64,000 nt of DNA from a virus: the IMG/VR virus record IMGVR_UViG_3300022748_000017, positions 1 through 64,000 of that record; one strand, written 5' to 3'. The notes beneath the pieces are model-generated. The model saw only the letters and a program-made list of their open reading frames with translations. It was not told the DNA's origin and searched no databases. The position numbers and the translations under genes were made by a program. Of the stretch, positions 1 to 64,000 are shown one piece after another (position 1 is the first letter of the stretch; the number at the start of each line of letters is the position of its first letter).

Positions 1-127
1 ATTTTCTACACGCTCAAAGATTCGGGGTTTCACCAGTTGTCATGTAGTGTAGATTGGATTGGATGCGTTGATCCTGCGGGGCCAATTCTAACGCCTTATG
101 ACAAAGTTGAATAGCTTCGTCCTTGAG
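1..127. repeat. 127-bp exact repeat, copy 1 (module joint)
   Basis: Bases 1-127 are identical to 39350-39476. The first mismatch is at base 128 (t here, c at 39477). The repeat covers the 3' end of the glycosyltransferase gene and the 13 bases after it. An exact length of 127 matches the largest k commonly used by de Bruijn assemblers, so this is probably an assembly node and not a biological repeat (inference). Confidence 0.9.
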
Positions 128-1093
128 TCCAAGGTTCCAAGCTGCGATGCTGGCGTAGTCCCAAGGCTTTTCACCCCAGACTTCCGGGTCCATCGTGTAC
201 ACCAAGGCTTTGTCAGTAATCTGCAAGGCTGATTTGGCGGCTGCATAGCTTTCTGCCCACATGGACAGGCGATAGCATTGTGCGCACAATTCAACCCAAG
301 GCTCACGGGTTCCCGGTGCTTCAGCAACTGCCAAACGGAACCATTTGAGGGCTTCATGTGGGTTGCCTTTTTCAGCATACGCTTTACCCAGCAAACGCAT
401 TGCATAGCAACGCTCATTGACCCAATTGGCTTCTGGCATAGCCAAATACTTATTCAGGGCAACAATGGCTTCATCCCACCGAGAATAGAACGTCAGTTCA
501 CGGGCATGGTAGAAAGCATTGCGGGGGCAATACGGGTCTTCTTTGACCGCCAGTTCCAGCAAAGGCATATATTGCCCACGGGACTTGGTAGGGTCAGGAT
601 GGTGGCTTACCAGAAGCATATCCGTATGGGCATAGACCTCTTGGATACGCCCATCAGGACGAGGGTACTCATGGACCGGGTGGAAGAACCTATATCCATG
701 ACGAGAAAAAATCTTCTCATAAAAGAAGCTAATTCCACATCCCCAATCAAACTTGTATCGCAAACGAGTGGTATTTTCTTGCCAAACCCGTTCGATTTCT
801 TCTCTCCAGCCCGGTTCCAGCATTTCATCCAAATCTAGGCTGATGACAATGTCAATGTCGCGAGGAAGTAAGGAAATTGCGGCATTACGAGCCAAATCAA
901 AACGCCAAGGGCTGATACAGATATCATGCACAACAGCGCCACATTCAATGGCCCTAGCAACTGTTGCGTCAGTAGAGCCAGTGTCTGCAATGCAAATCAG
1001 GTCTGCATCTCTGGCTGAGTCGCAAAACCGATGAACAAACTGTTCTTCATTTTTGGAAATTGCCGAGACAGCAATCTTGAGTCGTTTTGTCAT
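14..1093 (-). CDS. Family 2-like glycosyltransferase with C-terminal TPR repeats (module A)
   Basis: 359 aa. The N-terminal half looks like a GT-A glycosyltransferase: SAISKNEE near residue 10, IADTGSTDAT around 35-44, and a DLDE metal/nucleotide-sugar motif at 87-90. From about residue 190 the protein has TPR-like helical repeats. It is the last gene of the adhesion cassette and would be followed by the holin if the genome closes on itself. It probably transfers a sugar to a phage fibre or to host surface polysaccharide; the acceptor cannot be read from sequence. The copy at 39363-40442 differs at about ten residues. Confidence 0.85.
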   Translation of the reverse strand: MTKRLKIAVSAISKNEEQFVHRFCDSARDADLICIADTGSTDATVARAIECGAVVHDICISPWRFDLARNAAISLLPRDIDIVISLDLDEMLEPGWREEIERVWQENTTRLRYKFDWGCGISFFYEKIFSRHGYRFFHPVHEYPRPDGRIQEVYAHTDMLLVSHHPDPTKSRGQYMPLLELAVKEDPYCPRNAFYHARELTFYSRWDEAIVALNKYLAMPEANWVNERCYAMRLLGKAYAEKGNPHEALKWFRLAVAEAPGTREPWVELCAQCYRLSMWAESYAAAKSALQITDKALVYTMDPEVWGEKPWDYASIAAWNLGLKDEAIQLCHKALELAPQDQRIQSNLHYMTTGETPNL

Positions 1094-1122
1094 GTTCTAT
1101 CCTATGCAATGTAATGTGATTA

Positions 1123-1422
1123 TTATGACTGATAGGCTTTGTTTACGCCGCCGTACTTTTTGACAATATTGATGATGCGGGTGTTGTCTTCCAGCGCTAG
1201 CAACTCATGCGGCTCGTTTGGGCAAAAGTCCATGATTTGTCCTGCTGATGCTTCCTGTTCCCAATCATGGCTATAAGCTTTTAATTTGCCTTTGGCAACA
1301 ATGGTGATGTGTACGTCATTTTCGGTGTGATTATGCTTTGGCAGGATGTCGCCAGCTTTTTCAAAATCATAGATTGCGCCTTGGATGTCGCCAAGGTTTT
1401 TAAGCTGCTTAACCAATAACAT
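1123..1422 (-). CDS. Small cupin-domain protein (module A)
   Basis: 99 aa from the ATG at 1422, inside the end of the upstream gene and preceded by GGGAG. An ATG seven codons upstream is less likely because those residues are not conserved in the second module. Cupin motif 1 has H30, H32 and E34; motif 2 has H72 and N80, so a metal site is plausible. Single-domain cupins can be sugar isomerases, dioxygenases or simply sugar-binding folds. Its place beside the adhesin and glycosyltransferase suggests a role in sugar chemistry or fibre maturation (inference). Confidence 0.75.
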   Translation of the reverse strand: MLLVKQLKNLGDIQGAIYDFEKAGDILPKHNHTENDVHITIVAKGKLKAYSHDWEQEASAGQIMDFCPNEPHELLALEDNTRIINIVKKYGGVNKAYQS

Positions 1423-1765
1423 TTGGTGCGCTCCCTGCGCCATCTGTGCCGGGCAATGGATTGTTTTTCAGCCACTCAATGAGGGCGTTGTGTTCATCGA
1501 CAAGCTGTTTGTCTTTGGCGGCGCGTTCCGCGTCAGTCATCGGGCGCACATGATGAACGTCTTTATAACCAGAACCGTCTTGCTCATACGTGACACCTTC
1601 ATAGACTTCGTATTTGCCAAGAACAGGGGGTTCAACGCGGGTGAACCGCGCAAATTCTGGAGGCAAGTTGTCGGTGTCCACATCAGGAAACGCAGCACGG
1701 AAGTTGTCCCCAAAGATGGGGTGTTCAAACGGTTGCCCGTCTTGAAGTCGGATGAAGAGTTCCAT
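1409..1765 (-). CDS. Conserved adhesin-cassette protein, possible tail-fibre assembly factor (module A)
   Basis: 118 aa, unknown function. Its N-terminus ([12 protein letters not shown]) and C-terminus (GSAPNVIG) are shared with a 165-aa homologue in the second module; the middle is variable. A VRPMTDAE segment resembles tail-fibre assembly chaperones, but the match is weak. The start overlaps the stop of the glycine-rich adhesin (TAATG), and its end overlaps the cupin start, so the three genes appear translationally coupled. Confidence 0.7.
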   Translation of the reverse strand: MELFIRLQDGQPFEHPIFGDNFRAAFPDVDTDNLPPEFARFTRVEPPVLGKYEVYEGVTYEQDGSGYKDVHHVRPMTDAERAAKDKQLVDEHNALIEWLKNNPLPGTDGAGSAPNVIG

Positions 1766-2550
1766 TACAGATTGCCTGTGTTCGTTGACGGGAAGCTACG
1801 TGTTGTGCCCGGCCAGATAATGCGGACAGCACCAACAGCACCAGCGCCGGGGCCAAACCCGCCATCCCCGCCGCCTGCACCGCCATAAGCACCTCCGTTT
1901 GCTCCGCTGCCAGCAGCGCCGCCAGAGCCGCCATTACCGGGGGCCGCAACGCCGCCAGTTGCGGAACTACCTTGCCCCAACAACCCAACACCACCACCAC
2001 CATACGCAGTGGCAGAAGCAGAACCACCACCACCAGCAGAGCCGCCAGTACCTGCAGTATTGAAGGTTGTTGAACCCGTGCCACCTGTCCCGGCATAACC
2101 ACCAGCACCACCACCACCCGGAGGGCTACCAGTAGAGCCACCACCAGCGCCGCCGTTGCCACCGCCATCGCCAGTAAATGTTCCTCCGGCCCCGCCAGCA
2201 ATAGGCCCAGCATTTGTGCCTGAGCCGCCTTTGACTGTAGTTGTATTGATGAAATAACTTGAGGTCGATGCCCCCCCGCCAGCAGCGGCAACAACTACGG
2301 TGTAGCTAGATCCCGTAGTTACTGAAATGTTGTTCTTGTATCCAAGAGCGCCACCACCACCGCCACCACCGGGAAAGCAGCCACTCATATTTCCACCGTT
2401 ACCACCAGCGCCCACAGCAACAACACTCACTGAAGTCACGCCAGCAGGGGCAACCCAAGAATATGTACCAGCAGTTGTGTATGCCTGCTGGCCCGGAGGC
2501 GCACCAAATGAACGCAAGTCTTCCATAACCATTTGCAAGATGCCGCTCAT
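1765..2550 (-). CDS. Glycine-rich tail-fibre adhesin (module A)
   Basis: 261 aa from the ATG at 2550, which overlaps the collagen-like fibre stop as ATGA behind a GGAG site. A short beta-sandwich-like start ([10 protein letters not shown], then a TSVSVV strand) leads into long glycine tracts typical of fibre-tip adhesins, ending in [17 protein letters not shown]. Such proteins usually sit at the fibre tip and determine host range. Glycine-loop length and order differ strongly from the two adhesins in the second module. Confidence 0.85.
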
Positions 2551-5219
2551 GTCAGCCCCGCTCCAGAAATAATCCAAGTGGTGCTGGTCAGTTTCAGCGC
2601 GGTAGCCGTGCCGTACTGCGCCAAGGTGCGTGAACCCGTTGTGCCAGTCCCTGCCAAGTACATTGTGTCGGTGGTAATCGCGATAGTAATAGATGTTGAA
2701 GACAAGTTGGCAAACGTCACCGCAGTGCCAATTGGATACGCAACAGAACTATTTGCAGGAATAGTGTAAGTTGCTGCACCAGCACCAGAAGCATGGTAAA
2801 TGTGTTTTCCAGCATCCCCAAGCACTAATGTATAACTACCAGTTTGTGCATTTTGTGGGATATTGATATATCCCAAGTTTTGGGTTTGATCCCCAGCAGA
2901 TGTTGAAGTGCCCCAAGCAGTGCCTGTCGAAACAGCAATGCCTGCACTAGGATAAGTTGTTGGGCCAGTCGGGCCTGTGGATCCTGTGGGGCCGCCAGTA
3001 CCTGTACTACCCGTAGGCCCAGTAGGACCAGTCAAACCTGTAGCGCCAGTAGAACCAGTAGGCCCTGTAGGTCCAACAGCGCCTGTAGCCCCGGTTGCGC
3101 CTGTAGGTCCAGTGGGACCAACCGCTTGTGTATTAGTCCACTTTGTGCCGTTCCAAACCAAAGCATCGCCAATAGCCAATGTGGTCAGGCCAACGTCACC
3201 TTCATATTGACCCAACACGCCACCAAACGATGGACGCACAAACAAAGAGCCATTACTTGCTGACGAGTAAATGCAAGCGCAGACTTGAACTTTCGGGTTC
3301 GGAGCAGATGGAATAGTTACAGTCAGGCCACCAGCAACAGTTGGGTCGAGATACAAAATCTGACCAGCAGTAAATGCCGATGTGTTCAGGTTGCGAACCA
3401 AACCAAACGATGTGACATATCCCCAGCCATTCAATGCAATGTCTTGGGTGGCAATACCCATCACATACGATGCTTGTGCCGCTGTAAGGCCAGTGGCAGG
3501 AGCGCCAGTCAATGCGCCAGAAGCGCCAACAGTGCCCGTGAACATCACGACCTGACCGTTTGTGATTGCGCTGGATGCTTTGATTCGGAAATACTGTTCC
3601 TCACCAATTTGCTGTGTAGCAGTGCCGCCAGCCATCACCAACGAAAGCGTTTGGTTGCCATCAGCAGAATCCCAATACAACGTACCCGGAGTTGTCGGGG
3701 TTGTTGCTGGTGTGGTGTTAAACAGAATCCAATCAGGCGTACTGATGCTTGTCACACCAGTGATGTCGCCAGTAGGCATTGGGCCAGTTGGACCTGTCGG
3801 CCCAGTATTGCCTTGAATGCCTTGGATACCTTGAACGCCTTGTGGGCCTGTCGGGCCAGTGTCACCTTGAACACCCTGAAGCCCTTGTGGACCAGTTGGG
3901 CCAGTCACACCTTGAATTCCTTGAGGGCCAGTAGGACCAGTTGCACCTACTTCACCTTGTGCGCCAGTCGGCCCCGTGGGACCCTGAATGCCTTGGATGC
4001 CTTGAGCGCCCGTTGGCCCCGTAGGACCCACCACACCCTGAATGCCTTGGGGGCCAGTAGGACCAACCTCACCTTGGATGCCTTGCGCTCCAGTAGGACC
4101 CGTTGGACCAACATCGCCTTGTACCCCTTGAATGCCTTGAATACCTTGAGGACCGGTAGGGCCGACATCGCCTTGTGCGCCTGTAGGGCCAGTCGGCCCA
4201 ACATCACCTTGGATGCCTTGAATGCCTTGAGCGCCCGTTGGGCCAGTTGGCCCTTGAGCGCCAGTTGGGCCTTGAGGACCAACAATCTGACCAGCATCAA
4301 ACCATGATGTACCGTTCCATACATACAGATTACCTTCAGAGGTAACGATGTATGCATCATTGGGAAGGTTGCCAACCATAGGGAGATCGCCAACAGTAGC
4401 AACTTCACCTTTAAGGTTAATGGATGTACCTTGTGCGCCTTGCGCTCCCGTAGGTCCTGTTGGGCCGACTGCACCTTGATCGCCTTGAGCGCCTGTAGGT
4501 CCAGTGGGACCAGTGTCTCCTTGAATACCTTGAGGGCCAGTAGGGCCAGCAATACCTTGAACGCCTTGATCGCCCTGAATGCCCTGTGGACCAGTTGGAC
4601 CGACATTACCTTGGATACCTTGAATGCCTTGAGCGCCTGTCGGCCCAGTAGGGCCAGCAACAGTCGAATCAGCGCCTGTCGGACCAGTTGGTCCAATATT
4701 GCCTTGAATACCTTGTGCGCCTGTCGGGCCTGCGACACCTTGGATGCCTTGTGCGCCTGTAGGGCCTGTTGGGCCTGTGGCTCCATTAGCACCATTAGCA
4801 CCAGTTGGTCCAGTGGGTCCAGCAATGCCTTGAATGCCCTGTTCACCTTGAGGTCCTGTTGGGCCTTGAATGCCCTGAACCCCTTGAATACCTTGGACAC
4901 CTTGTGGACCTGTTGGGCCAACATCGCCAGTAGTTCCAGCCTGTCCTGTTGGCCCAGTTGCCCCCATTGAGCCAGTTGGACCCGTAGGCCCAGCATTTCC
5001 CTGCGGACCAGTTGGACCTGTGCCTGTTGGCCCCATAGCGCCCGTAGGACCAGTAGGTCCAGCATTTCCTTGTGGGCCTGTAGGACCGCTACCAGTTGGC
5101 CCCATAGGGCCAGTTGGACCAGCTACACCACGATCAATGCGTGCTTCAACGCGAGGCTGTGGAACAACCTCAAGACTGACGTTGTTGCCATCAAGAACCG
5201 TAACCTTCAAGTTGCTCAT
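2547..5219 (-). CDS. Collagen-like tail fibre (module A)
   Basis: 890 aa from the ATG at 5219 with an AAGGA site; the in-frame codon two triplets upstream is TTG. After about 35 non-repetitive residues it has long runs of Gly-X-Y triplets ([17 protein letters not shown]), interrupted near residue 270 by a non-collagen insert ([11 protein letters not shown] to YVWNGTSW). A second non-collagen domain of about 200 residues follows, then more triplets and a C-terminal beta-rich domain ending SGAGLT. It should form a trimeric fibre on the virion. The triplet count differs from the 852-aa copy at 43614-46172. Confidence 0.9.
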
Positions 5220-5228
5220 AGCCAATCC

Positions 5229-5711
5229 TTACAGAACAATCACGCCGTCAGAACGGACGATGAACAACAGGAAAATAATCATGTCATCTGCCGGGACAGA
5301 GCCAACCGCAGGGAAAGATACTTTGACGCGACCAGAATATCCAACAGGATTTTGTGCGTTGATTTCCAGTTCGGGGTCTGTAGACATCAAAGACCAAGCG
5401 CCAGCATCAATCACAAGGGTGCAAGTACCCAAGGCCGTATTGATATTGCTGACAGTCAGAGGAATTGCTGTAGGAGTGGGGCTGTAATCAGCGATGTCAA
5501 ACGTCAACCCGTTGCGGGTATCCACAATGTTTGACAGTTCGCGGCGAACGATTTGAGCATCAATGGTTGCTCCAGTCAAATCGACTGGAAGGCCATTTGA
5601 TGTGAAAGACAGATTCCAATAGGTCTGCTGGTCCCAAACAAGTTCGCCAGCAAGAATAGGATTGTCAAAGCCCGAAACCTGGGCCAAAGTATTGCGATTA
5701 AAGACCGCCAT
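5229..5711 (-). CDS. Tail-fibre-associated structural protein (module A)
   Basis: 160 aa from the ATG at 5711 with AGGGA six bases upstream; a GTG five codons further upstream is less likely. The protein is beta-rich, with a DLTGATIDAQI segment like N-terminal domains of baseplate upper proteins. It lies between the tail tip and the collagen-like fibre, so a fibre attachment or connector role is likely. The copy at 46182-46664 is nearly identical. Confidence 0.7.
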   Translation of the reverse strand: MAVFNRNTLAQVSGFDNPILAGELVWDQQTYWNLSFTSNGLPVDLTGATIDAQIVRRELSNIVDTRNGLTFDIADYSPTPTAIPLTVSNINTALGTCTLVIDAGAWSLMSTDPELEINAQNPVGYSGRVKVSFPAVGSVPADDMIIFLLFIVRSDGVIVL

Positions 5712-5739
5712 GTCAGTTCCCTGCACACAGTTAGAACAT

Positions 5740-5754
5740 CCGTGATTCCCACGG
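5740..5754 (-). other. Small conserved hairpin between tail tip and fibre gene (module A)
   Basis: On the minus strand CCGTG and CACGG pair around the loop GGAAT. The second module has the same loop with a longer CCCGTG/CATGGG stem (46692-46708). No T-run follows, so it is not a simple terminator. Confidence 0.35.
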
Positions 5755-5780
5755 GCGAATGCTGTCTTGTTTTAGCGATT

Positions 5781-8700
5781 TTATACCTTGTTTTCCAATG
5801 CAGCAATTCTTTCTTCAAGCTGCTGAATGGACTTCACCAAAGCCGCAACGATACCGTCATTGCTGAAAGATTTGTACCCTTCCAGCGGACCTTGCTCAAT
5901 GGTTGTGACCATCGTAGTATCTGTTCCCACGATTTCCTCAACCTCGTTTGCCAAGAAACCATAGGCTTGTTTGTCGCCATAGTGAGCAAACAATTCATGA
6001 TTCCATTTGAATTGGACTGGACGAAGTTTCTTGACGAAATCCAGACCATAAGATAAATCAACGATGTCTTTCTTGAGCCTTGAATCGGAAGTGACGTTGA
6101 TGTTGATGGCAGCAGTATTTGTGCCCATCGTCCATGAGATGGTTCCCGATGCGCCGCCTGTTAATGTTCCACTAAAAGTCACATCTGTGACACCACTGGT
6201 ATTTCCAGAAGTACCAATCAAACGAGCCGTGATATTTGAGCCAGAAAGGTTAACGGCTGACAGCGGAATGCTTGCAGTATTGAATGAGCCGCCAAGCGTC
6301 AAACTTCCACTGGTTGTGACTGTGCCACTTAGCGTCAAGCCATAGACGTTGCCTGTGCCGCTTACGCTGGTAACCGTACCTCCACCACTTCCAGATGGAA
6401 TGGCCCATGTACCATCATTTCGCAAGAAAGTCGTTGTTGATCCAGTTGGGGAAGCAACGGTATAACCACCCCAACTGAATGTTCCAGAATCAATCCTTAA
6501 AGCAAAACCGCCGCCAGTGTTATTACATTCAAGAGCCGAGCCTGTTGAACTTGTGGTGCTGAAGTAACCACCAATTGAATCACCTTCTCCAACAACGCCA
6601 ATGCCGGGACAAGCGACCCCATTTCGACCAACGCCAAGTACACCCACGTTGTATGAACTTGTAAGCGATGCAGAATAACCTACAACCCCACCACGAACTT
6701 TTCCAGAAGCAGCGGAAATGCCATTAGAAAGAGAAGAATAATCAATGCTGTATGAAGTGGAGCCAATCAAAACAGAGAATGATGCTGGATTGCGACCTTC
6801 AAAATATGCATCGCCATCGGTGTTAATGTCGCCCATAAACAATGCATTGCCAGCCGTATCAATGGTGAATTTTGCAACTCCAGACTGAGCGCCAACAATA
6901 CCGTTAGATGTAATGGCGACACCAGAGCCGCCAGTCAGAACGCCAGATGAGTTCCATGTGATTGTTCCTGTTTTAATTCCACCAGATGTAGTTGGAACAA
7001 TCGTGCCGGTCAAAACGCTTGTTGATGTCTTGCTCACCTTATCAGCAACATCAATAGTCAGGCCATCAATCTCGCCTTGAAGGAAAGCCACATTACCAGA
7101 CTCACTGTTGACTGGAGACCATACAAACGCTGTGCTGCTTGAAGACCTTGTGGATTGACCAAGTTCATTACCAACCACATACGCAAAATAATATGTGCCG
7201 CCAGCCAATGTCAAATTGGCAAAGTCGTATGTTGAACCATTGACCGCCGCTGTACCTGCTGGCGCATTGGCAGTAGCCAGAACTTTCCAATCAAAATCAA
7301 GAGGTGAAGATGATGTGGTGTAGTACAACGTGCCATAAGTCACACGACCTGTTGTCGGCACAGTTACACGAACTGTGAATGTGGGGGGCGTGACGTTATA
7401 GTTGTTTGCAACAACCGTAGGGGCAGTCAGTGCGCTGAAATAGATGGCGCTTGGAATGTTGCTATTTGGAACAGGTGTGTACTGCGTGATGTCAAAGTCA
7501 TCATAGACAGCGGCACTGTACTCATTCATCTCAAGACGAGCGCCAAGCGAACCATCAGGCAAAGATGCCTCATTCACTTTGACAACACGGAACAATTTGT
7601 TTGTCCAGCCATAGTCAGAGTTTGTCACGCTAACCACAGCACCAGCATCAACCTGAATGCCGTAGTAAGTTGTGCTGAAGCTGACAATCAAATCTTCGCG
7701 TGACTGCTCAAGAATCCGATTGGCAAGATACTGAGCGCGAACGCTGTCATTCACCAAGTCATAGCTAACACTGTATTTGTTTACAGGCTCATTTGGATAC
7801 AACAGGATTGAAGGTGTTTCCAAATTCACATAATCAGGCTGATCCCTGTTTGCACTATTGGGAAACTTGGCTTCGACTTGATTGATAGATTGCGTGATGT
7901 CTGTAGCACTGACACGAATCTCGCCAATGATGTTGTCATCATCAAAAGAATAAACTGCTGTTTCAGATTTGTTGATGACAGCAGACCATTGACCAGCAGC
8001 GGCGTTGTAAGACATCCAGCTATCGCAACAAGTCATGATCTTGTCGATATTGTTCAACACAGATTGACCAGCATCCAAAACACCATTGATGCGATAACGA
8101 GCTTCAGTCGCAGAACCGCCTCCAGATGGCGTATAAGTTATCAATCCATCAGAATAAGTATTCAATGCAGTTGCTGATGCAGAGTCAACAAATGCAGCAT
8201 CTACAGCACCGCCGTAGTATGGGTTGGTAACGTAGTCATACCAAACATCACCCGGCTTTGCAACACCAGTGCCATTCAAATAATGGCTTGCATGGAATGT
8301 GATTGGGCTGAGACTTGTTGTGCCAGCATCTTGGCTGTAGTTCAGCTTGATGATTGCAAATGCCAATCCATTCATCTGGCGACCAGTAGAAGGCCAACGC
8401 TGTGCAGATGCAATGTCAGAGCCACCCATCACTGTACTTGGAGCCGCAGCGCCGTTCAGAGATGTAATCGTTCCAGTCGCAGATGACTTGTACAGACTGA
8501 TGTACAAATTGCCGCTGATCTTTGTGTCCACGTTAGGCGGTGTCGCCTCATCGCTCAGGCTCACAACTTTTGTCAAATCTGTGGTGTCAAACGTGATTAG
8601 TCGATCCCCATAATAGAACTTGGTTGTATCAAAAGAGAATTGACCATTAGGGCTGATGCAAGACACAGCCATAACATAGTACATGGTCTTTTGGTCTGTC

Positions 8701-8951
8701 GAAAGAACAGCATCAACAAATGTGCCGCCAAGATACGCATCACCATATACAACCGGAATTGCATTCACATTCGATGGCGGAACTTGCTGGCGAACGCCAT
8801 TGTCTTGTTGACCTTGCTGATTCTGACCAAACACACGGGTCACGATCTGAGAAACAGCAAAGTTAATGGCAAAAGCAGCAGCGGTTTGGGCAGCAGAAAA
8901 CGCAGCAACTGCTGTCGAAGTAATTTCCGCAACAATGATTGACCCGACCAT
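5781..8951 (-). CDS. Central tail-tip protein fused to a fibre with S74 chaperone (module A)
   Basis: 1056 aa. The N-terminus has a hydrophobic alanine-rich stretch, then a tail-hub region with conserved blocks such as IMTCCDSWM and NKYSVSYDLVNDSVRAQY, as in central tail-tip proteins of siphophages. Fibronectin-like beta domains follow around 500-620. The C-terminus is an intramolecular chaperone of the endosialidase type (peptidase S74), starting at SDSRLKKD (residue 955), with GFLANEVEE and a terminal coiled coil. S74 domains trimerise the fibre and then cleave themselves off just before the motif serine (family knowledge). This gene therefore combines tail hub and receptor-binding fibre. 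Confidence 0.88.
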   Translation of the reverse strand: MVGSIIVAEITSTAVAAFSAAQTAAAFAINFAVSQIVTRVFGQNQQGQQDNGVRQQVPPSNVNAIPVVYGDAYLGGTFVDAVLSTDQKTMYYVMAVSCISPNGQFSFDTTKFYYGDRLITFDTTDLTKVVSLSDEATPPNVDTKISGNLYISLYKSSATGTITSLNGAAAPSTVMGGSDIASAQRWPSTGRQMNGLAFAIIKLNYSQDAGTTSLSPITFHASHYLNGTGVAKPGDVWYDYVTNPYYGGAVDAAFVDSASATALNTYSDGLITYTPSGGGSATEARYRINGVLDAGQSVLNNIDKIMTCCDSWMSYNAAAGQWSAVINKSETAVYSFDDDNIIGEIRVSATDITQSINQVEAKFPNSANRDQPDYVNLETPSILLYPNEPVNKYSVSYDLVNDSVRAQYLANRILEQSREDLIVSFSTTYYGIQVDAGAVVSVTNSDYGWTNKLFRVVKVNEASLPDGSLGARLEMNEYSAAVYDDFDITQYTPVPNSNIPSAIYFSALTAPTVVANNYNVTPPTFTVRVTVPTTGRVTYGTLYYTTSSSPLDFDWKVLATANAPAGTAAVNGSTYDFANLTLAGGTYYFAYVVGNELGQSTRSSSSTAFVWSPVNSESGNVAFLQGEIDGLTIDVADKVSKTSTSVLTGTIVPTTSGGIKTGTITWNSSGVLTGGSGVAITSNGIVGAQSGVAKFTIDTAGNALFMGDINTDGDAYFEGRNPASFSVLIGSTSYSIDYSSLSNGISAASGKVRGGVVGYSASLTSSYNVGVLGVGRNGVACPGIGVVGEGDSIGGYFSTTSSTGSALECNNTGGGFALRIDSGTFSWGGYTVASPTGSTTTFLRNDGTWAIPSGSGGGTVTSVSGTGNVYGLTLSGTVTTSGSLTLGGSFNTASIPLSAVNLSGSNITARLIGTSGNTSGVTDVTFSGTLTGGASGTISWTMGTNTAAININVTSDSRLKKDIVDLSYGLDFVKKLRPVQFKWNHELFAHYGDKQAYGFLANEVEEIVGTDTTMVTTIEQGPLEGYKSFSNDGIVAALVKSIQQLEERIAALENKV

Positions 8952-8953
8952 TT

Positions 8954-9400
8954 TTATTCCTTCACAAAACTTGCGCCAAATGGCTTGTAGCCACGTTTGC
9001 TGTAATCAATCAATGGGCCGCTTGCAGAGATGCTTGTAATGGCAACATCAATGTCACCAACCTCAAGCATCTTTGTTGCACGCTCATCAAAAGCCTTCCA
9101 CAGCCTTCCACCAACTGTTCCATTACGATGCTCTGGCTCTACCCACCAAAGAAGCTCATGGAGTTCTTTAACCTTTGGGGACCAGATATTGCTTTGTTTG
9201 ATTGCAATGATGGCCCCTCGCATATTGTTATCAATGTAGATGAACCCACGCCCTGCAATGATGCTGAACAAAAGCTCTTCTACATACTTTGGAAAATGAT
9301 TGTGTGGCTGCGCGAGAACTTGAATTGGGTTCTCATAAGCATATGACTCAACAATCTCCAAAAGTCTTGGAATGTCATATCTTGTTGCAAGTCTTATCAT
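8954..9400 (-). CDS. GNAT-family acetyltransferase-like protein in tail module (A)
   Basis: 148 aa. GNAT features are the MIRLATRYDIPRL start, the WVEPEHRNGTVGG block (acetyl-CoA loop, residues 86-98) and the C-terminal GYKPFGASFVKE. It ends two bases before the tail-tip ATG. GNAT-like proteins occur at this place in some siphophage tail modules; whether it acetylates a tail protein, a host target, or is only a structural use of the fold is unknown. The copy at 49895-50341 is nearly identical. Confidence 0.75.
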   Translation of the reverse strand: MIRLATRYDIPRLLEIVESYAYENPIQVLAQPHNHFPKYVEELLFSIIAGRGFIYIDNNMRGAIIAIKQSNIWSPKVKELHELLWWVEPEHRNGTVGGRLWKAFDERATKMLEVGDIDVAITSISASGPLIDYSKRGYKPFGASFVKE

Positions 9401-10075
9401 TTAATATCCATATGTTCCGGGAATGTTTTCGCCAGTTGCAGCCATTGACCCATCATAAGAAGTCGTCGTGTCAGTTGCCTGTGTGTCAGTTTGTGGTGGC
9501 TTACCAAAGTCAAAGTAGGTATTGGCAATCGTAGACACTCTATTCATGCTTATGTCGCCGGGATAGAAAAATTGCCAGCTACTTTGATTGGTTTTTACGC
9601 CTGACAAACGATTCTCAAGGACTCTTCGCATTGAAGAGCAAGCAATTGAACAAGTTGCAACCCTTGTCCGAGCTTGAGTGTTGAAATCTTCCGAAATCGA
9701 AACACTGTTGATGATGCCTTGATAACGCTTGAAGAATTGAGTTGTCGGGCTTGTGATGATTTGGTTGTTGTCATCAAAGAAGCCACGCCAGATTTCAACC
9801 AATGATCCTTTGATGTCGCTACTCAAAATGATCGACACAGCTTCTGGGTTGATGCCAGTGAGGGAAATGGTCATATCATCACTGGTTGCTCTCATGTCAC
9901 GCTGGACATCACCAACAGACAAAAGAATGCCAAGGTTAGTGAATGAGATGCCATCAACCGTGATTGGCGCTGCGGCATTGCAGAATGTATATACAGTCTC
10001 AGCCTTACCGACTGTAAGACGAACAAATTCTGCCTGTCTAATTTGTGGCCCATTAAGGGCCGACATTGCTGTCAT
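9401..10075 (-). CDS. Tail hub/distal tail component (module A)
   Basis: 224 aa, probable structural tail protein by position between tape measure and tail tip. The start overlaps the previous stop as ATGA. It has cysteines in TCSIACSS and a low-complexity T/S-rich C-terminus that varies between modules (TATDTTTSYD here). No family can be named with certainty; lambda gpL/gpM-type minor tail proteins are the positional equivalents. Confidence 0.7.
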   Translation of the reverse strand: MTAMSALNGPQIRQAEFVRLTVGKAETVYTFCNAAAPITVDGISFTNLGILLSVGDVQRDMRATSDDMTISLTGINPEAVSIILSSDIKGSLVEIWRGFFDDNNQIITSPTTQFFKRYQGIINSVSISEDFNTQARTRVATCSIACSSMRRVLENRLSGVKTNQSSWQFFYPGDISMNRVSTIANTYFDFGKPPQTDTQATDTTTSYDGSMAATGENIPGTYGY

Positions 10076-10668
10076 GTGATGTACTCCCGAAAGACAAATG
10101 CATCATCCCAATTGACGAATGCGCCATCCGTCATTGGAGTAAGAGTATACGTTGGGCAACGCTCTGCGACAACCGTGAACGTGCATTCTGTGCCCATGTA
10201 GACAGTCGTCCCAGAACTTGGCGTTCCAATCAGAGGACGGTGAATTGTCACCACAGAGCCAGCCGAATCAGCCGTGATTTTGTAGGTGTAGCCACCAATC
10301 ATGATGAAATCACCAGCCTTGAATGTGCCATTTGAAGTCAGATTCAAAGTCTGTGTATTGGCTGCTGGAGTACCATTCAAGGTTGCAGCCGTAGCCGTAC
10401 CCTGCATCTCCAAGAACCAAGACAGATTGTTGCTATCGAATGTGATGGTTTCAGGCAACTGACGATCTTTGTTGTCAATTGTCTGGATAATTTCTCTGGC
10501 TTGTGGATAGTACAGATAGTTGTGCGGAGTCACGGTGAAAACCCAAGGCACAGCAGTCAGATATTGAGCCACAGTGATGTATCCAGAGCGAGTGACTTGT
10601 TGACCAACCATTCGACGGTTGTTCACAGTCATCGCCTGCTGAATCTCAAAGATTGTTTGGAAACTCAT
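10072..10668 (-). CDS. Distal tail/minor tail protein (module A)
   Basis: 198 aa, beta-rich, directly after the tape measure gene (ATGA overlap, site GGGAGAAGG). Conserved blocks include RRMVGQQVTRSGYITVAQYL and NWDDAFVFREYIT. Position fits a distal tail protein that joins tube and tip. Very similar to 51001-51597. Confidence 0.7.
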   Translation of the reverse strand: MSFQTIFEIQQAMTVNNRRMVGQQVTRSGYITVAQYLTAVPWVFTVTPHNYLYYPQAREIIQTIDNKDRQLPETITFDSNNLSWFLEMQGTATAATLNGTPAANTQTLNLTSNGTFKAGDFIMIGGYTYKITADSAGSVVTIHRPLIGTPSSGTTVYMGTECTFTVVAERCPTYTLTPMTDGAFVNWDDAFVFREYIT

Positions 10669-13127
10669 GCCCTTCTCCCGTTAGAGGCCAATGACTTGTT
10701 TGCATATGTGTTTGCAGCCCAAATGGTGTTTGAGCTTTCCAGCAAACGCTGCTCAAACGACTTGGTATCAATCGCATTGATATATGTATTGTTCACAGTT
10801 GTAGAGCCGCCCATACCAGCAAGTTGGTTGTTTGGAATGATTGTCCCGGCAGATCGTGGAATAAAAAGCTCGGGTCCTTTTTCGCCAACAGGATATGCCG
10901 TCCCAGCATCAACCGGCCCACCAGCAGCATGTCCCGGACCCAATTTAACGCCACTGAAATTCAAAGCATATTGACTTGGATTTGCAGATGCTCCAGCAAA
11001 AAAGCTACCAAGCAGCCCACGCAACAACGTCATGGCTTGCAGCTTCATGTTCATGATGAGCATGTCTTGAATGACACTACGAGTGAAATCCTTGATGCTG
11101 AACTTGCCAGTGCGGACAAAGTTTTCGATGGCAGAAGACATGTTGCTCCATACAGCGTCATACATGCCTTGCATGTACTTAAGCGATTCCATGAACTTCA
11201 GGTTTTCAATACGAGCTTCAGAAACTCCACGCTTTTGCTTCTCGTAGTAATCCTGATCTTCTTTGGAGAGAAGACCATACTCTTCGCTTCGCTTCCATTG
11301 AGCAATCTCTTTTTCAATCTTCAGCTTCTCTTCGGCAATGCTCTTTTCCTTTTCAGTTGCACCAATCATTTCCATCTGGAGATGCAACAAATCAGACTGA
11401 TACTTGACCTCATCTTTTGATGTTTCAGTCTCACGAAATACCTTTAATTTGGCATCAATTTTCTTTTGATTCAATTGATTCTCAAATTCTTCTTGATGAC
11501 GCAATGCAGCAATCTCAGCATCAAGCTCTTGAATAAATCTTTTCTTACGGAGTTCAACACGTTTCTTTTCAGCTTCAGCAACAGCTTCAGAAATTTTGCT
11601 CTGACGCAATTTTTCTGTTTCACCAGCGTACTGATTAAAAGTCTCTTCGTTCTTTTTACGCTCTTCGTTTTTGGCTTGCTCAATTTTTCGAGCAAGCTCC
11701 AGTTCAATCTGCATCTCTTCAGATGCATTAGCCATACGCGCCTTGAACCTTGCGTCTGTCTTTGCCTTCTCAACTTCTTCCGCAATCTTCTTATAGCCAG
11801 CAAGACCGCCAGCTTTATCCCAAAGATTGATTTCCTCCTTGGATGTGCCAACATCTTTTGCTGCATCCGAACGACTACGCAAACGAACAATCTCAAGCAA
11901 AGCCTCTTTTTGATCTTTGAGTGCTTGAAGGTTTTTGAAGTTGCCTTCCTTGAACAAAGCATTGAACAACGTATGTTGCATCATGCTTTCATTCAAAGTA
12001 TCAATCTGCTTTGTCAATGCAGCGATATTTTGCTCAATGGTCGGGCCAGAAAGAGCTTCTTTGGTAGAGTCCCACCAATCGCTAAAAGTCTTTTGCAGGA
12101 AACGCCATTTTTCTTGAAGCATCCCAACGCCACGGGCTTGCTGCTCAAGTTTGGTTGTCAAGGCAATAGAAATCTCTTTTGCGGCCTCTTGAGTCTTTCC
12201 AAGTTTCTCAAGCGATTCAATGTTCTTGTACTGCTCAAGAGTCAAGAAATTCATCTTGTCATTGAGTGACTTTGCCTCAGAAGCTGAGCCACTAAGAGCA
12301 CCAGACAATGCTTTTGCTGCATCAGCACCAGAGATTCCTGCAACCCGAGCATATGTAAGCACAGCACGTTCAGCCGCACCAATGGACTCTTCCGTGAACT
12401 TCCCAGACTCCATTAAGCCCATCAAAGCATCTTTTGCAGTGCTGATTGATGTTCCACTGGCCTGAGCCATTTCTTTGGAAAGGCTGCGCCACTTCTCAAG
12501 AGTTACACCAGAATAGTTGCCAGTCAGCGCAATGGTTTTGTTGAAGTTATCAATCTCTTCATCAGCCTTGTATGCCGCATAAGCAAGCGCAGCAAAGCTA
12601 CCAATGATGCCTCCAAGAGCCAACTTAAATGGAGAGAACAAAGAAAGCACAGCGCGGAAAGCATTGCCAACACCGCCCATCGAATCTTTCAACTGACCAC
12701 CTTGCTGAATGAAGGCAATCATCGCGTTCTGACCGCTGGCAATCTGTGTAAAGAAGTCGGTAAGCTGATATGTCACTTGCAACTTTTGCTGCTCAGACAT
12801 TGCACCACTCATCTTCTTCATGGATGCCGCTTTTGCGTCATAGGCTTTTGCTTCAGCAAGCAACATGTCTTTTGTGTTCTGAGCCGCATACATAAAGCGG
12901 CCCTTGCTGATTTCACGCTCAATCTGCTCGACTTTTGTTAGAGTCTTGCCATAGTCTTCAGTAGCATCTTTGAGCGCAGAAACCTCACGCAAAGCAGCCT
13001 TGGTATCTTTCTCAACTTGATTGGAAAATTCTTTGAATTGTTTTTTGGCAGCGTCAATCCCCGTAACAAGCTCACCGCTGTCAACGCCAAGAACAATGCC
13101 AAGTCTGGCTAGGTATTGAGAAGCCAT
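10665..13127 (-). CDS. Tail tape measure protein (module A, 820 aa)
   Basis: 820 aa. The N-terminus (MASQYLARLGIVLGVDSGE) is of the phage tape-measure type. A hydrophobic segment at 160-186 and long lysine/glutamate-rich coiled coils (about 330-640) follow. The C-terminus has lambda-type hallmarks: ENFVRTGKFSIKDFTRSV and GEKGPELFIP. It fixes tail length inside the tube and enters the host membrane on infection. At about 1.5 angstrom per residue (general rule) the tail would be near 120 nm. The second module's protein is 159 residues shorter. The start overlaps the upstream stop (TAATG). Confidence 0.92.
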   Translation of the reverse strand: MASQYLARLGIVLGVDSGELVTGIDAAKKQFKEFSNQVEKDTKAALREVSALKDATEDYGKTLTKVEQIEREISKGRFMYAAQNTKDMLLAEAKAYDAKAASMKKMSGAMSEQQKLQVTYQLTDFFTQIASGQNAMIAFIQQGGQLKDSMGGVGNAFRAVLSLFSPFKLALGGIIGSFAALAYAAYKADEEIDNFNKTIALTGNYSGVTLEKWRSLSKEMAQASGTSISTAKDALMGLMESGKFTEESIGAAERAVLTYARVAGISGADAAKALSGALSGSASEAKSLNDKMNFLTLEQYKNIESLEKLGKTQEAAKEISIALTTKLEQQARGVGMLQEKWRFLQKTFSDWWDSTKEALSGPTIEQNIAALTKQIDTLNESMMQHTLFNALFKEGNFKNLQALKDQKEALLEIVRLRSRSDAAKDVGTSKEEINLWDKAGGLAGYKKIAEEVEKAKTDARFKARMANASEEMQIELELARKIEQAKNEERKKNEETFNQYAGETEKLRQSKISEAVAEAEKKRVELRKKRFIQELDAEIAALRHQEEFENQLNQKKIDAKLKVFRETETSKDEVKYQSDLLHLQMEMIGATEKEKSIAEEKLKIEKEIAQWKRSEEYGLLSKEDQDYYEKQKRGVSEARIENLKFMESLKYMQGMYDAVWSNMSSAIENFVRTGKFSIKDFTRSVIQDMLIMNMKLQAMTLLRGLLGSFFAGASANPSQYALNFSGVKLGPGHAAGGPVDAGTAYPVGEKGPELFIPRSAGTIIPNNQLAGMGGSTTVNNTYINAIDTKSFEQRLLESSNTIWAANTYANKSLASNGRRA

Positions 13128-13606
13128 TATTTCTTCCTCCGGGCTTGTTTAGCCGCCACTGTGTTGATGTATTCAACCAAGTTTTCTTTGAAAATGCTGA
13201 CCACATTATCCCTGTGTTTGGATATGGCTGGACGCAAAAAAGACTGAGCAGGAATCTTCTTTGTCCCGAATTCTTGGGCCAAAGAGACTGCTGATTTTTT
13301 GACTGAAACGACAGCAATAGCCACATCGGTCTGATTGACCATCAGGGACTTTCTATCTGTTTCGTTAGGAATTCGTGCCGTGACTTTGACCGTATCCCGC
13401 ATGTGGATCGGATTCTTCTCGTCACGGGCTTTTGTGCCGACAGGAACCGTGGTCAGAACCTCGTTGTAGACAGGCTCCATCGCATCCTTGGCGGCTTTAA
13501 CCAAGGTTTGACGGGCAACTGTATCTGCTCTTCCAAGAGCCATCAGATCGGAAAGTTTGGACTCAAGCTCTTCCAAACCTTCTATCCGAAAAATCTCAGT
13601 TGCCAT
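13127..13606 (-). CDS. HK97 gp10-like neck/tail-completion protein (module A)
   Basis: 159 aa. The C-terminal block AQEFGTKKIPAQSFLRPA is typical of HK97 gp10-like proteins at the head-tail junction or tail terminus. Here it lies after the chaperones, just before the tape measure. In the second module the equivalent gene (54428-54982) lies before the chaperones and is only distantly similar, so this locus has been rearranged or replaced. Confidence 0.8.
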   Translation of the reverse strand: MATEIFRIEGLEELESKLSDLMALGRADTVARQTLVKAAKDAMEPVYNEVLTTVPVGTKARDEKNPIHMRDTVKVTARIPNETDRKSLMVNQTDVAIAVVSVKKSAVSLAQEFGTKKIPAQSFLRPAISKHRDNVVSIFKENLVEYINTVAAKQARRKK

Positions 13607-13607
13607 G

Positions 13608-13952
13608 TCACGCCTTTATGTAAGCCTCCGACCCCGGTTTCATGGCAATGAAGGACAACAAGTTGGTGTTGGCCTGTTCTCGCTTCTGTTCCTCGGAAAG
13701 AGGTGGAACAATGTAATCGTGTGTTGACGGCAATACGTCCTGCATCTTGAAGGGCGTAGCTGTTTTCTGTATTTTCGCGTTCAGGTTGCCTGTGGTCAAA
13801 CAACTCAAGGCCAGAAGCACCGCCTTGGGTCCAAGCATACCATCAGACAACATGATTTCAATGGATCGCATGTCATCCACTGGAATCTCGTCAGGACACC
13901 CGCCGTGAGCATAGACATAAGCCCTAGCTTGGCGACGAATGTCCTGTATTAG
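13608..13952 (-). CDS. Tail assembly chaperone, frameshift extension (GT-like part, module A)
   Basis: This open frame continues without a stop from the slippery site at 13952-13958 to 13608 and adds 114 residues (starting LIQDIRRQARAYVYAHGG) to the 151-aa chaperone when ribosomes slip back by one base. The fused protein would be 265 aa. Initiation at an internal GTG (13880) or ATG (13871) is possible but has no good ribosome site. The lambda gpG/gpGT pair is the model: the long form binds the tape measure while tail tube subunits are added. Homologous to 53572-53943 (shared DYI.PPL block). Confidence 0.8.
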   Translation of the reverse strand, partial: LIQDIRRQARAYVYAHGGCPDEIPVDDMRSIEIMLSDGMLGPKAVLLALSCLTTGNLNAKIQKTATPFKMQDVLPSTHDYIVPPLSEEQKREQANTNLLSFIAMKPGSEAYIKA

Positions 13953-14404
13953 TTTTTTCGCTCGTCCTTGTATCCGGGCTGGATGGCATCGCCAATCTTG
14001 CCCACGATTTCAATCTGGACGGACAAAGGCCACTCGGCTTCAATCTCTTCGTATGTCAGATCATCCAAGGTCCCCTCTTGTGGGACCAGCAACCGGATGA
14101 ATTCGACCACACGGGCTTCAAATTGAAGGCCAATACGAACCACATCTTTTGTGGAGCGACCATCAACGATGACATCATCATCAGTGAAGACCACGCCTGC
14201 TGTCTCGATATTCTTATCGAACCCAGCGACCAATTTTTCATAGCGTTCATCAAACTTTGCCTGATCGACTTCTTTGACACGCTCTTCAATCGCTTCCATT
14301 TCCTTGGTCAAAGGAATACGGACGCGAAAGGTTTGACCTGCAATCTCAAACGTCTTGATCCGCAGGTCTTGTGAATTCTTAAATGCTGCTCCGAGCCTTG
14401 TCAT
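13949..14404 (-). CDS. Tail assembly chaperone (gpG-like, module A)
   Basis: 151 aa short form. Charged, starting MTRLGAAF, with an EFIRLLVPQ block and ending KDERKN at the slippery site. Position between tail tube and tape measure, plus the frameshift at its end, identifies it as the gpG-type chaperone. Homologue: 53940-54431. Confidence 0.85.
   Translation of the reverse strand: MTRLGAAFKNSQDLRIKTFEIAGQTFRVRIPLTKEMEAIEERVKEVDQAKFDERYEKLVAGFDKNIETAGVVFTDDDVIVDGRSTKDVVRIGLQFEARVVEFIRLLVPQEGTLDDLTYEEIEAEWPLSVQIEIVGKIGDAIQPGYKDERKN
13952..13958 (-). other. -1 ribosomal frameshift site A AAA AAC (module A)
   Basis: On the minus strand the zero frame reads CGA AAA AAC TAA, so the heptamer A AAA AAC fits the X XXY YYZ rule and is followed at once by the stop. 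The -1 frame then runs CTA ATA CAG into the downstream open frame. Confidence 0.8.
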
Positions 14405-14405
14405 G

Positions 14406-14636
14406 TCATTTCCTGTTGTTGATAATCTTGTTGTAAATCTCTTGATTCAGTTCGACAGCATAGTCCACCGCCTCTGTTGGAGTCAGTTTATCTGCATGTT
14501 TGGCTGCAATTTCATGAGATAGCGCAACCGCCGTAATTCTTTGAGTTGAAAAGCTAAACCAATCTTTTCTTTCACTTGATTGAAGAAGCAAAAAATGTAA
14601 GAGGTCTAAACTTGATTTTTTGTCGTCTTTTGTCAT
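14406..14636 (-). CDS. Conserved small tail-module protein (module A)
   Basis: 76 aa from the ATG at 14636; the frame runs further upstream but the homologue at 54983-55210 (75 aa) starts at the same place. The block HEIAAKHADKLTP is shared. Function unknown. It normally follows the tail tube; here an HNH gene has been inserted between them. Confidence 0.7.
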   Translation of the reverse strand: MTKDDKKSSLDLLHFLLLQSSERKDWFSFSTQRITAVALSHEIAAKHADKLTPTEAVDYAVELNQEIYNKIINNRK

Positions 14637-14638
14637 AT

Positions 14639-15187
14639 TTATTCTATTAAAAATTGATTGTGTTTTTTTCTGTTTTCTTGTTTTGTGATAATCATAAGAT
14701 TTTCTGGAACATGAAGCCCACAAACCTTATTATTTATCAAAGGAATGATGTGGTCAACTTCAACATCAAATCCATTCTTTCTCATTCTTGACGCCTTTGC
14801 ATAAATTTCTTTAATTGCCTCAAGATTCGCCCAAGATGGAGTGCATGTTTTTTTGTGCGATCTTCTTTTGGCGCAATAAAAGTACGACAACTCGGCATGT
14901 TTTTCTTTATTCAAAGATTCCCAGCTTCTTGCTCTTGATTTGTAGACATCACTATTTTTAGAATAATGATTCTTCTTTTGCTCAAGAACTTTTTGCAAAT
15001 TGTTTGCTTTCCATTGTTTGGCGTTTTGTTTTATTTTTTCTGCATTTTTCTGATAATACAACTTGTCACAAGATTTGCATCTGCTAGACAAACCATATTT
15101 GCCTTGTGGATTTGCAGAAAAACACAAAATTTCTTTTGTCTCTTTGCATGTACCACATTGTTTTTTCAATACAATTGTTTCGCTCAT
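14639..15187 (-). CDS. Free-standing HNH homing-type endonuclease (module A only)
   Basis: 182 aa from the ATG at 15187 behind GGAGA. N-terminal zinc-finger cysteines (CGTCKETK, then RCKSCD), a lysine-rich middle, and the HNH block VEVDHIIPLINN with HVPENLMII and NRKKHN. It is AT-rich, unlike its neighbours, and is absent from the second module, where tail tube and the 75-aa gene are six bases apart. A mobile insertion is the natural reading. Confidence 0.85.
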   Translation of the reverse strand: MSETIVLKKQCGTCKETKEILCFSANPQGKYGLSSRCKSCDKLYYQKNAEKIKQNAKQWKANNLQKVLEQKKNHYSKNSDVYKSRARSWESLNKEKHAELSYFYCAKRRSHKKTCTPSWANLEAIKEIYAKASRMRKNGFDVEVDHIIPLINNKVCGLHVPENLMIITKQENRKKHNQFLIE

Positions 15188-15217
15188 TTCGTTCTCCATT
15201 AACGTCATGGGAAGTAA

Positions 15218-15243
15218 AGCCTCAGTGCGCCAACACTGGGGCT
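15218..15243 (-). terminator. Terminator-like hairpin after tail tube gene
   Basis: On the minus strand AGCCCCAGTG and CACTGAGGCT pair (one G-T) around TTGGCG, followed by TTTA. It lies between the tail tube stop and the HNH gene and has no equivalent in the second module. It may limit transcription into the inserted gene or have arrived with it. Confidence 0.6.
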
Positions 15244-15252
15244 TTGCGCTTT

Positions 15253-15777
15253 TTAAGCGTTGTTCGACCAACCGTAGCTGTTGCCACCAACCGGATGGAT
15301 GGTGAATTCAAATTTACCTTCAGCAGTAGGAGACATGTCCCACTTCAGGCCACCAACGCGACCATTGAAGGCGTATGCCACAGTGTCAGTGCCGTCATAC
15401 ACAGCAACAACATAGGTACGGATGATCGTACCGCTTGTGCCGTCAGCACGCATCAGCAACTGAGCAGGATCAGCAGGGTTCCATGCGGCAGTGATGGTCA
15501 AAGAAGTCACTTGGTTTTGGGTAGTGATCTTTGCACCAGTACGAGCACCAGCAACCGAGTAAGCTGCAAAAGCGTCATCAGAACCGAAGGCGGGGACTGC
15601 TTCCACAGGAATCTGTTCGCCATCAGTGCCAGTGCCGCCAGCAGACGTACCGATAATGTCAGCAACTTGACCTGTCCAAGTACCCAGTTGGGTATCTGTC
15701 AGAGCAGTAGGGTTAGAGCCGGTTTGACACCACAGCGTAGCAACGTAACCGGGCAAGACTTTGTTAATCAGAGCCAT
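15253..15777 (-). CDS. Major tail tube protein (module A)
   Basis: 174 aa, beta-rich, starting MALINKVLPGYVATLWCQTG and ending HPVGGNSYGWSNNA. Position after the tail terminator and before the chaperones, and strong conservation with 55217-55741, fit the tube subunit. It forms stacked hexameric rings around the tape measure. Confidence 0.82.
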   Translation of the reverse strand: MALINKVLPGYVATLWCQTGSNPTALTDTQLGTWTGQVADIIGTSAGGTGTDGEQIPVEAVPAFGSDDAFAAYSVAGARTGAKITTQNQVTSLTITAAWNPADPAQLLMRADGTSGTIIRTYVVAVYDGTDTVAYAFNGRVGGLKWDMSPTAEGKFEFTIHPVGGNSYGWSNNA

Positions 15778-15815
15778 TTTGAGCTTCCTTTAAAGAGTTG
15801 AACAATTATCTTGTT

Positions 15816-16235
15816 TTAAGCTGGGATGTCAATGGTGCAATCCAAATAGATTTGCGCCATCTTCTCTTCGTTATTGTAGCTGTTATATAGCCACAAAACA
15901 TCAGCTTTTGCGATGAAGAAACCGTCAGAAGGCGAACCAAACTGACCGCTATATCCATGCAACTGCTGGAGAATTTGATTGGAAATTGTGAATCCATCTT
16001 CAATCTGCTGAGTGAAAATGGAAATCTGAAATGTCGGCCTGTCAATGCCCTTGTTGCCCTTTGTCTGGCCCGTATACACAGGCTGATGGACATCACGCAG
16101 CATCCAAGTAATGAACTTGGGCTGATTGGCAAAGTTCCTGTTGAACGCCGCATACACGGGCACAGGATTGACGATTTGCGTCAGTTGGTACTGAATCGCT
16201 TTACCGTAATCAACGACATTGAGTTGCTGGACCAT
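15816..16235 (-). CDS. Tail terminator/completion protein (module A)
   Basis: 139 aa. Conserved blocks PVPVYAAFNRNFANQPKF and FQISIFTQQIEDGFTISNQI. It lies between head-closure protein and tail tube, where siphophages encode the terminator that caps the tube. Called by position and size. Confidence 0.7.
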   Translation of the reverse strand: MVQQLNVVDYGKAIQYQLTQIVNPVPVYAAFNRNFANQPKFITWMLRDVHQPVYTGQTKGNKGIDRPTFQISIFTQQIEDGFTISNQILQQLHGYSGQFGSPSDGFFIAKADVLWLYNSYNNEEKMAQIYLDCTIDIPA

Positions 16236-16580
16236 TTAGACCGCCGTAACTGGATCAGAACGATAGCACATCAACGTCACGCGCATACGGTCATTCGATT
16301 CACGAACATCCGTGATGCGCCAATCGTTACCGCGCCAAGTGATTGAATACGACTGCTGGTTATCAACAATCGTCTTCATGTTCGGAGTGTAGTTCAACGT
16401 GAAATTGACCAAATCCTGATACAGACGATACCTGTCCGCAATCTTCACACTGTTTGCGACATCAGCAACCCTTGCGCGAGTACCAAACCACACCGTTTGC
16501 GTGGTCGATTGCTCACCGAAATCCGACTTTCCAAAAGCCAGATTGTTGATCGTGATGTTCTCAAAACGAGCGATTGTCAT
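16236..16580 (-). CDS. Head closure/head-tail joining protein (module A)
   Basis: 114 aa. The C-terminal block YSITWRGNDWRITDVRES is typical of small phage head-tail joining proteins. Its ATG overlaps the connector stop (TAATG). It should form the ring that seals the connector after packaging. Confidence 0.78.
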   Translation of the reverse strand: MTIARFENITINNLAFGKSDFGEQSTTQTVWFGTRARVADVANSVKIADRYRLYQDLVNFTLNYTPNMKTIVDNQQSYSITWRGNDWRITDVRESNDRMRVTLMCYRSDPVTAV

Positions 16581-17251
16581 TACATCACCAATGGCTTGTA
16601 TGAACGGAGCAGCGTTGTCACACCAAACGGAATGTCCTTCAGTTTGGTTTCAGTAGCATTTGCACGATTGTTGTACAAGTGCGTGAACAACAGCAGACCA
16701 GCTTGCTTAATCACAGGGTACGTCTGCAACGGGTTCGGAGCAGTGGTGTACTCAACAATGATTGGCGCAGTCATGCTGCTGTTGATGTTGGTCGGCAGAC
16801 TCGACACGATGACCTTGTTGCCGCTTGCATCGTAGTAATACTCAGTGTCGCTGATGACAGTCAGGACAGGAGGCGTTGCATCGCTCCAGAATGCCACACG
16901 ATTGATTTCCACACCAGACAAATCAGGATACTGATTCTGGCTGACTTCAGGAAGGTCAAGGCAAGTTGGAGAAGCCACAAGGCTTTCTGGTCCGTACCAA
17001 ACTCGGTACGTCACAGGGAAAATCGACAGGCCAAGATAATCCTCAATTGCTTGGCGCGTAGCCAGTTCAAGGCTCTTGAGGTATGTATCTTGGCTTTCGT
17101 CTTCAAACAGGTTGATATGCTGTGTAATCTCATCCAGCGTCAGCCAAGGCGTAACCACATCGCGGTCAATCTGCTCAACCTTTGTGTAGTTGAACGGATT
17201 GCGCGTTTGTGCGCCAAACGGCAGACCGGAAAGAGCGTTATCAGCAGCCAT
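16580..17251 (-). CDS. HK97 gp6-like head-tail connector (module A)
   Basis: 223 aa. The N-terminal helical part (TPWLTLDEITQHINL and LELATRQAIEDYLGLSI) is the gp6-like connector signature. The C-terminal half ends LKDIPFGVTTLLRSYKPLVM. It forms the ring below the portal. Homologue: 56546-57214. Confidence 0.8.
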   Translation of the reverse strand: MAADNALSGLPFGAQTRNPFNYTKVEQIDRDVVTPWLTLDEITQHINLFEDESQDTYLKSLELATRQAIEDYLGLSIFPVTYRVWYGPESLVASPTCLDLPEVSQNQYPDLSGVEINRVAFWSDATPPVLTVISDTEYYYDASGNKVIVSSLPTNINSSMTAPIIVEYTTAPNPLQTYPVIKQAGLLLFTHLYNNRANATETKLKDIPFGVTTLLRSYKPLVM

Positions 17252-17261
17252 ACTTCACCTC

Positions 17262-18278
17262 TTAAGCACTCATACGAGCGCCAGCAAACGGATCACGGAC
17301 AGTAGACACAACACGCTTTTCAGCATAGATGGTCATGAAGCCGGGAGTGGTCTGTTCAAACAATTGAATCGACATTTCCTCATTGTCGCCGATTGTCATG
17401 AAACGAGGCCAGTTTGCCAAATAAATTGGGAAGCTGGTAGACAAATATGGGTTCGGCACAACTTTGAAACCGAACATATAAGCTACAGCACCACCATCGT
17501 CATCACCAGTTTCCACGAACAGCGGCAAACCTTGACCGTCTTTCAGCTTACGCAGAGAGTCAATCATGGAAGGACGAATGTGCCATGCGTTGCCGGGAAG
17601 AGGCCAGTATTGGCTTGGGAAAGCGTTCACGATGTCAACAATGTTGTCATAGGTCACGCCACCGCTGGTTTGTGCAACTGTAGCCAGTGTGTGAATACCA
17701 GCAGTGATTGCAGTGCCAGAAGTGCCATAAGCAGCCTCTGAACCAGACGTATACATGTCCAGACCGCGAAGGCCAGATGTTGCGCCAGTGGAAGTGGTTG
17801 TAGAGCCAGCTTGGTCGTTGTTGATCGCCATCGAAGCACCTTCGATTTGCGAGAATTCCAACATCAGGTCTTCAACCAAAGTGTTTTGCAAGTTGTTCAC
17901 ATCCGACAGAACTGCTGTACGGACGGGAAGCTGTGCAGTCACAGCACGAACGGGCAATTGCCAGATCGAGGTGTTTGTGCCGGGAGTACCAGTGTTATTC
18001 TGAACTGGATAGCCCCAAGGATTCGTTTGATAAGCAGCGTTACCAGTCTTGGCAACGAACTGTTCATCAGAACCGTCAGTTGTCACCACGCGGGCAGCTT
18101 GACGGAAAGGGTTTGCATATCGCAGCGTTGCGAATGCGTCATCAAAGATAACACGACCACCAATACCCGAACCGGAACCAGTCAACGAGGACGCTTCCTT
18201 GAGGTCGATGGAGACTGTGCTGCCTTCTGTATAGGCTTGTTTGATTCCGCTAAGGATTTTCTCGGTGATAGTAGTCAT
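17262..18278 (-). CDS. Second HK97-fold capsid protein, scaffold-less paralogue (module A)
   Basis: 338 aa. It aligns with the major capsid protein just upstream over nearly all of its length: EASSLTGSG, then the TDGS, FVAKTGNA and PWGYPVQNN region, TSIWQLPV, RTAVLSDVN, GLRGLD, a PSQYW block and a C-terminal EKRVVSTVRDPFAGAR. It lacks the roughly 105-residue N-terminal scaffold domain and has only a 30-residue leader. It could be a dedicated vertex (penton) protein, as gp24 is in T4, a minor lattice subunit or a decoration protein. The same pair exists at 57226-59639, so it is maintained. ATG at 18278 with AGGAAA. Confidence 0.88.
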   Translation of the reverse strand: MTTITEKILSGIKQAYTEGSTVSIDLKEASSLTGSGSGIGGRVIFDDAFATLRYANPFRQAARVVTTDGSDEQFVAKTGNAAYQTNPWGYPVQNNTGTPGTNTSIWQLPVRAVTAQLPVRTAVLSDVNNLQNTLVEDLMLEFSQIEGASMAINNDQAGSTTTSTGATSGLRGLDMYTSGSEAAYGTSGTAITAGIHTLATVAQTSGGVTYDNIVDIVNAFPSQYWPLPGNAWHIRPSMIDSLRKLKDGQGLPLFVETGDDDGGAVAYMFGFKVVPNPYLSTSFPIYLANWPRFMTIGDNEEMSIQLFEQTTPGFMTIYAEKRVVSTVRDPFAGARMSA

Positions 18279-18301
18279 GGCATTTCCTAAAAAAGCGAAT
18301 T

Positions 18302-18327
18302 AAAAAGCGGGGGCCGTAGCCCCCACT
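18302..18327 (-). terminator. Intrinsic terminator between the two capsid genes (module A)
   Basis: Minus strand GGGGGC-TACG-GCCCCC, then GCTTTTTAA: a six-base-pair GC stem on a UACG tetraloop followed by a T-run. Partial termination here would raise major capsid mRNA over the downstream paralogue. Conserved at 58262-58287. Confidence 0.85.
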
Positions 18328-18331
18328 TTCA

Positions 18332-19681
18332 TCAGGTTGCTGTACCTGTCGAACGATAGCGAACGCCAGCGAACGGATCGCGCACAGAAGTTGCCAGACG
18401 CTTTTCACCGTAGAAGGTGATGTAGCCGGGCAATGTCTGGTCATAGCGACGAACCAGCATGTTCAGACGGTCGATGATCGTGTGGAAACGCGACCAGTCA
18501 GCGAAGTACGCAGGGTACAGGCTGGTAGTGCCAGCAGAGCCAGTAGTGGCTTGTGCAGGAGCGTCAACGTAGCTGTTAACAACCACATCGAAGCCCAACA
18601 GTTGACCGACGATACCGTCAACCGACAAACCTTCGTTACGGTTGAAGATAGGAGCGCCGTTGTCATCAACCAGACCACGCACTTGCGACAAGAACACGTT
18701 GTTCATCATGATCTTGGCATTGGGGGTCCAATACTGCTGTGGCAGAGCGTAGATGAAGTTAACGATGTCCTTGTAGGTCACGTTACCAGCGCCCACGGTG
18801 TTGGCGTTAGTGGTCAACTGGTCATAGGTGTTCAGGCTATGCAGACCAGTGTTGGAGCCAGTACCGGAAGTACCGAAAGCAGCAGTCGAGTGCGTACCAC
18901 CAGTGTAGGTAGCGTTAGCACCGCCGTACTGATCCAGACCACGCAGACCATCAGCACCACCAGTAGCTACGGTAGTACCGTCACCAGACTGGTCGTTGTT
19001 GGAGATCATGGACTGAGCTTCAGCTTGCGCGAATTCAGCCAGCATGTCATCAACCACGTTGGCTTCCAAGCCGTCGATGTCGTCCAGAGCCGCAGTACGG
19101 ATCGGGAACTGCACGTTGATGTCCTTCAGAACGATTTGCCAGATACTGGTGTTTTCAGTAGTAGCCGAACCGTTGTTCTGGATTGCATAGCCCCACTGAG
19201 CGCCAGCGTTGCCAGTCTTCACACGGAACTGATAGCTGGAACCATCGGTAGCAACGGTGCGAGACACGCCGCGCAGAGGGTTTTCCAGACGCAGAGCGCG
19301 GAACACGGGATCGTAAGCAGTACGACCACCTTTGCCATCACCGCCAGCGGTCAGAGCAGAGGCTTCAGTCATGTACGCAGCCAGTTGCGACTCGTCAGAG
19401 AAAATCTTCAGTTCTTTGTCCACATTGGACTTGCCAGAAGCCATCTCTTTGAGTTGTTCGCGCACCAGACGGTTAACGTCTTGACGAACGCTCTTGGCCT
19501 TCTCTTTGTGGATAGCAGGAGCTTGCACAGAAGCAACTTTGGCTTCCAGAGCAGACACCATTTCGCTGAATTCAGCTTTGACAGCTTCAACAGCAGCGGG
19601 GATAGCAGCTTCAACTGCTTGGATTTTCTCGGCTTGCGAAGCCTCGATAGCATCCAGTTTTTCGATGATTTCTTTAGACAT
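18332..19681 (-). CDS. Major capsid protein with scaffold domain (HK97 type, module A)
   Basis: 449 aa. Residues 1-105 are an alanine/glutamate-rich coiled coil (IIEKLDAIEA, then AAIPAAVEAVK) matching a delta/scaffold domain removed by the prohead protease. From EASALTAGGDGKGGRTAYDP on it has the HK97 coat fold pattern, ending FYGEKRLATSVRDPFAGVRY. It forms the icosahedral shell. It follows the protease by two bases. Confidence 0.92.
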   Translation of the reverse strand: MSKEIIEKLDAIEASQAEKIQAVEAAIPAAVEAVKAEFSEMVSALEAKVASVQAPAIHKEKAKSVRQDVNRLVREQLKEMASGKSNVDKELKIFSDESQLAAYMTEASALTAGGDGKGGRTAYDPVFRALRLENPLRGVSRTVATDGSSYQFRVKTGNAGAQWGYAIQNNGSATTENTSIWQIVLKDINVQFPIRTAALDDIDGLEANVVDDMLAEFAQAEAQSMISNNDQSGDGTTVATGGADGLRGLDQYGGANATYTGGTHSTAAFGTSGTGSNTGLHSLNTYDQLTTNANTVGAGNVTYKDIVNFIYALPQQYWTPNAKIMMNNVFLSQVRGLVDDNGAPIFNRNEGLSVDGIVGQLLGFDVVVNSYVDAPAQATTGSAGTTSLYPAYFADWSRFHTIIDRLNMLVRRYDQTLPGYITFYGEKRLATSVRDPFAGVRYRSTGTAT

Positions 19682-19683
19682 GA

Positions 19684-20481
19684 TTAGCCTTTCAAGCGTT
19701 TGTCTAGGAGTTTAAGAAGTTCACGCTGCTCAAGAGCCGCGAGAATTTCGGCGGTTGCCTCCACATCAGAATCACTCTGAATAGGCGCAGTTTCAGCAGA
19801 TTCACCAACGGCATCACGCTGTTCGATCACCTGCTTGAATACAGATGCGGCGGCAACCGACATCTGTTTGGACAGACCTGCATCCCGCAGGGCTTCTTCC
19901 AATACCTTCAAATCAGCAGAGCCATCTGGACGGAAATACTCCAGCTTCTTCACTTCTGCTTTGGGGTTGTTTGGATGCATCACAACGCTGGTCTCGCGCA
20001 GACCACCTTTGGTGATTTGGAAGTAACCATCTTCGTAAACATTGTCCGAGCCAACAGTCATCGGTGTGCCATCTTCTTTGACCCACTGATATTCGTCAGC
20101 ATAAGCACCAACAGAAACGCCACCAAACATGTTTGGCGATTCGCTCATGACTTGATAAAGGTCCGAACCACTTGTGGTGTTCAGGAACAAACGACCACTG
20201 GCATTCATGCCATCATCGTCCATTTCAAGAGAGGTCCATTCACCAACAGGAATCTGGTCCGAGTTGTGATTAACGTACATTGGGAGAGGACGGCCCGATG
20301 CGGCAAATTCCTTTGCCCATTCCATAAATCCTTCTGGCTTGTAGAAGAACTTACGACCATCAGCGCCTTCGCGTGCGCCCCAAGTAGTGATACGAGCTTC
20401 AATCTTTCCTGTCGGTTCGCCGCTTGCGGCCTTTTCGGACAGGTTCAGTTTTGCTTCGCAGATGAGATTGATTTGCTTCAT
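19684..20481 (-). CDS. HK97-family prohead protease (module A)
   Basis: 265 aa. Peptidase S78 features: H72 in YVNHNSDQIPVGEW and S123 in GGVSVGAYAD, then the RETSVVMHPNNPKAEV block. It cleaves the scaffold domain of the capsid protein and itself during maturation. The C-terminal third is acidic and coiled. ATG at 20481 with AGGGG. Confidence 0.9.
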   Translation of the reverse strand: MKQINLICEAKLNLSEKAASGEPTGKIEARITTWGAREGADGRKFFYKPEGFMEWAKEFAASGRPLPMYVNHNSDQIPVGEWTSLEMDDDGMNASGRLFLNTTSGSDLYQVMSESPNMFGGVSVGAYADEYQWVKEDGTPMTVGSDNVYEDGYFQITKGGLRETSVVMHPNNPKAEVKKLEYFRPDGSADLKVLEEALRDAGLSKQMSVAAASVFKQVIEQRDAVGESAETAPIQSDSDVEATAEILAALEQRELLKLLDKRLKG

Positions 20482-20614
20482 TGATTGCCCCTAAACCAAT
20501 TGACTGGTTGTTGTCTTGTATTTTAGGGGGTTGCCCTTGTAATACAGGCAACGGTGTCTTAGGTCTAATGACCTGTTTTGCCAATGCTACCAGATATTTT
20601 GAATCAGTACGCAT
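20399..20614 (-). CDS. Possible small ORF between portal and protease (module A)
   Basis: 71 aa open frame beginning seven bases after the portal stop and overlapping the protease start by 83 bases. A similar frame exists at 60360-60566. The aligned centre is GQPPKIQD here and GRPPKIHD there; the latter is part of an AT-hook-like KKRGRPPKI. No convincing ribosome site. It could be a real small DNA-binding protein or chance; conservation at the same place is the only support. Confidence 0.35.
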   Translation of the reverse strand: MRTDSKYLVALAKQVIRPKTPLPVLQGQPPKIQDNNQSIGLGAINEANQSHLRSKTEPVRKGRKRRTDRKD

Positions 20615-20620
20615 TTTTTA

Positions 20621-22018
20621 TCAAGTCTTCCCGATATTCATTTTCTTGGTCTGATTTCCACCACCACCGCCTGTATCCTGCTTACTGCTGCCGGGAGTTG
20701 GTTCGGCTGCTTTGGCATCTTTGACCAGTTCATCAGCACCTTCTTTGTTCGCCATGCCCATGTATTCACGGGCTTCGTTCGGTGTCATGATGCCATTAGT
20801 CACGCCAGCGGTGACAAAGTTCATCTGATCCAAAGGCGCACCTTTCAGGAAGTCCTTGGTGTCAAATTCGATGCTCAGAGATGGATAGCCGGGGAACAAG
20901 TGATCGGCAAGTTTCTCTTGCGCGTTCACAATGACCGGATACATAGCCGATTTATAAAACTCGTCCATTGCAGTCTGGCTGTTATTGAATTTGCCGTCAT
21001 GGATGCCAATCATGGAAGGTGGTACGCCAAACAGACCGCAGATTCGGCGCATTGTCTGGAGTTTCAGGGCAGCAGCATCAGCATCTTGGAGCGTCAGCAT
21101 CTCCAACTTCTGGTACTTCATGCCTTGGTCCAGCAACATGCCTTGACCGGGCTTGGATGGATCAGATTGGCGAGAACCAACCATGTTGCTCCAAGCCTCT
21201 TTCAGACGAGCAGCAATCTCCTTGTACTTGCCATCAGGAATGACCGTATCTGTCACAAACATGCCAGAAGGTTTTGCACCATTTTGCATGACGTAGTTGG
21301 CATACAGGTCGATGTCCTGATCCAAGCCACACAGTTCAGCCATCAACACGCCTTTGTTGAAGCCAGCCGAACCTTGCCATGCCATCTCTTTGCAGTGCAT
21401 GACCTGATGCGCTTTCAGAGGCTGGTCTTTGCTGAAACCATAGGAAGGAGTCGAAAGACGATAGCTCGGATAGCGGGTAGGTGTAATCGTGACTGCAATC
21501 AAAGTTGAGTCAAGAATGTACATCTCCAAAGGAGTCTGAGTCGAACTCTCTTGGTCTTTCCTCCACCACAGAGTAAAGGCTTCGCCAGACAGTTCGTACC
21601 ACATCAGCCATTGATACCAGAACTCATAGCGAGACTGGAAATTGTTTGGCTTGTTCAGGAGCTTGGCAACTTGCTTGGCTTTCGTCTTGTCACGATCACC
21701 AACAATCTTGCTTTTGACAGCATCAACGTAATCGCCTTCCTCTGTCTCGTACATGACACGGATAGGCAACTGCGCCAAAGCCCGAGCTTTAATCGCCACA
21801 CAGGACATGATCGTGCTGTTTCGAGCCAGCATCGACATATCCACAGGCCGACCAGCATTGGTCGTGCTTGCTGTGGTTACATACAGGATTTGGGTATTAA
21901 CTGTCGGGTTTTTGTTGTCGCCTTGATAAACAATGTTGTTACCAAGAGCCGTCTGACCGAACATTGAGTTCGATTCATCAACCTGTTTTTTACCCTTGAA
22001 AATGTCCAAAAGTCCCAT
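20621..22018 (-). CDS. Portal protein (HK97 type, module A)
   Basis: 465 aa. Blocks typical of HK97-like portals: RNSTIMSCVAIKARALAQLPI, YEFWYQWLMWYELSGEAF, GVPPSMIG and LTPNEAR-like ITPNEAREYMG. The C-terminus is glycine-rich (DTGGGGGNQ). It forms the dodecameric DNA channel. ATG at 22018 with GGAG. Confidence 0.92.
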   Translation of the reverse strand: MGLLDIFKGKKQVDESNSMFGQTALGNNIVYQGDNKNPTVNTQILYVTTASTTNAGRPVDMSMLARNSTIMSCVAIKARALAQLPIRVMYETEEGDYVDAVKSKIVGDRDKTKAKQVAKLLNKPNNFQSRYEFWYQWLMWYELSGEAFTLWWRKDQESSTQTPLEMYILDSTLIAVTITPTRYPSYRLSTPSYGFSKDQPLKAHQVMHCKEMAWQGSAGFNKGVLMAELCGLDQDIDLYANYVMQNGAKPSGMFVTDTVIPDGKYKEIAARLKEAWSNMVGSRQSDPSKPGQGMLLDQGMKYQKLEMLTLQDADAAALKLQTMRRICGLFGVPPSMIGIHDGKFNNSQTAMDEFYKSAMYPVIVNAQEKLADHLFPGYPSLSIEFDTKDFLKGAPLDQMNFVTAGVTNGIMTPNEAREYMGMANKEGADELVKDAKAAEPTPGSSKQDTGGGGGNQTKKMNIGKT

Positions 22019-22042
22019 GATTAGCTCCTATTTGACGACATA

Positions 22043-23722
22043 TTACCATTCAAATGAACGGAATCCAAATGAATCGCTCACAAATACGTTATCCAAATGG
22101 CAGTGCATCGCCATAATCATGGCAATAATACCGTCAACTTTGGCAGATGGGTCTGCTTCGTTCTTTCTGACCTTCACGTTTCCGTTGACATCAATGTAAA
22201 CCTCGCAATTTCCTAGCTGCCAACCAACAAAAGGATTGCCATCATGCTTAATGGCTTTCTTCAGAATCAATTGCTCGGTTGTTTTAGACGGGTTTGATAG
22301 AACCGCCATACCCTGACCGACCTTTTTAACAGGTAAACCGTCAGCATAAAGATTGGCGACAAGAGCCGCAGCGTTATAGGGATCGTATCCAATTTCTTTG
22401 ACTTCATATTTCTCACACTGTTGCTTGATGAACGATTCAATCTCATTCAAGTCAGTCACGTTACCCGGTGTGAGCCTCAAAATGCCACTTTTGTGAGCCT
22501 GTTGGTAGATAGACTTGTAATGGTTCGGCACAAAATCCAATGACTCCTCTGGCAAGAAGAATTGGAACTGCGAATAGAAATCTTCTTCGCCATATCGGTG
22601 CAAAGTAACGACAGCGTTTAAATCTCGCGTGTGCGCCAAGTCAAAACCGATAAATGTTGACTCAGGTTTATCCTGTGGTTTTTCAGCAACAGACTCATCC
22701 CAGAAGCGCCTGTCAACCCATGCGGCATTGGCAGACACATAGATGTTCAATTGTTTGCACAGGAACTCATTCAGGCTGGCTGGCTTGGCAGATGCCTCTT
22801 CAGCCATGTGCTTGATGTGTTCTTTGGTAACTGACACACCTAGCATAGGATTGGCTTTGCCCCAAACTTCAGGATTGCTCCATTCGTCACCGGGGTCGAT
22901 GCTGTACAGCAGTCCAAACCACCTGAAATTGTCAGCAGCAGCACCACGCAAAACCGACCGGAAATGGTTCAAATCCTCGTAGAACTTTGTCTCTTTGGTA
23001 AAGCTGGCAGTGGTCAAATACATCCGCAATGGATTCTTACGAGCGCCCATACCAGAGTGCAACACTTCAATACTGGACCGCTCCACAATCTGGGCAGCTT
23101 CGTCAATCATCGCGACACTAGGGTTTTTACCATCACCGGTTTTTCTGTTCTCACGGGACAGGGCGCGGTAAGTAGAAGTCGAGTCGCCAGCCTTCTTTAG
23201 CTCACTGCGGTAAACAATAAACTTAGCCGCCAGTTCTGCCTTCATGCCTTCGACAATAGCTTTAGACGAATCAAAGCAAATAGACGCTTGGTCACGGTTG
23301 GTAGCCAGAGTAAACACCTCCGCGCCAGCATCGCCAAATTGCAACTCATAAAGCGCAATAATGGACGCTATAGTGGTTTTCCCTGATTTGCGTGGAACAA
23401 ACAAAATGACATCGGTTGTCCACCGAGTGTTCACATCGTTCTTAGCGCGAAAGCCATATATGCCAGCCAGAAACATAATCTGGAACGGCTCAAGCTCAAT
23501 TGCTTTGCCAGCATCTGGACCTTTGACATGTCGGCAGAACCTGACAAACTTCAAAATGTGTTCGGCTTTGTCAGCCACAAATTCGTAGGGCGCATCCTTG
23601 CGTTCAGCCATGTCAAGGAATCGCTGGCAAGCCAGTTTGACATCCTCACACGCTGCTATATCCCCACGAACTACACTAATGGCGTATTGAAACGCTGATT
23701 CAAGCTGTGGCGAATAACTCAT
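22043..23722 (-). CDS. Terminase large subunit (module A)
   Basis: 559 aa, HK97-like Terminase_1 type. ATPase Walker A at 109-117 (VPRKSGKTT), Walker B at 203-209 (VAMIDEA), and RNase H-like nuclease motifs GFDLA (D361), DPYNAA and KVDGIIA near the C-terminus. It drives packaging and cuts concatemers; related enzymes mostly make cohesive ends. Roughly half identical to the enzyme at 61989-63653. Confidence 0.93.
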   Translation of the reverse strand: MSYSPQLESAFQYAISVVRGDIAACEDVKLACQRFLDMAERKDAPYEFVADKAEHILKFVRFCRHVKGPDAGKAIELEPFQIMFLAGIYGFRAKNDVNTRWTTDVILFVPRKSGKTTIASIIALYELQFGDAGAEVFTLATNRDQASICFDSSKAIVEGMKAELAAKFIVYRSELKKAGDSTSTYRALSRENRKTGDGKNPSVAMIDEAAQIVERSSIEVLHSGMGARKNPLRMYLTTASFTKETKFYEDLNHFRSVLRGAAADNFRWFGLLYSIDPGDEWSNPEVWGKANPMLGVSVTKEHIKHMAEEASAKPASLNEFLCKQLNIYVSANAAWVDRRFWDESVAEKPQDKPESTFIGFDLAHTRDLNAVVTLHRYGEEDFYSQFQFFLPEESLDFVPNHYKSIYQQAHKSGILRLTPGNVTDLNEIESFIKQQCEKYEVKEIGYDPYNAAALVANLYADGLPVKKVGQGMAVLSNPSKTTEQLILKKAIKHDGNPFVGWQLGNCEVYIDVNGNVKVRKNEADPSAKVDGIIAMIMAMHCHLDNVFVSDSFGFRSFEW

Positions 23723-24071
23723 CTACATCACTTACTTTGGCTTTTAACTTTGGACGACCACGGGCAACCAGCCCAAGCTCCGCAAGAATCTTCACAGCCT
23801 TGTCAGCCATCTCAGTCCGAATCTTGTACCACGGTCCTGTGGCTTCACCAGAGTTGTAATGGAATGTATGCCCTTGCTCACGGATGTTGATTTCGGCAGT
23901 CAGCAAGCTGTCCACAGTAATCACCAATGTGCCAATCAGCAGTTCATCGGATGCCGTGAGTGCGCCAGTCGAGCTTTCAACTTCTGCGCGAATAGCAGTC
24001 TCGAACGCTTCCCTGCTCCATGAGTTGGGGTCGTTCAAGTAGCCAAGAATGTGACGAGGTTTTTTTGCCAT
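23700..24071 (-). CDS. Terminase small subunit (module A)
   Basis: 123 aa. The N-terminal YLNDPNSWSRE and C-terminal AVKILAELGLVARGRPKLK fit P27-like small terminases. It recognises the packaging site and loads the large subunit. Its 3' end overlaps the TerL start by 23 bases. Confidence 0.78.
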   Translation of the reverse strand: MAKKPRHILGYLNDPNSWSREAFETAIRAEVESSTGALTASDELLIGTLVITVDSLLTAEINIREQGHTFHYNSGEATGPWYKIRTEMADKAVKILAELGLVARGRPKLKAKVSDVDELFATA

Positions 24072-24092
24072 AGGTTTTCTGTCTTATAAAGT

Positions 24093-24836
24093 TTAACTTA
24101 ATAATTTCCATGCTGTTGCAGCACAAAGTGGGACTTGTCCATTACCAATGGCTCTAAGTCTGTCCACCCCAGCGGCCACCCCATCAACCATTCGACCCAC
24201 ACCGGGTTCAGCTTCCCACCATTGTTTTGCTCCATATCCCGAACTGCTTGATTGATGGTGTACTGAGCCGGATGTCCCGACTTTCTTTTGGGAGTCCAAT
24301 TCGGTTGTGTTCCACGTTGACCGCAACTCGCATCTGGCGTTGGGAACTTTTGCAACAATCCAGATTCTGTCCCTCTGATGGTTTGCTCCAACGTCCGCTG
24401 CTCCCAGCACTCCCCATTTCGCATCAAACCCCATTGCGGCCAAGTCTCCGAGAACGGTTCCAAGTCCCCTAGAAGTGAGCATTGGTGAGTTCTCCACAAA
24501 GACGAATCTGGGTCCCACTTCGTGAATGACCCGTGCCATTTCTCGCCACATTCCGGAACGTTCTCCATCAATTCCTGCGCCTTTTCCTGACGCTGAAATA
24601 TCTTGGCATGGAAAGCCTCCCGATACGACATCAACAATTCCTCGCCACGGTTTTCCGTCAAAGGTTTGTACGTCATCCCAGATTGGGAAAGGCGGGAGAA
24701 GTCCGTCATTTTGTCGGGCGCACAATACGCTTGCGGGATAGGGTTCCCATTCAACAGCGCAGACTGTTCGCCATCCAAGGAGTTTTCCCCCAAGTATTCC
24801 TCCACCAGCACCTGCGAAAAGAGCCAACTCATTCAT
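24093..24836 (-). CDS. DNA (cytosine-5) methyltransferase
   Basis: 247 aa. Motif I FAGAGGG (7-13), catalytic PCQ with C77 in GGFPCQDIS, ENS at 115-117, QRDR at 154-157, and motif X GNGQVP at 231-236. All key motifs are present; the target-recognition region is short (about 160-215). It sits between an HNH gene and the small terminase and probably protects phage DNA from host restriction. The target sequence is not readable. Confidence 0.9.
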   Translation of the reverse strand: MNELALFAGAGGGILGGKLLGWRTVCAVEWEPYPASVLCARQNDGLLPPFPIWDDVQTFDGKPWRGIVDVVSGGFPCQDISASGKGAGIDGERSGMWREMARVIHEVGPRFVFVENSPMLTSRGLGTVLGDLAAMGFDAKWGVLGAADVGANHQRDRIWIVAKVPNARCELRSTWNTTELDSQKKVGTSGSVHHQSSSSGYGAKQWWEAEPGVGRMVDGVAAGVDRLRAIGNGQVPLCAATAWKLLS

Positions 24837-25093
24837 ATCCTTCCTTGTCTTGTTTTTGGCAAGCGTAACACAACCGAACCGGTTCGTACACCCCCTGCTG
24901 AATTACGGTTATCCCGTAATTGACCCCGCGCCTGCTCCTAGCCCAAATTGTGTACTTTAAGTTTCTTTTCCGTGGGTTTTGCATGGATGGAGTCACGAAT
25001 CGAGCCTATTGGCGCTCGATTCCATCATTTTTAGGTGCGAATCGAATAGAAATGAGAAACAAAAGGGCTACAGACTGACAAGATGCGCCGTTT
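24837..25093. other. Non-coding region with three inverted repeats near terminase
   Basis: No credible gene in 257 bases. It holds a perfect 12-bp palindrome CGAACCGGTTCG (24875-24886), AATTACGG/CCGTAATT around five bases (24901-24921) and GAATCGAGC/GCTCGATTC around eight bases (24997-25022). None has a T-run. Position beside HNH nuclease and terminase genes makes it a candidate for a cos or terminase-binding region, or a leftward promoter region (inference). Confidence 0.5.
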
Positions 25094-25516
25094 TTACCGG
25101 GCCAACATGAGAAACGCATAGTCTTGCGCGGTGTATTCGTTCGCTTTGTCGGTGTAATGGATGAATACCCCGCGTTTTTCTAGCGCTGACTTGATCCCAT
25201 GGCATTCAGCATCCAGACTCTGAAACAAATTGCGGGTGAAGGCGTGAACGCCAATTGTTTGCCACGGGAATACATGGTCTACATGGTTAGCCGCTGTGAC
25301 TTGTCCCCGCAATAAGCATGATTGACAAAGAGGCTGAATGGATAACTGCCGCTGTCTTATGCTTTCCCATGCGGCAGTTTTATATCTAGCATTGAACGCT
25401 TTACGGTCTATCGTGGGCGCTTTGCTTTGCGTGTGTGCTTCACAGTAGCGAGACCCCTTCACGCTAGGGGCTTTGCATTGGTATTCGTCACACTGTGCGC
25501 GGGGGATTGTGGGCAT
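25094..25516 (-). CDS. HNH endonuclease, packaging-associated (HK97 gp74 type)
   Basis: 140 aa. Zinc cysteines C64 and C67, HNH core NHVDHVFPW (H78, D80, H81), N96 and H106. Many cohesive-end phages carry such an HNH gene next to the terminase, where it assists terminase cleavage (family knowledge). First gene of the leftward late unit. Confidence 0.85.
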   Translation of the reverse strand: MPTIPRAQCDEYQCKAPSVKGSRYCEAHTQSKAPTIDRKAFNARYKTAAWESIRQRQLSIQPLCQSCLLRGQVTAANHVDHVFPWQTIGVHAFTRNLFQSLDAECHGIKSALEKRGVFIHYTDKANEYTAQDYAFLMLAR

Positions 25517-25570
25517 TTTTTGAGCTACCAGGGGAAAGGGGTTTCAAAGTTACTCACAGCATAAATGAAA

Positions 25571-25665
25571 CTATCCACAAAAAACCCAAAGTTATGCACA
25601 GTTTTTCAACTGCAATTTAAGGGTTTATCCTAATCACTTTTTTTTTAATCCACAACTTATCCACA
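25571..25665. other. Candidate replication origin: DnaA-box cluster
   Basis: Within the divergent non-coding gap 25517-25722 there are two full TTATNCACA boxes, TTATGCACA (25592-25600) and TTATCCACA (25657-25665), plus CTATCCACA (25571-25579) and TAATCCACA (25646-25654), each one mismatch, all in the same orientation, next to an AT-rich run. This looks like a DnaA-dependent origin. Confidence 0.6.
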
Positions 25666-25722
25666 GAACATTCGACACAATAGAGGGCACGGCAAACCCG
25701 CCGGGATAAAGAAAGGAAAACC

Positions 25723-25869
25723 ATGCAAACACTTTTGGGCTTTTGGTGCTTTCAATGCCCCTCTGTTTACATTACGCGCACCGTAATGGTCACTTATGCG
25801 GACGATGGTTACGGGGTGTTGATCCCGTCACCGTTTCCCGCCCATGCAATCAACACCGCAAACCAATAA
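25723..25869 (+). CDS. Small hypothetical protein, 48 aa
   Basis: ATG at 25723 behind AAGAAAGGA. The protein begins MQTLLGFWCFQCPSV and contains a YADDGYGVLIP segment. No family recognised. First gene of a rightward six-gene unit that is richer in GC than the rest of the window. Confidence 0.55.
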   Translation: MQTLLGFWCFQCPSVYITRTVMVTYADDGYGVLIPSPFPAHAINTANQ

Positions 25870-25879
25870 GAGATACACC

Positions 25880-26008
25880 ATGCACCATCACACACAAACA
25901 ATCGCAGACATTGAACGCGAGCAAGCCCCCGGCCTTTGGTCAATCCTTGGCGGGGCTTTCCTTTTCTTGGCCTTTGTCTTGGCAATGGCTTTTATTCTTT
26001 CAATCTAA
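25880..26008 (+). CDS. Small single-span membrane protein, 42 aa
   Basis: Begins MHHHTQTIADIEREQ and then has one hydrophobic helix (LGGAFLFLAFVLAMAFILSI) to the C-terminus. Ten bases after the previous stop; ribosome site weak. Function unknown. Confidence 0.5.
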   Translation: MHHHTQTIADIEREQAPGLWSILGGAFLFLAFVLAMAFILSI

Positions 26009-26018
26009 GGGGCTAACC

Positions 26019-26534
26019 ATGAAACAAATACGCGATTTCTCAGACTGCATCGCAAAAATTGTGCTTAACAAAAAAGGCGAACACGTTGCCACGGTTCAAT
26101 GGCGCTATGGCTCAGGCGGCGGGGTGCAATGTGACGTATGGTCACGCAAAGTCGGAGAATCTTGGCTTTCTCTTACTCACCAGAAAAAGGCCGGGGGCTA
26201 TGGTTATGACAAAGCCGCCGCCGCCCTTGCCGGGGCTGAAATTGAGGGCTACCGCATGGCGGATCATTGCGGCTATGTTGAAGCCGCCGGGGAAAAGAAA
26301 CGCGCCGCCCTTTTGAAAGCATACAAACGCCGCGCAAATTCCGGCTTGCCAATGTCCCGCGAGGATCATGCCGCATTTGAGAAAAAGGCCGAAAAAATTG
26401 GATGCCGCTTTGCTAATTGGGGGGCGGTCTGTCTTGCTGAAGGCGGCGAATCCAGTGCATGGCAAAGCCTTCACAATGAAAGCGGTTTAGGCCGCCTTGA
26501 AATGCTTGGTTTTCGCGTTATCAATGCAATTTAA
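26019..26534 (+). CDS. Hypothetical protein, 171 aa
   Basis: Start at the ATG at 26019 with AAGGGG eight bases upstream; a longer open frame upstream overlaps the two small genes and is not needed. Soluble, with a YDKAAAALAGAEIEGYR block and a lysine/arginine-rich centre. No family recognised. Between small genes in the rightward unit. Confidence 0.65.
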   Translation: MKQIRDFSDCIAKIVLNKKGEHVATVQWRYGSGGGVQCDVWSRKVGESWLSLTHQKKAGGYGYDKAAAALAGAEIEGYRMADHCGYVEAAGEKKRAALLKAYKRRANSGLPMSREDHAAFEKKAEKIGCRFANWGAVCLAEGGESSAWQSLHNESGLGRLEMLGFRVINAI

Positions 26535-26543
26535 GGGGAATTC

Positions 26544-26705
26544 ATGATCTACATTCAGCGCAAAGACTCGAACGGCCTAGAAACCGTTGACGAATTCAGC
26601 ACGCGCAAAGAGGCCGTTGCAATGGTCAAAGAGTACCGATTGTCAGACCCTTACGCTCAATACTATTTATCAAGCCGCGCGTGCAAAGCATGGAGAAAAG
26701 CATGA
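26544..26705 (+). CDS. Small conserved phage/plasmid-type protein, 53 aa
   Basis: Sequence pattern IYIQRKDSNGLETVDEF and YYLSSRACKAWRK resembles short proteins common on betaproteobacterial phages and plasmids. Function unknown. Stop overlaps the next start as ATGA. Confidence 0.6.
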   Translation: MIYIQRKDSNGLETVDEFSTRKEAVAMVKEYRLSDPYAQYYLSSRACKAWRKA

Positions 26706-26923
26706 AAGACAAATTTAAGAACAAAAGCGGGACACTTACCACTTACGCTTTTGCGTGCGGATACATTGAGACACGGCAAACAGGGGCAGTTGAAGTGCAA
26801 CTATTCCGGGACGGGGCTGCGTGGCACGTTATAGCGCGTGACGATAATCGAGGCCGTTTTTTGTGGGAATGTTTTGACTTGCTTACGCCCGCCCGCGCTT
26901 TTTTCAGGAAGGTGAAAGCATGA
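26702..26923 (+). CDS. Hypothetical protein, 73 aa
   Basis: ATG at 26702 in an ATGA overlap; the frame upstream is not used. Beta-rich, VEVQLFRDGAAWHVIARD. Ends in an ATGA overlap with the next gene. Function unknown. Confidence 0.6.
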   Translation: MKDKFKNKSGTLTTYAFACGYIETRQTGAVEVQLFRDGAAWHVIARDDNRGRFLWECFDLLTPARAFFRKVKA

Positions 26924-27162
26924 AAATCGAGGCTCGATTAGAAAAAAGCGCCGGGGGTTTTTACCCTATAATTTTTTTCTTGGATGATGTCTTACACGAT
27001 AAGACAATTCAAGCCTACACGCCCACAGATGGTCATATGACCGCCTCCCGCGCTTATATGCGGCAGTGTAAAAAGCCAGAAAGCGCGGAAGAGTACACCG
27101 AAATTTTTGATTGTCTTGCCCAGTATTTCTGCCACGCTACACGATACGCTAAAAAGCGTTAA
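26920..27162 (+). CDS. Hypothetical protein, 80 aa
   Basis: Last gene of the rightward unit, coupled to the previous one by ATGA. No recognised domain. Followed after 26 bases by a strong terminator. Confidence 0.6.
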   Translation: MKIEARLEKSAGGFYPIIFFLDDVLHDKTIQAYTPTDGHMTASRAYMRQCKKPESAEEYTEIFDCLAQYFCHATRYAKKR

Positions 27163-27188
27163 CGGTTCCCACTGATCCTAAAGTGAGA

Positions 27189-27239
27189 AGCCCTAGGGGG
27201 TTTGCACGGTTCGCCGTGTAGATTCCCTAGGGCTTTTTT
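27189..27239 (+). terminator. Intrinsic terminator 1 (CCCTAGGG type)
   Basis: AGCCCTAGGG (27189-27198) pairs with CCCTAGGGCT (27225-27234), followed by TTTTTT. Inside is a second stem CACGG-TTCG-CCGTG with a UUCG loop. It ends the rightward unit. Confidence 0.85.
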
Positions 27240-27280
27240 CTTTGCCCTATCGGTTCCCGCTTACCCGTCAAAAGCGACAC

Positions 27281-27330
27281 GCCCTAGGGGGCGGCATGGT
27301 TGACGCTATGCCACGCCCTAGGGCTTTTTT
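27281..27330 (+). terminator. Intrinsic terminator 2 (CCCTAGGG type)
   Basis: GCCCTAGGG (27281-27289) pairs with CCCTAGGGC (27316-27324), then TTTTTT. The inner stem GGCAT/ATGCC differs in sequence from terminator 1 but keeps the shape. Flanking sequence (GGTTCCC upstream) also repeats, so the two are a divergent tandem duplication. Confidence 0.8.
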
Positions 27331-27339
27331 CTTGTCTAT

Positions 27340-27700
27340 AGACCGGGAAATCGCCCACGGTGGGACGGGCGGCAGCTTATGCGGTGGGCTTTATAAATCC
27401 CGCCTTAATGCGCTACAGGTTACGGCAGCGCGGCAGCTATACAGGCGGCAGCGGTTGACCAGTAGGCGGCTTTGAAGCGGTGAAAACAGGCGGCAGGGCG
27501 GGGAAAGCGGCGGCGATATGGTGGGCGGCAAAGCATTGGCAAACAGGCGGCAGGTAGATGGCAGACAGCAGTGCGGCGCTACAGGATCAGCGGAAAACGG
27601 GCGGGTTCTGTAGTACTTTCGGCAAACAGAACGCCGCCGTTTGTAGTGCCGCCGCCATGCGAACTAGGGTTTACCCCTAGGTTTTCTGTAAGTTATGTAA
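27340..27700. repeat. GC-rich non-coding field with GGCGGCAG repeats
   Basis: GGCGGCAG occurs at 27368, 27444, 27489 and 27546, GGCGGCA at 27524, GGCGGC at 27465, and CGGCAGC at 27423 and 27431. A further CTAGGG/CCCTAG hairpin is at 27664-27680. No credible gene. All repeats have the same orientation and spacing is irregular. The whole gap 27163-27826 lies between two converging units. It could be an iteron-like origin, a packaging site or a recombination hot spot. Confidence 0.55.
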
Positions 27701-27760
27701 CGGACGGGCCAGAAAAATGGGTCAGGCCACTACGCATTTTTAAAAAAAAAATTGAAAGGC

Positions 27761-27787
27761 AAAAAAAAGTCCAGACTGGCTGGACTT
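27761..27787 (-). terminator. Intrinsic terminator of the leftward early operon
   Basis: Minus strand AAGTCCAG-CCAGT-CTGGACTT followed by TTTTTT. It lies 40 bases after the last leftward gene. Confidence 0.85.
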
Positions 27788-27826
27788 AAAGCCAATTTCT
27801 TGGCAGGGAGGAAAACCAACAAGCAA

Positions 27827-28030
27827 TCAATCAGGTTTCTTAAAAAATTCCTGCGGTGTTACGACAGTTTGCTCTTTGCCTATCGCAAAGTCAACACCAA
27901 ATTCCAATTTGCTTTCGCCTTTGTAGCCATTGGCGTAAGCAGCCCTAGCTACTGCCAAGGCTTTTGCTTTGCTGTCGAATGGTCCTTTGCTACCCCAGAA
28001 CCATCCTGACTGTTTCTTTACAAGTGGCAT
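27827..28030 (-). CDS. Hypothetical protein, 67 aa
   Basis: ATG at 28030 overlapping the upstream stop (TAATG). Contains WFWGSKGPFDSKAKALAVA and ends EFFKKPD. Short proteins with this GSKGPFDS pattern occur in other phages; function unknown. Last gene of the leftward early operon. Confidence 0.65.
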   Translation of the reverse strand: MPLVKKQSGWFWGSKGPFDSKAKALAVARAAYANGYKGESKLEFGVDFAIGKEQTVVTPQEFFKKPD

Positions 28031-28428
28031 TACTTCAGACGCTTTAGCTTGAAGATGGTATGGCGGCACAGTTCTGCGATGCTGTCCACAAGGTTCTGGA
28101 CTTCGCTGTCCTGCGGGAAGCCGGGTTGTGTACGCAACGTCTTAACTTGCGTCTGAATGTGCTGCACCAATTCCAGAGGATTTTCCCCCAGAAAAAGTGC
28201 CTCTTTTTTCAAAATTATTTTTGACTCATCTTGGACGATGGCTTCGATCACGCTGTCTGTCAGTTCTGGAAGTTCAGAATAGAACGTACCCATTGCTTCA
28301 TGGGCAGCAAACGAGCCGGGTCCAAGGGTGTTCCAGTGCTGGATGTGTGCGGTAGCTGCGCCAAGCACCAGCATGGATGCAAACTGGCTGACCACATCGG
28401 TCTGTGCTTCTTTGATGGTGAATTTCAT
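28030..28428 (-). CDS. Ferritin-like/DUF5856-type helical protein
   Basis: 132 aa from the ATG at 28428 (site AAGGA); an ATG six codons upstream is also possible. Helical, with AHIQHWNTLGPGSFAAHEAM, a pattern seen in small phage proteins of Dps/ferritin-like fold. Whether metal or DNA is bound is unclear. Confidence 0.65.
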   Translation of the reverse strand: MKFTIKEAQTDVVSQFASMLVLGAATAHIQHWNTLGPGSFAAHEAMGTFYSELPELTDSVIEAIVQDESKIILKKEALFLGENPLELVQHIQTQVKTLRTQPGFPQDSEVQNLVDSIAELCRHTIFKLKRLK

Positions 28429-28457
28429 GGCGGTTCCTTTTGGCATATTCTACCTTT

Positions 28458-28919
28458 TTAGGATATTTCCAACACATCATGTCCACCACTACGGATGTAA
28501 TCGTGGGTTTTTTGTATATAACGCTCGAATTCTGACCGTGAAATGCTTGATTGCTGAAGGTCAGCATATTCCATGAGTTCGCGGATGGCTTGGATTCCTT
28601 TGCCATCCAGACCAATCTTTTGCGTCTTTTCATAGCGCAATGCGGCTTTATGCAAGGCATCATGGACTTCTTTGCATACGGGCAGTACTTCCGGTCCAAC
28701 ACCCTGTTTTCCCATCATTTCAGCTACGTTAAGCAGGTCACATAGTATTTGCCAATCATTGACGTTGCCATGCCCTTTAGTCACAGCTTCTAATGCGGCA
28801 AGTTCACGGAATCGCAACCGATCAAGAACGTCACGGGTTGTGATAGCTGCCCCTGCTATGGCATGAGCAACTGGATTTGTCTGGGTTGACCAGATTTTTC
28901 TGCGGCATTGCTTTCTCAT
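28458..28919 (-). CDS. Hypothetical phage protein, 153 aa
   Basis: Arginine-rich start (MRKQCRRKIW), then RFRELAALEAVTKG, DWQILCDLLNVAEMM and SISRSEFERYI. It resembles proteins found on Burkholderiales phages and plasmids (recollection, not a search). Function unknown. Start overlaps the previous stop as ATGA. Confidence 0.65.
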   Translation of the reverse strand: MRKQCRRKIWSTQTNPVAHAIAGAAITTRDVLDRLRFRELAALEAVTKGHGNVNDWQILCDLLNVAEMMGKQGVGPEVLPVCKEVHDALHKAALRYEKTQKIGLDGKGIQAIRELMEYADLQQSSISRSEFERYIQKTHDYIRSGGHDVLEIS

Positions 28920-29497
28920 GTGTTCTTTTCCTTGAGTTTGGCTTCAATGATTTCCGCCCACTGCTTTACGGTATCAAACACCCATGTCTGCTTGCACAGT
29001 GGTCGGATGTCATCCTCCGTCAGCCCAACCCATTGCCGCTGTGCTGCGGGTGGGGTGTTGAACGATGCGGCATCCTCAAACATGCAGCGCAGGTCTGTCG
29101 GTGTTCCTTGAATGTCGTGGCGCTCTGCCCACACCTCAATTTCAGCATCGCTTACAGGCTCCTGCACAGGTGCTGCGGGTGGGGTGATGCGAGGACATTT
29201 CAAGCATTTGCCCCCGGGCCAACTGCCACAAATACAAGGGCCAACAACATCGCCTTCCGGGTACGCCACAGGCTCATCGGCTGGCTTCCGCTCAAGGGAA
29301 GCTATTAAACCAAGAGCGGCTCTTAATTGGTCTACCTCGTTACTCAATTTCAGTCGATCATCGTGATAGACAAGAATCTCGTTGTGCAATCGCCGTAATT
29401 CGGTGGCGGCGGCGCTACAAGTCAGATTGTCTAATGAATAACGAATAAGTGGATCGATTTCATCTGCCAGTCGCAAGGCTGTTGGTCTTGTGGTCAT
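28916..29497 (-). CDS. Hypothetical protein with PPAAPVQEP linker modules (193 aa)
   Basis: N-terminal helical part, a CICGSWPGGKCLKC possible zinc knuckle at about 88-101, then TPPAAPVQEP and TPPAAQRQW linkers joining small segments. The linker DNA is repeated in the neighbouring gene. Function unknown. Start overlaps the upstream stop (TGATG). Confidence 0.6.
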   Translation of the reverse strand: MTTRPTALRLADEIDPLIRYSLDNLTCSAAATELRRLHNEILVYHDDRLKLSNEVDQLRAALGLIASLERKPADEPVAYPEGDVVGPCICGSWPGGKCLKCPRITPPAAPVQEPVSDAEIEVWAERHDIQGTPTDLRCMFEDAASFNTPPAAQRQWVGLTEDDIRPLCKQTWVFDTVKQWAEIIEAKLKEKNT

Positions 29498-29847
29498 CAG
29501 TGGTTCCTCATAAATTCACGCACGATGTTTCGCGCCGCTTCATCTCGTTCAAAAGAATCGTTTGGGTCAAACTTTTTAGGCTCCTGCACAGGTGCTGCGG
29601 GTGGGGTGGTTTCTGCCTCTTGAATAATTCCGTAGTGGTCTTGGTCTTCAACCTGCATCACTTCCCAGTCCTCAAGTTTTCGTTCACTTACCCAATGTCC
29701 GGCTGGATGTTTACGCATCAACCATTTGTAGTGCCGTGCATTGAAATCCATGCAAGCGGCATAAACAAGTTGTCCGTTTACTTGTTGAAGCGGAATAAAA
29801 CCTTTCGGCAGGTCATCAGTTGCCACCGGCTCCTGCACAGGTGCTGC
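29041..29847 (-). repeat. Dispersed 17-31 bp repeat encoding the PPAAPVQEP linker
   Basis: Bases 29156-29186 and 29578-29608 are identical over 31 bases. Shorter parts recur at 29041-29057 (17 bases) and 29828-29847 (20 bases). The copies lie in two adjacent genes and keep the same reading frame, so modules can be exchanged by recombination. Confidence 0.8.
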
Positions 29848-30153
29848 CAGTGGCTTAGCCACGTTGGGTGGGGTAATGTAGAGGGGAATGCAGTGTTCGC
29901 ACTCTTTGTATTTGCTGGTCTCCCACACAGTTTTGTCCAGTGAGTTACAAGCCCACATAAACGGCTCCTGCTTCTCTGCCTGCTCAATGGCGGTGCGGAG
30001 GGTGTTAAAGGCCTTTTCATTCATAGCCAACACATCTTGGTAACGAGACATCTCGCGTTCATTGTTCGGTTCGCAGTCGTGCCAGTTGAATAGAAAGTCG
30101 CCACTGTTTGCGATAGCCTCCAGCGCCTGCTTCATTGCTTCGATGTAGTTCAT
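29497..30153 (-). CDS. Hypothetical protein with PAAPVQEP linker modules (218 aa)
   Basis: Begins MNYIEAMKQALEAIANSGDF, with two linkers (PLAAPVQEP, TPPAAPVQEP) separating short domains. The middle part (GFIPLQQVNGQ to ADYK-like HYKWLMRKHPAG) looks folded. Function unknown. Confidence 0.6.
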   Translation of the reverse strand: MNYIEAMKQALEAIANSGDFLFNWHDCEPNNEREMSRYQDVLAMNEKAFNTLRTAIEQAEKQEPFMWACNSLDKTVWETSKYKECEHCIPLYITPPNVAKPLAAPVQEPVATDDLPKGFIPLQQVNGQLVYAACMDFNARHYKWLMRKHPAGHWVSERKLEDWEVMQVEDQDHYGIIQEAETTPPAAPVQEPKKFDPNDSFERDEAARNIVREFMRNH

Positions 30154-30386
30154 GTATTTCTCCCAAAATTTTGTTGTGCAAACTCTCTTACGATGTCTCG
30201 AATGTCACACATGGCTTGCACTTGCATCCAGTTGGCTTCTTCTATTGTGCGAACATGGTTTTCGTAATTCTTTTGGCGAATCAACTCGGCCTCAATAGGG
30301 GCAACTTGAATCGCGCCCTTGGCTCTTACACGTTGCCGCATTACTTCCATGCGGTGCATTGCAATTGCTTTTTTGATATGTGTCAT
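30150..30386 (-). CDS. Hypothetical protein, 78 aa
   Basis: ATG at 30386 overlapping the upstream stop as ATGA with AAGGGGG. Basic and helical (MTHIKKAIAMHRMEVMRQR). Function unknown. Confidence 0.6.
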   Translation of the reverse strand: MTHIKKAIAMHRMEVMRQRVRAKGAIQVAPIEAELIRQKNYENHVRTIEEANWMQVQAMCDIRDIVREFAQQNFGRNT

Positions 30387-30724
30387 GCTTGCCCCCTTGC
30401 TCGGATGGTTTTCTCGCATATGAGCGCGGCTTCCATTTCATCGCCGCAGTACATACTTTTAAATTCAAGAGCAATCTTGACGCACACCTTTGCACACGCC
30501 TCACGCTCGGCCTCAACAGCCTCACGCATTGCCACACAAGCAGCCTTTGTGCAGGTCGGGCCACATGAGTGAACGTCCCATGTGTATTTCGCGGCTTCAT
30601 CAGCACGAACAAGGACAACAAGGCGTTCAAGTTCTTCCTGAGTTATCGTCCAAAAATCGTTTTGCCATGCGTCCACTTTGTCTTTGTCGCAAGCCTCAAG
30701 CATCATGTCTATGGTGTTTCTCAT
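30383..30724 (-). CDS. Hypothetical cysteine-containing protein, 113 aa
   Basis: Contains EELERLVVLVRADE and EREACAKVC blocks, common in uncharacterised phage proteins. Coupled by ATGA on both sides. Function unknown. Confidence 0.6.
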   Translation of the reverse strand: MRNTIDMMLEACDKDKVDAWQNDFWTITQEELERLVVLVRADEAAKYTWDVHSCGPTCTKAACVAMREAVEAEREACAKVCVKIALEFKSMYCGDEMEAALICEKTIRARGQA

Positions 30725-31431
30725 ACTGTCTCCTTGATTGCGTAGTCATGGAATATCAAGCCCTTGGTTGCATCGCCAACCTTATGCGCCTTGACCCATA
30801 CGTTTTTTCCTGTCTTCAGCCTTCTCAAATGGCCTCTGCGCTCATGAAGTCGTGGTGATGCGTGTGTACCACCTTTATCGTCTGATCGGGGCTTTGCTGG
30901 CTCAATCCACACTGTTGTCCAGTCGTATGTCGGCAACTTGCCTTGTTGAATTTTGCGCCGATTGGTAAACGTGTCACGCACAGATGGCACATATGCTTCA
31001 ATGCGTCTGTCCATTGCCCCGTACCATGCTCCAAGTTGCGCCAACATCAGTTCGGCAAGTTCTTTTTCAACTGGCTCATCATCGTTGACTGCGCCATATC
31101 GGATGTTGTCATCTTCAATGAAATAAAACATTGCAGGGATAGGGTAAAGCCTTGTTCCTGATGGCCCCTTCCACATACAAACCGTGATGCCTTCTTCCGG
31201 GTCTATTCCAGCCACAAGCATCAACACCTCGTAACTTGGGTGATGGCGTGTTTTCCCTTGCCAAGTAACAAAGCATTTGTCAAAAGGCGGTCGGTGCGTC
31301 ATTACCGGGTCAAGGTCGGCTTTTTGTGAATCGCTGAATGCCCCAGTCATGTCAAACCATTTGATGTCCACCAAATCAACGCCAGCATCATCCATCAGTT
31401 TCATTGATGAGCGCACAAGTTGAGTGGTCAT
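30721..31431 (-). CDS. Hypothetical protein, 236 aa
   Basis: Start chosen at the ATG at 31431 because a GAGGAG site precedes it and it overlaps the stop of the small gene upstream as ATGA; longer frames from a GTG at 31494 would overlap that gene. The conserved C-terminal part GTHASPRLHERRGHLRRLKTG is recurrent in phage proteins. Function unknown. Confidence 0.65.
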   Translation of the reverse strand: MTTQLVRSSMKLMDDAGVDLVDIKWFDMTGAFSDSQKADLDPVMTHRPPFDKCFVTWQGKTRHHPSYEVLMLVAGIDPEEGITVCMWKGPSGTRLYPIPAMFYFIEDDNIRYGAVNDDEPVEKELAELMLAQLGAWYGAMDRRIEAYVPSVRDTFTNRRKIQQGKLPTYDWTTVWIEPAKPRSDDKGGTHASPRLHERRGHLRRLKTGKNVWVKAHKVGDATKGLIFHDYAIKETV

Positions 31432-31517
31432 ACCAGCCAACTCCTCACTGCCATCATCGTGACGATGAAGCATACAAACGTCAAAAGAATCCACAACAAA
31501 ACGTCTTCGTTCTTCAT
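31428..31517 (-). CDS. Micro-protein with one membrane span, 29 aa
   Basis: MKNEDVLLWILLTFVCFIVT and a short basic tail. GAGGTG site six bases upstream of the ATG. ATGA overlaps with the genes before and after strongly suggest that it is translated. Possibly a small inner-membrane protein; function unknown. Confidence 0.5.
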   Translation of the reverse strand: MKNEDVLLWILLTFVCFIVTMMAVRSWLV

Positions 31518-31666
31518 TTGTTCACCTCGCACATTTCCCAACCTGTCCAAAAGTAAATCCAGCGGGTTTGCAATGATGGAACAATGTACCGACCACTTTT
31601 TGTCTCAAAGTTGTCATAGCCCTTGGTACGCATCAGAGCCTCAAATACTTTTCTAGCCTGTGTCAT
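31514..31666 (-). CDS. Micro-protein, 50 aa
   Basis: MTQARKVFEALMRTKGYDNF, then RYIVPSLQTRWIYFWTGWEM. Coupled by ATGA at both ends. Function unknown; aromatic-rich end. Confidence 0.5.
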   Translation of the reverse strand: MTQARKVFEALMRTKGYDNFETKSGRYIVPSLQTRWIYFWTGWEMCEVNK

Positions 31667-31776
31667 AGCAATGCTTCCTCTGCTTGTTGAAGTTGTTTAC
31701 GCTTGTATGCGGCTTCTTGTTGTGGTGTCCAAGGGATTGGACCGGATGGTGGGGGGAAGGGCCAGTTATGTGCCAT
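31663..31776 (-). CDS. Micro-protein, proline-rich, 37 aa
   Basis: MAHNWPFPPPSGPIPWTPQQ, then a glutamine/lysine-rich helix. Starts inside the end of the upstream gene and ends in ATGA. Function unknown. Confidence 0.5.
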   Translation of the reverse strand: MAHNWPFPPPSGPIPWTPQQEAAYKRKQLQQAEEALL

Positions 31777-32020
31777 GAGTACCCCAATCAGGCATGGATT
31801 CTTTTTTGGTCAAGCTATTGAGTTGCGGCAGCAATTCATCCAACTCAAATACGCCAAACTTGCTGCGGCAATAAGCGCCCCAGAACCATGTTGCCTCTTC
31901 CCAATAGCATTGACGGAACAGGCGGTCACGCACAAATGCGCCGGGGCTGTTGGGCATATACAGAGGAAGCGGATTGTCCAGTTCTTCCTGCATTGCTGCT
32001 CGGATTGCTTCGTAGTTCAT
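31766..32020 (-). CDS. Hypothetical protein, 84 aa
   Basis: Conserved-looking core VRDRLFRQCYWEEATWFWG. ATGA overlap with the gene upstream. Function unknown. Confidence 0.6.
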   Translation of the reverse strand: MNYEAIRAAMQEELDNPLPLYMPNSPGAFVRDRLFRQCYWEEATWFWGAYCRSKFGVFELDELLPQLNSLTKKESMPDWGTHGT

Positions 32021-32289
32021 AACGTCACCTGCACCACACGAATTTCCCCGCTGCGTTCACGCAAACCTGCTCGTCCAGCATCTATTGCATCTTCTCTTGT
32101 TGGAAATAATGGATAAGGACACCGAAAGGAATTTCTTTGTGAATTGTCAAAATTTCCATATGCCTGATTGAAATATTCAGACGGCGCAAATCTGTACCAA
32201 GCCATCCATCCTTGGGGCCGCGCTTCTGTAATGATTACTTCAGCGGCTTTTGATGAGATGCCTTCGCTGACAACAATTTCATCTTTCAT
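32017..32289 (-). CDS. Hypothetical protein, 90 aa
   Basis: Starts MKDEIVVSEGI; contains FPTREDAIDAGRAGL, as in small DUF-type phage proteins. Overlaps the HNH gene upstream by 11 bases. Function unknown. Confidence 0.55.
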   Translation of the reverse strand: MKDEIVVSEGISSKAAEVIITEARPQGWMAWYRFAPSEYFNQAYGNFDNSQRNSFRCPYPLFPTREDAIDAGRAGLRERSGEIRVVQVTL

Positions 32290-32572
32290 TGTTTTTTCCT
32301 ATCTTGTTTAGTGTCCACTCAAGCAGTTCTTGCTGAGTGATGTCATAGTACTTCACAAACCCCTTGGTTCCCAATCCGTGAATACCCTTATTGCCACGGT
32401 GATGTTCATAGCATAAACCCATCAAAGTTTTGTAATCCCCTTTGCCCCATCCCCCTGCTCTAAGATGATGCAACTCAACTGGAGCCGGGTCATGTGGCCC
32501 ATAAAGATGATGGCAAAGGCAACAACCCAAAGCGGCAACTTTGGCTTTGTGTTCTTTTTCTTGTTTAGTCAT
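32279..32572 (-). CDS. Ref-like RecA-dependent HNH nuclease
   Basis: 97 aa. CCLCHHLYG cysteines, VELHHLR, LCYEHHRG and GIHGLGTKGFVKYY match the small Ref-type nuclease family of phage P1 and relatives (family knowledge). Lies among recombination genes next to NinB. Confidence 0.75.
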   Translation of the reverse strand: MTKQEKEHKAKVAALGCCLCHHLYGPHDPAPVELHHLRAGGWGKGDYKTLMGLCYEHHRGNKGIHGLGTKGFVKYYDITQQELLEWTLNKIGKNNER

Positions 32573-32876
32573 CTTTTATGGTTACACCGTTTGTAGCCGC
32601 CCAATAGAGCAACCATTCGGTAAAGCTGATTGCTTGTTCTTTTGTGAATCGTCTGCTTTGCAATCCAAGCTGGACAACTCTTAAGCCATCAATACTTGGC
32701 ACAACTTTACTTACGCTGTCGGTTTCGCCATTCTCATGCGCCCATTGGTCAATCAAGAATCGCTTAAAACTTTCAGCAGACCAACGTGATCCATGAATTC
32801 TTGCTTGTGCGGCAATTTGAGCAATGATGGAGTGCATCAACTTGTTCTGTTGATTTGTTCTCATATCTGGTTTCAC
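32565..32876 (-). CDS. ninB: NinB-like recombination mediator
   Basis: 103 aa. RTNQQNKLMH at the N-terminus, the WSAESFKRFLIDQW block and RFTKEQAISFTEWLLYW match lambda NinB/Orf, which binds single-stranded DNA and helps RecF-pathway recombination. GTG start at 32876 overlaps the previous stop as GTGA; an ATG four codons on is the alternative. Confidence 0.82.
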   Translation of the reverse strand: MKPDMRTNQQNKLMHSIIAQIAAQARIHGSRWSAESFKRFLIDQWAHENGETDSVSKVVPSIDGLRVVQLGLQSRRFTKEQAISFTEWLLYWAATNGVTIKDD

Positions 32877-33139
32877 TTAGCCACCCCAATCATGCGTAAA
32901 GCCCCTTCAACGTCATTTATGCGGCACAACGTACCTCCGGTCCAATTTCCGAAAAAGTCTTGCTGTAGGCGCGTTAAAGGCTTTTTAGGGCCATTTTTTA
33001 TCTCAACCAAAAATGTGTGGTTGTTGTAGCCGACCAAAAGGTCAACAGGTAGGCCAATAACCCATACATAAGCGCCAGCAGCCCGGAGTGCGCTGACGAT
33101 CTGTTCTTGATTGGCATCCACCTTTGCGGCATATCTCAT
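32873..33139 (-). CDS. VRR-NUC-like nuclease
   Basis: 88 aa, short VRR-NUC/PD-(D/E)XK pattern: PVDLLVG (acidic residue), LVEIKNG (E-x-K), then TRLQQDFFGNW. Likely structure-selective nuclease in replication or recombination. Confidence 0.72.
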   Translation of the reverse strand: MRYAAKVDANQEQIVSALRAAGAYVWVIGLPVDLLVGYNNHTFLVEIKNGPKKPLTRLQQDFFGNWTGGTLCRINDVEGALRMIGVAK

Positions 33140-33348
33140 AGCAGTTCGCCTTTCCTCATCATGTCCATGTAGTTTCGTATCCGTTGCACACAGCCGCTTC
33201 CATATCGCTTTTCTAAGTATTCAATCCGTTCTCGGGTAAGCACTCGCTGTTGAGTTGTCTCCCAAGTACGAAAAAGAATCCGAGCCTCACCTTGCTCAAG
33301 GATTACTCGGTCACTTTCGTTCGATATGGTCTTGCGGCTGTATGTCAT
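33136..33348 (-). CDS. Hypothetical protein, 70 aa
   Basis: Start at the ATG at 33348, which overlaps the small gene upstream as ATGA; the ATG at 33360 is possible too. Sequence MTYSRKTISNESDRVILEQG, with RRT-like helices at the end. Function unknown. Confidence 0.55.
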   Translation of the reverse strand: MTYSRKTISNESDRVILEQGEARILFRTWETTQQRVLTRERIEYLEKRYGSGCVQRIRNYMDMMRKGELL

Positions 33349-33512
33349 GGAAGCGCCCATGCTTTCCTGTTTTCCACAATCTTGCCTTCCCGTGAGCAGT
33401 AAGCAAGGGTGTAGTGGATTTCACGGTCAGTCCAACCTGTAATTTCCCGCAGTTCTTGGCGAGTTAGGGGGCCATGTTCCAGCAACTTCTGGAGTGCGTA
33501 TGTTTTGGTCAT
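33345..33512 (-). CDS. Small winged-helix-type protein, 55 aa
   Basis: MTKTYALQKLLEHGPLTRQE, then LREITGWTDREIHYTL and a short beta wing: a helix-turn-helix pattern. ATGA overlaps at both ends. May control replication or transcription. Confidence 0.6.
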   Translation of the reverse strand: MTKTYALQKLLEHGPLTRQELREITGWTDREIHYTLAYCSREGKIVENRKAWALP

Positions 33513-34324
33513 GCTGTCTTCCTCAAAACTTGGTTAATCTGCTGACGAATGTGGTCAGGCATTGGAGCCGCTTTTTGCAAATCTGCCTTAATTTTGAGCA
33601 ATGCAGGGTCAGGGCCAGTATTTGTCGGTGGAACTGTTGTCCGGGCAACGTCAGCAGCTATTTGGGCAAATGACTTGTTTTCCTTTAACTCAAATACATC
33701 TTGCCATCCACTTGTAATTGATTTCTCCAATATAGCGACCACATCTTGTCCTTGAGTTTTAAATTTTTGCAATTTTCCAACTATTAGCTTTTTAGCAAAG
33801 TCGGTTGCAGGTTTTTTAATTCGCTTTCGCATTTCTATGAAAGCATCCCAAGTCTCTGTAGGAATCCAATCTGGCAAAACAAAGGCAACATCAGTTGCCG
33901 CGCTCTCAGGCGCTTTCCTTTCCAGTTCCTTTCCTTTCCTTTCCTTTCCAGTAGGTAGTGGTTCAGTAGGACTACGGTAGTCATACTGTAAATTGCATAA
34001 GTCCTTGATTTTGCTAGCAGTTTTCTTGTTTATAACTTGATGTTTTTCAAAGTTGACAATCTTGCCATAAGTCTTTCCATCAAAGCCTGAATATACCTCT
34101 ATGTAACCTATCTCTGATAGCTCCCGTAGAAGTACGGTAGTAGTAAATGACAATGTTCTTAATGGAAAAATATCAGATTCAACCAACTTTGGATTGGCAT
34201 TGAAATATCCTTCATCATCGCAATGATTGAGAAGACCAATAGCCAATAAAGCCGCTTCAGGTGAAATTCCAGCAAGCAATTCGTCACGCCAAAATTCAGG
34301 CTTAATTGTTCTGATTCGTGCCAT
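33509..34324 (-). CDS. Phage replication protein (replisome organiser type)
   Basis: 271 aa. The N-terminus MARIRTIKPEFWRDELLAG and NHCDDEGYFNANP are typical of phage replication proteins with a winged-helix domain. The middle is charged and repetitive (GKERKGKELERK), encoded by tandem GGAAA units at about 33918-33951; a C-terminal helical domain follows. It likely binds the origin and recruits a host helicase, like lambda O. Confidence 0.78.
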   Translation of the reverse strand: MARIRTIKPEFWRDELLAGISPEAALLAIGLLNHCDDEGYFNANPKLVESDIFPLRTLSFTTTVLLRELSEIGYIEVYSGFDGKTYGKIVNFEKHQVINKKTASKIKDLCNLQYDYRSPTEPLPTGKERKGKELERKAPESAATDVAFVLPDWIPTETWDAFIEMRKRIKKPATDFAKKLIVGKLQKFKTQGQDVVAILEKSITSGWQDVFELKENKSFAQIAADVARTTVPPTNTGPDPALLKIKADLQKAAPMPDHIRQQINQVLRKTA

Positions 34325-34691
34325 GAATTTTCTCCAAAAACATTTTTGTCAAATCATCTTTTGTTAAGACAGATAAAACATCAACAAGACAATCCATTTC
34401 ATATGAACCCCAATATCCCATCTTGACAAGTTCTAATACAACATTTGCTTTAGACGCATCAAGGGCTGTATGTTCATCAGAATGGCAATCAGCACAAAGA
34501 GTAATTATTGAGTCTTGATCGTAATCCCAAGGGCCTTCTGCAAAAGGATGATATTGAGGATGATGTGCATGAAGTGTTTTGTCTTTTGAACCACAATTCC
34601 TGCAAGTAAAGTTATCTCGTTCATAAACGCGCAAACGCATTTGTTGCCAACGAGGATCAAGCAATTTTTCAGAGTATGACTTTTTTGCCAT
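34302..34691 (-). CDS. HNH endonuclease in replication operon
   Basis: 129 aa from the ATG at 34691 with GGAG. CRNCGSKDKTLHAHHPQYHP and LCADCHSDEH form an HNH/zinc core. AT-rich. Overlaps the replication protein start by 23 bases. Could be a homing nuclease or a replication-associated nuclease. Confidence 0.78.
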   Translation of the reverse strand: MAKKSYSEKLLDPRWQQMRLRVYERDNFTCRNCGSKDKTLHAHHPQYHPFAEGPWDYDQDSIITLCADCHSDEHTALDASKANVVLELVKMGYWGSYEMDCLVDVLSVLTKDDLTKMFLEKIHGTNQNN

Positions 34692-34703
34692 AAAAATCTC
34701 CAA

Positions 34704-34807
34704 TAAAAAACCCCTGAAAGCTGGTGGGACTAGCACCAAACCTTCAGGGGTCAGCCTGTGAAGGCTTAGATGTATTTGCGTCTAGTCCACGAAACATCTA
34801 AGCCTTC
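34704..34807 (-). ncRNA. Two adjacent hairpins with complementary loops (kissing-loop RNA candidate)
   Basis: Read on the minus strand, hairpin 2 (34807-34760) has a 14-bp perfect stem and an inner stem; hairpin 1 (34751-34710) has an eight- to nine-bp stem, an inner five-bp stem TGGTG/CACCA and is followed by TTTTTTATT, i.e. a terminator. Plus-strand loops are GGACTAG (34727-34733) and CTAGTCC (34782-34788), perfect complements. The element lies just before the HNH and replication genes and could act as a terminator/anti-terminator switch. Confidence 0.6.
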
Positions 34808-34820
34808 TAGGAAAAGTATA

Positions 34821-35033
34821 TCACTTCCTTGGCGGTTTGCCAAAGTAAATCTTGGTCTTGTTATCGTCCATCAACTTGAACGTGATGGTCCAGCCAGCTT
34901 CTTTCAGGTCACTGATCCTGCGGTGAGGGGTGACACTTGGAAGGTGTTTCACAATCTCCACACTGGTCACACCCTGCTTGCGTTGCATCAGCAGCTTGAG
35001 TTTGTCCAACTGCGTCATCTTCTTGGCTAACAT
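34821..35033 (-). CDS. Small helix-turn-helix protein, 70 aa
   Basis: Start at the ATG at 35033 behind AAGGAA. MLAKKMTQLDKLKLLMQRK, then GVTSVEIVKHLPSVTPHRRI reads as a DNA-binding helix-turn-helix, as in phage homologues of small winged proteins. Directly upstream of the double hairpin. Confidence 0.65.
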   Translation of the reverse strand: MLAKKMTQLDKLKLLMQRKQGVTSVEIVKHLPSVTPHRRISDLKEAGWTITFKLMDDNKTKIYFGKPPRK

Positions 35034-35136
35034 CTTTCTTTCCTTTCTTGCCGAAAATCCGGTCAAAGTTTGATGAGAAAACTTCACTGTTTACGCTAAA
35101 CGGCCTTGGAGCCGACCCTTTTCCACCATCAGACAC
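34909..35136 (-). CDS. Small phage protein of the SDGGKGS type, 75 aa
   Basis: GTG at 35136, overlapping the stop upstream. VSDGGKGSAPRPFSV to NFDRIFGKK is a pattern recurrent in phage early regions. The last 40 codons overlap the helix-turn-helix gene in another frame (125 bases), so the ending may be extended or altered here. Function unknown. Confidence 0.5.
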   Translation of the reverse strand: MSDGGKGSAPRPFSVNSEVFSSNFDRIFGKKGKKDVSQEDDAVGQTQAADATQAGCDQCGDCETPSKCHPSPQDQ

Positions 35137-35593
35137 TTGGTTTTGCCCTGCTGTAAGTGTGGACGGAATCACCCGTAAATGCCGGGTTAGCTTTAATCTT
35201 GGTCTGCATCACAGCAAGTTCAGATTTGCTGAACAGCCCTTTGGCGGTGTTGCGCCAATCAAAAGCATTGCCATGCGACTTTTTCCAGCCTTCAGGCCAG
35301 TGCGATTCAATGACGATAGACTTTGTTTCCACAGGCTTAATGTCTTGGACATACTTAACCTTTGACTGATCTACCAGTTCGACAATAAAAATGTTGCGTA
35401 GGCGTTTGTTGTCATAGCCGCCCACACGCAATTCAATTACGCCATCAGCAATCAGCTTATTGCGGATAGCAGCAGCCGATACGTTGAATTTTTGATTGAC
35501 CATGTTTTGAATTCTCTTGTCGTTCTCGGGTCCGTTTTTCAGACGGTCCAAGTAATATGCAATTGCACGATTGTCTTCACTGATAAAAGTCAT
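35129..35593 (-). CDS. Hypothetical winged-helix-like protein, 154 aa
   Basis: N-terminal half with ISEDNRAIAYYLDRL and VNQKFNVSAAAIRNKLIADG looks like a winged helix; the C-terminal half is basic. Overlaps the upstream gene by 17 bases. Function unknown. Confidence 0.6.
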   Translation of the reverse strand: MTFISEDNRAIAYYLDRLKNGPENDKRIQNMVNQKFNVSAAAIRNKLIADGVIELRVGGYDNKRLRNIFIVELVDQSKVKYVQDIKPVETKSIVIESHWPEGWKKSHGNAFDWRNTAKGLFSKSELAVMQTKIKANPAFTGDSVHTYSRAKPSV

Positions 35594-35759
35594 TGATGGA
35601 TACCTCTCGGTTGATGATGCGCTCGATGGCGCGGGTTAGGAGTGCCAGCATAGCCGCTTCAACGTCTTGTGGATGGTCAACATAGTGCTTGACTAGCGTA
35701 TACCCATAAGTCGTTAAAGCGTCTGCTGCATTGGCTTCGGCTTGGTCTGGAGTTGTCAT
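35577..35759 (-). CDS. First gene of leftward early operon, 60 aa
   Basis: MTTPDQAEANAADALTTYGY, then an acidic helix and NREVSINDF. Ribosome site weak. Function unknown; position suggests an early regulator. Confidence 0.5.
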   Translation of the reverse strand: MTTPDQAEANAADALTTYGYTLVKHYVDHPQDVEAAMLALLTRAIERIINREVSINDFYQ

Positions 35760-35795
35760 GCCGACAAGCGTATCATGTCTAGCTTGACTTTTTTC

Positions 35796-35811
35796 TAGGT
35801 GTTTTCACCTA
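35796..35811. promoter_or_regulatory. Operator-like palindrome in divergent early region
   Basis: TAGGTGTTTTCACCTA: six-base arms around TTTT, in the 107-base gap between the two early operons. A TTGACT (35784-35789) lies just left and TATGCT (35810-35815) overlaps its right end; the 20-base spacing is long for a promoter. A Cro/CI-type or other dimeric regulator would fit. Confidence 0.55.
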
Positions 35812-35866
35812 TGCTTTTTTGTGGGAATCTGGTTTACAGTGGAGGCTCAACAAGACAGGAGTTCAC

Positions 35867-36019
35867 ATGAACACGACACTTTTACGCAAAGCGAGGACGC
35901 TGTTCCTCAACTACAATGCCACCCCCGATGTGATTCGGCAATATCAATTGAAGTGGGCACGTTCTGTCCATCAGCTTGGTGCTAATTACCTGCTTGCTCA
36001 ACCAGTGGGACGCAAATAA
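35867..36019 (+). CDS. Small conserved basic phage protein, 50 aa
   Basis: ATG at 35867 with CAGGAG. MNTTLLRKARTLFLNYNATP, then WARSVHQLGANYLLAQPV. Proteins of this type open early operons in several phages. Function unknown. Confidence 0.6.
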   Translation: MNTTLLRKARTLFLNYNATPDVIRQYQLKWARSVHQLGANYLLAQPVGRK

Positions 36020-36020
36020 C

Positions 36021-36170
36021 ATGGGCGCGATCATTGTGTTAGCTTGCTTTGCAGCTTGGTTTACCCACATCATTTATTGCTTCTCACACACGCTGTGGGG
36101 TTTTTTGATTGCTGGTGCTTTGTTTTTTCCAATCGGCATCTTTCATGGCGTTTGGGTTTGGTTCACATGA
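36021..36170 (+). CDS. Small two-span membrane protein, 49 aa
   Basis: Very hydrophobic: AIIVLACFAAWFTHIIYC and GFLIAGALFFPIGIFHGVWV. Ends in an ATGA overlap. Possibly superinfection-related; function unknown. Confidence 0.55.
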   Translation: MGAIIVLACFAAWFTHIIYCFSHTLWGFLIAGALFFPIGIFHGVWVWFT

Positions 36171-36682
36171 CAGAAAAAACACATTACAGAAAAGCCTTTG
36201 ACTCTCCATATTTGTCAGCGGCTGACATTGTTGAGCCTACAACTTTGACAATCAAAGAAGTTAGGCTTCAACCCGACAAAACCAAAAAAACCAAAGACTT
36301 GTTTAACACAGCGTACTTTGCTGAACGCGAAATTCGTCAAGGCGAAAAACTCAAGCCAATGGTTTTGAATAGTACCAACAGCAAAACACTAAAACAATTA
36401 ACAGGTTCAGCTTTTATTGATGATTGGGCAAATGTGTCCATCACAGTTTATGTTGATCCTGCGGTGCGTTTTGGCAAAGAAACTGTTGAAGGTTTACGCA
36501 TCAGCCCAATTCCTCCAGACAAACGTAAGGTTGCCGTTAAGCAACAGATTACAGATGAACGTCTGGATGCTGCAATTGCAAAAATCAAAGCTGGTGAATA
36601 CACCACACTTCAGCTTAATGAAAGATTCATTCTGTCTGAAGAACAAGAAAAAAAACTACAAGAGGCTTTAGCAAATGATTAA
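36167..36682 (+). CDS. Recombination-module protein of unknown function, 171 aa
   Basis: ATG at 36167. Conserved-looking core YLSAADIVEPTTLTIKEVRL, LNSTNSKTLKQL and FIDDWANVSITVYVDPAVRFG. It precedes the exonuclease (8-base overlap) and SSB, so it may be a DNA-binding or annealing partner (inference). Confidence 0.65.
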   Translation: MTEKTHYRKAFDSPYLSAADIVEPTTLTIKEVRLQPDKTKKTKDLFNTAYFAEREIRQGEKLKPMVLNSTNSKTLKQLTGSAFIDDWANVSITVYVDPAVRFGKETVEGLRISPIPPDKRKVAVKQQITDERLDAAIAKIKAGEYTTLQLNERFILSEEQEKKLQEALAND

Positions 36683-37304
36683 GTTTCGAGCATCGTCACT
36701 TGCTGACATCATGACTGACCCAAAAAGCAAAGATGAAATTTTGTCTGCTGGGGCCAAAACCGCTATTACCAAAATGGCTAAAGAATTTGTCTATGGATTT
36801 GATGAACGCATCAGCAGCAAATACATGGACAAGGGCATTCAAGTCGAAGATCGTTCTATTGAACTTTTAAACTCTGTTCTTTTTACCAACTACAAAAAGA
36901 ACACAGAGCGAAAAACTAACGAGTGGATCACAGGAGAATGTGACATTGTTGGTGATGGGAAAATTCACGACATCAAATCATCATGGTCATTAGCAACATT
37001 TCCTGTTCTGTCTAGCCAAGGCGAGGATAAAACCTACGAATGGCAGGGCAGAGCGTACATGATGCTTTGGGATATGGATGAGTTTGAAATTGACTATTGT
37101 TTGGTGAATACACCAGACTCATTGATTGGGTACGAGGATTACAATTTGCATTCTGTAGAACACATCGCTCCAGAATTGCGTGTAACCCGAGTCCAATACA
37201 AACGTGACTTAGCCTTGGAACAAAAGATCAAGGTCAAAGTTAATGCAGCCCGTGATTTCTATGAGCAAATCGTAAAAGAAATCGCTAAACAACACACTTT
37301 TTAA
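36675..37304 (+). CDS. YqaJ-like exonuclease/recombinase
   Basis: 209 aa. FRASSLADIM at the start; PD-(D/E)XK core: E58 in QVEDRSIE, E88/D90 in TGECDIV, and D99-I-K101 in HDIKSSW. It probably resects double-stranded ends for annealing recombination, with the preceding protein and SSB. Confidence 0.82.
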   Translation: MIKFRASSLADIMTDPKSKDEILSAGAKTAITKMAKEFVYGFDERISSKYMDKGIQVEDRSIELLNSVLFTNYKKNTERKTNEWITGECDIVGDGKIHDIKSSWSLATFPVLSSQGEDKTYEWQGRAYMMLWDMDEFEIDYCLVNTPDSLIGYEDYNLHSVEHIAPELRVTRVQYKRDLALEQKIKVKVNAARDFYEQIVKEIAKQHTF

Positions 37305-37313
37305 AAGGTACAA

Positions 37314-37703
37314 ATGCTCAATCAAGCACAAATCATTGGACATCTTGGCAAAGACCCAGAAATACGTTATTTGCCAAGTGGTGAAGCTGTTGCAAATTTC
37401 TCAATTGCTACAACTGAAAAATGGAAAGACAAACAATCTGGAGATTACAAAGAACATACTGAATGGCACAGCATCAGTACGTTTGGTCGTTTAGCAGAAA
37501 TTGTTGGTGAATACTTGCACAAGGGTTCGCTTGTTTATGTATCTGGCAAAATCAAAACTCGCAAGTATCAAAAGGATGGGCAAGATCACTATGCAACGTC
37601 AATTCAATGTCAAGAATTGAAAATGCTTGGTGGAACCCAATCCAATAAACAACGTCAAGAATCTGAGCAACAACCAGTGCCAGAGGACGATATACCGTTT
37701 TAA
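37314..37703 (+). CDS. ssb: Single-stranded DNA-binding protein
   Basis: 129 aa. OB-fold typical of bacterial SSB (MLNQAQIIGHLGKDPEIRY, TEWHSISTFGRLAEI) and an acidic tail ending DDIPF that recruits partner proteins. Confidence 0.93.
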   Translation: MLNQAQIIGHLGKDPEIRYLPSGEAVANFSIATTEKWKDKQSGDYKEHTEWHSISTFGRLAEIVGEYLHKGSLVYVSGKIKTRKYQKDGQDHYATSIQCQELKMLGGTQSNKQRQESEQQPVPEDDIPF

Positions 37704-37708
37704 TTAAC

Positions 37709-37790
37709 GGGCCAAAAGCGGATGCTAACGAGTCGTTGTTCTAGGCGGCGCAGGATGATCTCTGGGAAGTTAGACGCAGCGAGTAGGCCC
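37709..37790 (+). ncRNA. Candidate structured RNA before mazG-like gene
   Basis: In the 104-base gap, GGGCC (37709-37713)/GGCCC (37786-37790), GCG (37718-37720)/CGC (37775-37777) and CTAAC (37725-37729)/GTTAG (37769-37773) are properly nested. AACGAGTCGTT is palindromic inside. Not recognised as a tRNA or known riboswitch. Confidence 0.4.
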
Positions 37791-37807
37791 ACCTTTTAAG
37801 GAAAAAA

Positions 37808-38119
37808 ATGAGTTTCCAATACATCGAAAACGAGATTGAAATTTGGGGCATCAACAAGGGCATCATTGGCCCCGGTGGTTTCGGCACTGCTGCTTCTCAA
37901 GCCAAAAAAACGGTTGAAGAAGTGGAAGAACTTGTCAATGCTGTTTGCGCTGACAACAAAGCCGAAATTATTGATGCCATTGGCGACATTGGAGTGACAC
38001 TGCTAATGCAATGCCATATCCAAGGCGTTACCTTTACCGAGTGCTTGGAAGCAGCTTACGCTGTTATCAGCAAACGCAAAGGCAAAATGGTAGATGGTGT
38101 CTTTGTCAAAGATGCTTGA
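37808..38119 (+). CDS. MazG-like nucleotide pyrophosphohydrolase
   Basis: 103 aa. TVEEVEELVNAV (EExEE at 37-41) and DAIGDIGVTL (D56, D60) form the MazG metal site. Phage MazG proteins clear unusual NTPs or lower alarmone levels. ATG at 37808 with AAGGA. Confidence 0.85.
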   Translation: MSFQYIENEIEIWGINKGIIGPGGFGTAASQAKKTVEEVEELVNAVCADNKAEIIDAIGDIGVTLLMQCHIQGVTFTECLEAAYAVISKRKGKMVDGVFVKDA

Positions 38120-38327
38120 CCCTAATGTCGAAGCAGTCCGACAGAAGCTCAAACAACGGGCTGAAGTCGGGCTTGCCAAATACGGCACTGATACGACTCG
38201 CCAAGACCTAACGCATCTTCAATGGCTGCAACACGCTCAAGAAGAAGCAATGGATTTGGCGGTCTATTTGGAACGGATCATTTCTGATTTAAGCAAATGT
38301 CCGTTACATAAGATTGAAGAGCCTTGA
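38112..38327 (+). CDS. Second MazG-like helical protein, 71 aa
   Basis: ATG at 38112, overlapping the mazG stop by eight bases. QRAEVGLAKYGTDTTRQDLT, then HAQEEAMDLAVYLERI resembles small MazG-like/DUF proteins. Converges with the lysis cassette (50-base overlap with Rz). Confidence 0.6.
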   Translation: MLDPNVEAVRQKLKQRAEVGLAKYGTDTTRQDLTHLQWLQHAQEEAMDLAVYLERIISDLSKCPLHKIEEP

Positions 38328-38724
38328 GCTTCAATCCGTTTTCGTCAGCAACCCGCGCCAACGACTGAGTAGCTTCAGAACATTCTCGGATGATTGTGTC
38401 TCTGGGGTCTGCATCAGTTCTGGCGCAGGTTTTGGAATCTTGGCGTTCTCCATAGGAACGTAGCTGGTCGCGCAACCTGTCAAGCTCATTACGACTAGAA
38501 CGAATGACAGCATCAGAATTCTTTTTGCGCGTTGCATAATCTTCATCCAATCTTTGCTTTTGTTCATTCAGCGCCAATTCTTTGTTGCGGCGTTGCTCCT
38601 CAGTTTTGCGGACAGCAGCAATAAGTTCTGATCGTACAGACTCTTTTCCAGCAACATAGGCTTTCCAATGGGTTGCTGCCAACAAGACAACAATCAAAAC
38701 AGCAATTACGAGTCGGACATACAT
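38278..38724 (-). CDS. Inner-membrane spanin (Rz-like)
   Basis: 148 aa. One N-terminal membrane span (RLVIAVLIVVLLAATHW) and a long periplasmic coiled coil, as in i-spanins. Another open frame with a lipobox lies inside it. Spanins fuse inner and outer membranes in the last step of Gram-negative lysis. Confidence 0.82.
   Translation of the reverse strand: MYVRLVIAVLIVVLLAATHWKAYVAGKESVRSELIAAVRKTEEQRRNKELALNEQKQRLDEDYATRKKNSDAVIRSSRNELDRLRDQLRSYGERQDSKTCARTDADPRDTIIRECSEATQSLARVADENGLKLKALQSYVTDICLNQK
38331..38537 (-). CDS. Outer-membrane spanin lipoprotein (Rz1-like), nested in Rz
   Basis: 68 aa from the ATG at 38537 (upstream ATGs at 38546 and 38567 possible). Signal peptide RILMLSFVLVVM and lipobox LTGC (C22), then a proline-bearing mature part (KIPKPAPEL). 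Entirely inside the Rz gene in another frame. Confidence 0.78.
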   Translation of the reverse strand: MQRAKRILMLSFVLVVMSLTGCATSYVPMENAKIPKPAPELMQTPETQSSENVLKLLSRWRGLLTKTD

Positions 38725-39167
38725 TGCTCATGTTCCTTTTGTCGGCGATTCACAAGCCCTTGAACCTTGCTGCCTTTGACATAAACCCATTTGAGCATCT
38801 GATCGCAAGCCTCTTGATAGCGGCCTTCATTGAGCAATTTGGCTGCTGTGGACTTGCAAAAGGCTGTTGCGCCAATGTTGTATGTGAATTGTGCCCAAGC
38901 GTCATATTCGTTCTGACTTAGTGGGACTTTGACGCATTGTTTTAGTGCGCCTTCAAATTTTGTGATGTCACGAAAAGCCATCTTTACAGATGTGATTGGA
39001 TCGGTTTTATCACCCATCTTGACACCATCGGTTGTGCCAAATCCAATGGTAGGAACATCACCTTTGACTGGAATTACTGCCTTATCTGTCCAACCCTCAG
39101 AAACAATCAAACTGACAAATGCAGCCGCAGAAAGTGTAAGACTAGCGATGGCTTTACGATTATCCAC
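38706..39167 (-). CDS. SAR-type lysozyme endolysin (GH24)
   Basis: 153 aa. N-terminal weakly hydrophobic signal-arrest-release segment (IASLTLSAAAFVSLIVSEG) and a GH24 lysozyme with E24, D37 and the TIGFGTT block. Exported by the Sec system and activated when the membrane is depolarised. Confidence 0.85.
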   Translation of the reverse strand: MDNRKAIASLTLSAAAFVSLIVSEGWTDKAVIPVKGDVPTIGFGTTDGVKMGDKTDPITSVKMAFRDITKFEGALKQCVKVPLSQNEYDAWAQFTYNIGATAFCKSTAAKLLNEGRYQEACDQMLKWVYVKGSKVQGLVNRRQKEHEQCMSDS

Positions 39168-39351
39168 TTGTAACTTCTTTGTAGATTTGCCATGCCTTTT
39201 GACAAATCAACATGATGGTGTAAATCAATGTGGCCCAAAGGACCAATTCACTAACCTGATACCCAAGCAGTGTCGCAATAGAGACAGTTGCAGGAGGTGC
39301 TACCTTGGCAGTGATAGCAGCAGCAGTTTCAGTAGTCGTTGAATGGTCCAT
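39160..39351 (-). CDS. Holin (pinholin-like)
   Basis: 63 aa. Hydrophobic region about 18-56 (VSIATLLGYQ, VLWATLIYTIMLICQ) with a short basic end. It overlaps the endolysin start, and pairing with a signal-arrest endolysin suggests a pinholin such as S21. It starts 12 bases from the glycosyltransferase stop. Confidence 0.75.
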   Translation of the reverse strand: MDHSTTTETAAAITAKVAPPATVSIATLLGYQVSELVLWATLIYTIMLICQKAWQIYKEVTSG

Positions 39352-39476
39352 TTTCTACACGCTCAAAGATTCGGGGTTTCACCAGTTGTCATGTAGTGTA
39401 GATTGGATTGGATGCGTTGATCCTGCGGGGCCAATTCTAACGCCTTATGACAAAGTTGAATAGCTTCGTCCTTGAG
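39350..39476. repeat. 127-bp exact repeat, copy 2
   Basis: Identical to bases 1-127. Here it joins the holin start to the second glycosyltransferase. Confidence 0.9.
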
Positions 39477-40442
39477 CCCAAGGTTCCAAGCTGCGATGCT
39501 GGCGTAATCCCAAGGCTTTTCACCCCAGACTTCCGGGTCCATCGTGTACACCAAGGCTTTGTCAGTAATCTGCAAGGCTGATTTGGCGGCTGCATAGCTT
39601 TCTGCCCACATGGACAAACGATAGCACTGTGCGCTTAATTCAACCCAAGGCTCACGGGTTCCCGGTGCTTCAGCAACTGCCAAACGGAACCATTTGAGGG
39701 CTTCATGTGGGTTGCCTTTTTCCGCATACGCTTTACCCAACAGACGCATTGCATAGCATCGTTCGTTGACCCAAGTCGCTTCAGGCATAGCCAGATACTT
39801 GTTTAAGGCAGTAATGGCTTCATCCCACCGAGCATAGAACGTCAGTTCACGGGCATGGTAAAAAGCATTGCGGGGGCAATACGGGTCTTCCTTTACCGCC
39901 AATTCCAGCAAAGGCATATATTGCCCACGTGACTTTGTTGGGTCTGGATGATGGCTGACCAGCAGCATATCCGTATGGGCATAGACCTCTTTGATACGTC
40001 CATCAGGGCGAGGGTACTCATGAACTGGGTGGAAGAACCTATATCCATGACGAGCAAAAATCTTTTCGTAGAAAAAGCTAATTCCACAGCCCCAATCGAA
40101 CTTGTAGCGCAAACGAGTAGTGCCTTCAACCCAAACACGCTCGATTTCTTCACGCCATCCCGGCTCTAGCACTTCATCAAGGTCAAGGCTGATAACAATG
40201 TCAATGTCCCGAGGAAGTAAAGCAATTGCGGCATTACGGGCAAGATCAAAACGCCAAGGGCTGATGCAGATGTCATGCACGACAGCCCCGCATTCAATGG
40301 CTCTAGCAACTGTTGCGTCAGTAGAGCCAGTGTCTGCAATGCAAATCAGGTCTGCATCTCTGGCTGAGTCGCAGAACCTATGAACAAACTGTTCTTCATT
40401 CTTGGAGATTGCCGAGACAGCAATCTTGAGTCGTTTTGTCAT
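39363..40442 (-). CDS. Glycosyltransferase with TPR repeats (module B)
   Basis: 359 aa. Same GT-A and TPR architecture as 14-1093, about ten substitutions (for example S74A, M91V). DLDE at 87-90 intact. Gene order and distance to the holin are the same as they would be in a circularised module A. Confidence 0.85.
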   Translation of the reverse strand: MTKRLKIAVSAISKNEEQFVHRFCDSARDADLICIADTGSTDATVARAIECGAVVHDICISPWRFDLARNAAIALLPRDIDIVISLDLDEVLEPGWREEIERVWVEGTTRLRYKFDWGCGISFFYEKIFARHGYRFFHPVHEYPRPDGRIKEVYAHTDMLLVSHHPDPTKSRGQYMPLLELAVKEDPYCPRNAFYHARELTFYARWDEAITALNKYLAMPEATWVNERCYAMRLLGKAYAEKGNPHEALKWFRLAVAEAPGTREPWVELSAQCYRLSMWAESYAAAKSALQITDKALVYTMDPEVWGEKPWDYASIAAWNLGLKDEAIQLCHKALELAPQDQRIQSNLHYMTTGETPNL

Positions 40443-40473
40443 TTCTTATCCTATGCAATTCAATGAATATATT

Positions 40474-41403
40474 TTACAGGTTACCTGTGTTTGTTGATGG
40501 GAAGGATCGTGTTGTACCGGGCCAAATGATGCGAACTGCGCCGCCACCGCTGGCATTACCGCCAGTCACGTTACCGCCACTACCGCCGCCATATGCGCCG
40601 CCTGCACCGCCAGCAGATGAGTTTGAATTCTGTCCAGCACTGCCACCAGAACCGCCACCGCCGCCAACGTTTGTAGTCCCACCAGCGCCAGATGAACCTT
40701 GACCCAAAATCCCAACACCCCCTCCTCCTGCGCTGTTATATGTTGGATTTGGAGAACCGCCACGACCACCACCGCCAGCACCACCACCGCTACCAGGATT
40801 TCCTGTTGTGAAACCGCTATCTGCGCCAGCGCCTCCGTTTCCAGAATAACCTCCAGCGCCGCCGCCACCGCCGCCAGTTAGGCCAGACGCTGAGCCACCT
40901 GCGCCACCGTTCCCGCCACCATTGCCAACAAATGAACCGCCTGCACCGCCAGATTGACTGCTTGTGCCACCGCCGCCACCGCCTTTTACGGTAGAGCTAT
41001 TTACAAAATAACTGTCGCCACCATTTGCGGCAAAACTTGCGCCAGCTCCAATTTGAACGGTGTAACTAGACCCCGGTGTAACAGAATAATTGTTTTTATA
41101 TCCAAGGCCACCGCCGCCACCGCCGCCACCAGTAAGTAATGTGCAGCCACAAAAATAAACGCTGTAACCACTACCGCCACCGCCAACAGCTACAACGGAT
41201 ACAGAAGTCACGCCAGCAGGAGCAATCCATGTATAGGTTCCAGCGGTTGTGTATGCCTGCTGTCCCGGAGGAATTGGAATTGGCCATGTACCGGCCTTAA
41301 TGTTCTGCAAGGCTTGGTCAAGTGTCCAAATTCCGGGAGCCGCAGTCGATGTTGGCGCGACTGGAGACTTCGTGATGAACCCGCCGGGGAATCGTTCGCT
41401 CAT
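40474..41403 (-). CDS. Glycine-rich adhesin 1 (module B)
   Basis: 309 aa. Starts MSERFPGGFITKSPVAPTST, followed by a [13 protein letters not shown] strand region, long glycine tracts and [17 protein letters not shown]. Start overlaps the cupin stop (ATGA). It has no counterpart at this position in module A, which has one adhesin in total. Confidence 0.85.
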   Translation of the reverse strand: MSERFPGGFITKSPVAPTSTAAPGIWTLDQALQNIKAGTWPIPIPPGQQAYTTAGTYTWIAPAGVTSVSVVAVGGGGSGYSVYFCGCTLLTGGGGGGGGLGYKNNYSVTPGSSYTVQIGAGASFAANGGDSYFVNSSTVKGGGGGGTSSQSGGAGGSFVGNGGGNGGAGGSASGLTGGGGGGAGGYSGNGGAGADSGFTTGNPGSGGGAGGGGRGGSPNPTYNSAGGGGVGILGQGSSGAGGTTNVGGGGGSGGSAGQNSNSSAGGAGGAYGGGSGGNVTGGNASGGGAVRIIWPGTTRSFPSTNTGNL

Positions 41404-41711
41404 GTTTGCACCTGATAGTCGTTGCTTACACCGCCATATTTTTTGACGATATTGACAATTCGTGTGTTGTCTTCCAAAGCCATCAACTCATGTGGTTCAC
41501 CGGGACGAAAGTCAATGATCTGACCTGCATCCGCAACCTTCTCCCAATCATGGGAATAGGCTTTCAATTTGCCACGCGCCACAATGGTGATGTGAACTGA
41601 ATTTTCATCGTGATTGTGCTTTGGAAGGATGTCGCCAGCCTTTTCAAAGTCGTAAATGGCTCCGCGAATGTCGCCAAGATTTTGAAGTGGTGTTGGTTTA
41701 GCCAATGACAT
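41400..41711 (-). CDS. Small cupin-domain protein (module B)
   Basis: 103 aa from the ATG at 41711 with GGGGAG. Metal-site pattern PKHNHDENSVHITIV and EPHELMALEDN kept. Homologue of 1123-1422. Confidence 0.75.
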   Translation of the reverse strand: MSLAKPTPLQNLGDIRGAIYDFEKAGDILPKHNHDENSVHITIVARGKLKAYSHDWEKVADAGQIIDFRPGEPHELMALEDNTRIVNIVKKYGGVSNDYQVQT

Positions 41712-42195
41712 TTGGAGCACTCCCCGGCGCATTCACATCCATCACCGTTCCATCAGCATTGATGCGCGGAGGCTGCGGAATGTTCGGCTCTACAGGGTCA
41801 ACCAATGTCCATGCGTTTAACGCAGCAAGATAATCTATCCAAGCCTGCTTTGCAGCATCACTTGGCGCATTGTCAATGTTTTGCTGTGTTATTTCCTTCA
41901 AAAATCCAACACTTGCATTGGCTGCTTGAGTCAGGTCTTGCAATTTTTGTGCGTGCTCAATTTCGGTCATTGGACGCACACTCCAAACGTCTTTGACTAT
42001 GCCGTCTATCCATTGGTAAGACAATTCTTCAACTTCAAACGTACCCGCAGTGTTGGGTTGAGGCACGCGCTCAAACCGCGCAAATTCAGGCGGCAGATTG
42101 TTCACATCAATATCGGGGAACGCCTGACGGAAGTTGTCGCCAAAGATCGGATGCTCGTGAGGTTGTCCGTCACGAATTTGAATGAACAGTTCCAT
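41698..42195 (-). CDS. Adhesin-cassette protein (module B)
   Basis: 165 aa, 47 longer than the module A homologue; extra residues lie in the middle (SDAAKQAWIDYLAALNAW region). Shared ends MELFIQIRDGQP and GSAPNVIG. Function unknown. Confidence 0.7.
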   Translation of the reverse strand: MELFIQIRDGQPHEHPIFGDNFRQAFPDIDVNNLPPEFARFERVPQPNTAGTFEVEELSYQWIDGIVKDVWSVRPMTEIEHAQKLQDLTQAANASVGFLKEITQQNIDNAPSDAAKQAWIDYLAALNAWTLVDPVEPNIPQPPRINADGTVMDVNAPGSAPNVIG

Positions 42196-43200
42196 TTACA
42201 TATTTCCTGTGTTGGTTGATGGGAACGAACGGGTTGTCCCCGGCCAAATCAGTCGGACAGCCCCACCGCCGCCAGAGCCAGCATAAGCGCCATTGCCACC
42301 GGGGTTTCCGCCTCCACCTCCGCCTCCATAAGCACCGCCAGAGCCTCCACCAGCAGCGCCTCCATCATTATTTCCGCCGCTACCACCTGTAGCACCATTA
42401 CTTCCACCAGCCCCACCTGTTGGAGAAACATGAACGCCAGTAGACCTTGTTCCGCCTGAGCCGTTTGTGCCTTGCCCTAACAAACCAACACCTCCGCCGC
42501 CAGCCCCGCCAATATAGTTAAATATCGGGTTGCAGCAGCATCCGCCTACAAAGTAAGGGCCACTACCACCACCGCCACCACCACCGCCGCCTCCTGCTCC
42601 AGAAGCGCCATTAGTTGGGCCATTTACTGTGCCTTCACCGCCATTACCGCCAGATGCTGAATATCCAGCAGCCCCCCCACCTCCGCCTCCAATACGAAAG
42701 CCACGAGAACCGCCTTGTCTACCAACAGCCGTAGTAGAGCCTTGATAGTATCCAACACTGTCTGGAGTCCCGCCTGTTGCAATCACAAAACCACCAACCC
42801 CTTGAAAACTACTGCTTCCTCCAGCGCCACCATTAGGGCCATATCTTCCTCCAGAGCCTCCGACACCAACTTCAACGGTATACGAGTTCCCCGGAACAAC
42901 AGTCAGATTGTTGTAGTAACCAAGACCTCCGCCACAACCTCCAGCGCCAGAGTAAATACCTTCTCCAGAGCCTCCACCACCAACGCAAACTACAGATACT
43001 GAAGTCACGCCAGCAGGTGCAACCCAAGAATACAAACCCGGAGTTGTATATGCGGCCTGTCCAATAGCAACAGGAACAGGCCAATTACCAGCAGCATTTG
43101 CTTGCATTTGTTGCTCTAACGTCCAAACACCAGATGCAGAAGAACTGCTTGTAGTAGGTGGCGTTGCGGAAATGACTCCGCCTTTATAGCGAAAACTCAT
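42196..43200 (-). CDS. Glycine-rich adhesin 2 (module B)
   Basis: 334 aa. Starts MSFRYKGGVISATPPTTSSS; glycine tracts with a CCCN segment; ends [20 protein letters not shown]. Occupies the position of the single module A adhesin. Confidence 0.85.
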   Translation of the reverse strand: MSFRYKGGVISATPPTTSSSSASGVWTLEQQMQANAAGNWPVPVAIGQAAYTTPGLYSWVAPAGVTSVSVVCVGGGGSGEGIYSGAGGCGGGLGYYNNLTVVPGNSYTVEVGVGGSGGRYGPNGGAGGSSSFQGVGGFVIATGGTPDSVGYYQGSTTAVGRQGGSRGFRIGGGGGGAAGYSASGGNGGEGTVNGPTNGASGAGGGGGGGGGGSGPYFVGGCCCNPIFNYIGGAGGGGVGLLGQGTNGSGGTRSTGVHVSPTGGAGGSNGATGGSGGNNDGGAAGGGSGGAYGGGGGGGNPGGNGAYAGSGGGGAVRLIWPGTTRSFPSTNTGNM

Positions 43201-43211
43201 GCTTCACCTCA

Positions 43212-43604
43212 TCAAGAGATGTCTTCATAAGAAACACTGAATGTCAGCGAACTGCCTGTGCCTGATGTAATTGAAATAGATGTTCCTTCTTGTAAATAGA
43301 TCGGAGTTGTTTTATCAACAGCAATCAAAGAAGCATTCCCGGGAACAGAAATCGTTGCTACAACTGGATAAGCCGTTCCACCAGAAGGCGCAGAGCCTTG
43401 AGCAACAGCGCCGTTTGTGTAGATTGAGACAGTTGCATTTGCTGCGCTTCCTGTCACGTTTGCCACAACAATTTGGTTGATCTTGTAGACCTTGCCGCTT
43501 GACGCAGCGTTAGCCAGCAACACCACAGCAGATGTACCGCTAGGCGTGTAGTAGGTGGTTACGCCATAAAGAGCAGATACGTTAACGATGTTTGGGTTTG
43601 CCAT
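43212..43604 (-). CDS. Virion structural protein, 130 aa (module B only)
   Basis: Beta-sandwich-like: MANPNIVNVSALYGVTTYYT, with small hydrophobic repeats, ending FSVSYEDIS. Such proteins are found beside phage fibres. No counterpart in module A. Confidence 0.65.
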   Translation of the reverse strand: MANPNIVNVSALYGVTTYYTPSGTSAVVLLANAASSGKVYKINQIVVANVTGSAANATVSIYTNGAVAQGSAPSGGTAYPVVATISVPGNASLIAVDKTTPIYLQEGTSISITSGTGSSLTFSVSYEDIS

Positions 43605-43613
43605 GATTATTCC

Positions 43614-46172
43614 TCACAAGCCAAAGATGATGTTAAGAGCGATTGTTTTGCTATAACTGACGGGGCCAGTAGAGCCAGTTGGACCTGTCGGACCATTTGT
43701 GCCATTGGCTCCTGTTGGGCCTGTTGGGCCAGTTGGGCCAGTTAAACCAGTTGACCCAGTGCTACCTGTAGGTCCGGTTGGGCCAACAGCACCAGTAGCG
43801 CCTGTAGAACCAGTCGGTCCTGTAGGACCTTGAGCGCCAGTTGCACCTGTCGCACCAGTGCTTCCTGTTGGGCCAGTCGGACCTGCAATTCCTTGAATGC
43901 CTTGAGGCCCGGTAGGACCAGTAGGTCCAACCGCTTGTGTGTTAGTCCACTTTGTACCGTTCCAGACCAAAGCATCGCCAGTAGACAATGTGGTCAGGCC
44001 AACGTCACCCTCATACTGACCAAGTACACCACCAAATGATGGACGCACAAACAAAGAGCCATTACTTGCGGATGAATATACACAAGCACAAACTTGAACC
44101 TTTGGATTTGGCGCAGATGGAATAGTTGCAGTCAAGCCACCAGCAACAGAAGGGTCGAGATACAGAATTTGACCCGCCGTAAATGCCGATGTGTTCAGGT
44201 TGCGAACCAAACCAAATGATGTGATGTAGCCCCAGCCATTCAGTGCAATATCCTGAGTAGCAATGCCCATGACATACGATGCTTGCGAGGCTGTAAGGCC
44301 AGTTGCTGGTGCACCAGTCAATGCGCCAGAAGCGCCAACAGTACCCGTGAACATCACGACTTGACCGTTGGTAATTGCGCTCGATGCTTTGATTCGGAAA
44401 TACTGTTCTTCACCAATCTGCTGTGTAGCAGTGCCATCAGCCATCACCAACGAAAGCGTTTGGTTGCCATCAGCAGAATCCCAATACAACGTACCCGGAG
44501 TTGTCGGCGTTGTTGCTGGTGTGGTGTTAAACAGAATCCAATCAGGCGTGCTTAAACTGGTAACACCAGTCACAGCGCCAGTAGGCATTGGGCCTGTGGG
44601 ACCTGTTGGCCCAGTATTGCCTTGAATTCCTTGGATGCCTTGCACGCCTTGTGGGCCTGTCGGGCCAGTGTCACCTTGAACGCCCTGAAGACCCTGTGGG
44701 CCTGTAGGGCCAATCACACCTTGAATCCCTTGAGGGCCAGTAGGTCCAGTTGCGCCTACTTCACCTTGTGCGCCAGTCGGCCCCGTGGGACCCTGAATGC
44801 CTTGGATGCCTTGAGAGCCCGTTGGCCCCGTAGGACCCACCACACCCTGAATGCCTTGGGGGCCAGTAGGACCAACCTCACCTTGGATGCCTTGCGCTCC
44901 AGTAGGACCCGTTGGACCAACATCGCCTTGTACCCCTTGAATGCCTTGAATACCTTGAGGTCCCGTAGGGCCAACATCGCCTTGCGCTCCAGTTGGGCCA
45001 GTAGGACCGACTTCACCTTGGATGCCCTGAGCGCCCGTTGGACCTGCGACCCCTTGTATGCCTTGAGCGCCTGTTGAACCAGTCGGGCCAACCTCACCCT
45101 GAATGCCTTGAGCGCCTGTGGGGCCAGTCGGGCCTTGTGCGCCAGTTGGGCCTTGAGGACCAACAATCTGACCAGCATCAAACCAAGATGTGCCGTTCCA
45201 TACATACAGATTACCTTCAGAAGTAACGATGTATGCGTCATTAGGAAGATTGCCCACCATTGGCAGGTCGCCCACAGTAGCAACTTCACCTTTAAGGTTA
45301 ATGGATGTGCCTTGTGCGCCTTGCGCCCCAGTAGGGCCAGTTGGGCCTGTTACGCCCTGAATGCCTTGAGGTCCAGTCGGGCCGACATCGCCAGTAACGC
45401 CTGTTGGTCCAGTGGCTCCTTGAATACCCTGAATGCCCTGAGCGCCCGTTGGGCCAATAGGACCAGTATCCCCTTGAATACCTTGAGGACCAGTAGGACC
45501 AGCAACACCTTGAACGCCTTGGTCGCCCTGAATGCCCTGTGGGCCAGTTGGACCGACTTCACCTTGGATGCCTTGAGTGCCTTGAGCGCCTGTCGGCCCA
45601 GTAGGTCCAGCAACAGTTGAATCAGCACCTGTCGGACCAGTAGGGCCAACATTGCCTTGAATACCTTGTGCGCCTGTCGGGCCAGTCGGACCATCAATGC
45701 CCATGTAGCCAGTTGGACCTGTTGGGCCTGTGGCTCCATTTGCCCCATTAGCGCCAGTCGGCCCAGTGGGGCCAGCAATACCTTGAATGCCCTGTTCGCC
45801 TTGCGGTCCTGTTGGGCCTTGAATGCCCTGAACCCCTTGAATACCTTGGACACCCTGCGGACCAGTCGGACCAACATCACCAGTAGTACCAGCCTGTCCT
45901 GTTGGGCCAGTTGCCCCCGTTGAGCCAGTTGGACCCGTAGGACCAGCATTGCCCTGCGGACCAGTTGGACCTGTGCCTGTTGGCCCCATAGCGCCCGTAG
46001 GACCAGTAGGTCCAGCATTTCCTTGTGGGCCTGTAGGACCACTACCAGTTGGCCCCATAGGGCCAGTTGGACCCGCTACACCACGATCAATGCGTGCTTC
46101 AACGCGAGGCTGTGGAACAACCTCAAGACTGACGTTGTTGCCATCAAGAACCGTAACCTTCAAGTTGCTCAT
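43614..46172 (-). CDS. Collagen-like tail fibre (module B)
   Basis: 852 aa from the ATG at 46172. Same plan as 2547-5219: N-terminal anchor, Gly-X-Y runs, [11 protein letters not shown] insert, further runs, a shared non-collagen domain, then triplets. The C-terminal domain is replaced by a short [17 protein letters not shown] end, so the tip has been exchanged, and triplet numbers differ. Confidence 0.9.
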
Positions 46173-46181
46173 AGCCAATCC

Positions 46182-46664
46182 TTACAGAACAATCACGCCG
46201 TCAGAACGGACGATGAACAACAGGAAAATAATCATGTCATCTGCCGGGACAGAGCCAACCGCAGGGAAAGACACTTTGACGCGACCAGAATAGCCAACAG
46301 GATTCTGTGCGTTGATTTCCAGTTCGGGGTCTGTAGACATCAAAGACCAAGCGCCAGCATCAATCACAAGGGTGCAAGTACCCAAAGCCGTATTGATATT
46401 GCTGACAGTCAGAGGAATTGCCGCAGGAGTGGGGTTGTAATCAGCAATGTCAAACGTCAACCCGTTGCGGGTATCCACAATGTTTGACAGTTCACGGCGA
46501 ACGATTTGGGCATCAATGGTCGCGCCAGTCAAATCGACTGGAAGGCCATTTGATGTAAAAGACAGATTCCAATAAGTCTGCTGGTCCCAGACAAGTTCGC
46601 CAGCAAGAATAGGATTGTCAAAGCCCGAAACTTGGGCCAAAGTATTGCGATTAAAGACCGCCAT
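46182..46664 (-). CDS. Tail-fibre-associated structural protein (module B)
   Basis: 160 aa, ATG at 46664; nearly identical to 5229-5711. Confidence 0.7.
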   Translation of the reverse strand: MAVFNRNTLAQVSGFDNPILAGELVWDQQTYWNLSFTSNGLPVDLTGATIDAQIVRRELSNIVDTRNGLTFDIADYNPTPAAIPLTVSNINTALGTCTLVIDAGAWSLMSTDPELEINAQNPVGYSGRVKVSFPAVGSVPADDMIIFLLFIVRSDGVIVL

Positions 46665-46691
46665 GTCAGTTCCCTGCACACAGTTAGAACA

Positions 46692-46708
46692 CCCATGATT
46701 CCCACGGG
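46692..46708 (-). other. Conserved hairpin between tail tip and fibre gene (module B)
   Basis: CCCGTG and CATGGG (one G-T pair) around GGAAT on the minus strand. Counterpart of 5740-5754 with the same loop. Confidence 0.35.
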
Positions 46709-46733
46709 ACGATGCTGTCTTGTTTTGGTGATT

Positions 46734-49700
46734 TTATACCTTGTTTTCCAATGCAGCAATTCTTTCTTCAAGCTGCTGAATTGACTTCACCAAGGCCGCA
46801 ATGATACCGTCATTGCTGAAAGATTTGTACCCTTCCAGCGGACCTTGCTCAATGGTTGTGACCATCGTGGTATCTGTCCCAACGATTTCCTCGACCTCGT
46901 TTGCCAAGAAACCATAGGCTTGTTTGTCACCATAGTGAGCAAACAATTCATGATTCCATTTGAATTGGACTGGACGAAGTTTCTTGACGAAATCCAGACC
47001 ATAAGACAAATCAACAATGTCTTTCTTGAGTCTTGAATCGGAAGTTACGTTGATGTTGATGGCAGCAGTGTTTGTGCCCATCGTCCATGTAACCGTTCCA
47101 GCCGCGCCACCTGTCAATGTTCCACTGAACGTCACATCGGTGACACCACTGGTATTCCCAGAAGTTCCAATCAATCGTGCAGTAATGTTTGAACCGGAAA
47201 GGTTAACTGCCGACAATGGAATGCTTGCCGTGTTGAAAGAGCCGCCAAGAGTCAAACTTCCGCTGGTTGTGACTGTTCCACTCAGTGTCAAACCATAGAC
47301 GTTTCCCGTACCGCTGACGCTGGTAACAGTTCCCCCACCACTTCCAGATGGAGTGGCCCATGTACCATCATTTCGCAAAAAAGTCGTTGTTGATCCAGTT
47401 GGGGAAGCAACGGTATAGCCACCCCAACTGAAAGTACCAGAATCAATCCTTAAAGCAAAACCGCCGCCAGTGTTATTACATTCAAGAGCCGAGCCTGTTG
47501 AACTTGTTGTGCTGAAATAACCACCAATTGAATCACCTTCTCCAACAATACCAATGCCGGGACAAGCGACTCCATTTCGACCAACGCCAAGTACACCCAC
47601 GTTGTATGAACTTGTAAGCGATGCAGAATAACCTACAACCCCACCACGAACTTTTCCAGAAGCAGCGGAAATGCCATTAGAAAGAGAAGAATAATCAATG
47701 CTATATGAAGTGGAGCCAATCAAAACAGAGAATGATGCTGGATTGCGACCTTCAAAATAAGCATCGCCATCAGTGTTGATGTCGCCCATAAATAATGCAT
47801 TGCCAGCAGTGTCAATGGTGAATTTTGCAACTCCAGATTGAGCGCCAACAATGCCATTAGAAGTAATGGCAACACCAGAACCTCCGGTCAAAACACCAGA
47901 AGAATTCCATGTAATTGTTCCAGCCCTCATTCCACCAGAAGTTGTTGGGACAATCGTGCCAGTCAAAATACTTGTGGTTGTCTTACTTACCTTGTCAGCA
48001 ACATCAATTGATAATCCATCAATCTCGCTTTGCAAATAGGCTACGTTTCCAGATTCACTATTTACTGGAGCCCATACAAACGCTGCGCTGCTTGAAGACC
48101 TTGTAGATTGACCGAGTTCGTTGCCGACCACATACGCAAAATAATATGTGCCGCCAGCCAATGTCAAGTTGGCAAAATCATATGTCGAGCCGTTGACAGC
48201 CGCAGTGCCTGCTGGCGCATTGGCAGTAGCCAAAACTTTCCAATCAAAATCAAGAGGTGAGGATGATGTGGTGTAGTACAACGTGCCATAAGTCACACGG
48301 CCTGTTGTCGGCACAGTTACACGAACTGTGAATGTGGGGGGCGTGACGTTATAGTTGTTTGCAACAACTGTTGGAGCAGTCAATGCGCTGAAATAGATAG
48401 CACTTGGAATGTTGCTGTTGGCTACAGGTGCATATTGTGTGATGTCAAAATCATCATAGACAGCGGCACTGTATTCAGTCATTTCCAGTCGAGCGCCAAG
48501 CGTACCATCAGGCAAAGATGCCTCATTTACTTTGACTACACGGAACAGCTTATTTGTCCAACCATAATCAGCGTTGGTCACGCTAACTACAGCGCCAGCG
48601 TCAACCTGAATGCCGTAATAGGTTGTGCTGAAATTGACAATCAAATCCTCGCGTGCTTGCTCAAGAATTCGATTGGCAAGATACTGGGCACGAACACTGT
48701 CATTCACCAAGTCATAACTGACGCTATATTTATTGACGGGTTCATTTGGATACAACAACGAAGAAGGAGTTGCCAAATTCACATAGTCGGGCTGATCCCT
48801 ATTTTCGCTATTAGGGAACTTTGCTTCAACTTGGTTGATAGATTGCGTAATGTCTGTGGCGCTGACACGAATTTCACCAATGATGTTGTCATCATCAAAA
48901 GAATAAACAGGCGTTTCAGACTTGTTAATAACAGCAGACCATTGACCAGCCGAAGCGTTGTAGGTCATCCAGCTATCGCAACAAGTCATGATTTTGTCTA
49001 GATTGCTCAAGACAGATTGACCAGCGTCCAAAACACCATTGATGCGATAACGAGCCTCAGTAGCAGAGCCACCACCGGCAGGTGTATAAGTTATCAATCC
49101 ATCGGAATAAGTATTCAATGCTGTGGCAGATGCCGAATCTACAAATGCCGAATCAACAGCGCCACCGTAATATGGGTTTGTGATGTAGTCATACCAAACA
49201 TCACCAGGCTTTGCCACGCCAGTGCTATTCAATGTATGAGAAACATGGAAAGTTACTGGCGAAAGATTTGTTGTGCCAGCGTCAGTACTGTAGTTCAAAA
49301 CAACAATAGCGAAAGCCAATCCATTCATTTGGCGACCAGAAGAAGGCCACTCCAAACCAGATGGCACACCATTAGCCGTAGACATAATGCCATCAGGCAA
49401 CGTTCCACTGCTATTGATAGTCGTAATCATGCCAGATGCGCTGGATGTAAAAAGATAAATGAAAAGATTGCCAGCAATCTTTGTGTCTTCATTGCCAGCT
49501 TCATCTGTGAGTTTGCTAACCTTGCCAGGCTCGGATGGATCAAATGTAATCAGGCGATCACCGTAATACATATCCGTCTGGTCATAGCTGAATTGACCAT
49601 TTGGGCTAATGCAAGAAACCGTAAGCACATAATACATACGCTTTTGGTTTGTGGTAAGAACAGCGTCAACAAATGTTCCACCAAGATAGGCATCGCCATA

Positions 49701-49892
49701 CACAATAGGAATTGCGTTTGTGTTTGCTGGCGGCACTTGTTGGCGAACGCCGTTATCTTGTTGGCCTTGCTGGTCTTGACCAAACACACGGGTCACAATT
49801 TGCGAAAGCGCAAAGTTAACAGCAAACACTGTTGCGGCATATGCGGCTGTGCCAATCTCAAAAAGTGCTGCCGCAATCATGGTGCTGACCAT
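46734..49892 (-). CDS. Central tail-tip protein with S74 chaperone (module B)
   Basis: 1052 aa. The C-terminal two thirds including fibre and S74 chaperone (SDSRLKKD) are nearly identical to module A; the first 30 residues and parts of the hub region (about 130-180) differ. The recombination boundary probably lies in the hub. Confidence 0.88.
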   Translation of the reverse strand: MVSTMIAAALFEIGTAAYAATVFAVNFALSQIVTRVFGQDQQGQQDNGVRQQVPPANTNAIPIVYGDAYLGGTFVDAVLTTNQKRMYYVLTVSCISPNGQFSYDQTDMYYGDRLITFDPSEPGKVSKLTDEAGNEDTKIAGNLFIYLFTSSASGMITTINSSGTLPDGIMSTANGVPSGLEWPSSGRQMNGLAFAIVVLNYSTDAGTTNLSPVTFHVSHTLNSTGVAKPGDVWYDYITNPYYGGAVDSAFVDSASATALNTYSDGLITYTPAGGGSATEARYRINGVLDAGQSVLSNLDKIMTCCDSWMTYNASAGQWSAVINKSETPVYSFDDDNIIGEIRVSATDITQSINQVEAKFPNSENRDQPDYVNLATPSSLLYPNEPVNKYSVSYDLVNDSVRAQYLANRILEQAREDLIVNFSTTYYGIQVDAGAVVSVTNADYGWTNKLFRVVKVNEASLPDGTLGARLEMTEYSAAVYDDFDITQYAPVANSNIPSAIYFSALTAPTVVANNYNVTPPTFTVRVTVPTTGRVTYGTLYYTTSSSPLDFDWKVLATANAPAGTAAVNGSTYDFANLTLAGGTYYFAYVVGNELGQSTRSSSSAAFVWAPVNSESGNVAYLQSEIDGLSIDVADKVSKTTTSILTGTIVPTTSGGMRAGTITWNSSGVLTGGSGVAITSNGIVGAQSGVAKFTIDTAGNALFMGDINTDGDAYFEGRNPASFSVLIGSTSYSIDYSSLSNGISAASGKVRGGVVGYSASLTSSYNVGVLGVGRNGVACPGIGIVGEGDSIGGYFSTTSSTGSALECNNTGGGFALRIDSGTFSWGGYTVASPTGSTTTFLRNDGTWATPSGSGGGTVTSVSGTGNVYGLTLSGTVTTSGSLTLGGSFNTASIPLSAVNLSGSNITARLIGTSGNTSGVTDVTFSGTLTGGAAGTVTWTMGTNTAAININVTSDSRLKKDIVDLSYGLDFVKKLRPVQFKWNHELFAHYGDKQAYGFLANEVEEIVGTDTTMVTTIEQGPLEGYKSFSNDGIIAALVKSIQQLEERIAALENKV

Positions 49893-49894
49893 TT

Positions 49895-50341
49895 TTATTC
49901 CTTCACAAAACTTGCGCCAAATGGCTTGTAGCCACGTTTGCTGTAATCAATCAATGGGCCATGTGCTGAAATGCTTGTAATAACAACATCAATATCACCA
50001 ACTTCAAGCATCTTTGAAGCCCGTTCATCAAATGCCTTCCAAAGCCTTCCACCAACAGTTCCATTCCTATGTTCAGGCTCAACCCACCAAAGTAACTCAT
50101 GCAATTCCTTGACCTTTGGCGACCATATGTTGCTTTGCTTAAGCGCAATGATGGCCCCACGCATATTGTTATCTATGTAGATAAATCCGCGACCAGCAAT
50201 GATGCTGAAAAGCAATTCTTCTACATATTTTGGAAAATGATTGTGTGGCTGTGCAAGCGTTTGAATTGGGTTCTCAAAAGCATACGCTTCAACAATTTCC
50301 AACAATCTTGGAATGTCATATCTTGTCGCAAGTCTTATCAT
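49895..50341 (-). CDS. GNAT-like acetyltransferase (module B)
   Basis: 148 aa, close copy of 8954-9400, with WVEPEHRNGTVGG intact. Confidence 0.75.
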   Translation of the reverse strand: MIRLATRYDIPRLLEIVEAYAFENPIQTLAQPHNHFPKYVEELLFSIIAGRGFIYIDNNMRGAIIALKQSNIWSPKVKELHELLWWVEPEHRNGTVGGRLWKAFDERASKMLEVGDIDVVITSISAHGPLIDYSKRGYKPFGASFVKE

Positions 50342-51004
50342 TTAATATCCAAATTGGCCCGGAGTAGGATCGGTTGAACTTGTTGTCGTAGATGTTGTAT
50401 CTGTTGCTTGTGTGTCCGTTTGAGGCGGCTTGCCAAAGTCAAAGTAGGTATTGGCAATTGTAGAAACTCGATCCATGCTTGTATCGCCAGGATAGAAAAA
50501 CTGCCAGCTACTTTGGTTTGTTTTTATGCCAGAAAGACGGTTTTCCAAAACTCGGCGCATTGACGAGCATGAAATTGAACAAGTCACAATCCTTGTCCGA
50601 GCCTGAGTGTTGAAGTCTTCAGTGATTGAAACGCTGTTAACAATTCCTTGATAGCGTTTAAAAAACTGAGTTGTTGGGCTTGTGATGATCTGATTGTTGT
50701 CATCAAAAAAGCCGCGCCAAATCTCAACAAAAGAACCCTTGATGTCGTTGCTCAAAATGATTGCAACACTATCTGGGTTCAAACCAGTCAGCGAAATAGT
50801 CATGTCATCGCTGGTGGCCCTCATGTCGCGCTGAACATCGCCAACAGACAAAAGCAATCCAAGGTTAGTGAATGAAACTCCATCAACCGTGATTGGTGCT
50901 GCGGCATTGCAAAACGTATATACAGTAGCGGCTTTGCCAACCGTAAGACGCACAAATTCCGCTTGTCTAATTTGTGGCCCATTAAGGGCTGTCATTGCTG
51001 TCAT
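50342..51004 (-). CDS. Tail hub/distal tail component (module B)
   Basis: 220 aa. Homologue of 9401-10075; differs mainly in the T/S-rich C-terminus (TSTTTSSTDPTPG). Confidence 0.7.
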   Translation of the reverse strand: MTAMTALNGPQIRQAEFVRLTVGKAATVYTFCNAAAPITVDGVSFTNLGLLLSVGDVQRDMRATSDDMTISLTGLNPDSVAIILSNDIKGSFVEIWRGFFDDNNQIITSPTTQFFKRYQGIVNSVSITEDFNTQARTRIVTCSISCSSMRRVLENRLSGIKTNQSSWQFFYPGDTSMDRVSTIANTYFDFGKPPQTDTQATDTTSTTTSSTDPTPGQFGY

Positions 51005-51597
51005 GTGATGTACTCCCGGAAAACAAATGCATCATCCCAATTCACAAATGCGCCATCTGCCATTGGTGTCAATGTGTATGTTGGACACTTTTCAGCAACG
51101 ACTGTAAATGTGCATTGCGTGCCCATGTAAACAGTTGTGCCTGAACTTGGTGTTCCAATTAGAGGGCGATGGATGGTGACAACAGAACCAGATGAATCAG
51201 CGGTGATTTTATAGGTATAGCCGCCAATCATAATGAAGTCACCAGCCTTGAATGTGCCGTTTGAAGTCAGATTCAAAGTCTGTGTGTTGGCTGCTGGAGT
51301 GCCATTCAAAGTTGCAGCCGTAGCTGTACCTTGCATTTGCAAGAACCATGAAAGGTTATCGCTTGTAAAAGTAATTGTTTCAGGCAATTGACGGTCTTTG
51401 TTGTCAATTGTCTGGATGATTGCTCTTGCTTGTGGATAGTACAGATAGTTGTGCGGAACAACCGTGAACACCCAAGGTACAGCAGTCAAGTATTGCGCCA
51501 CAGTGATGTATCCAGACCGTGTAACTTGCTGCCCGACCATGCGGCGGTTATTAACAGTCATTGACTGTTGAATTTCAAACACAGCTTGGAAACTCAT
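51001..51597 (-). CDS. Distal tail/minor tail protein (module B)
   Basis: 198 aa, homologue of 10072-10668 with few changes; ATGA overlap with the tape measure stop. Confidence 0.7.
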   Translation of the reverse strand: MSFQAVFEIQQSMTVNNRRMVGQQVTRSGYITVAQYLTAVPWVFTVVPHNYLYYPQARAIIQTIDNKDRQLPETITFTSDNLSWFLQMQGTATAATLNGTPAANTQTLNLTSNGTFKAGDFIMIGGYTYKITADSSGSVVTIHRPLIGTPSSGTTVYMGTQCTFTVVAEKCPTYTLTPMADGAFVNWDDAFVFREYIT

Positions 51598-53579
51598 GCC
51601 CTTCTCCCATTGGATGCCAGTGATTTACCAGCATAAGCATTTGCAGCCCAAATTGTGTTGGAACTTTCCAGCAAACGCTGTTCAAATGATTTCACATCAA
51701 TTGCATTGATATTGTTATTGACGATGGTTGTAGAACCGCCCATCATGTCGCTCATTTTGTTGTTTGGAATGATCGTTCCAGAACCAGAAGGAACAAACAA
51801 TTCTGGGCCACGTTCACCGACCAAATATGGTGTGTTGTTTGTGACAGCACCGCCAACCGCCCTTTGTGACTCCAAAGAGCCTAATGTGTTGTAGTCGCCC
51901 ACCGATCCAGTTGCATACGGGAAAATAGACTTAAACATTGAAGAAAACAGATTTGTCATCTGGGCACGCATTTGGATTCGGATCAAATCCTGAATGATGC
52001 TTCTAGCCAAATCTTTGAATGACAATTTGCCGTTGGTAACAAAACGGTCAAGTGCGCCTTCCATGCTGGACATAACAGATGTGAACATTTCGCCACCAAT
52101 CTCAACTTGCGTTTTCATGGTATTCATGTATTCAACCATCTTGTTTTCAACGCCAACGAGAATGTCGCCATCTTTAAATTCTTTGGTCAAGCGATTGCGC
52201 TCTTTAGCAAGTTCAATGGCCTTTTCTGTAAGTTCGTTTTCTTTCTGGATACGGTCAGCTTTGTCACCTTTTGTCAGGTTGATTTCTTGTTCCAGTTTGT
52301 AAATGTTCTCCGCGCCCTTAGCCCGAATTTCAATAATCTCGCGCTCAAGCGTCAAATCTTCTTTTTTGAAGAACCGTGAGTTCATTTCAAGTTTGAAAAT
52401 CTCTTGCTCTTTATCAAGAGTCGTTTCAACAGCGTGTTGACGTTCTTCATATGCTTTATTGGTCTTCTGCATAGAAGCCAATTCACGCATCTTTTCGTCA
52501 AATGCTCGTTGATTTTCACGCCTTGCTCGTTCAGCATCTTTATCAATGCCAGGCGTAACAGGGCGACCAGCCGCAACTTCTTTGGCTTTATCAAGTCGGC
52601 GAGGATCATCAAATTTGCTTGTGCCGCCACCAAAGCCACCACCACCGCCCATAATGCGGCGCTGGAATTCGTCTAGCTTTTCTCGCTCACGGTCACGATA
52701 ACTGTCGTATGCAGCATTTAACTTTTTGGCGGCTTCAATGCCTTGAGTTGTAAGAACTTTGGCATTTTCAATCGTATGCCCAATTTCGTCTGATACACCC
52801 TTAATCAAAAATGCAACGTCAGAAATAACAACCGCAAGTGTTTGATAAGTAACTTTCAATGACTCAGCAAAAACATTGCCTTGGCTGTTCATTGACTCAA
52901 AATACTCGGTTGTAGCCTTCAATGGTGGGCCAAGTTCAGTGGCAATCACAAGGGCTGTATCCCTTGCGTGCTTCTGCAACTTGTCGTACATATCGGCGGC
53001 ATCTTTTACCGCTTCGGCCTGACGCTCTGTGATTGCGTTGGTTTCTTTTAGGGTGTCATTGAATCCAACGAAATCCACGCCTTTAGCCGCTTTGCCAAAG
53101 ACCTCAAGCGCCCTTGCATTACGCAGCACAGGATCTTCAATACCAGAAAGACCATCGGCAACTTTAGAAAACAGTTGGTCAATGGACATTCTGGAAATGT
53201 CCTGAAGACTGATCCCAAGCGTTTTAAAGGAGCGTTGCGCCTCAAAAGAACCGTCAGCAGCCTTGGTAACAAAGCTGTTAAAGCTAGACATCAAGCGGCT
53301 GGCGTTTTCAGCCTCACCGCCATTCTGAGCCAGCGCTTCACGCAACTTCAGAATTGAATCAATCGTTACATCATTGGCTTTTGCAACGTCTGCAATATCG
53401 TCAGCATATTTGAGCGCAGCAATAGAAGCCGCCACCAAACTGGTAGCAGCTACTTTGCCGTATTGTTCAGCCGCCTGCCCAAATTGCTCTAGCTTTTTGG
53501 TCGCTTCCTCAATGCCGCGCTTAAATTCGGCACTGTCAATTCCCAGCAAAACGCCCAAACGGGCAATCATGTTAGCCAT
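51594..53579 (-). CDS. Tail tape measure protein (module B, 661 aa)
   Basis: 661 aa. N-terminus MANMIARLGVLLGIDSAEF is related to module A, the middle is unrelated coiled coil, and the C-terminus (LDRFVTNGKLSFKDLARSI, GERGPELFVP, SFEQRLLESSNTIWAAN) is shared. By the usual rule the tail is about 24 nm shorter than in module A. Confidence 0.92.
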   Translation of the reverse strand: MANMIARLGVLLGIDSAEFKRGIEEATKKLEQFGQAAEQYGKVAATSLVAASIAALKYADDIADVAKANDVTIDSILKLREALAQNGGEAENASRLMSSFNSFVTKAADGSFEAQRSFKTLGISLQDISRMSIDQLFSKVADGLSGIEDPVLRNARALEVFGKAAKGVDFVGFNDTLKETNAITERQAEAVKDAADMYDKLQKHARDTALVIATELGPPLKATTEYFESMNSQGNVFAESLKVTYQTLAVVISDVAFLIKGVSDEIGHTIENAKVLTTQGIEAAKKLNAAYDSYRDREREKLDEFQRRIMGGGGGFGGGTSKFDDPRRLDKAKEVAAGRPVTPGIDKDAERARRENQRAFDEKMRELASMQKTNKAYEERQHAVETTLDKEQEIFKLEMNSRFFKKEDLTLEREIIEIRAKGAENIYKLEQEINLTKGDKADRIQKENELTEKAIELAKERNRLTKEFKDGDILVGVENKMVEYMNTMKTQVEIGGEMFTSVMSSMEGALDRFVTNGKLSFKDLARSIIQDLIRIQMRAQMTNLFSSMFKSIFPYATGSVGDYNTLGSLESQRAVGGAVTNNTPYLVGERGPELFVPSGSGTIIPNNKMSDMMGGSTTIVNNNINAIDVKSFEQRLLESSNTIWAANAYAGKSLASNGRRA

Positions 53580-53943
53580 CTTGTTTCACCTTGAACTTGT
53601 CTTTTTTGAATCCCGGCGCTTGGCTCATGAATCCAAGTAAGTTATTGCTAACCTGCTGCTTCTGAATTTCCGGGGGCAATGGTGGATAGATGTAATCGTA
53701 AGCGGAACCAATAATGTTGGCTAGTGTATATGGTGTTGATTTTGCTGGGTCGCGGATGTAATTGAACACGCCAGCAACAAGCGTGCCAAGCAACTCAATG
53801 ACTTTTTGATTTCCGAGGATTCCGTCACCGTACATTGCCTGAATCTGCAACATGGTGACTTCATCCAAAGCCGCAATTGATTCTGTTGTATGCCCATTAA
53901 AGACCATTGCGGCCTCGACTTGCGTCTTTAACGAGCCAATCAG
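53572..53943 (-). CDS. Tail assembly chaperone, frameshift extension (module B)
   Basis: Open in the -1 frame from the slippery site to 53572; adds 123 residues (LIGSLKTQVEAAMVFNGH start) to the 163-aa chaperone. Fused product 286 aa. An internal ATG at 53907 has no good ribosome site. Confidence 0.8.
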   Translation of the reverse strand: MIGSLKTQVEAAMVFNGHTTESIAALDEVTMLQIQAMYGDGILGNQKVIELLGTLVAGVFNYIRDPAKSTPYTLANIIGSAYDYIYPPLPPEIQKQQVSNNLLGFMSQAPGFKKDKFKVKQDG

Positions 53944-54431
53944 TTTCCCCGAACTTCCTTGTATGTGGGGCTGATTACTTCACCAATCTTTTCGCACAAA
54001 GCCAATTGGACATTTAAAGGCCATTCAGTCTCAATGTCGGCATAAGTAATGTCTGCAAGGCTATTGTCTGGATTCTCAGGAACCAGCAAGCGGATGTATT
54101 CAACAATCCTTTGCTCGGTCATGGCTTTGTTTTTTGCGGCTTCCCGCATTGACTTGCCTTGGACAAGCACATCATCCTCAAGAAAAACAAAGCCAGCCTC
54201 AACTGCGTCTTCGTCTTCTTTGTATTTCAACAGCGGCTCAGTCAACTCAGCATACGCTTCGTCAATTGATTTCTGATCTGGGTCTGTGATCCGCTTGTAC
54301 AGTGCATCGGTTTCTGCAACCAATGGGATGCGGACTTTAAAAGTAAAGCCGCCAAGTTCAAATTTGCGGGTAAGAATTTCTCGGCGCATCTGTTCATAGT
54401 TTGCGCCAAGTGCTGCACCAAGTCTTGTCAT
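53940..54431 (-). CDS. Tail assembly chaperone (gpG-like, module B)
   Basis: 163 aa, MTRLGAALGANYEQM start, VEYIRLLVPENP block. Homologue of 13949-14404; ATGA overlap with the gp10-like gene. Confidence 0.85.
   Translation of the reverse strand: MTRLGAALGANYEQMRREILTRKFELGGFTFKVRIPLVAETDALYKRITDPDQKSIDEAYAELTEPLLKYKEDEDAVEAGFVFLEDDVLVQGKSMREAAKNKAMTEQRIVEYIRLLVPENPDNSLADITYADIETEWPLNVQLALCEKIGEVISPTYKEVRGN
53943..53949 (-). other. -1 ribosomal frameshift site G GGA AAC (module B)
   Basis: Zero frame CGG GGA AAC TGA; heptamer GGGAAAC resembles the lambda GGGAAAG site and is followed at once by the stop. Confidence 0.85.
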
Positions 54432-54982
54432 GTTTTAGCCTTGAATCGTTGAATGTATTTTTTAATTTCTTCTGCAAGCCTGTTTACCGTTGATTGAGAT
54501 TGACTTTCAAGGGCTGGCCTGAGATACGGTTGTGCAGGGTTTCTGGCTGACCCAAACTCTTGGGCAATCGCCCTAGCATCACTAGAAAAGCCTTTAAAAG
54601 CTGCCGCTTCCGTTTCAGAAGCGCCCATCTTTATAAGTTTTTTCCGTGTGCGTTGCAATCCTTTGCCTTCGCTCATAGCCTTCATTTTTTTGCCAGATGC
54701 GGTGGTAACGACTGCAATTACGGTGTCAGTTTCCGTAATGTACTTTGAGCGTTTATCTTTAGCTGTTGGCCTTCTGGCTTCGACCTGCAATAAAGCCCTA
54801 AGAGCACCCGTTTCAATTGGTGCTTTTTGCTGGGCCAATTCCAAGACTGGCTTGATAGCCGCCCTAGCAGCAGGGATTAGAACCTTGCTTCTGGCTTTTT
54901 TGTCGCCAATCTCATCAGCAAGTTCATCAAAGGCTTTCATTGCGTCACCGATGCCTTCTAGCTTGATGGTAACGCCACTCAT
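54428..54982 (-). CDS. HK97 gp10-like neck protein (module B)
   Basis: 184 aa, AQEFGSARNPAQPYLRPALE block near the C-terminus and a basic middle (LQRTRKKLIKMG). Located before the chaperones, unlike module A, and distant in sequence. Confidence 0.8.
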   Translation of the reverse strand: MSGVTIKLEGIGDAMKAFDELADEIGDKKARSKVLIPAARAAIKPVLELAQQKAPIETGALRALLQVEARRPTAKDKRSKYITETDTVIAVVTTASGKKMKAMSEGKGLQRTRKKLIKMGASETEAAAFKGFSSDARAIAQEFGSARNPAQPYLRPALESQSQSTVNRLAEEIKKYIQRFKAKT

Positions 54983-55210
54983 TTATGCCCCCGGCCTAAT
55001 GATCTTTAGATATAGCTGGTTGTTCAGTTCGCTGACGTAATTGACCACTTCAGCAGGGGTCATTTTGTCAGCGTGTTTTGACGCAATTTCATGCGCCAAG
55101 CTAATCGCTGTGAGTTTCTGTTGCCGAAACCCAAACCAGTCCTTTTGGGAACCAGCTTGGGAAATCAGGAAACTCAACAGGTCATTATTGTCTTTTATTG
55201 TTGTGTTCAT
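54983..55210 (-). CDS. Conserved small tail-module protein (module B)
   Basis: 75 aa; HEIASKHADKMTPAE block shared with 14406-14636. Directly follows the tail tube gene. Function unknown. Confidence 0.7.
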   Translation of the reverse strand: MNTTIKDNNDLLSFLISQAGSQKDWFGFRQQKLTAISLAHEIASKHADKMTPAEVVNYVSELNNQLYLKIIRPGA

Positions 55211-55216
55211 AGTGTA

Positions 55217-55741
55217 TTAAGCGTTGTTTGACCAGCCGTATTCATTGCCACCAACGGGGTGGATGGTGAATGTGAATTTGCCTTCGGCATTGGTGTTCAA
55301 GTCCCAAGACATACCACCAACGCGAGCGTTGAAAGCATAAGCCACAGTGTCAGTACCGTCATAAGCGGCAACGACATAAGTGCGGATGATCGTGCCGTTG
55401 TAACCATCAGCGCGAATCAGCAACTGTGCTGTATCGGAGGGGTTCCAAGGGCAAGTGATCGTCATGGAAGTCACTTGATTTTGGGTGGTAATCTTTGCAC
55501 CAGTGCGCTGACCAGCAATCGAGTAAGCGGCAAAAGCGTCATCAGAACCAAATGGAGGGATAACTTCCACAGGAACTTCAATGCCATCCGTACCAGTACC
55601 GCCAGCAGATGTGCCAACAATGTCAGCAACCTGAGCAGTCCATGTGGAAAGCTGAGTGGTTGTCAAAGGGGTAGGCGTTGCGCCAGTTTGACACCAGAAT
55701 GTCCCGACAAAACCGGGAAGAACTTTATCGATAAGAGCCAT
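55217..55741 (-). CDS. Major tail tube protein (module B)
   Basis: 174 aa, MALIDKVLPGFVGTFWCQTG to HPVGGNEYGWSNNA; close homologue of 15253-15777. Confidence 0.82.
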   Translation of the reverse strand: MALIDKVLPGFVGTFWCQTGATPTPLTTTQLSTWTAQVADIVGTSAGGTGTDGIEVPVEVIPPFGSDDAFAAYSIAGQRTGAKITTQNQVTSMTITCPWNPSDTAQLLIRADGYNGTIIRTYVVAAYDGTDTVAYAFNARVGGMSWDLNTNAEGKFTFTIHPVGGNEYGWSNNA

Positions 55742-55783
55742 TTTGAATTTCCTTCAAAAACAGGTTGATGAATTATTATCTTA

Positions 55784-56200
55784 TCAAGTCTGTATGTACA
55801 ACGTACAATCCAGAAAAATTTGAGCAAGTTTGTCCGTGTTGTCGTAGCTGTTGTACAGCCACATAATGTCGGTTTTGGCTACTTGCAAAGCATAGTCGCC
55901 CGTTCCATAGACACCACTGAATCCATGCATGGATTGTAATATCTGATTGGAAATTGTGAAACCGTCTTCAACAGTCTGACTGAAAATGCTTACCTGGAAA
56001 ACAGGAGTATCAATACCCTTGTTATTCTGGGTCTGACCAGTAAAAACTGGCTGATGTACGTTACGCAGATTCCATGTCACAAACTTTGGCTGAGTAGCAA
56101 AGTTGCGGTTAAAAGCCGCATAAACAGGCACAGGCGAAACCACAGAAGCAAGTTTGTCCTGAAACGCTTTGCCATATTGAATGACGTTATTCTGTGCCAT
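55784..56200 (-). CDS. Tail terminator/completion protein (module B)
   Basis: 138 aa, PVPVYAAFNRNFATQPKF block; homologue of 15816-16235. Confidence 0.7.
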   Translation of the reverse strand: MAQNNVIQYGKAFQDKLASVVSPVPVYAAFNRNFATQPKFVTWNLRNVHQPVFTGQTQNNKGIDTPVFQVSIFSQTVEDGFTISNQILQSMHGFSGVYGTGDYALQVAKTDIMWLYNSYDNTDKLAQIFLDCTLYIQT

Positions 56201-56545
56201 TTATACCGCCGTTTCTGGGTCTGTTCTGTAGCAAAGAAACGTAACCTTCATCCTGTCGTTGCTTTCCCGAACATCCGTAATTCGCCACTGAGCGTTACGC
56301 CAAGTGATTGAATACAAGTGCTGGCTGTCCACAATCGTGCGGGTATTGGGTGTGTAGTTCAAGGTGAAATTCACCAAATCCTGATACACCCGATACTTTT
56401 CCGAAATGCGGACACTGTTAGCAACGTCATGCGTCAGGGCGCGAGTCTTGAACCATTCGGTAATTGCCGTTGTTTGTTCGCCAAAAGTAGTCTTGGCAAA
56501 AGACAGGTTATTCACCGTAATTGATTCGTAACGAGCAATTCCCAT
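56201..56545 (-). CDS. Head closure/head-tail joining protein (module B)
   Basis: 114 aa, YSITWRNAQWRITDVRES block; homologue of 16236-16580, TAATG-type coupling to the connector. Confidence 0.78.
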   Translation of the reverse strand: MGIARYESITVNNLSFAKTTFGEQTTAITEWFKTRALTHDVANSVRISEKYRVYQDLVNFTLNYTPNTRTIVDSQHLYSITWRNAQWRITDVRESNDRMKVTFLCYRTDPETAV

Positions 56546-57214
56546 TTACATCACCAATGGTTTGTATGGACGCAACAGCATATCAAACCCGAAAGGAATG
56601 TTCTTCAGGTTCGCTTCTGTGGAATTGCTGCGGTTGTTGTACAGATGAGTGAACAATAGCAAAGCGGCTTGCTTGATTTGCGGATAAGTCTGTAGCGGAT
56701 TAGCAACAGTTGTGTACTCCACAAACACAGGCGCAGTCATGGATGTATTGATATTGGTGGGCAGGTTTTGCACCAACAACTTATTTCCAGACGGGTCATA
56801 TTGGTAAGCTGAACTTGCCAACAATGTTTGCTCGGCAGGAAAATTGTCGTTGTAGTACCCAACAGCATCAATTGTCACGCCTGGCAGATTTGGGTATTGG
56901 TTTTGGCTGACTTCAGGCAAGTCAAGAGCAACAGGACTTGCCACAAGACTTTCCGAACCGTACCAAACTCGGTACGAAATCGGGAAAATTGACATACCCA
57001 GATAGTCTTCAACCGCCCCACGGACAGCTAATTCCAAAGCCTTCAGATAATCGTCTTGAGATTCATCGCCCCAGTTGTTAATCTGGTTTGTGATTTCGTC
57101 AAGCGTAAGCCAGTTCGTTACTACGTCACGATCAATTTGCTCGACCTTGACGTAGTTGAACGGATTACGGGTAGTACCCGCAAACGGGTATCCTGTAGTA
57201 ATTTCAGAAGGCAT
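56546..57214 (-). CDS. HK97 gp6-like head-tail connector (module B)
   Basis: 222 aa, NWLTLDEITNQINNW and LELAVRGAVEDYLGMSI; homologue of 16580-17251. Confidence 0.8.
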   Translation of the reverse strand: MPSEITTGYPFAGTTRNPFNYVKVEQIDRDVVTNWLTLDEITNQINNWGDESQDDYLKALELAVRGAVEDYLGMSIFPISYRVWYGSESLVASPVALDLPEVSQNQYPNLPGVTIDAVGYYNDNFPAEQTLLASSAYQYDPSGNKLLVQNLPTNINTSMTAPVFVEYTTVANPLQTYPQIKQAALLLFTHLYNNRSNSTEANLKNIPFGFDMLLRPYKPLVM

Positions 57215-57225
57215 TTCGGCTCCTA

Positions 57226-58242
57226 TTAGGCAGCAGAAGCACGGACACCAGCGAATGGGTTGCGAACGGAACTAACCATACGCTTTTCAGCAAACATGGT
57301 CACAAAACCGGGCGCTGTCTGTTCCATCATTTGAATGGTCATTTCTTCAATGTCCACAATTGACAGGAATTGCTCCCAATTTGCCAGATAGATCGGGAAA
57401 GCATCGGACAAATAAGCGTTGGCAATTACAGGCCAGCCAAAGATGTTACCCACAGCAGAACCATCAGATTCGCCGATTTCAAGGAACAATGGCAAACCTT
57501 GGCTGTCTTTCAACTGGCGCAAAGTTTGAATCATTGTAGGACTCATATGCCAAGCAGTACCAGGCAAAGACCAGTATTGCGGTGGCAATGCGTTAGCAAG
57601 ATTGGTGATCTTGTTGTACGTTGGTGTTGTGCCGCCAAACGACACGGTTGCAATATCATGGATGCCATCGGTAATAGCTGTACCGCTAGTACCATATGCG
57701 CTCACGCTTGCGCTACCGTAAGAATCAAGGCCACGCAAACCGTCAGTGCCGCCTGTGCTGGTGGTGGTAGAACCCGATTGGTCATCGTTGGTTGCCATAG
57801 AAGCAGCTTCCAAACTCATGAATTCCAAAAACAAGTCTTTGACCAGAGTTTCTTCCAAGCCGTTTACATCCGACAGAACCGCTGTACGGATAGGCAATTG
57901 TGCGGTGATAACTCGCGTTGGCAATTGCCAAATGCTTGTATCAGTATCTGGTGAACCAGTGTTAGGGGTAAATGTGTAGCCCCAAGGATTTGTGCTGTTG
58001 GCAGCGTTACCAGTCTTGGCAACAAATTGCACATCAGAACCAGATTCCATAATCTGTCGTGCGCCAAGACGGAAGGGGTTGCCCTTACGCAATGCAGCAA
58101 ATGAGTCATCAAAGAAGACTCGACCACCGACATCCGACCCAGAACCAGTCAGAGCAGAGGCTTCTGCCAAATTGATATTGACTTTGCCGCCCTCGGCAAT
58201 GGCTTTTTTGATTCCGTCTAGGATTTTTTCGGTGAGTTTCAT
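57226..58242 (-). CDS. Second HK97-fold capsid protein, scaffold-less paralogue (module B)
   Basis: 338 aa, same length as in module A. MKLTEKILDGIKKAIAEGG leader, then coat fold (EASALTGSG, FVAKTGNA, RTAVLSDVNG, GLRGLDSYG, EKRMVSSVRNPFAGVR). Retention in both modules shows that the duplication predates their split. ATG at 58242 with AAGGAAAA. Confidence 0.88.
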   Translation of the reverse strand: MKLTEKILDGIKKAIAEGGKVNINLAEASALTGSGSDVGGRVFFDDSFAALRKGNPFRLGARQIMESGSDVQFVAKTGNAANSTNPWGYTFTPNTGSPDTDTSIWQLPTRVITAQLPIRTAVLSDVNGLEETLVKDLFLEFMSLEAASMATNDDQSGSTTTSTGGTDGLRGLDSYGSASVSAYGTSGTAITDGIHDIATVSFGGTTPTYNKITNLANALPPQYWSLPGTAWHMSPTMIQTLRQLKDSQGLPLFLEIGESDGSAVGNIFGWPVIANAYLSDAFPIYLANWEQFLSIVDIEEMTIQMMEQTAPGFVTMFAEKRMVSSVRNPFAGVRASAA

Positions 58243-58261
58243 GGGTTTTCCTTATTGCTTG

Positions 58262-58287
58262 AAAAAAGGCAGGGGCCGTAGCCCCCG
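58262..58287 (-). terminator. Intrinsic terminator between the two capsid genes (module B)
   Basis: Minus strand GGGGC-TACG-GCCCC, then TGCCTTTTTTC. Same place and tetraloop as 18302-18327. Confidence 0.82.
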
Positions 58288-58301
58288 CCAATGGCAACGC
58301 A

Positions 58302-59639
58302 TTAGGTCGCAGTGCCTGTGGAGCGATAACGCACCAAGCTGAAGGGATCGCGCACCGAGTTGCAAACACGCTTCTCGCCATAGAAATTGATATATCCTGG
58401 CTGTGTTTGATCGTAGCGGCGCAGAACCATGTTCAGACGATCCACAATGGTGTGGGCCTTCTGCCAGTCACCAAAGTACATTGGGTACAGGCTGTTAGTG
58501 CCAGCGGAACCTGTGGTGGCTTGGCTGGGGTTATCAAGGTACTTGTTAACCACAACGTCAAAGCCCAACAGGCGACCAACGATACCGTCAGTCTCACCGG
58601 GGTGCATACGCTCAAACACTGGAGTGCCGTTGTCGTCCTTGAGGCCACGAATCTGCGACAGCAGAACGGGGTTAATCATGAACTTAGCGCTAGTGGTCCA
58701 GTACTGTTGCGGCAGGGCGTAAACCATGTTCACAACATCTTGGTAAGTGATGTTTGCAGCGCCCACGGTGTTAGCGTTGGTGGTGATCTGGTCATAAGTC
58801 GCCAGCGAATGCAGACCGCTTGTAGAGCCAGTACCAGAAGTGCCGTAAGCAGCAGTGGAGGTAGTGCCTCCAGTGTAGGTGGCATTAGCGCCAGCGTACT
58901 GATCCAGACCGCGCAGACCATCAGTGCCGCCGTAGCCGCCAGAAGTCTGGTCATCGTTTTGGATCATCGACTGGGCTTCCAGTTGGGCGAATTCCAACAG
59001 CATATCGGAAACCACGTTTGCTTCCAGACCATCAATGTCATCCAGAGCCGCAGTACGGATCGGGAATTGGCAGTTCATGTCCTTCAGAACGATTTGCCAG
59101 ATGTTGGTGTTTTCAGTAGTAGCCGAACCGTTGTTCTGGATGGCATAACCGAAAGCAGCGCCAGCGTTGCCCGTTTTGGCACGCCACTGATAGCTAGAGC
59201 CATCTGTAGCAACGATGCGGCTAATGTCGCGCAGGGGGTTAGCCAAACGCAGAGCCACAAACACGGGGTCATAAGCTGTACGACCACCCTTACCATCACC
59301 GCCAGCAGTCAGAGCCGAGGCTTCTTTCAGGTATGCGGCATACTGGTCTTCGCTTTCAAACAGCTTGATCTCTTTTTCAATCGAGCGAGTTTGTTTAGCA
59401 AAGTCAGCCAGTTGCTCTTTAACCATACGGTTAACGTCTTGGGTGACAGACTTGGCAGTCTCACGGATCACAGCGGGGGCTTGCACAGCAGCCACTTTTG
59501 CTTCCAGAGCAGCAACCATTTCCGACATTTCAGCTTTCACAGCTTCCACAGCGGCGGGGATAGCGGCCTCAACCGCTTGGATTTTCTCAGCTTGGGTAGC
59601 TTCGATGGCATCCAGTTTTTCAATGATTTCTTTAGACAT
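58302..59639 (-). CDS. Major capsid protein with scaffold domain (module B)
   Basis: 445 aa. Coiled scaffold domain 1-105, coat fold from EASALTAGGDGKGG, ends VCNSVRDPFSLVRYRSTGTAT. Clearly similar to 18332-19681 with changes spread throughout. Confidence 0.92.
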   Translation of the reverse strand: MSKEIIEKLDAIEATQAEKIQAVEAAIPAAVEAVKAEMSEMVAALEAKVAAVQAPAVIRETAKSVTQDVNRMVKEQLADFAKQTRSIEKEIKLFESEDQYAAYLKEASALTAGGDGKGGRTAYDPVFVALRLANPLRDISRIVATDGSSYQWRAKTGNAGAAFGYAIQNNGSATTENTNIWQIVLKDMNCQFPIRTAALDDIDGLEANVVSDMLLEFAQLEAQSMIQNDDQTSGGYGGTDGLRGLDQYAGANATYTGGTTSTAAYGTSGTGSTSGLHSLATYDQITTNANTVGAANITYQDVVNMVYALPQQYWTTSAKFMINPVLLSQIRGLKDDNGTPVFERMHPGETDGIVGRLLGFDVVVNKYLDNPSQATTGSAGTNSLYPMYFGDWQKAHTIVDRLNMVLRRYDQTQPGYINFYGEKRVCNSVRDPFSLVRYRSTGTAT

Positions 59640-59641
59640 GA

Positions 59642-60436
59642 TTAGCCTTTCAAGCGTTTGTCTAGGAGTTTAAGAAGTTCACGTTGCTCAAGGGCAGCGA
59701 GAATTTCCGCTTCGGTTGCCTCCGCATCAGAATCACTCTGAATTGGCGCAGTTTCAGTCAGTTCTTTGGCAGCGTCACGCTGTTCAATCACTGACTTGAA
59801 CACGGATGCGGCGGCAACCGCTTCCGACTTGGACAACCCTGCATCCCGCAAAGCCGATTCCAAAACTTTCAAGTCCGCAGAACCATCAGGTCGGAAATAC
59901 TCCAACTTGCTGACTTCTGCTTTTGTGTTGTTTGGATGGATAACCACGCTCACCTCAGACAAGCCGCCTTTGGTGATTTGGAAATAGCCTTCATCGTAGT
60001 AATCGGAAGAACCCGCTGGCATTTGCTCACCGTTTTCCTTGACCCACTGATATTCTTCAGCATAAGCGCCAACAGAAACACCACCAAACATCATCGGCGA
60101 TTCTTTCATTACGGCGTAAAGGTCTTTGCCTTGCTGGGTGTTCATGTAAATGCGTCCAGCGGCATTCATACCGCTTTCGGTCATTTCAAAATCAGTCCAT
60201 TCGCCAACAGGAATGTTGTTGCTTTCATGGTTCACAAACATGGGAAGTGGGCGACCATTAGAAGCAAATTCCTTTGCCCAATCCATAAAGCCTTCTGGCT
60301 TATAGAAGAAACGGCGACCATCAGCGCCTTCCCGAGCGCCCCAAGTCGTTACCGTTGCCTCAATCATGCCGCATTCGTTTCCGGCCTTTTCGGTTACCAG
60401 TTTTGCTTCGCAAACCAGCGTCAAGTGTTTGGTCAT
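59642..60436 (-). CDS. HK97-family prohead protease (module B)
   Basis: 264 aa. FVNHESNNIPVGEW (His), GGVSVGAYAE (Ser) and SEVSVVIHPNNTKAEV. C-terminal end ALEQRELLKLLDKRLKG identical to module A. Confidence 0.9.
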   Translation of the reverse strand: MTKHLTLVCEAKLVTEKAGNECGMIEATVTTWGAREGADGRRFFYKPEGFMDWAKEFASNGRPLPMFVNHESNNIPVGEWTDFEMTESGMNAAGRIYMNTQQGKDLYAVMKESPMMFGGVSVGAYAEEYQWVKENGEQMPAGSSDYYDEGYFQITKGGLSEVSVVIHPNNTKAEVSKLEYFRPDGSADLKVLESALRDAGLSKSEAVAAASVFKSVIEQRDAAKELTETAPIQSDSDAEATEAEILAALEQRELLKLLDKRLKG

Positions 60437-60566
60437 GGATAACCTCTACAGTTTTAGTCAGGTCTATATCGTGTATTTTAGGTGGCCTGCCGCGCTTTTT
60501 AGGCGGCTCACCATTTGGCGTATATGTTGCCAAAGATGCTACCACTATTTTGAAAATCAGTGACAC
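60360..60566 (-). CDS. Possible small ORF between portal and protease (module B)
   Basis: 68 aa, GTG start three bases after the portal stop, overlapping the protease start. Contains KKRGRPPKI, an AT-hook-like motif, at the position of GQPPKI in module A. No ribosome site visible. Confidence 0.38.
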   Translation of the reverse strand: MSLIFKIVVASLATYTPNGEPPKKRGRPPKIHDIDLTKTVEVIHDQTLDAGLRSKTGNRKGRKRMRHD

Positions 60567-60568
60567 TT

Positions 60569-61981
60569 TTATTTGCCAATGTTCATTTTGCTCTTTTGGT
60601 TGCCGCCTCCACCCCCAGTATCTTGGGGGCTAGAGCCTGGAATCGGCTCTTGTTTCTTGTCTTTTTGGGTCAATTCATCACCGCCTTCAATTTCTGGCAA
60701 ACCCAGATATTGACGCGCTTCATTGGGGGTCATAATCCCCGCCGACACACCAGCACTGGAAAAGTTCATCTGATCCAATGGTGCGCCTTTTAGGAAATTG
60801 CGGGTATCAAACTCAACATACAAATTTGGATAACCAGCGAAAAGATGTTGCTTCAACTTCTGTTGGACGTTGACCAAAAGCGGGTACATGGTGGATTTGT
60901 AGAACTCATCCAACATGGTTTGGGTGTTGTTGTATTTCTGATCTGCCACACCAATCATTGCAGGTGGCACACCAAACACACCACACAAACGCTTCATGGT
61001 TTGTAGCTTCAAAGCTGCGGCATCGGCATCTTGCAGGTTCAGCATCTTGATTGGCTCATAAGTCATGCCGCTATCAAGCAACATACCTTGACCAGCTTTA
61101 GACGGGTCGCTGTCTTTGCTACCCGTCATTTGATTCCACGCTTCTTTCAGACGGGCAGCAATTTCCTTGTACTTGCCATCGGGAATGATGGCTTCAGTAC
61201 GGAAAAGGCCAGATGGTTTAGCGCCATTCTGCATGATGTAGTTGGCATACAGGTCAATATCTTGGTCAAGGCCAACCAATTCCGCCGCCAAAATACCTTT
61301 GTTGAAACCTGCCGAACCCTGCCAAGCCTGGTCAGTAACGTGCATGATTTGATAATAGGGAATCTGGTTCCCATCATTGAAACCATAGTAGTTTTGCGCT
61401 CCAACTGGCGTGCTAAGACGGTATGTTGGATAACGAGTAGGCGTAACCGTAGGCGCAATCAGCGTGCTATCCAACACATACATTTCTAGCGGTGTCTGTG
61501 TGCTGTTTTCCTTGTCTTTGCGCCACCACAACGTGAACGCCTCGCCCGACAGTTCGTGCCACATCAGCCATTGATACCAGAATTCGTATTGGCTTTGAAA
61601 ATTGTTTGGATTGCTCAACAAACTCAGCACAGACTTGGCTTTGGCTTTATCGCGGGGGCCAACTTTATCGGATCGCACAGCATCCACAAATGTGCCGTTA
61701 TCGTCTTGGTACATAACTCGGATTGGCAACTGGGCCAATGACCGAGCCTTAACTCCAACGCAAGCCATGACAGTGCTATTACGGGAAAGCACCGACATAT
61801 CAACGGGCCGACCAGCATTAGTGGTACTTGCCGTGGTGACATAAAGGATTTGCTGGGCAACTTGTGGGCCTTTTTGACCTGCCGCCCAAAGGACGTTGTT
61901 ACCAAGGGCAGTTTGACCAAAAAGCGTGTTGCTTTCGGACTTTTTTGGGTCTTTGCGCTTGAAAATGTCAAGAATTGCCAT
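60569..61981 (-). CDS. Portal protein (HK97 type, module B)
   Basis: 470 aa from the ATG at 61981 (MAILDIFKRKDPK). RNSTVMACVGVKARSLAQLPI, YEFWYQWLMWHELSGEAF, GVPPAMIG and IMTPNEARQYLG blocks. Homologue of 20621-22018. Confidence 0.92.
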   Translation of the reverse strand: MAILDIFKRKDPKKSESNTLFGQTALGNNVLWAAGQKGPQVAQQILYVTTASTTNAGRPVDMSVLSRNSTVMACVGVKARSLAQLPIRVMYQDDNGTFVDAVRSDKVGPRDKAKAKSVLSLLSNPNNFQSQYEFWYQWLMWHELSGEAFTLWWRKDKENSTQTPLEMYVLDSTLIAPTVTPTRYPTYRLSTPVGAQNYYGFNDGNQIPYYQIMHVTDQAWQGSAGFNKGILAAELVGLDQDIDLYANYIMQNGAKPSGLFRTEAIIPDGKYKEIAARLKEAWNQMTGSKDSDPSKAGQGMLLDSGMTYEPIKMLNLQDADAAALKLQTMKRLCGVFGVPPAMIGVADQKYNNTQTMLDEFYKSTMYPLLVNVQQKLKQHLFAGYPNLYVEFDTRNFLKGAPLDQMNFSSAGVSAGIMTPNEARQYLGLPEIEGGDELTQKDKKQEPIPGSSPQDTGGGGGNQKSKMNIGK

Positions 61982-61988
61982 GTTTGCC

Positions 61989-63653
61989 TCAGAAAGTGCG
62001 GAATCCAAAACCGCTTACAGCGGGATTATCCAAGGAACAGTGCATAGCAATAATCATTGCAATGATCCCGTCCACCTTGGCGCTTTTATCGGCCTCATTC
62101 TTGCGAATCTTGATGTTTCCGTTCACATCCTCATAAACTTCGCAGTTTCCGAGTTGCCAACCCACAAAAGCGTTTCCATTATGCCTTATTTGATAATTCA
62201 TCAACAATTTTTCAACGTGCTTGCTGGGATTGGACAAAACCGCCATACCTTGGCCCACTTTTTTGACGGGCAAGCCGTTATCCACCAATCGAGCAACTAG
62301 GCTGGCAGCGTTGTACGCATCAAATCCGATTTCTTTCACATCGTACTTTTGGCATTGCTGGACAATGTAATCGCTGATTTCTCGGTCATCCATGACGTTG
62401 CCTTCGGTAACGTGAAGGATTCCAGATTGCCGCGCAACCCTAAATATGTCCCCGTAATGTTTAGGAATGAGATTAAAGCCATCCTCTGGCAAAAAGAACT
62501 TGAATTCGGCTTCGTAGTCATCTTCTGCATATCTTTTCAGCGTACAAACAGCGTTCAAATCTCGCGTTGCCGCCAAGTCAAACCCAATAAATACCGCTTC
62601 TGGTTCACGTTGTTCCACCCTAATTAGGGTGCGAGGATCGTCCCAATATGCTCTATCAATCCAAGCACTATTGGCGCTGACATAGATATTTAGGGTTTTG
62701 CACAAGAATTCGTTTAGGGCCGCTGGTTTGTGTTTGGCTTCCTCTGCCCGTTGTGCAATAGCTTCTTCAAAAACGGTAATCCCGTGCATCGGATTGGCTT
62801 TTGCCCATGTCTTAGGATCACGCCAATCATCCGCAGGGTCTAGGCTATACAGCAATCCAAACCACCTTGGGTTGTCCTCAGCCTCGCCAGAAAGCATAGC
62901 TTCCAGCATCATCATGTCTTCGTAGAACTTGGTTTCCTTGGTAAAGCTGGCAGTCGTAATGTAAATCCTTAGCGGATTCTTACGAGCAACCATACCCGAG
63001 TGCAAAACCTCAATACTGTTCCGGTCAACGATCTGGGCTGCTTCGTCAATGATGGCACAAGACGGGTTCAAACCGTCGCCAGTCTTTTTGGTGTCCCGGC
63101 TCAAAGCCTTGAACATACTTTGGCTGTCGCCAGTCTTGGTGATCTGCTTTTTAACTACGCTGTACATAGAAGCAACATCACCAGGCATAGCTTCCACAAA
63201 ACCAGTGGATGCCGTGAAAACAATGTTGGCTTGGTCGCGAGTGGTCGCCAGGCAATAGACTTCAGAGCCAGCCTCACCAAAAGCTAACTCATAAAGGGCA
63301 ATTGCCGCAGTCAGGGTAGATTTACCAGCTTTGCGAGGGATGTAAACAATCACATCCGTAACCATCCGTTGGCTCGTATCCTTTTTGGATCGGAACCCAT
63401 AAATGGCGCAAATTAGGAAAATCTGGAAAGGCTGAAGGGTTAGTTGCTTTCCAGCGTCTGGGCCTTTGGTATTGTGAAGCGTTCCAACAAAATCAAGGAA
63501 ATGCTGCACATACCGGACATGGAATTCCCACGCCCATTCCCTATTTTCTAGTTGATTTAGGAAACGCTGACAGGCCAACCGAATGTTTCGGCAAACCTGA
63601 ATCTCACCTCGGACAACCTGTACAGCATAAAGAATCCCGTCTTCGTATATCAT
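61989..63653 (-). CDS. Terminase large subunit (module B)
   Basis: 554 aa. Walker A IPRKAGKST, Walker B CAIIDEAAQ, nuclease GFDLAATRD and KVDGIIAMI. Only about half identical to the module A enzyme, so the packaging machinery of the two phages is clearly distinct. Confidence 0.93.
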   Translation of the reverse strand: MIYEDGILYAVQVVRGEIQVCRNIRLACQRFLNQLENREWAWEFHVRYVQHFLDFVGTLHNTKGPDAGKQLTLQPFQIFLICAIYGFRSKKDTSQRMVTDVIVYIPRKAGKSTLTAAIALYELAFGEAGSEVYCLATTRDQANIVFTASTGFVEAMPGDVASMYSVVKKQITKTGDSQSMFKALSRDTKKTGDGLNPSCAIIDEAAQIVDRNSIEVLHSGMVARKNPLRIYITTASFTKETKFYEDMMMLEAMLSGEAEDNPRWFGLLYSLDPADDWRDPKTWAKANPMHGITVFEEAIAQRAEEAKHKPAALNEFLCKTLNIYVSANSAWIDRAYWDDPRTLIRVEQREPEAVFIGFDLAATRDLNAVCTLKRYAEDDYEAEFKFFLPEDGFNLIPKHYGDIFRVARQSGILHVTEGNVMDDREISDYIVQQCQKYDVKEIGFDAYNAASLVARLVDNGLPVKKVGQGMAVLSNPSKHVEKLLMNYQIRHNGNAFVGWQLGNCEVYEDVNGNIKIRKNEADKSAKVDGIIAMIIAMHCSLDNPAVSGFGFRTF

Positions 63654-64000
63654 GGCCCACCAAGTAATTTGGCGTATTTACCCGCCTCTGTCTTATTTTG
63701 TGCAAGCCGACCTTTTGGAGTCAGCCCAAGTTCATTCATTAGGACAACCGCCCGTGTAAGCGCCCTATCCCCAGCAGTCAGGTATGGATGTGGTCCAACC
63801 GTCTTGCCGCCGTTGAATTCGGTAATGATGCCTTCTTCCTGAACACCCTTCCAGCATCGGACGTAAATCTCAATCTGAGTCGCTAGTGCTGCAAGAACGT
63901 GCTTATCTTGGTCACTTCCAATGCTGTAGGTTTCCCATAGAAAATCAGAAGTTTCCTGAATGAATTTGGTTCTATCCCAAGATTCTGGGTTATCCAGCCA
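63650..64000 (-). CDS. Terminase small subunit, partial (module B)
   Basis: 116 codons plus stop, open to the window edge, so the start is missing. Reads WLDNPESWDRTKFIQ, then LNELG-like VLMNELGLTPKGRLAQ, ending KLLGGP. Its stop overlaps the TerL start as ATGA. Matches 23700-24071 at the NDP/DNPxSW and ELGL blocks. The last 350 bases of the window contain only this gene. Confidence 0.75.
   Translation of the reverse strand, partial: WLDNPESWDRTKFIQETSDFLWETYSIGSDQDKHVLAALATQIEIYVRCWKGVQEEGIITEFNGGKTVGPHPYLTAGDRALTRAVVLMNELGLTPKGRLAQNKTEAGKYAKLLGGP

Follow-up and report, generated by a model that had tools for sequence, protein, structure and literature searches.

A scaffold-less coat paralogue adjoining the coat gene as a candidate penton protein in small long-tailed aquatic phages

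Why should a long-tailed phage of about 39 kb carry two different coat-protein genes side by side? According to a 2026 review, phages of ~40 kb such as HK97 and P22 use the product of a single gene for both hexons and pentons, and only rarely are the two encoded by different genes, T4 being the example named (PMC13185644). In T4, gp24 is a paralogue of gp23 that has a propeptide of 10 residues instead of 65 and forms 11 vertices (PMC9958956). Here, we analysed a window of 64,000 nucleotides (positions 1-64,000 of a 75,987-bp IMG/VR virus record) for which the original prediction had been either a separate penton protein or a mixed lattice, built from a scaffold-bearing coat protein (C1) and a scaffold-less second one (C2). 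Both reading frames lie exactly where that prediction had placed them (Table 1).

Self-comparison of the contig revealed two related phage genomes of ~39 kb at an offset of ~39.35 kb, with matching blocks in the window at 1-10847 versus 39350-51779 and at 15253-23156 versus 55217-63099. The identity between the two is 92-84% in the tail/fibre region and 69% in the head region, and the contig is therefore two related phages rather than a single genome carrying two head modules. The 76-kb contig is probably two co-occurring relatives that were joined in assembly, although a real concatemer is conceivable; tandem prophages in a bacterial genome are not supported, since the record is a virus contig with two related ~39-kb phages. 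The C1/C2 pair is present again in the second module (57226-59639). On the minus strand, the gene order is TerS-like, TerL, portal, S78 protease, C1, C2, gp6-like connector, head-completion protein, tail terminator, major tail protein (MTP) and tape measure (the TerS and MTP labels come from position, and neither protein has a family match). This order is that of a standard HK97/lambda-type long-tailed phage head-tail module, in agreement with the siphophage context that had been proposed. Elsewhere in the window, a cytosine-methyltransferase-like ORF of 247 aa (24093-24836, minus strand) is almost wholly overlapped by a second ORF on that strand (24098-24832, 244 aa), which is read in a different frame. 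Each phage genome also has one long collagen-like protein with GPTGPTG repeats (2547-5225 and 43614-46178, minus strand), the genes of which adjoin glycine-rich tail-fibre-like ORFs and a glycosyltransferase/TPR-like ORF (14-1093 and 39363-40442).

Table 1. Positions in the window of the coat genes, the intergenic hairpins and the neighbouring head genes.
Feature	Position	Strand	Remarks
C1, scaffold-bearing HK97-fold coat protein, 449 aa (proposed hexon protein)	18332-19681	-	PF05065 E 1.9e-28; top codon adaptation among head genes
C2, scaffold-less HK97-fold coat paralogue, 338 aa (proposed penton protein)	17262-18278	-	PF05065 E 3.2e-22; 41% identity to C1
C1-C2 hairpin, GC-rich, into T-run, intrinsic-terminator/attenuator-like	18303-18330	-	12-bp stem, 7 G-C pairs, 5 T
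C1' (second module), 445 aa	58302-59639	-	
C2' (second module), 338 aa, 65% identical to C2	57226-58242	-	
C1'-C2' hairpin + T6	58268-58289	-	9-bp stem, 8 G-C pairs, 6 T
S78-type prohead protease, presumed remover of C1 scaffold domain	19684-20481	-	PF04586 E 6.4e-9
Portal protein	20621-22018	-	PF04860 E 4.9e-61
gp6-like head-tail connector, 10 bp after C2, no hairpin in between	16580-17251	-	PF05135 E 1.1e-5

The results show that C2 is a tandem coat paralogue of C1 (BLASTP, 41% identity over 352 columns, E 8e-87) and that it is without the N-terminal scaffold domain of ~105 residues, both as originally proposed. The alignment begins at residue 94 of C1, and residues 1 to ~105 of C1, which are unmatched in C2, are helical in a C1 model of poor quality (pLDDT 44). 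Both proteins are above the curated cut-offs of Pfam Phage_capsid (PF05065) and NCBIfam TIGR01554, the C2 match to the latter starting only at profile position 128, and both match the phrog_10 major head protein. The BLASTP and Pfam matches and the recurrence across loci rule out a chance similarity or a mis-called ORF. The AlphaFold2 model of C2, which is of modest confidence (pLDDT 58.8, pTM 0.63), matched HK97-fold capsids in the PDB (Foldseek, probability 1.00), namely the Rhodobacter capsulatus GTA (RcGTA) capsid (6tb9, E 3.9e-12) and HK97 (8fqk, E 2.8e-11); a fold other than the HK97 coat, which the original prediction had named as its refutation, was not seen. The C1 model was too poor for use in this test, and the best PDB match of C1 by sequence is RcGTA (E 4.5e-9). 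C1 resembles HK97 gp5 and the RcGTA major capsid protein (MCP) in its HK97 fold, the scaffold (delta) domain of ~100 residues fused to its N-terminus, the adjoining gene for an S78 protease and the gene order. In those systems, however, hexamers and pentamers are built from a single coat protein, while here a second coat protein without the delta domain is encoded next to the first.

The pair is widespread. When 50,697 phage records were searched with C2, one match was obtained, Methylophilaceae phage P19250A (KX815270.1), a circular genome of 38.7 kb that carries the tandem pair in the same order (59% identity for C1 and 59% for C2) and in which C2 is annotated only as 'hypothetical protein'. 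Profile scans of IMG/VR gave at least 577 confirmed relatives of C2 and at least 590 of C1. Both genes were found in 268 of the 280 fetched loci that have either gene, the complete pairs amounting to 178 distinct protein pairs, and strand and gene order were uniform in all loci inspected for order. In the remaining 12, the locus is cut by a contig end or belongs to L089, in which a piece of phage is fused to bacterial dnaX sequence. As a chimeric contig, L089 was ruled out as a single-capsid member; no other candidate for such a member was found among the 280 loci. Methylophilales phage Venkman (L086, MT375522), which others have described as a marine P19250A relative on the basis of vConTACT2 and synteny, was rejected as a pair carrier, having a single MCP and a separate scaffold gene. 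Two contigs have a homing-endonuclease-like ORF between C1 and C2, 3' of the intergenic hairpin (L020, ~5430-6003, the same contig as L225, with a match to phrog_314 at E 5e-15; and the C1-C2 gap of L203), and T4 segD sits in a similar place between genes 23 and 24. A stretch of ~101 codons upstream of C2 matches phrog_2859, of unknown function (L026:5677-5979, E 1.6e-26; also in L027, L106, L116, L120 and L123), and in L026 and L027 its frame continues without a stop into C2, which might there have a new N-terminal domain of about scaffold size.

In a maximum-likelihood tree of C1s, C2s and the MCPs of eight single-coat phages, the C2s form one clade (100/100) that is as old as the sampled radiation, and C1 and C2 together are split from the eight single-coat MCPs by a long branch (100/100). 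C1 is paraphyletic in the best tree, with C1 monophyly not rejected (AU p 0.29). A recent duplication is ruled out, because C1 and C2 group apart throughout the sampled radiation and are only 39-48% identical within one genome. An insert around a GLRGL motif is common to C1 and C2 and missing in the single-coat phages, which suggests that the duplication most likely occurred inside the present phage lineage. Since then, the two proteins have changed in concert: their distances are correlated (Mantel r 0.84, 0 of 5000 permutations), C2 changes ~1.17 times as fast as C1, and the median dN/dS of 0.16 for C1 and 0.13 for C2 indicates purifying selection on both.

Within the coat domain, C1 and C2 differ most clearly in two regions. 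The first is a loop that is long in every C1 (~366-390), flanked by one strand that ends in VVVN and another that starts with YP-YF-DW; the loop region is 50-52 aa in C1 compared to 37-45 aa in C2 and the single-coat phages. By the HK97 fold, we would expect the loop to be part of the axial domain, which lines the capsomer axis, and the short form in C2 may simply be ancestral. The second is the GLRGL insert, which is extended further in C1. In place of a scaffold domain, C2 has a lead of ~28 residues before an EAS-LTG motif common to C1 and C2, with a helix predicted at residues 4-18 in the AlphaFold model and conserved I8, I12, K13 and A15. The motif would be where the mature coat sequences of relatives begin, and the lead, the cleavage of which is putative, resembles the 10-residue lead of T4 gp24.

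We then surveyed the gap between the two genes in 66 non-redundant loci with shuffled sequences as the control (means of 0.1-0.95). A GC-rich hairpin followed by a T-run is present in the C1-C2 gap of 60 of the 66 loci, compared to 0.95 in the shuffles, and no terminator-like hairpin was found after C2 (0 of 66) or before C1 (0 of 65). A simple terminator scan had missed the C1-C2 hairpin because the T-run overlaps the stem. The 60 hairpins comprise 56 distinct stems, with G-C, C-G, A-T and T-A pairs at the same positions, which argues that the hairpin is maintained as a structure. In the closest single-coat phages, a terminator-like site lies directly after the MCP gene in 2 of 8, and several others have a GC hairpin there, which suggests that the MCP-level expression unit does not include C2. 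Most simply, the high-level coat transcript would end at the hairpin, and C2 would be expressed by read-through together with the low-copy connector genes. Since it also occurs after single MCPs, the hairpin may be old and inherited with the 3' end of the MCP gene, or may stabilise the mRNA, instead of being a device for the C1:C2 ratio. Ribosome-binding strength did not separate C1 from C2.

Codon adaptation, for which the MTP of other loci served as the reference, also ranks the two genes differently. The highest value is that of C1 (0.782), followed by the MTP (0.748), C2 (0.731), the protease (0.699), the connector (0.697), the head-completion protein (0.692), the portal (0.684), the tail terminator (0.667) and TerL (0.662). 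Locus by locus, C1 exceeds C2 in 45 of 47 and C2 is below the MTP in 36 of 47, while C2 exceeds the portal in 37 of 42, the connector in 36 of 47 and the tail terminator in 43 of 47. A T=7 siphophage has ~360 copies of hexon coat protein, 200 of MTP, 55 of penton protein and at most 12 of the others. The observed ranking, which is correlative, is the order expected for these copy numbers and would fit tens of copies of C2, although the codon bias of C2 could partly be left over from its C1 ancestry. Lower production of C2 than of C1 is predicted, with fairly good, if indirect, support from the hairpin and this ranking.

These data bear directly on the second half of the original prediction, a mixed lattice in which C1 and C2 co-assemble in comparable amounts, as heterohexamers or with C2 in some of the hexons, and C2 is a second major coat protein. 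Both proteins keep the full coat fold including the spine helix, the E-loop region and the P-domain, and their common insert and co-divergence would fit such a lattice; however, a hairpin that stands between the genes and not after both, together with the lower codon adaptation of C2, points to unequal amounts, and we consider a mixed lattice unlikely. C2 could also be a minor coat protein at one special place, such as the capsomer ring by the portal, or a low-copy factor in assembly or size control, as its predicted low expression, the connector gene 10 bp away and the missing scaffold domain would allow. This is quite unlikely, given that its codon adaptation above that of the portal, connector and tail terminator suggests more than ~12 copies, and that a complete coat fold has no obvious role but lattice occupancy. 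It is very improbable that C2 is an alternative or facultative coat (for another capsid size, as a decoy or as a stress variant) or a neutral duplicate that stays outside normal virions, a view in keeping with the lack of any reported proteomic detection of C2 in open texts and with its 'hypothetical' label in P19250A, but opposed by its presence in every intact locus among those fetched, its dN/dS of ~0.13 and the age of its clade.

Universal pairing, the hairpin and the codon data together favour C2 as an always present, sub-stoichiometric coat protein. Since the 11 five-fold vertices are the lattice site most naturally suited to a minority coat variant, and T4 provides a precedent, it is probable that C1 builds the hexons and that C2 is dedicated to the pentons, in a division of labour like that of gp23 and gp24. 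Thus, the anatomy that had been predicted was right, and of the two outcomes offered, the penton is the best supported, by co-conservation, the hairpin, codon adaptation and the axial loop. The monomer models are weak (pLDDT 59 for C2 and 44 for C1), and no virion proteomics or structure was found for any member in the open literature; we infer the vertex location of C2, the T=7 lattice, the substoichiometry in the virion and the cleavage. In the proposed mechanism, an ancestral HK97-type coat gene would have been duplicated within a ~39-kb siphophage lineage. C1 would have kept the N-terminal scaffold domain and acquired longer axial-domain loops, and C2 would have lost the scaffold domain and, by analogy with HK97, become unable to start a procapsid alone, so that we would expect it to enter a shell that C1, portal and protease have nucleated. 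The hairpin directly 3' of C1 would allow only partial transcription into C2 and so make C2 the less abundant subunit; ~360 C1 and 55 C2 would be needed for a T=7 shell. The protease would cut C1, and perhaps the short lead of C2 too, near the common EAS-LTG motif. We regard as evenly balanced the broader proposal that widespread ~39-kb long-tailed aquatic phages evolved a penton protein from their coat protein apart from T4, and that a conserved transcription attenuator in the C1-C2 gap sets their hexon:penton ratio.

The likeness to T4 lies in neighbouring coat paralogues after a protease gene, of which one has a long and one a short propeptide, the latter being putative in C2, and in a longer A-loop in the hexon protein (PMC9958956). 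The unusual A-loop of gp23 is important for A-domain contacts, and the mutations that bypass gp24 are partly in the A domain (PMC9958956). Unequal amounts of the two proteins are predicted here from sequence, and C2, like gp24, is a divergent MCP paralogue that is constantly beside the MCP (268 of 280 loci, the rest being contig edges or chimeric). In contrast, T4 is a myophage with a genome of 170 kb, a scaffold protein that is separate from the coat and a prolate head of 120 x 86 nm, whereas the phages here have a ~39-kb genome, a long non-contractile tail, a scaffold fused to C1 and PF05065 as the only coat-family Pfam match. Neither C1 nor C2 matched the T4 Gp23 family in Pfam, and for C2 nothing but PF05065 was found at E<1. 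gp23 and gp24 are only ~20% identical, compared to 39-48% for C1 and C2. By sequence, C2 is not a member of the gp23/gp24 family; it would work like one if the penton reading is right. Among siphophages, the phiCbK-like Caulobacter phage Colossus also has two MCP paralogues, but its duplicate is ~21 kb away, occurs in one phage only and has no known role, and the putative vertex band of phiCbK is processed MCP (PMC3556154). In the literature, the only phages found with two coat paralogues were the T4-type phages and Colossus with its duplicate, and no report on the role of the C1/C2 gene pair was found in open texts.

Good evidence for a division of labour between hexon and penton proteins has so far come mainly from T4, a much larger phage, and here hundreds of small water-borne phages carry a coat-protein pair. 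If C2 is the penton protein, this would be a second origin of that division, in a small-genome phage, and some small heads of T=7 size would use more than one coat protein. A gene labelled 'hypothetical' and present in hundreds of phage contigs would then be accounted for as well. Since the paralogues are still ~44% identical, hexon/penton specialisation would then be open to dissection by swaps in a simple capsid.
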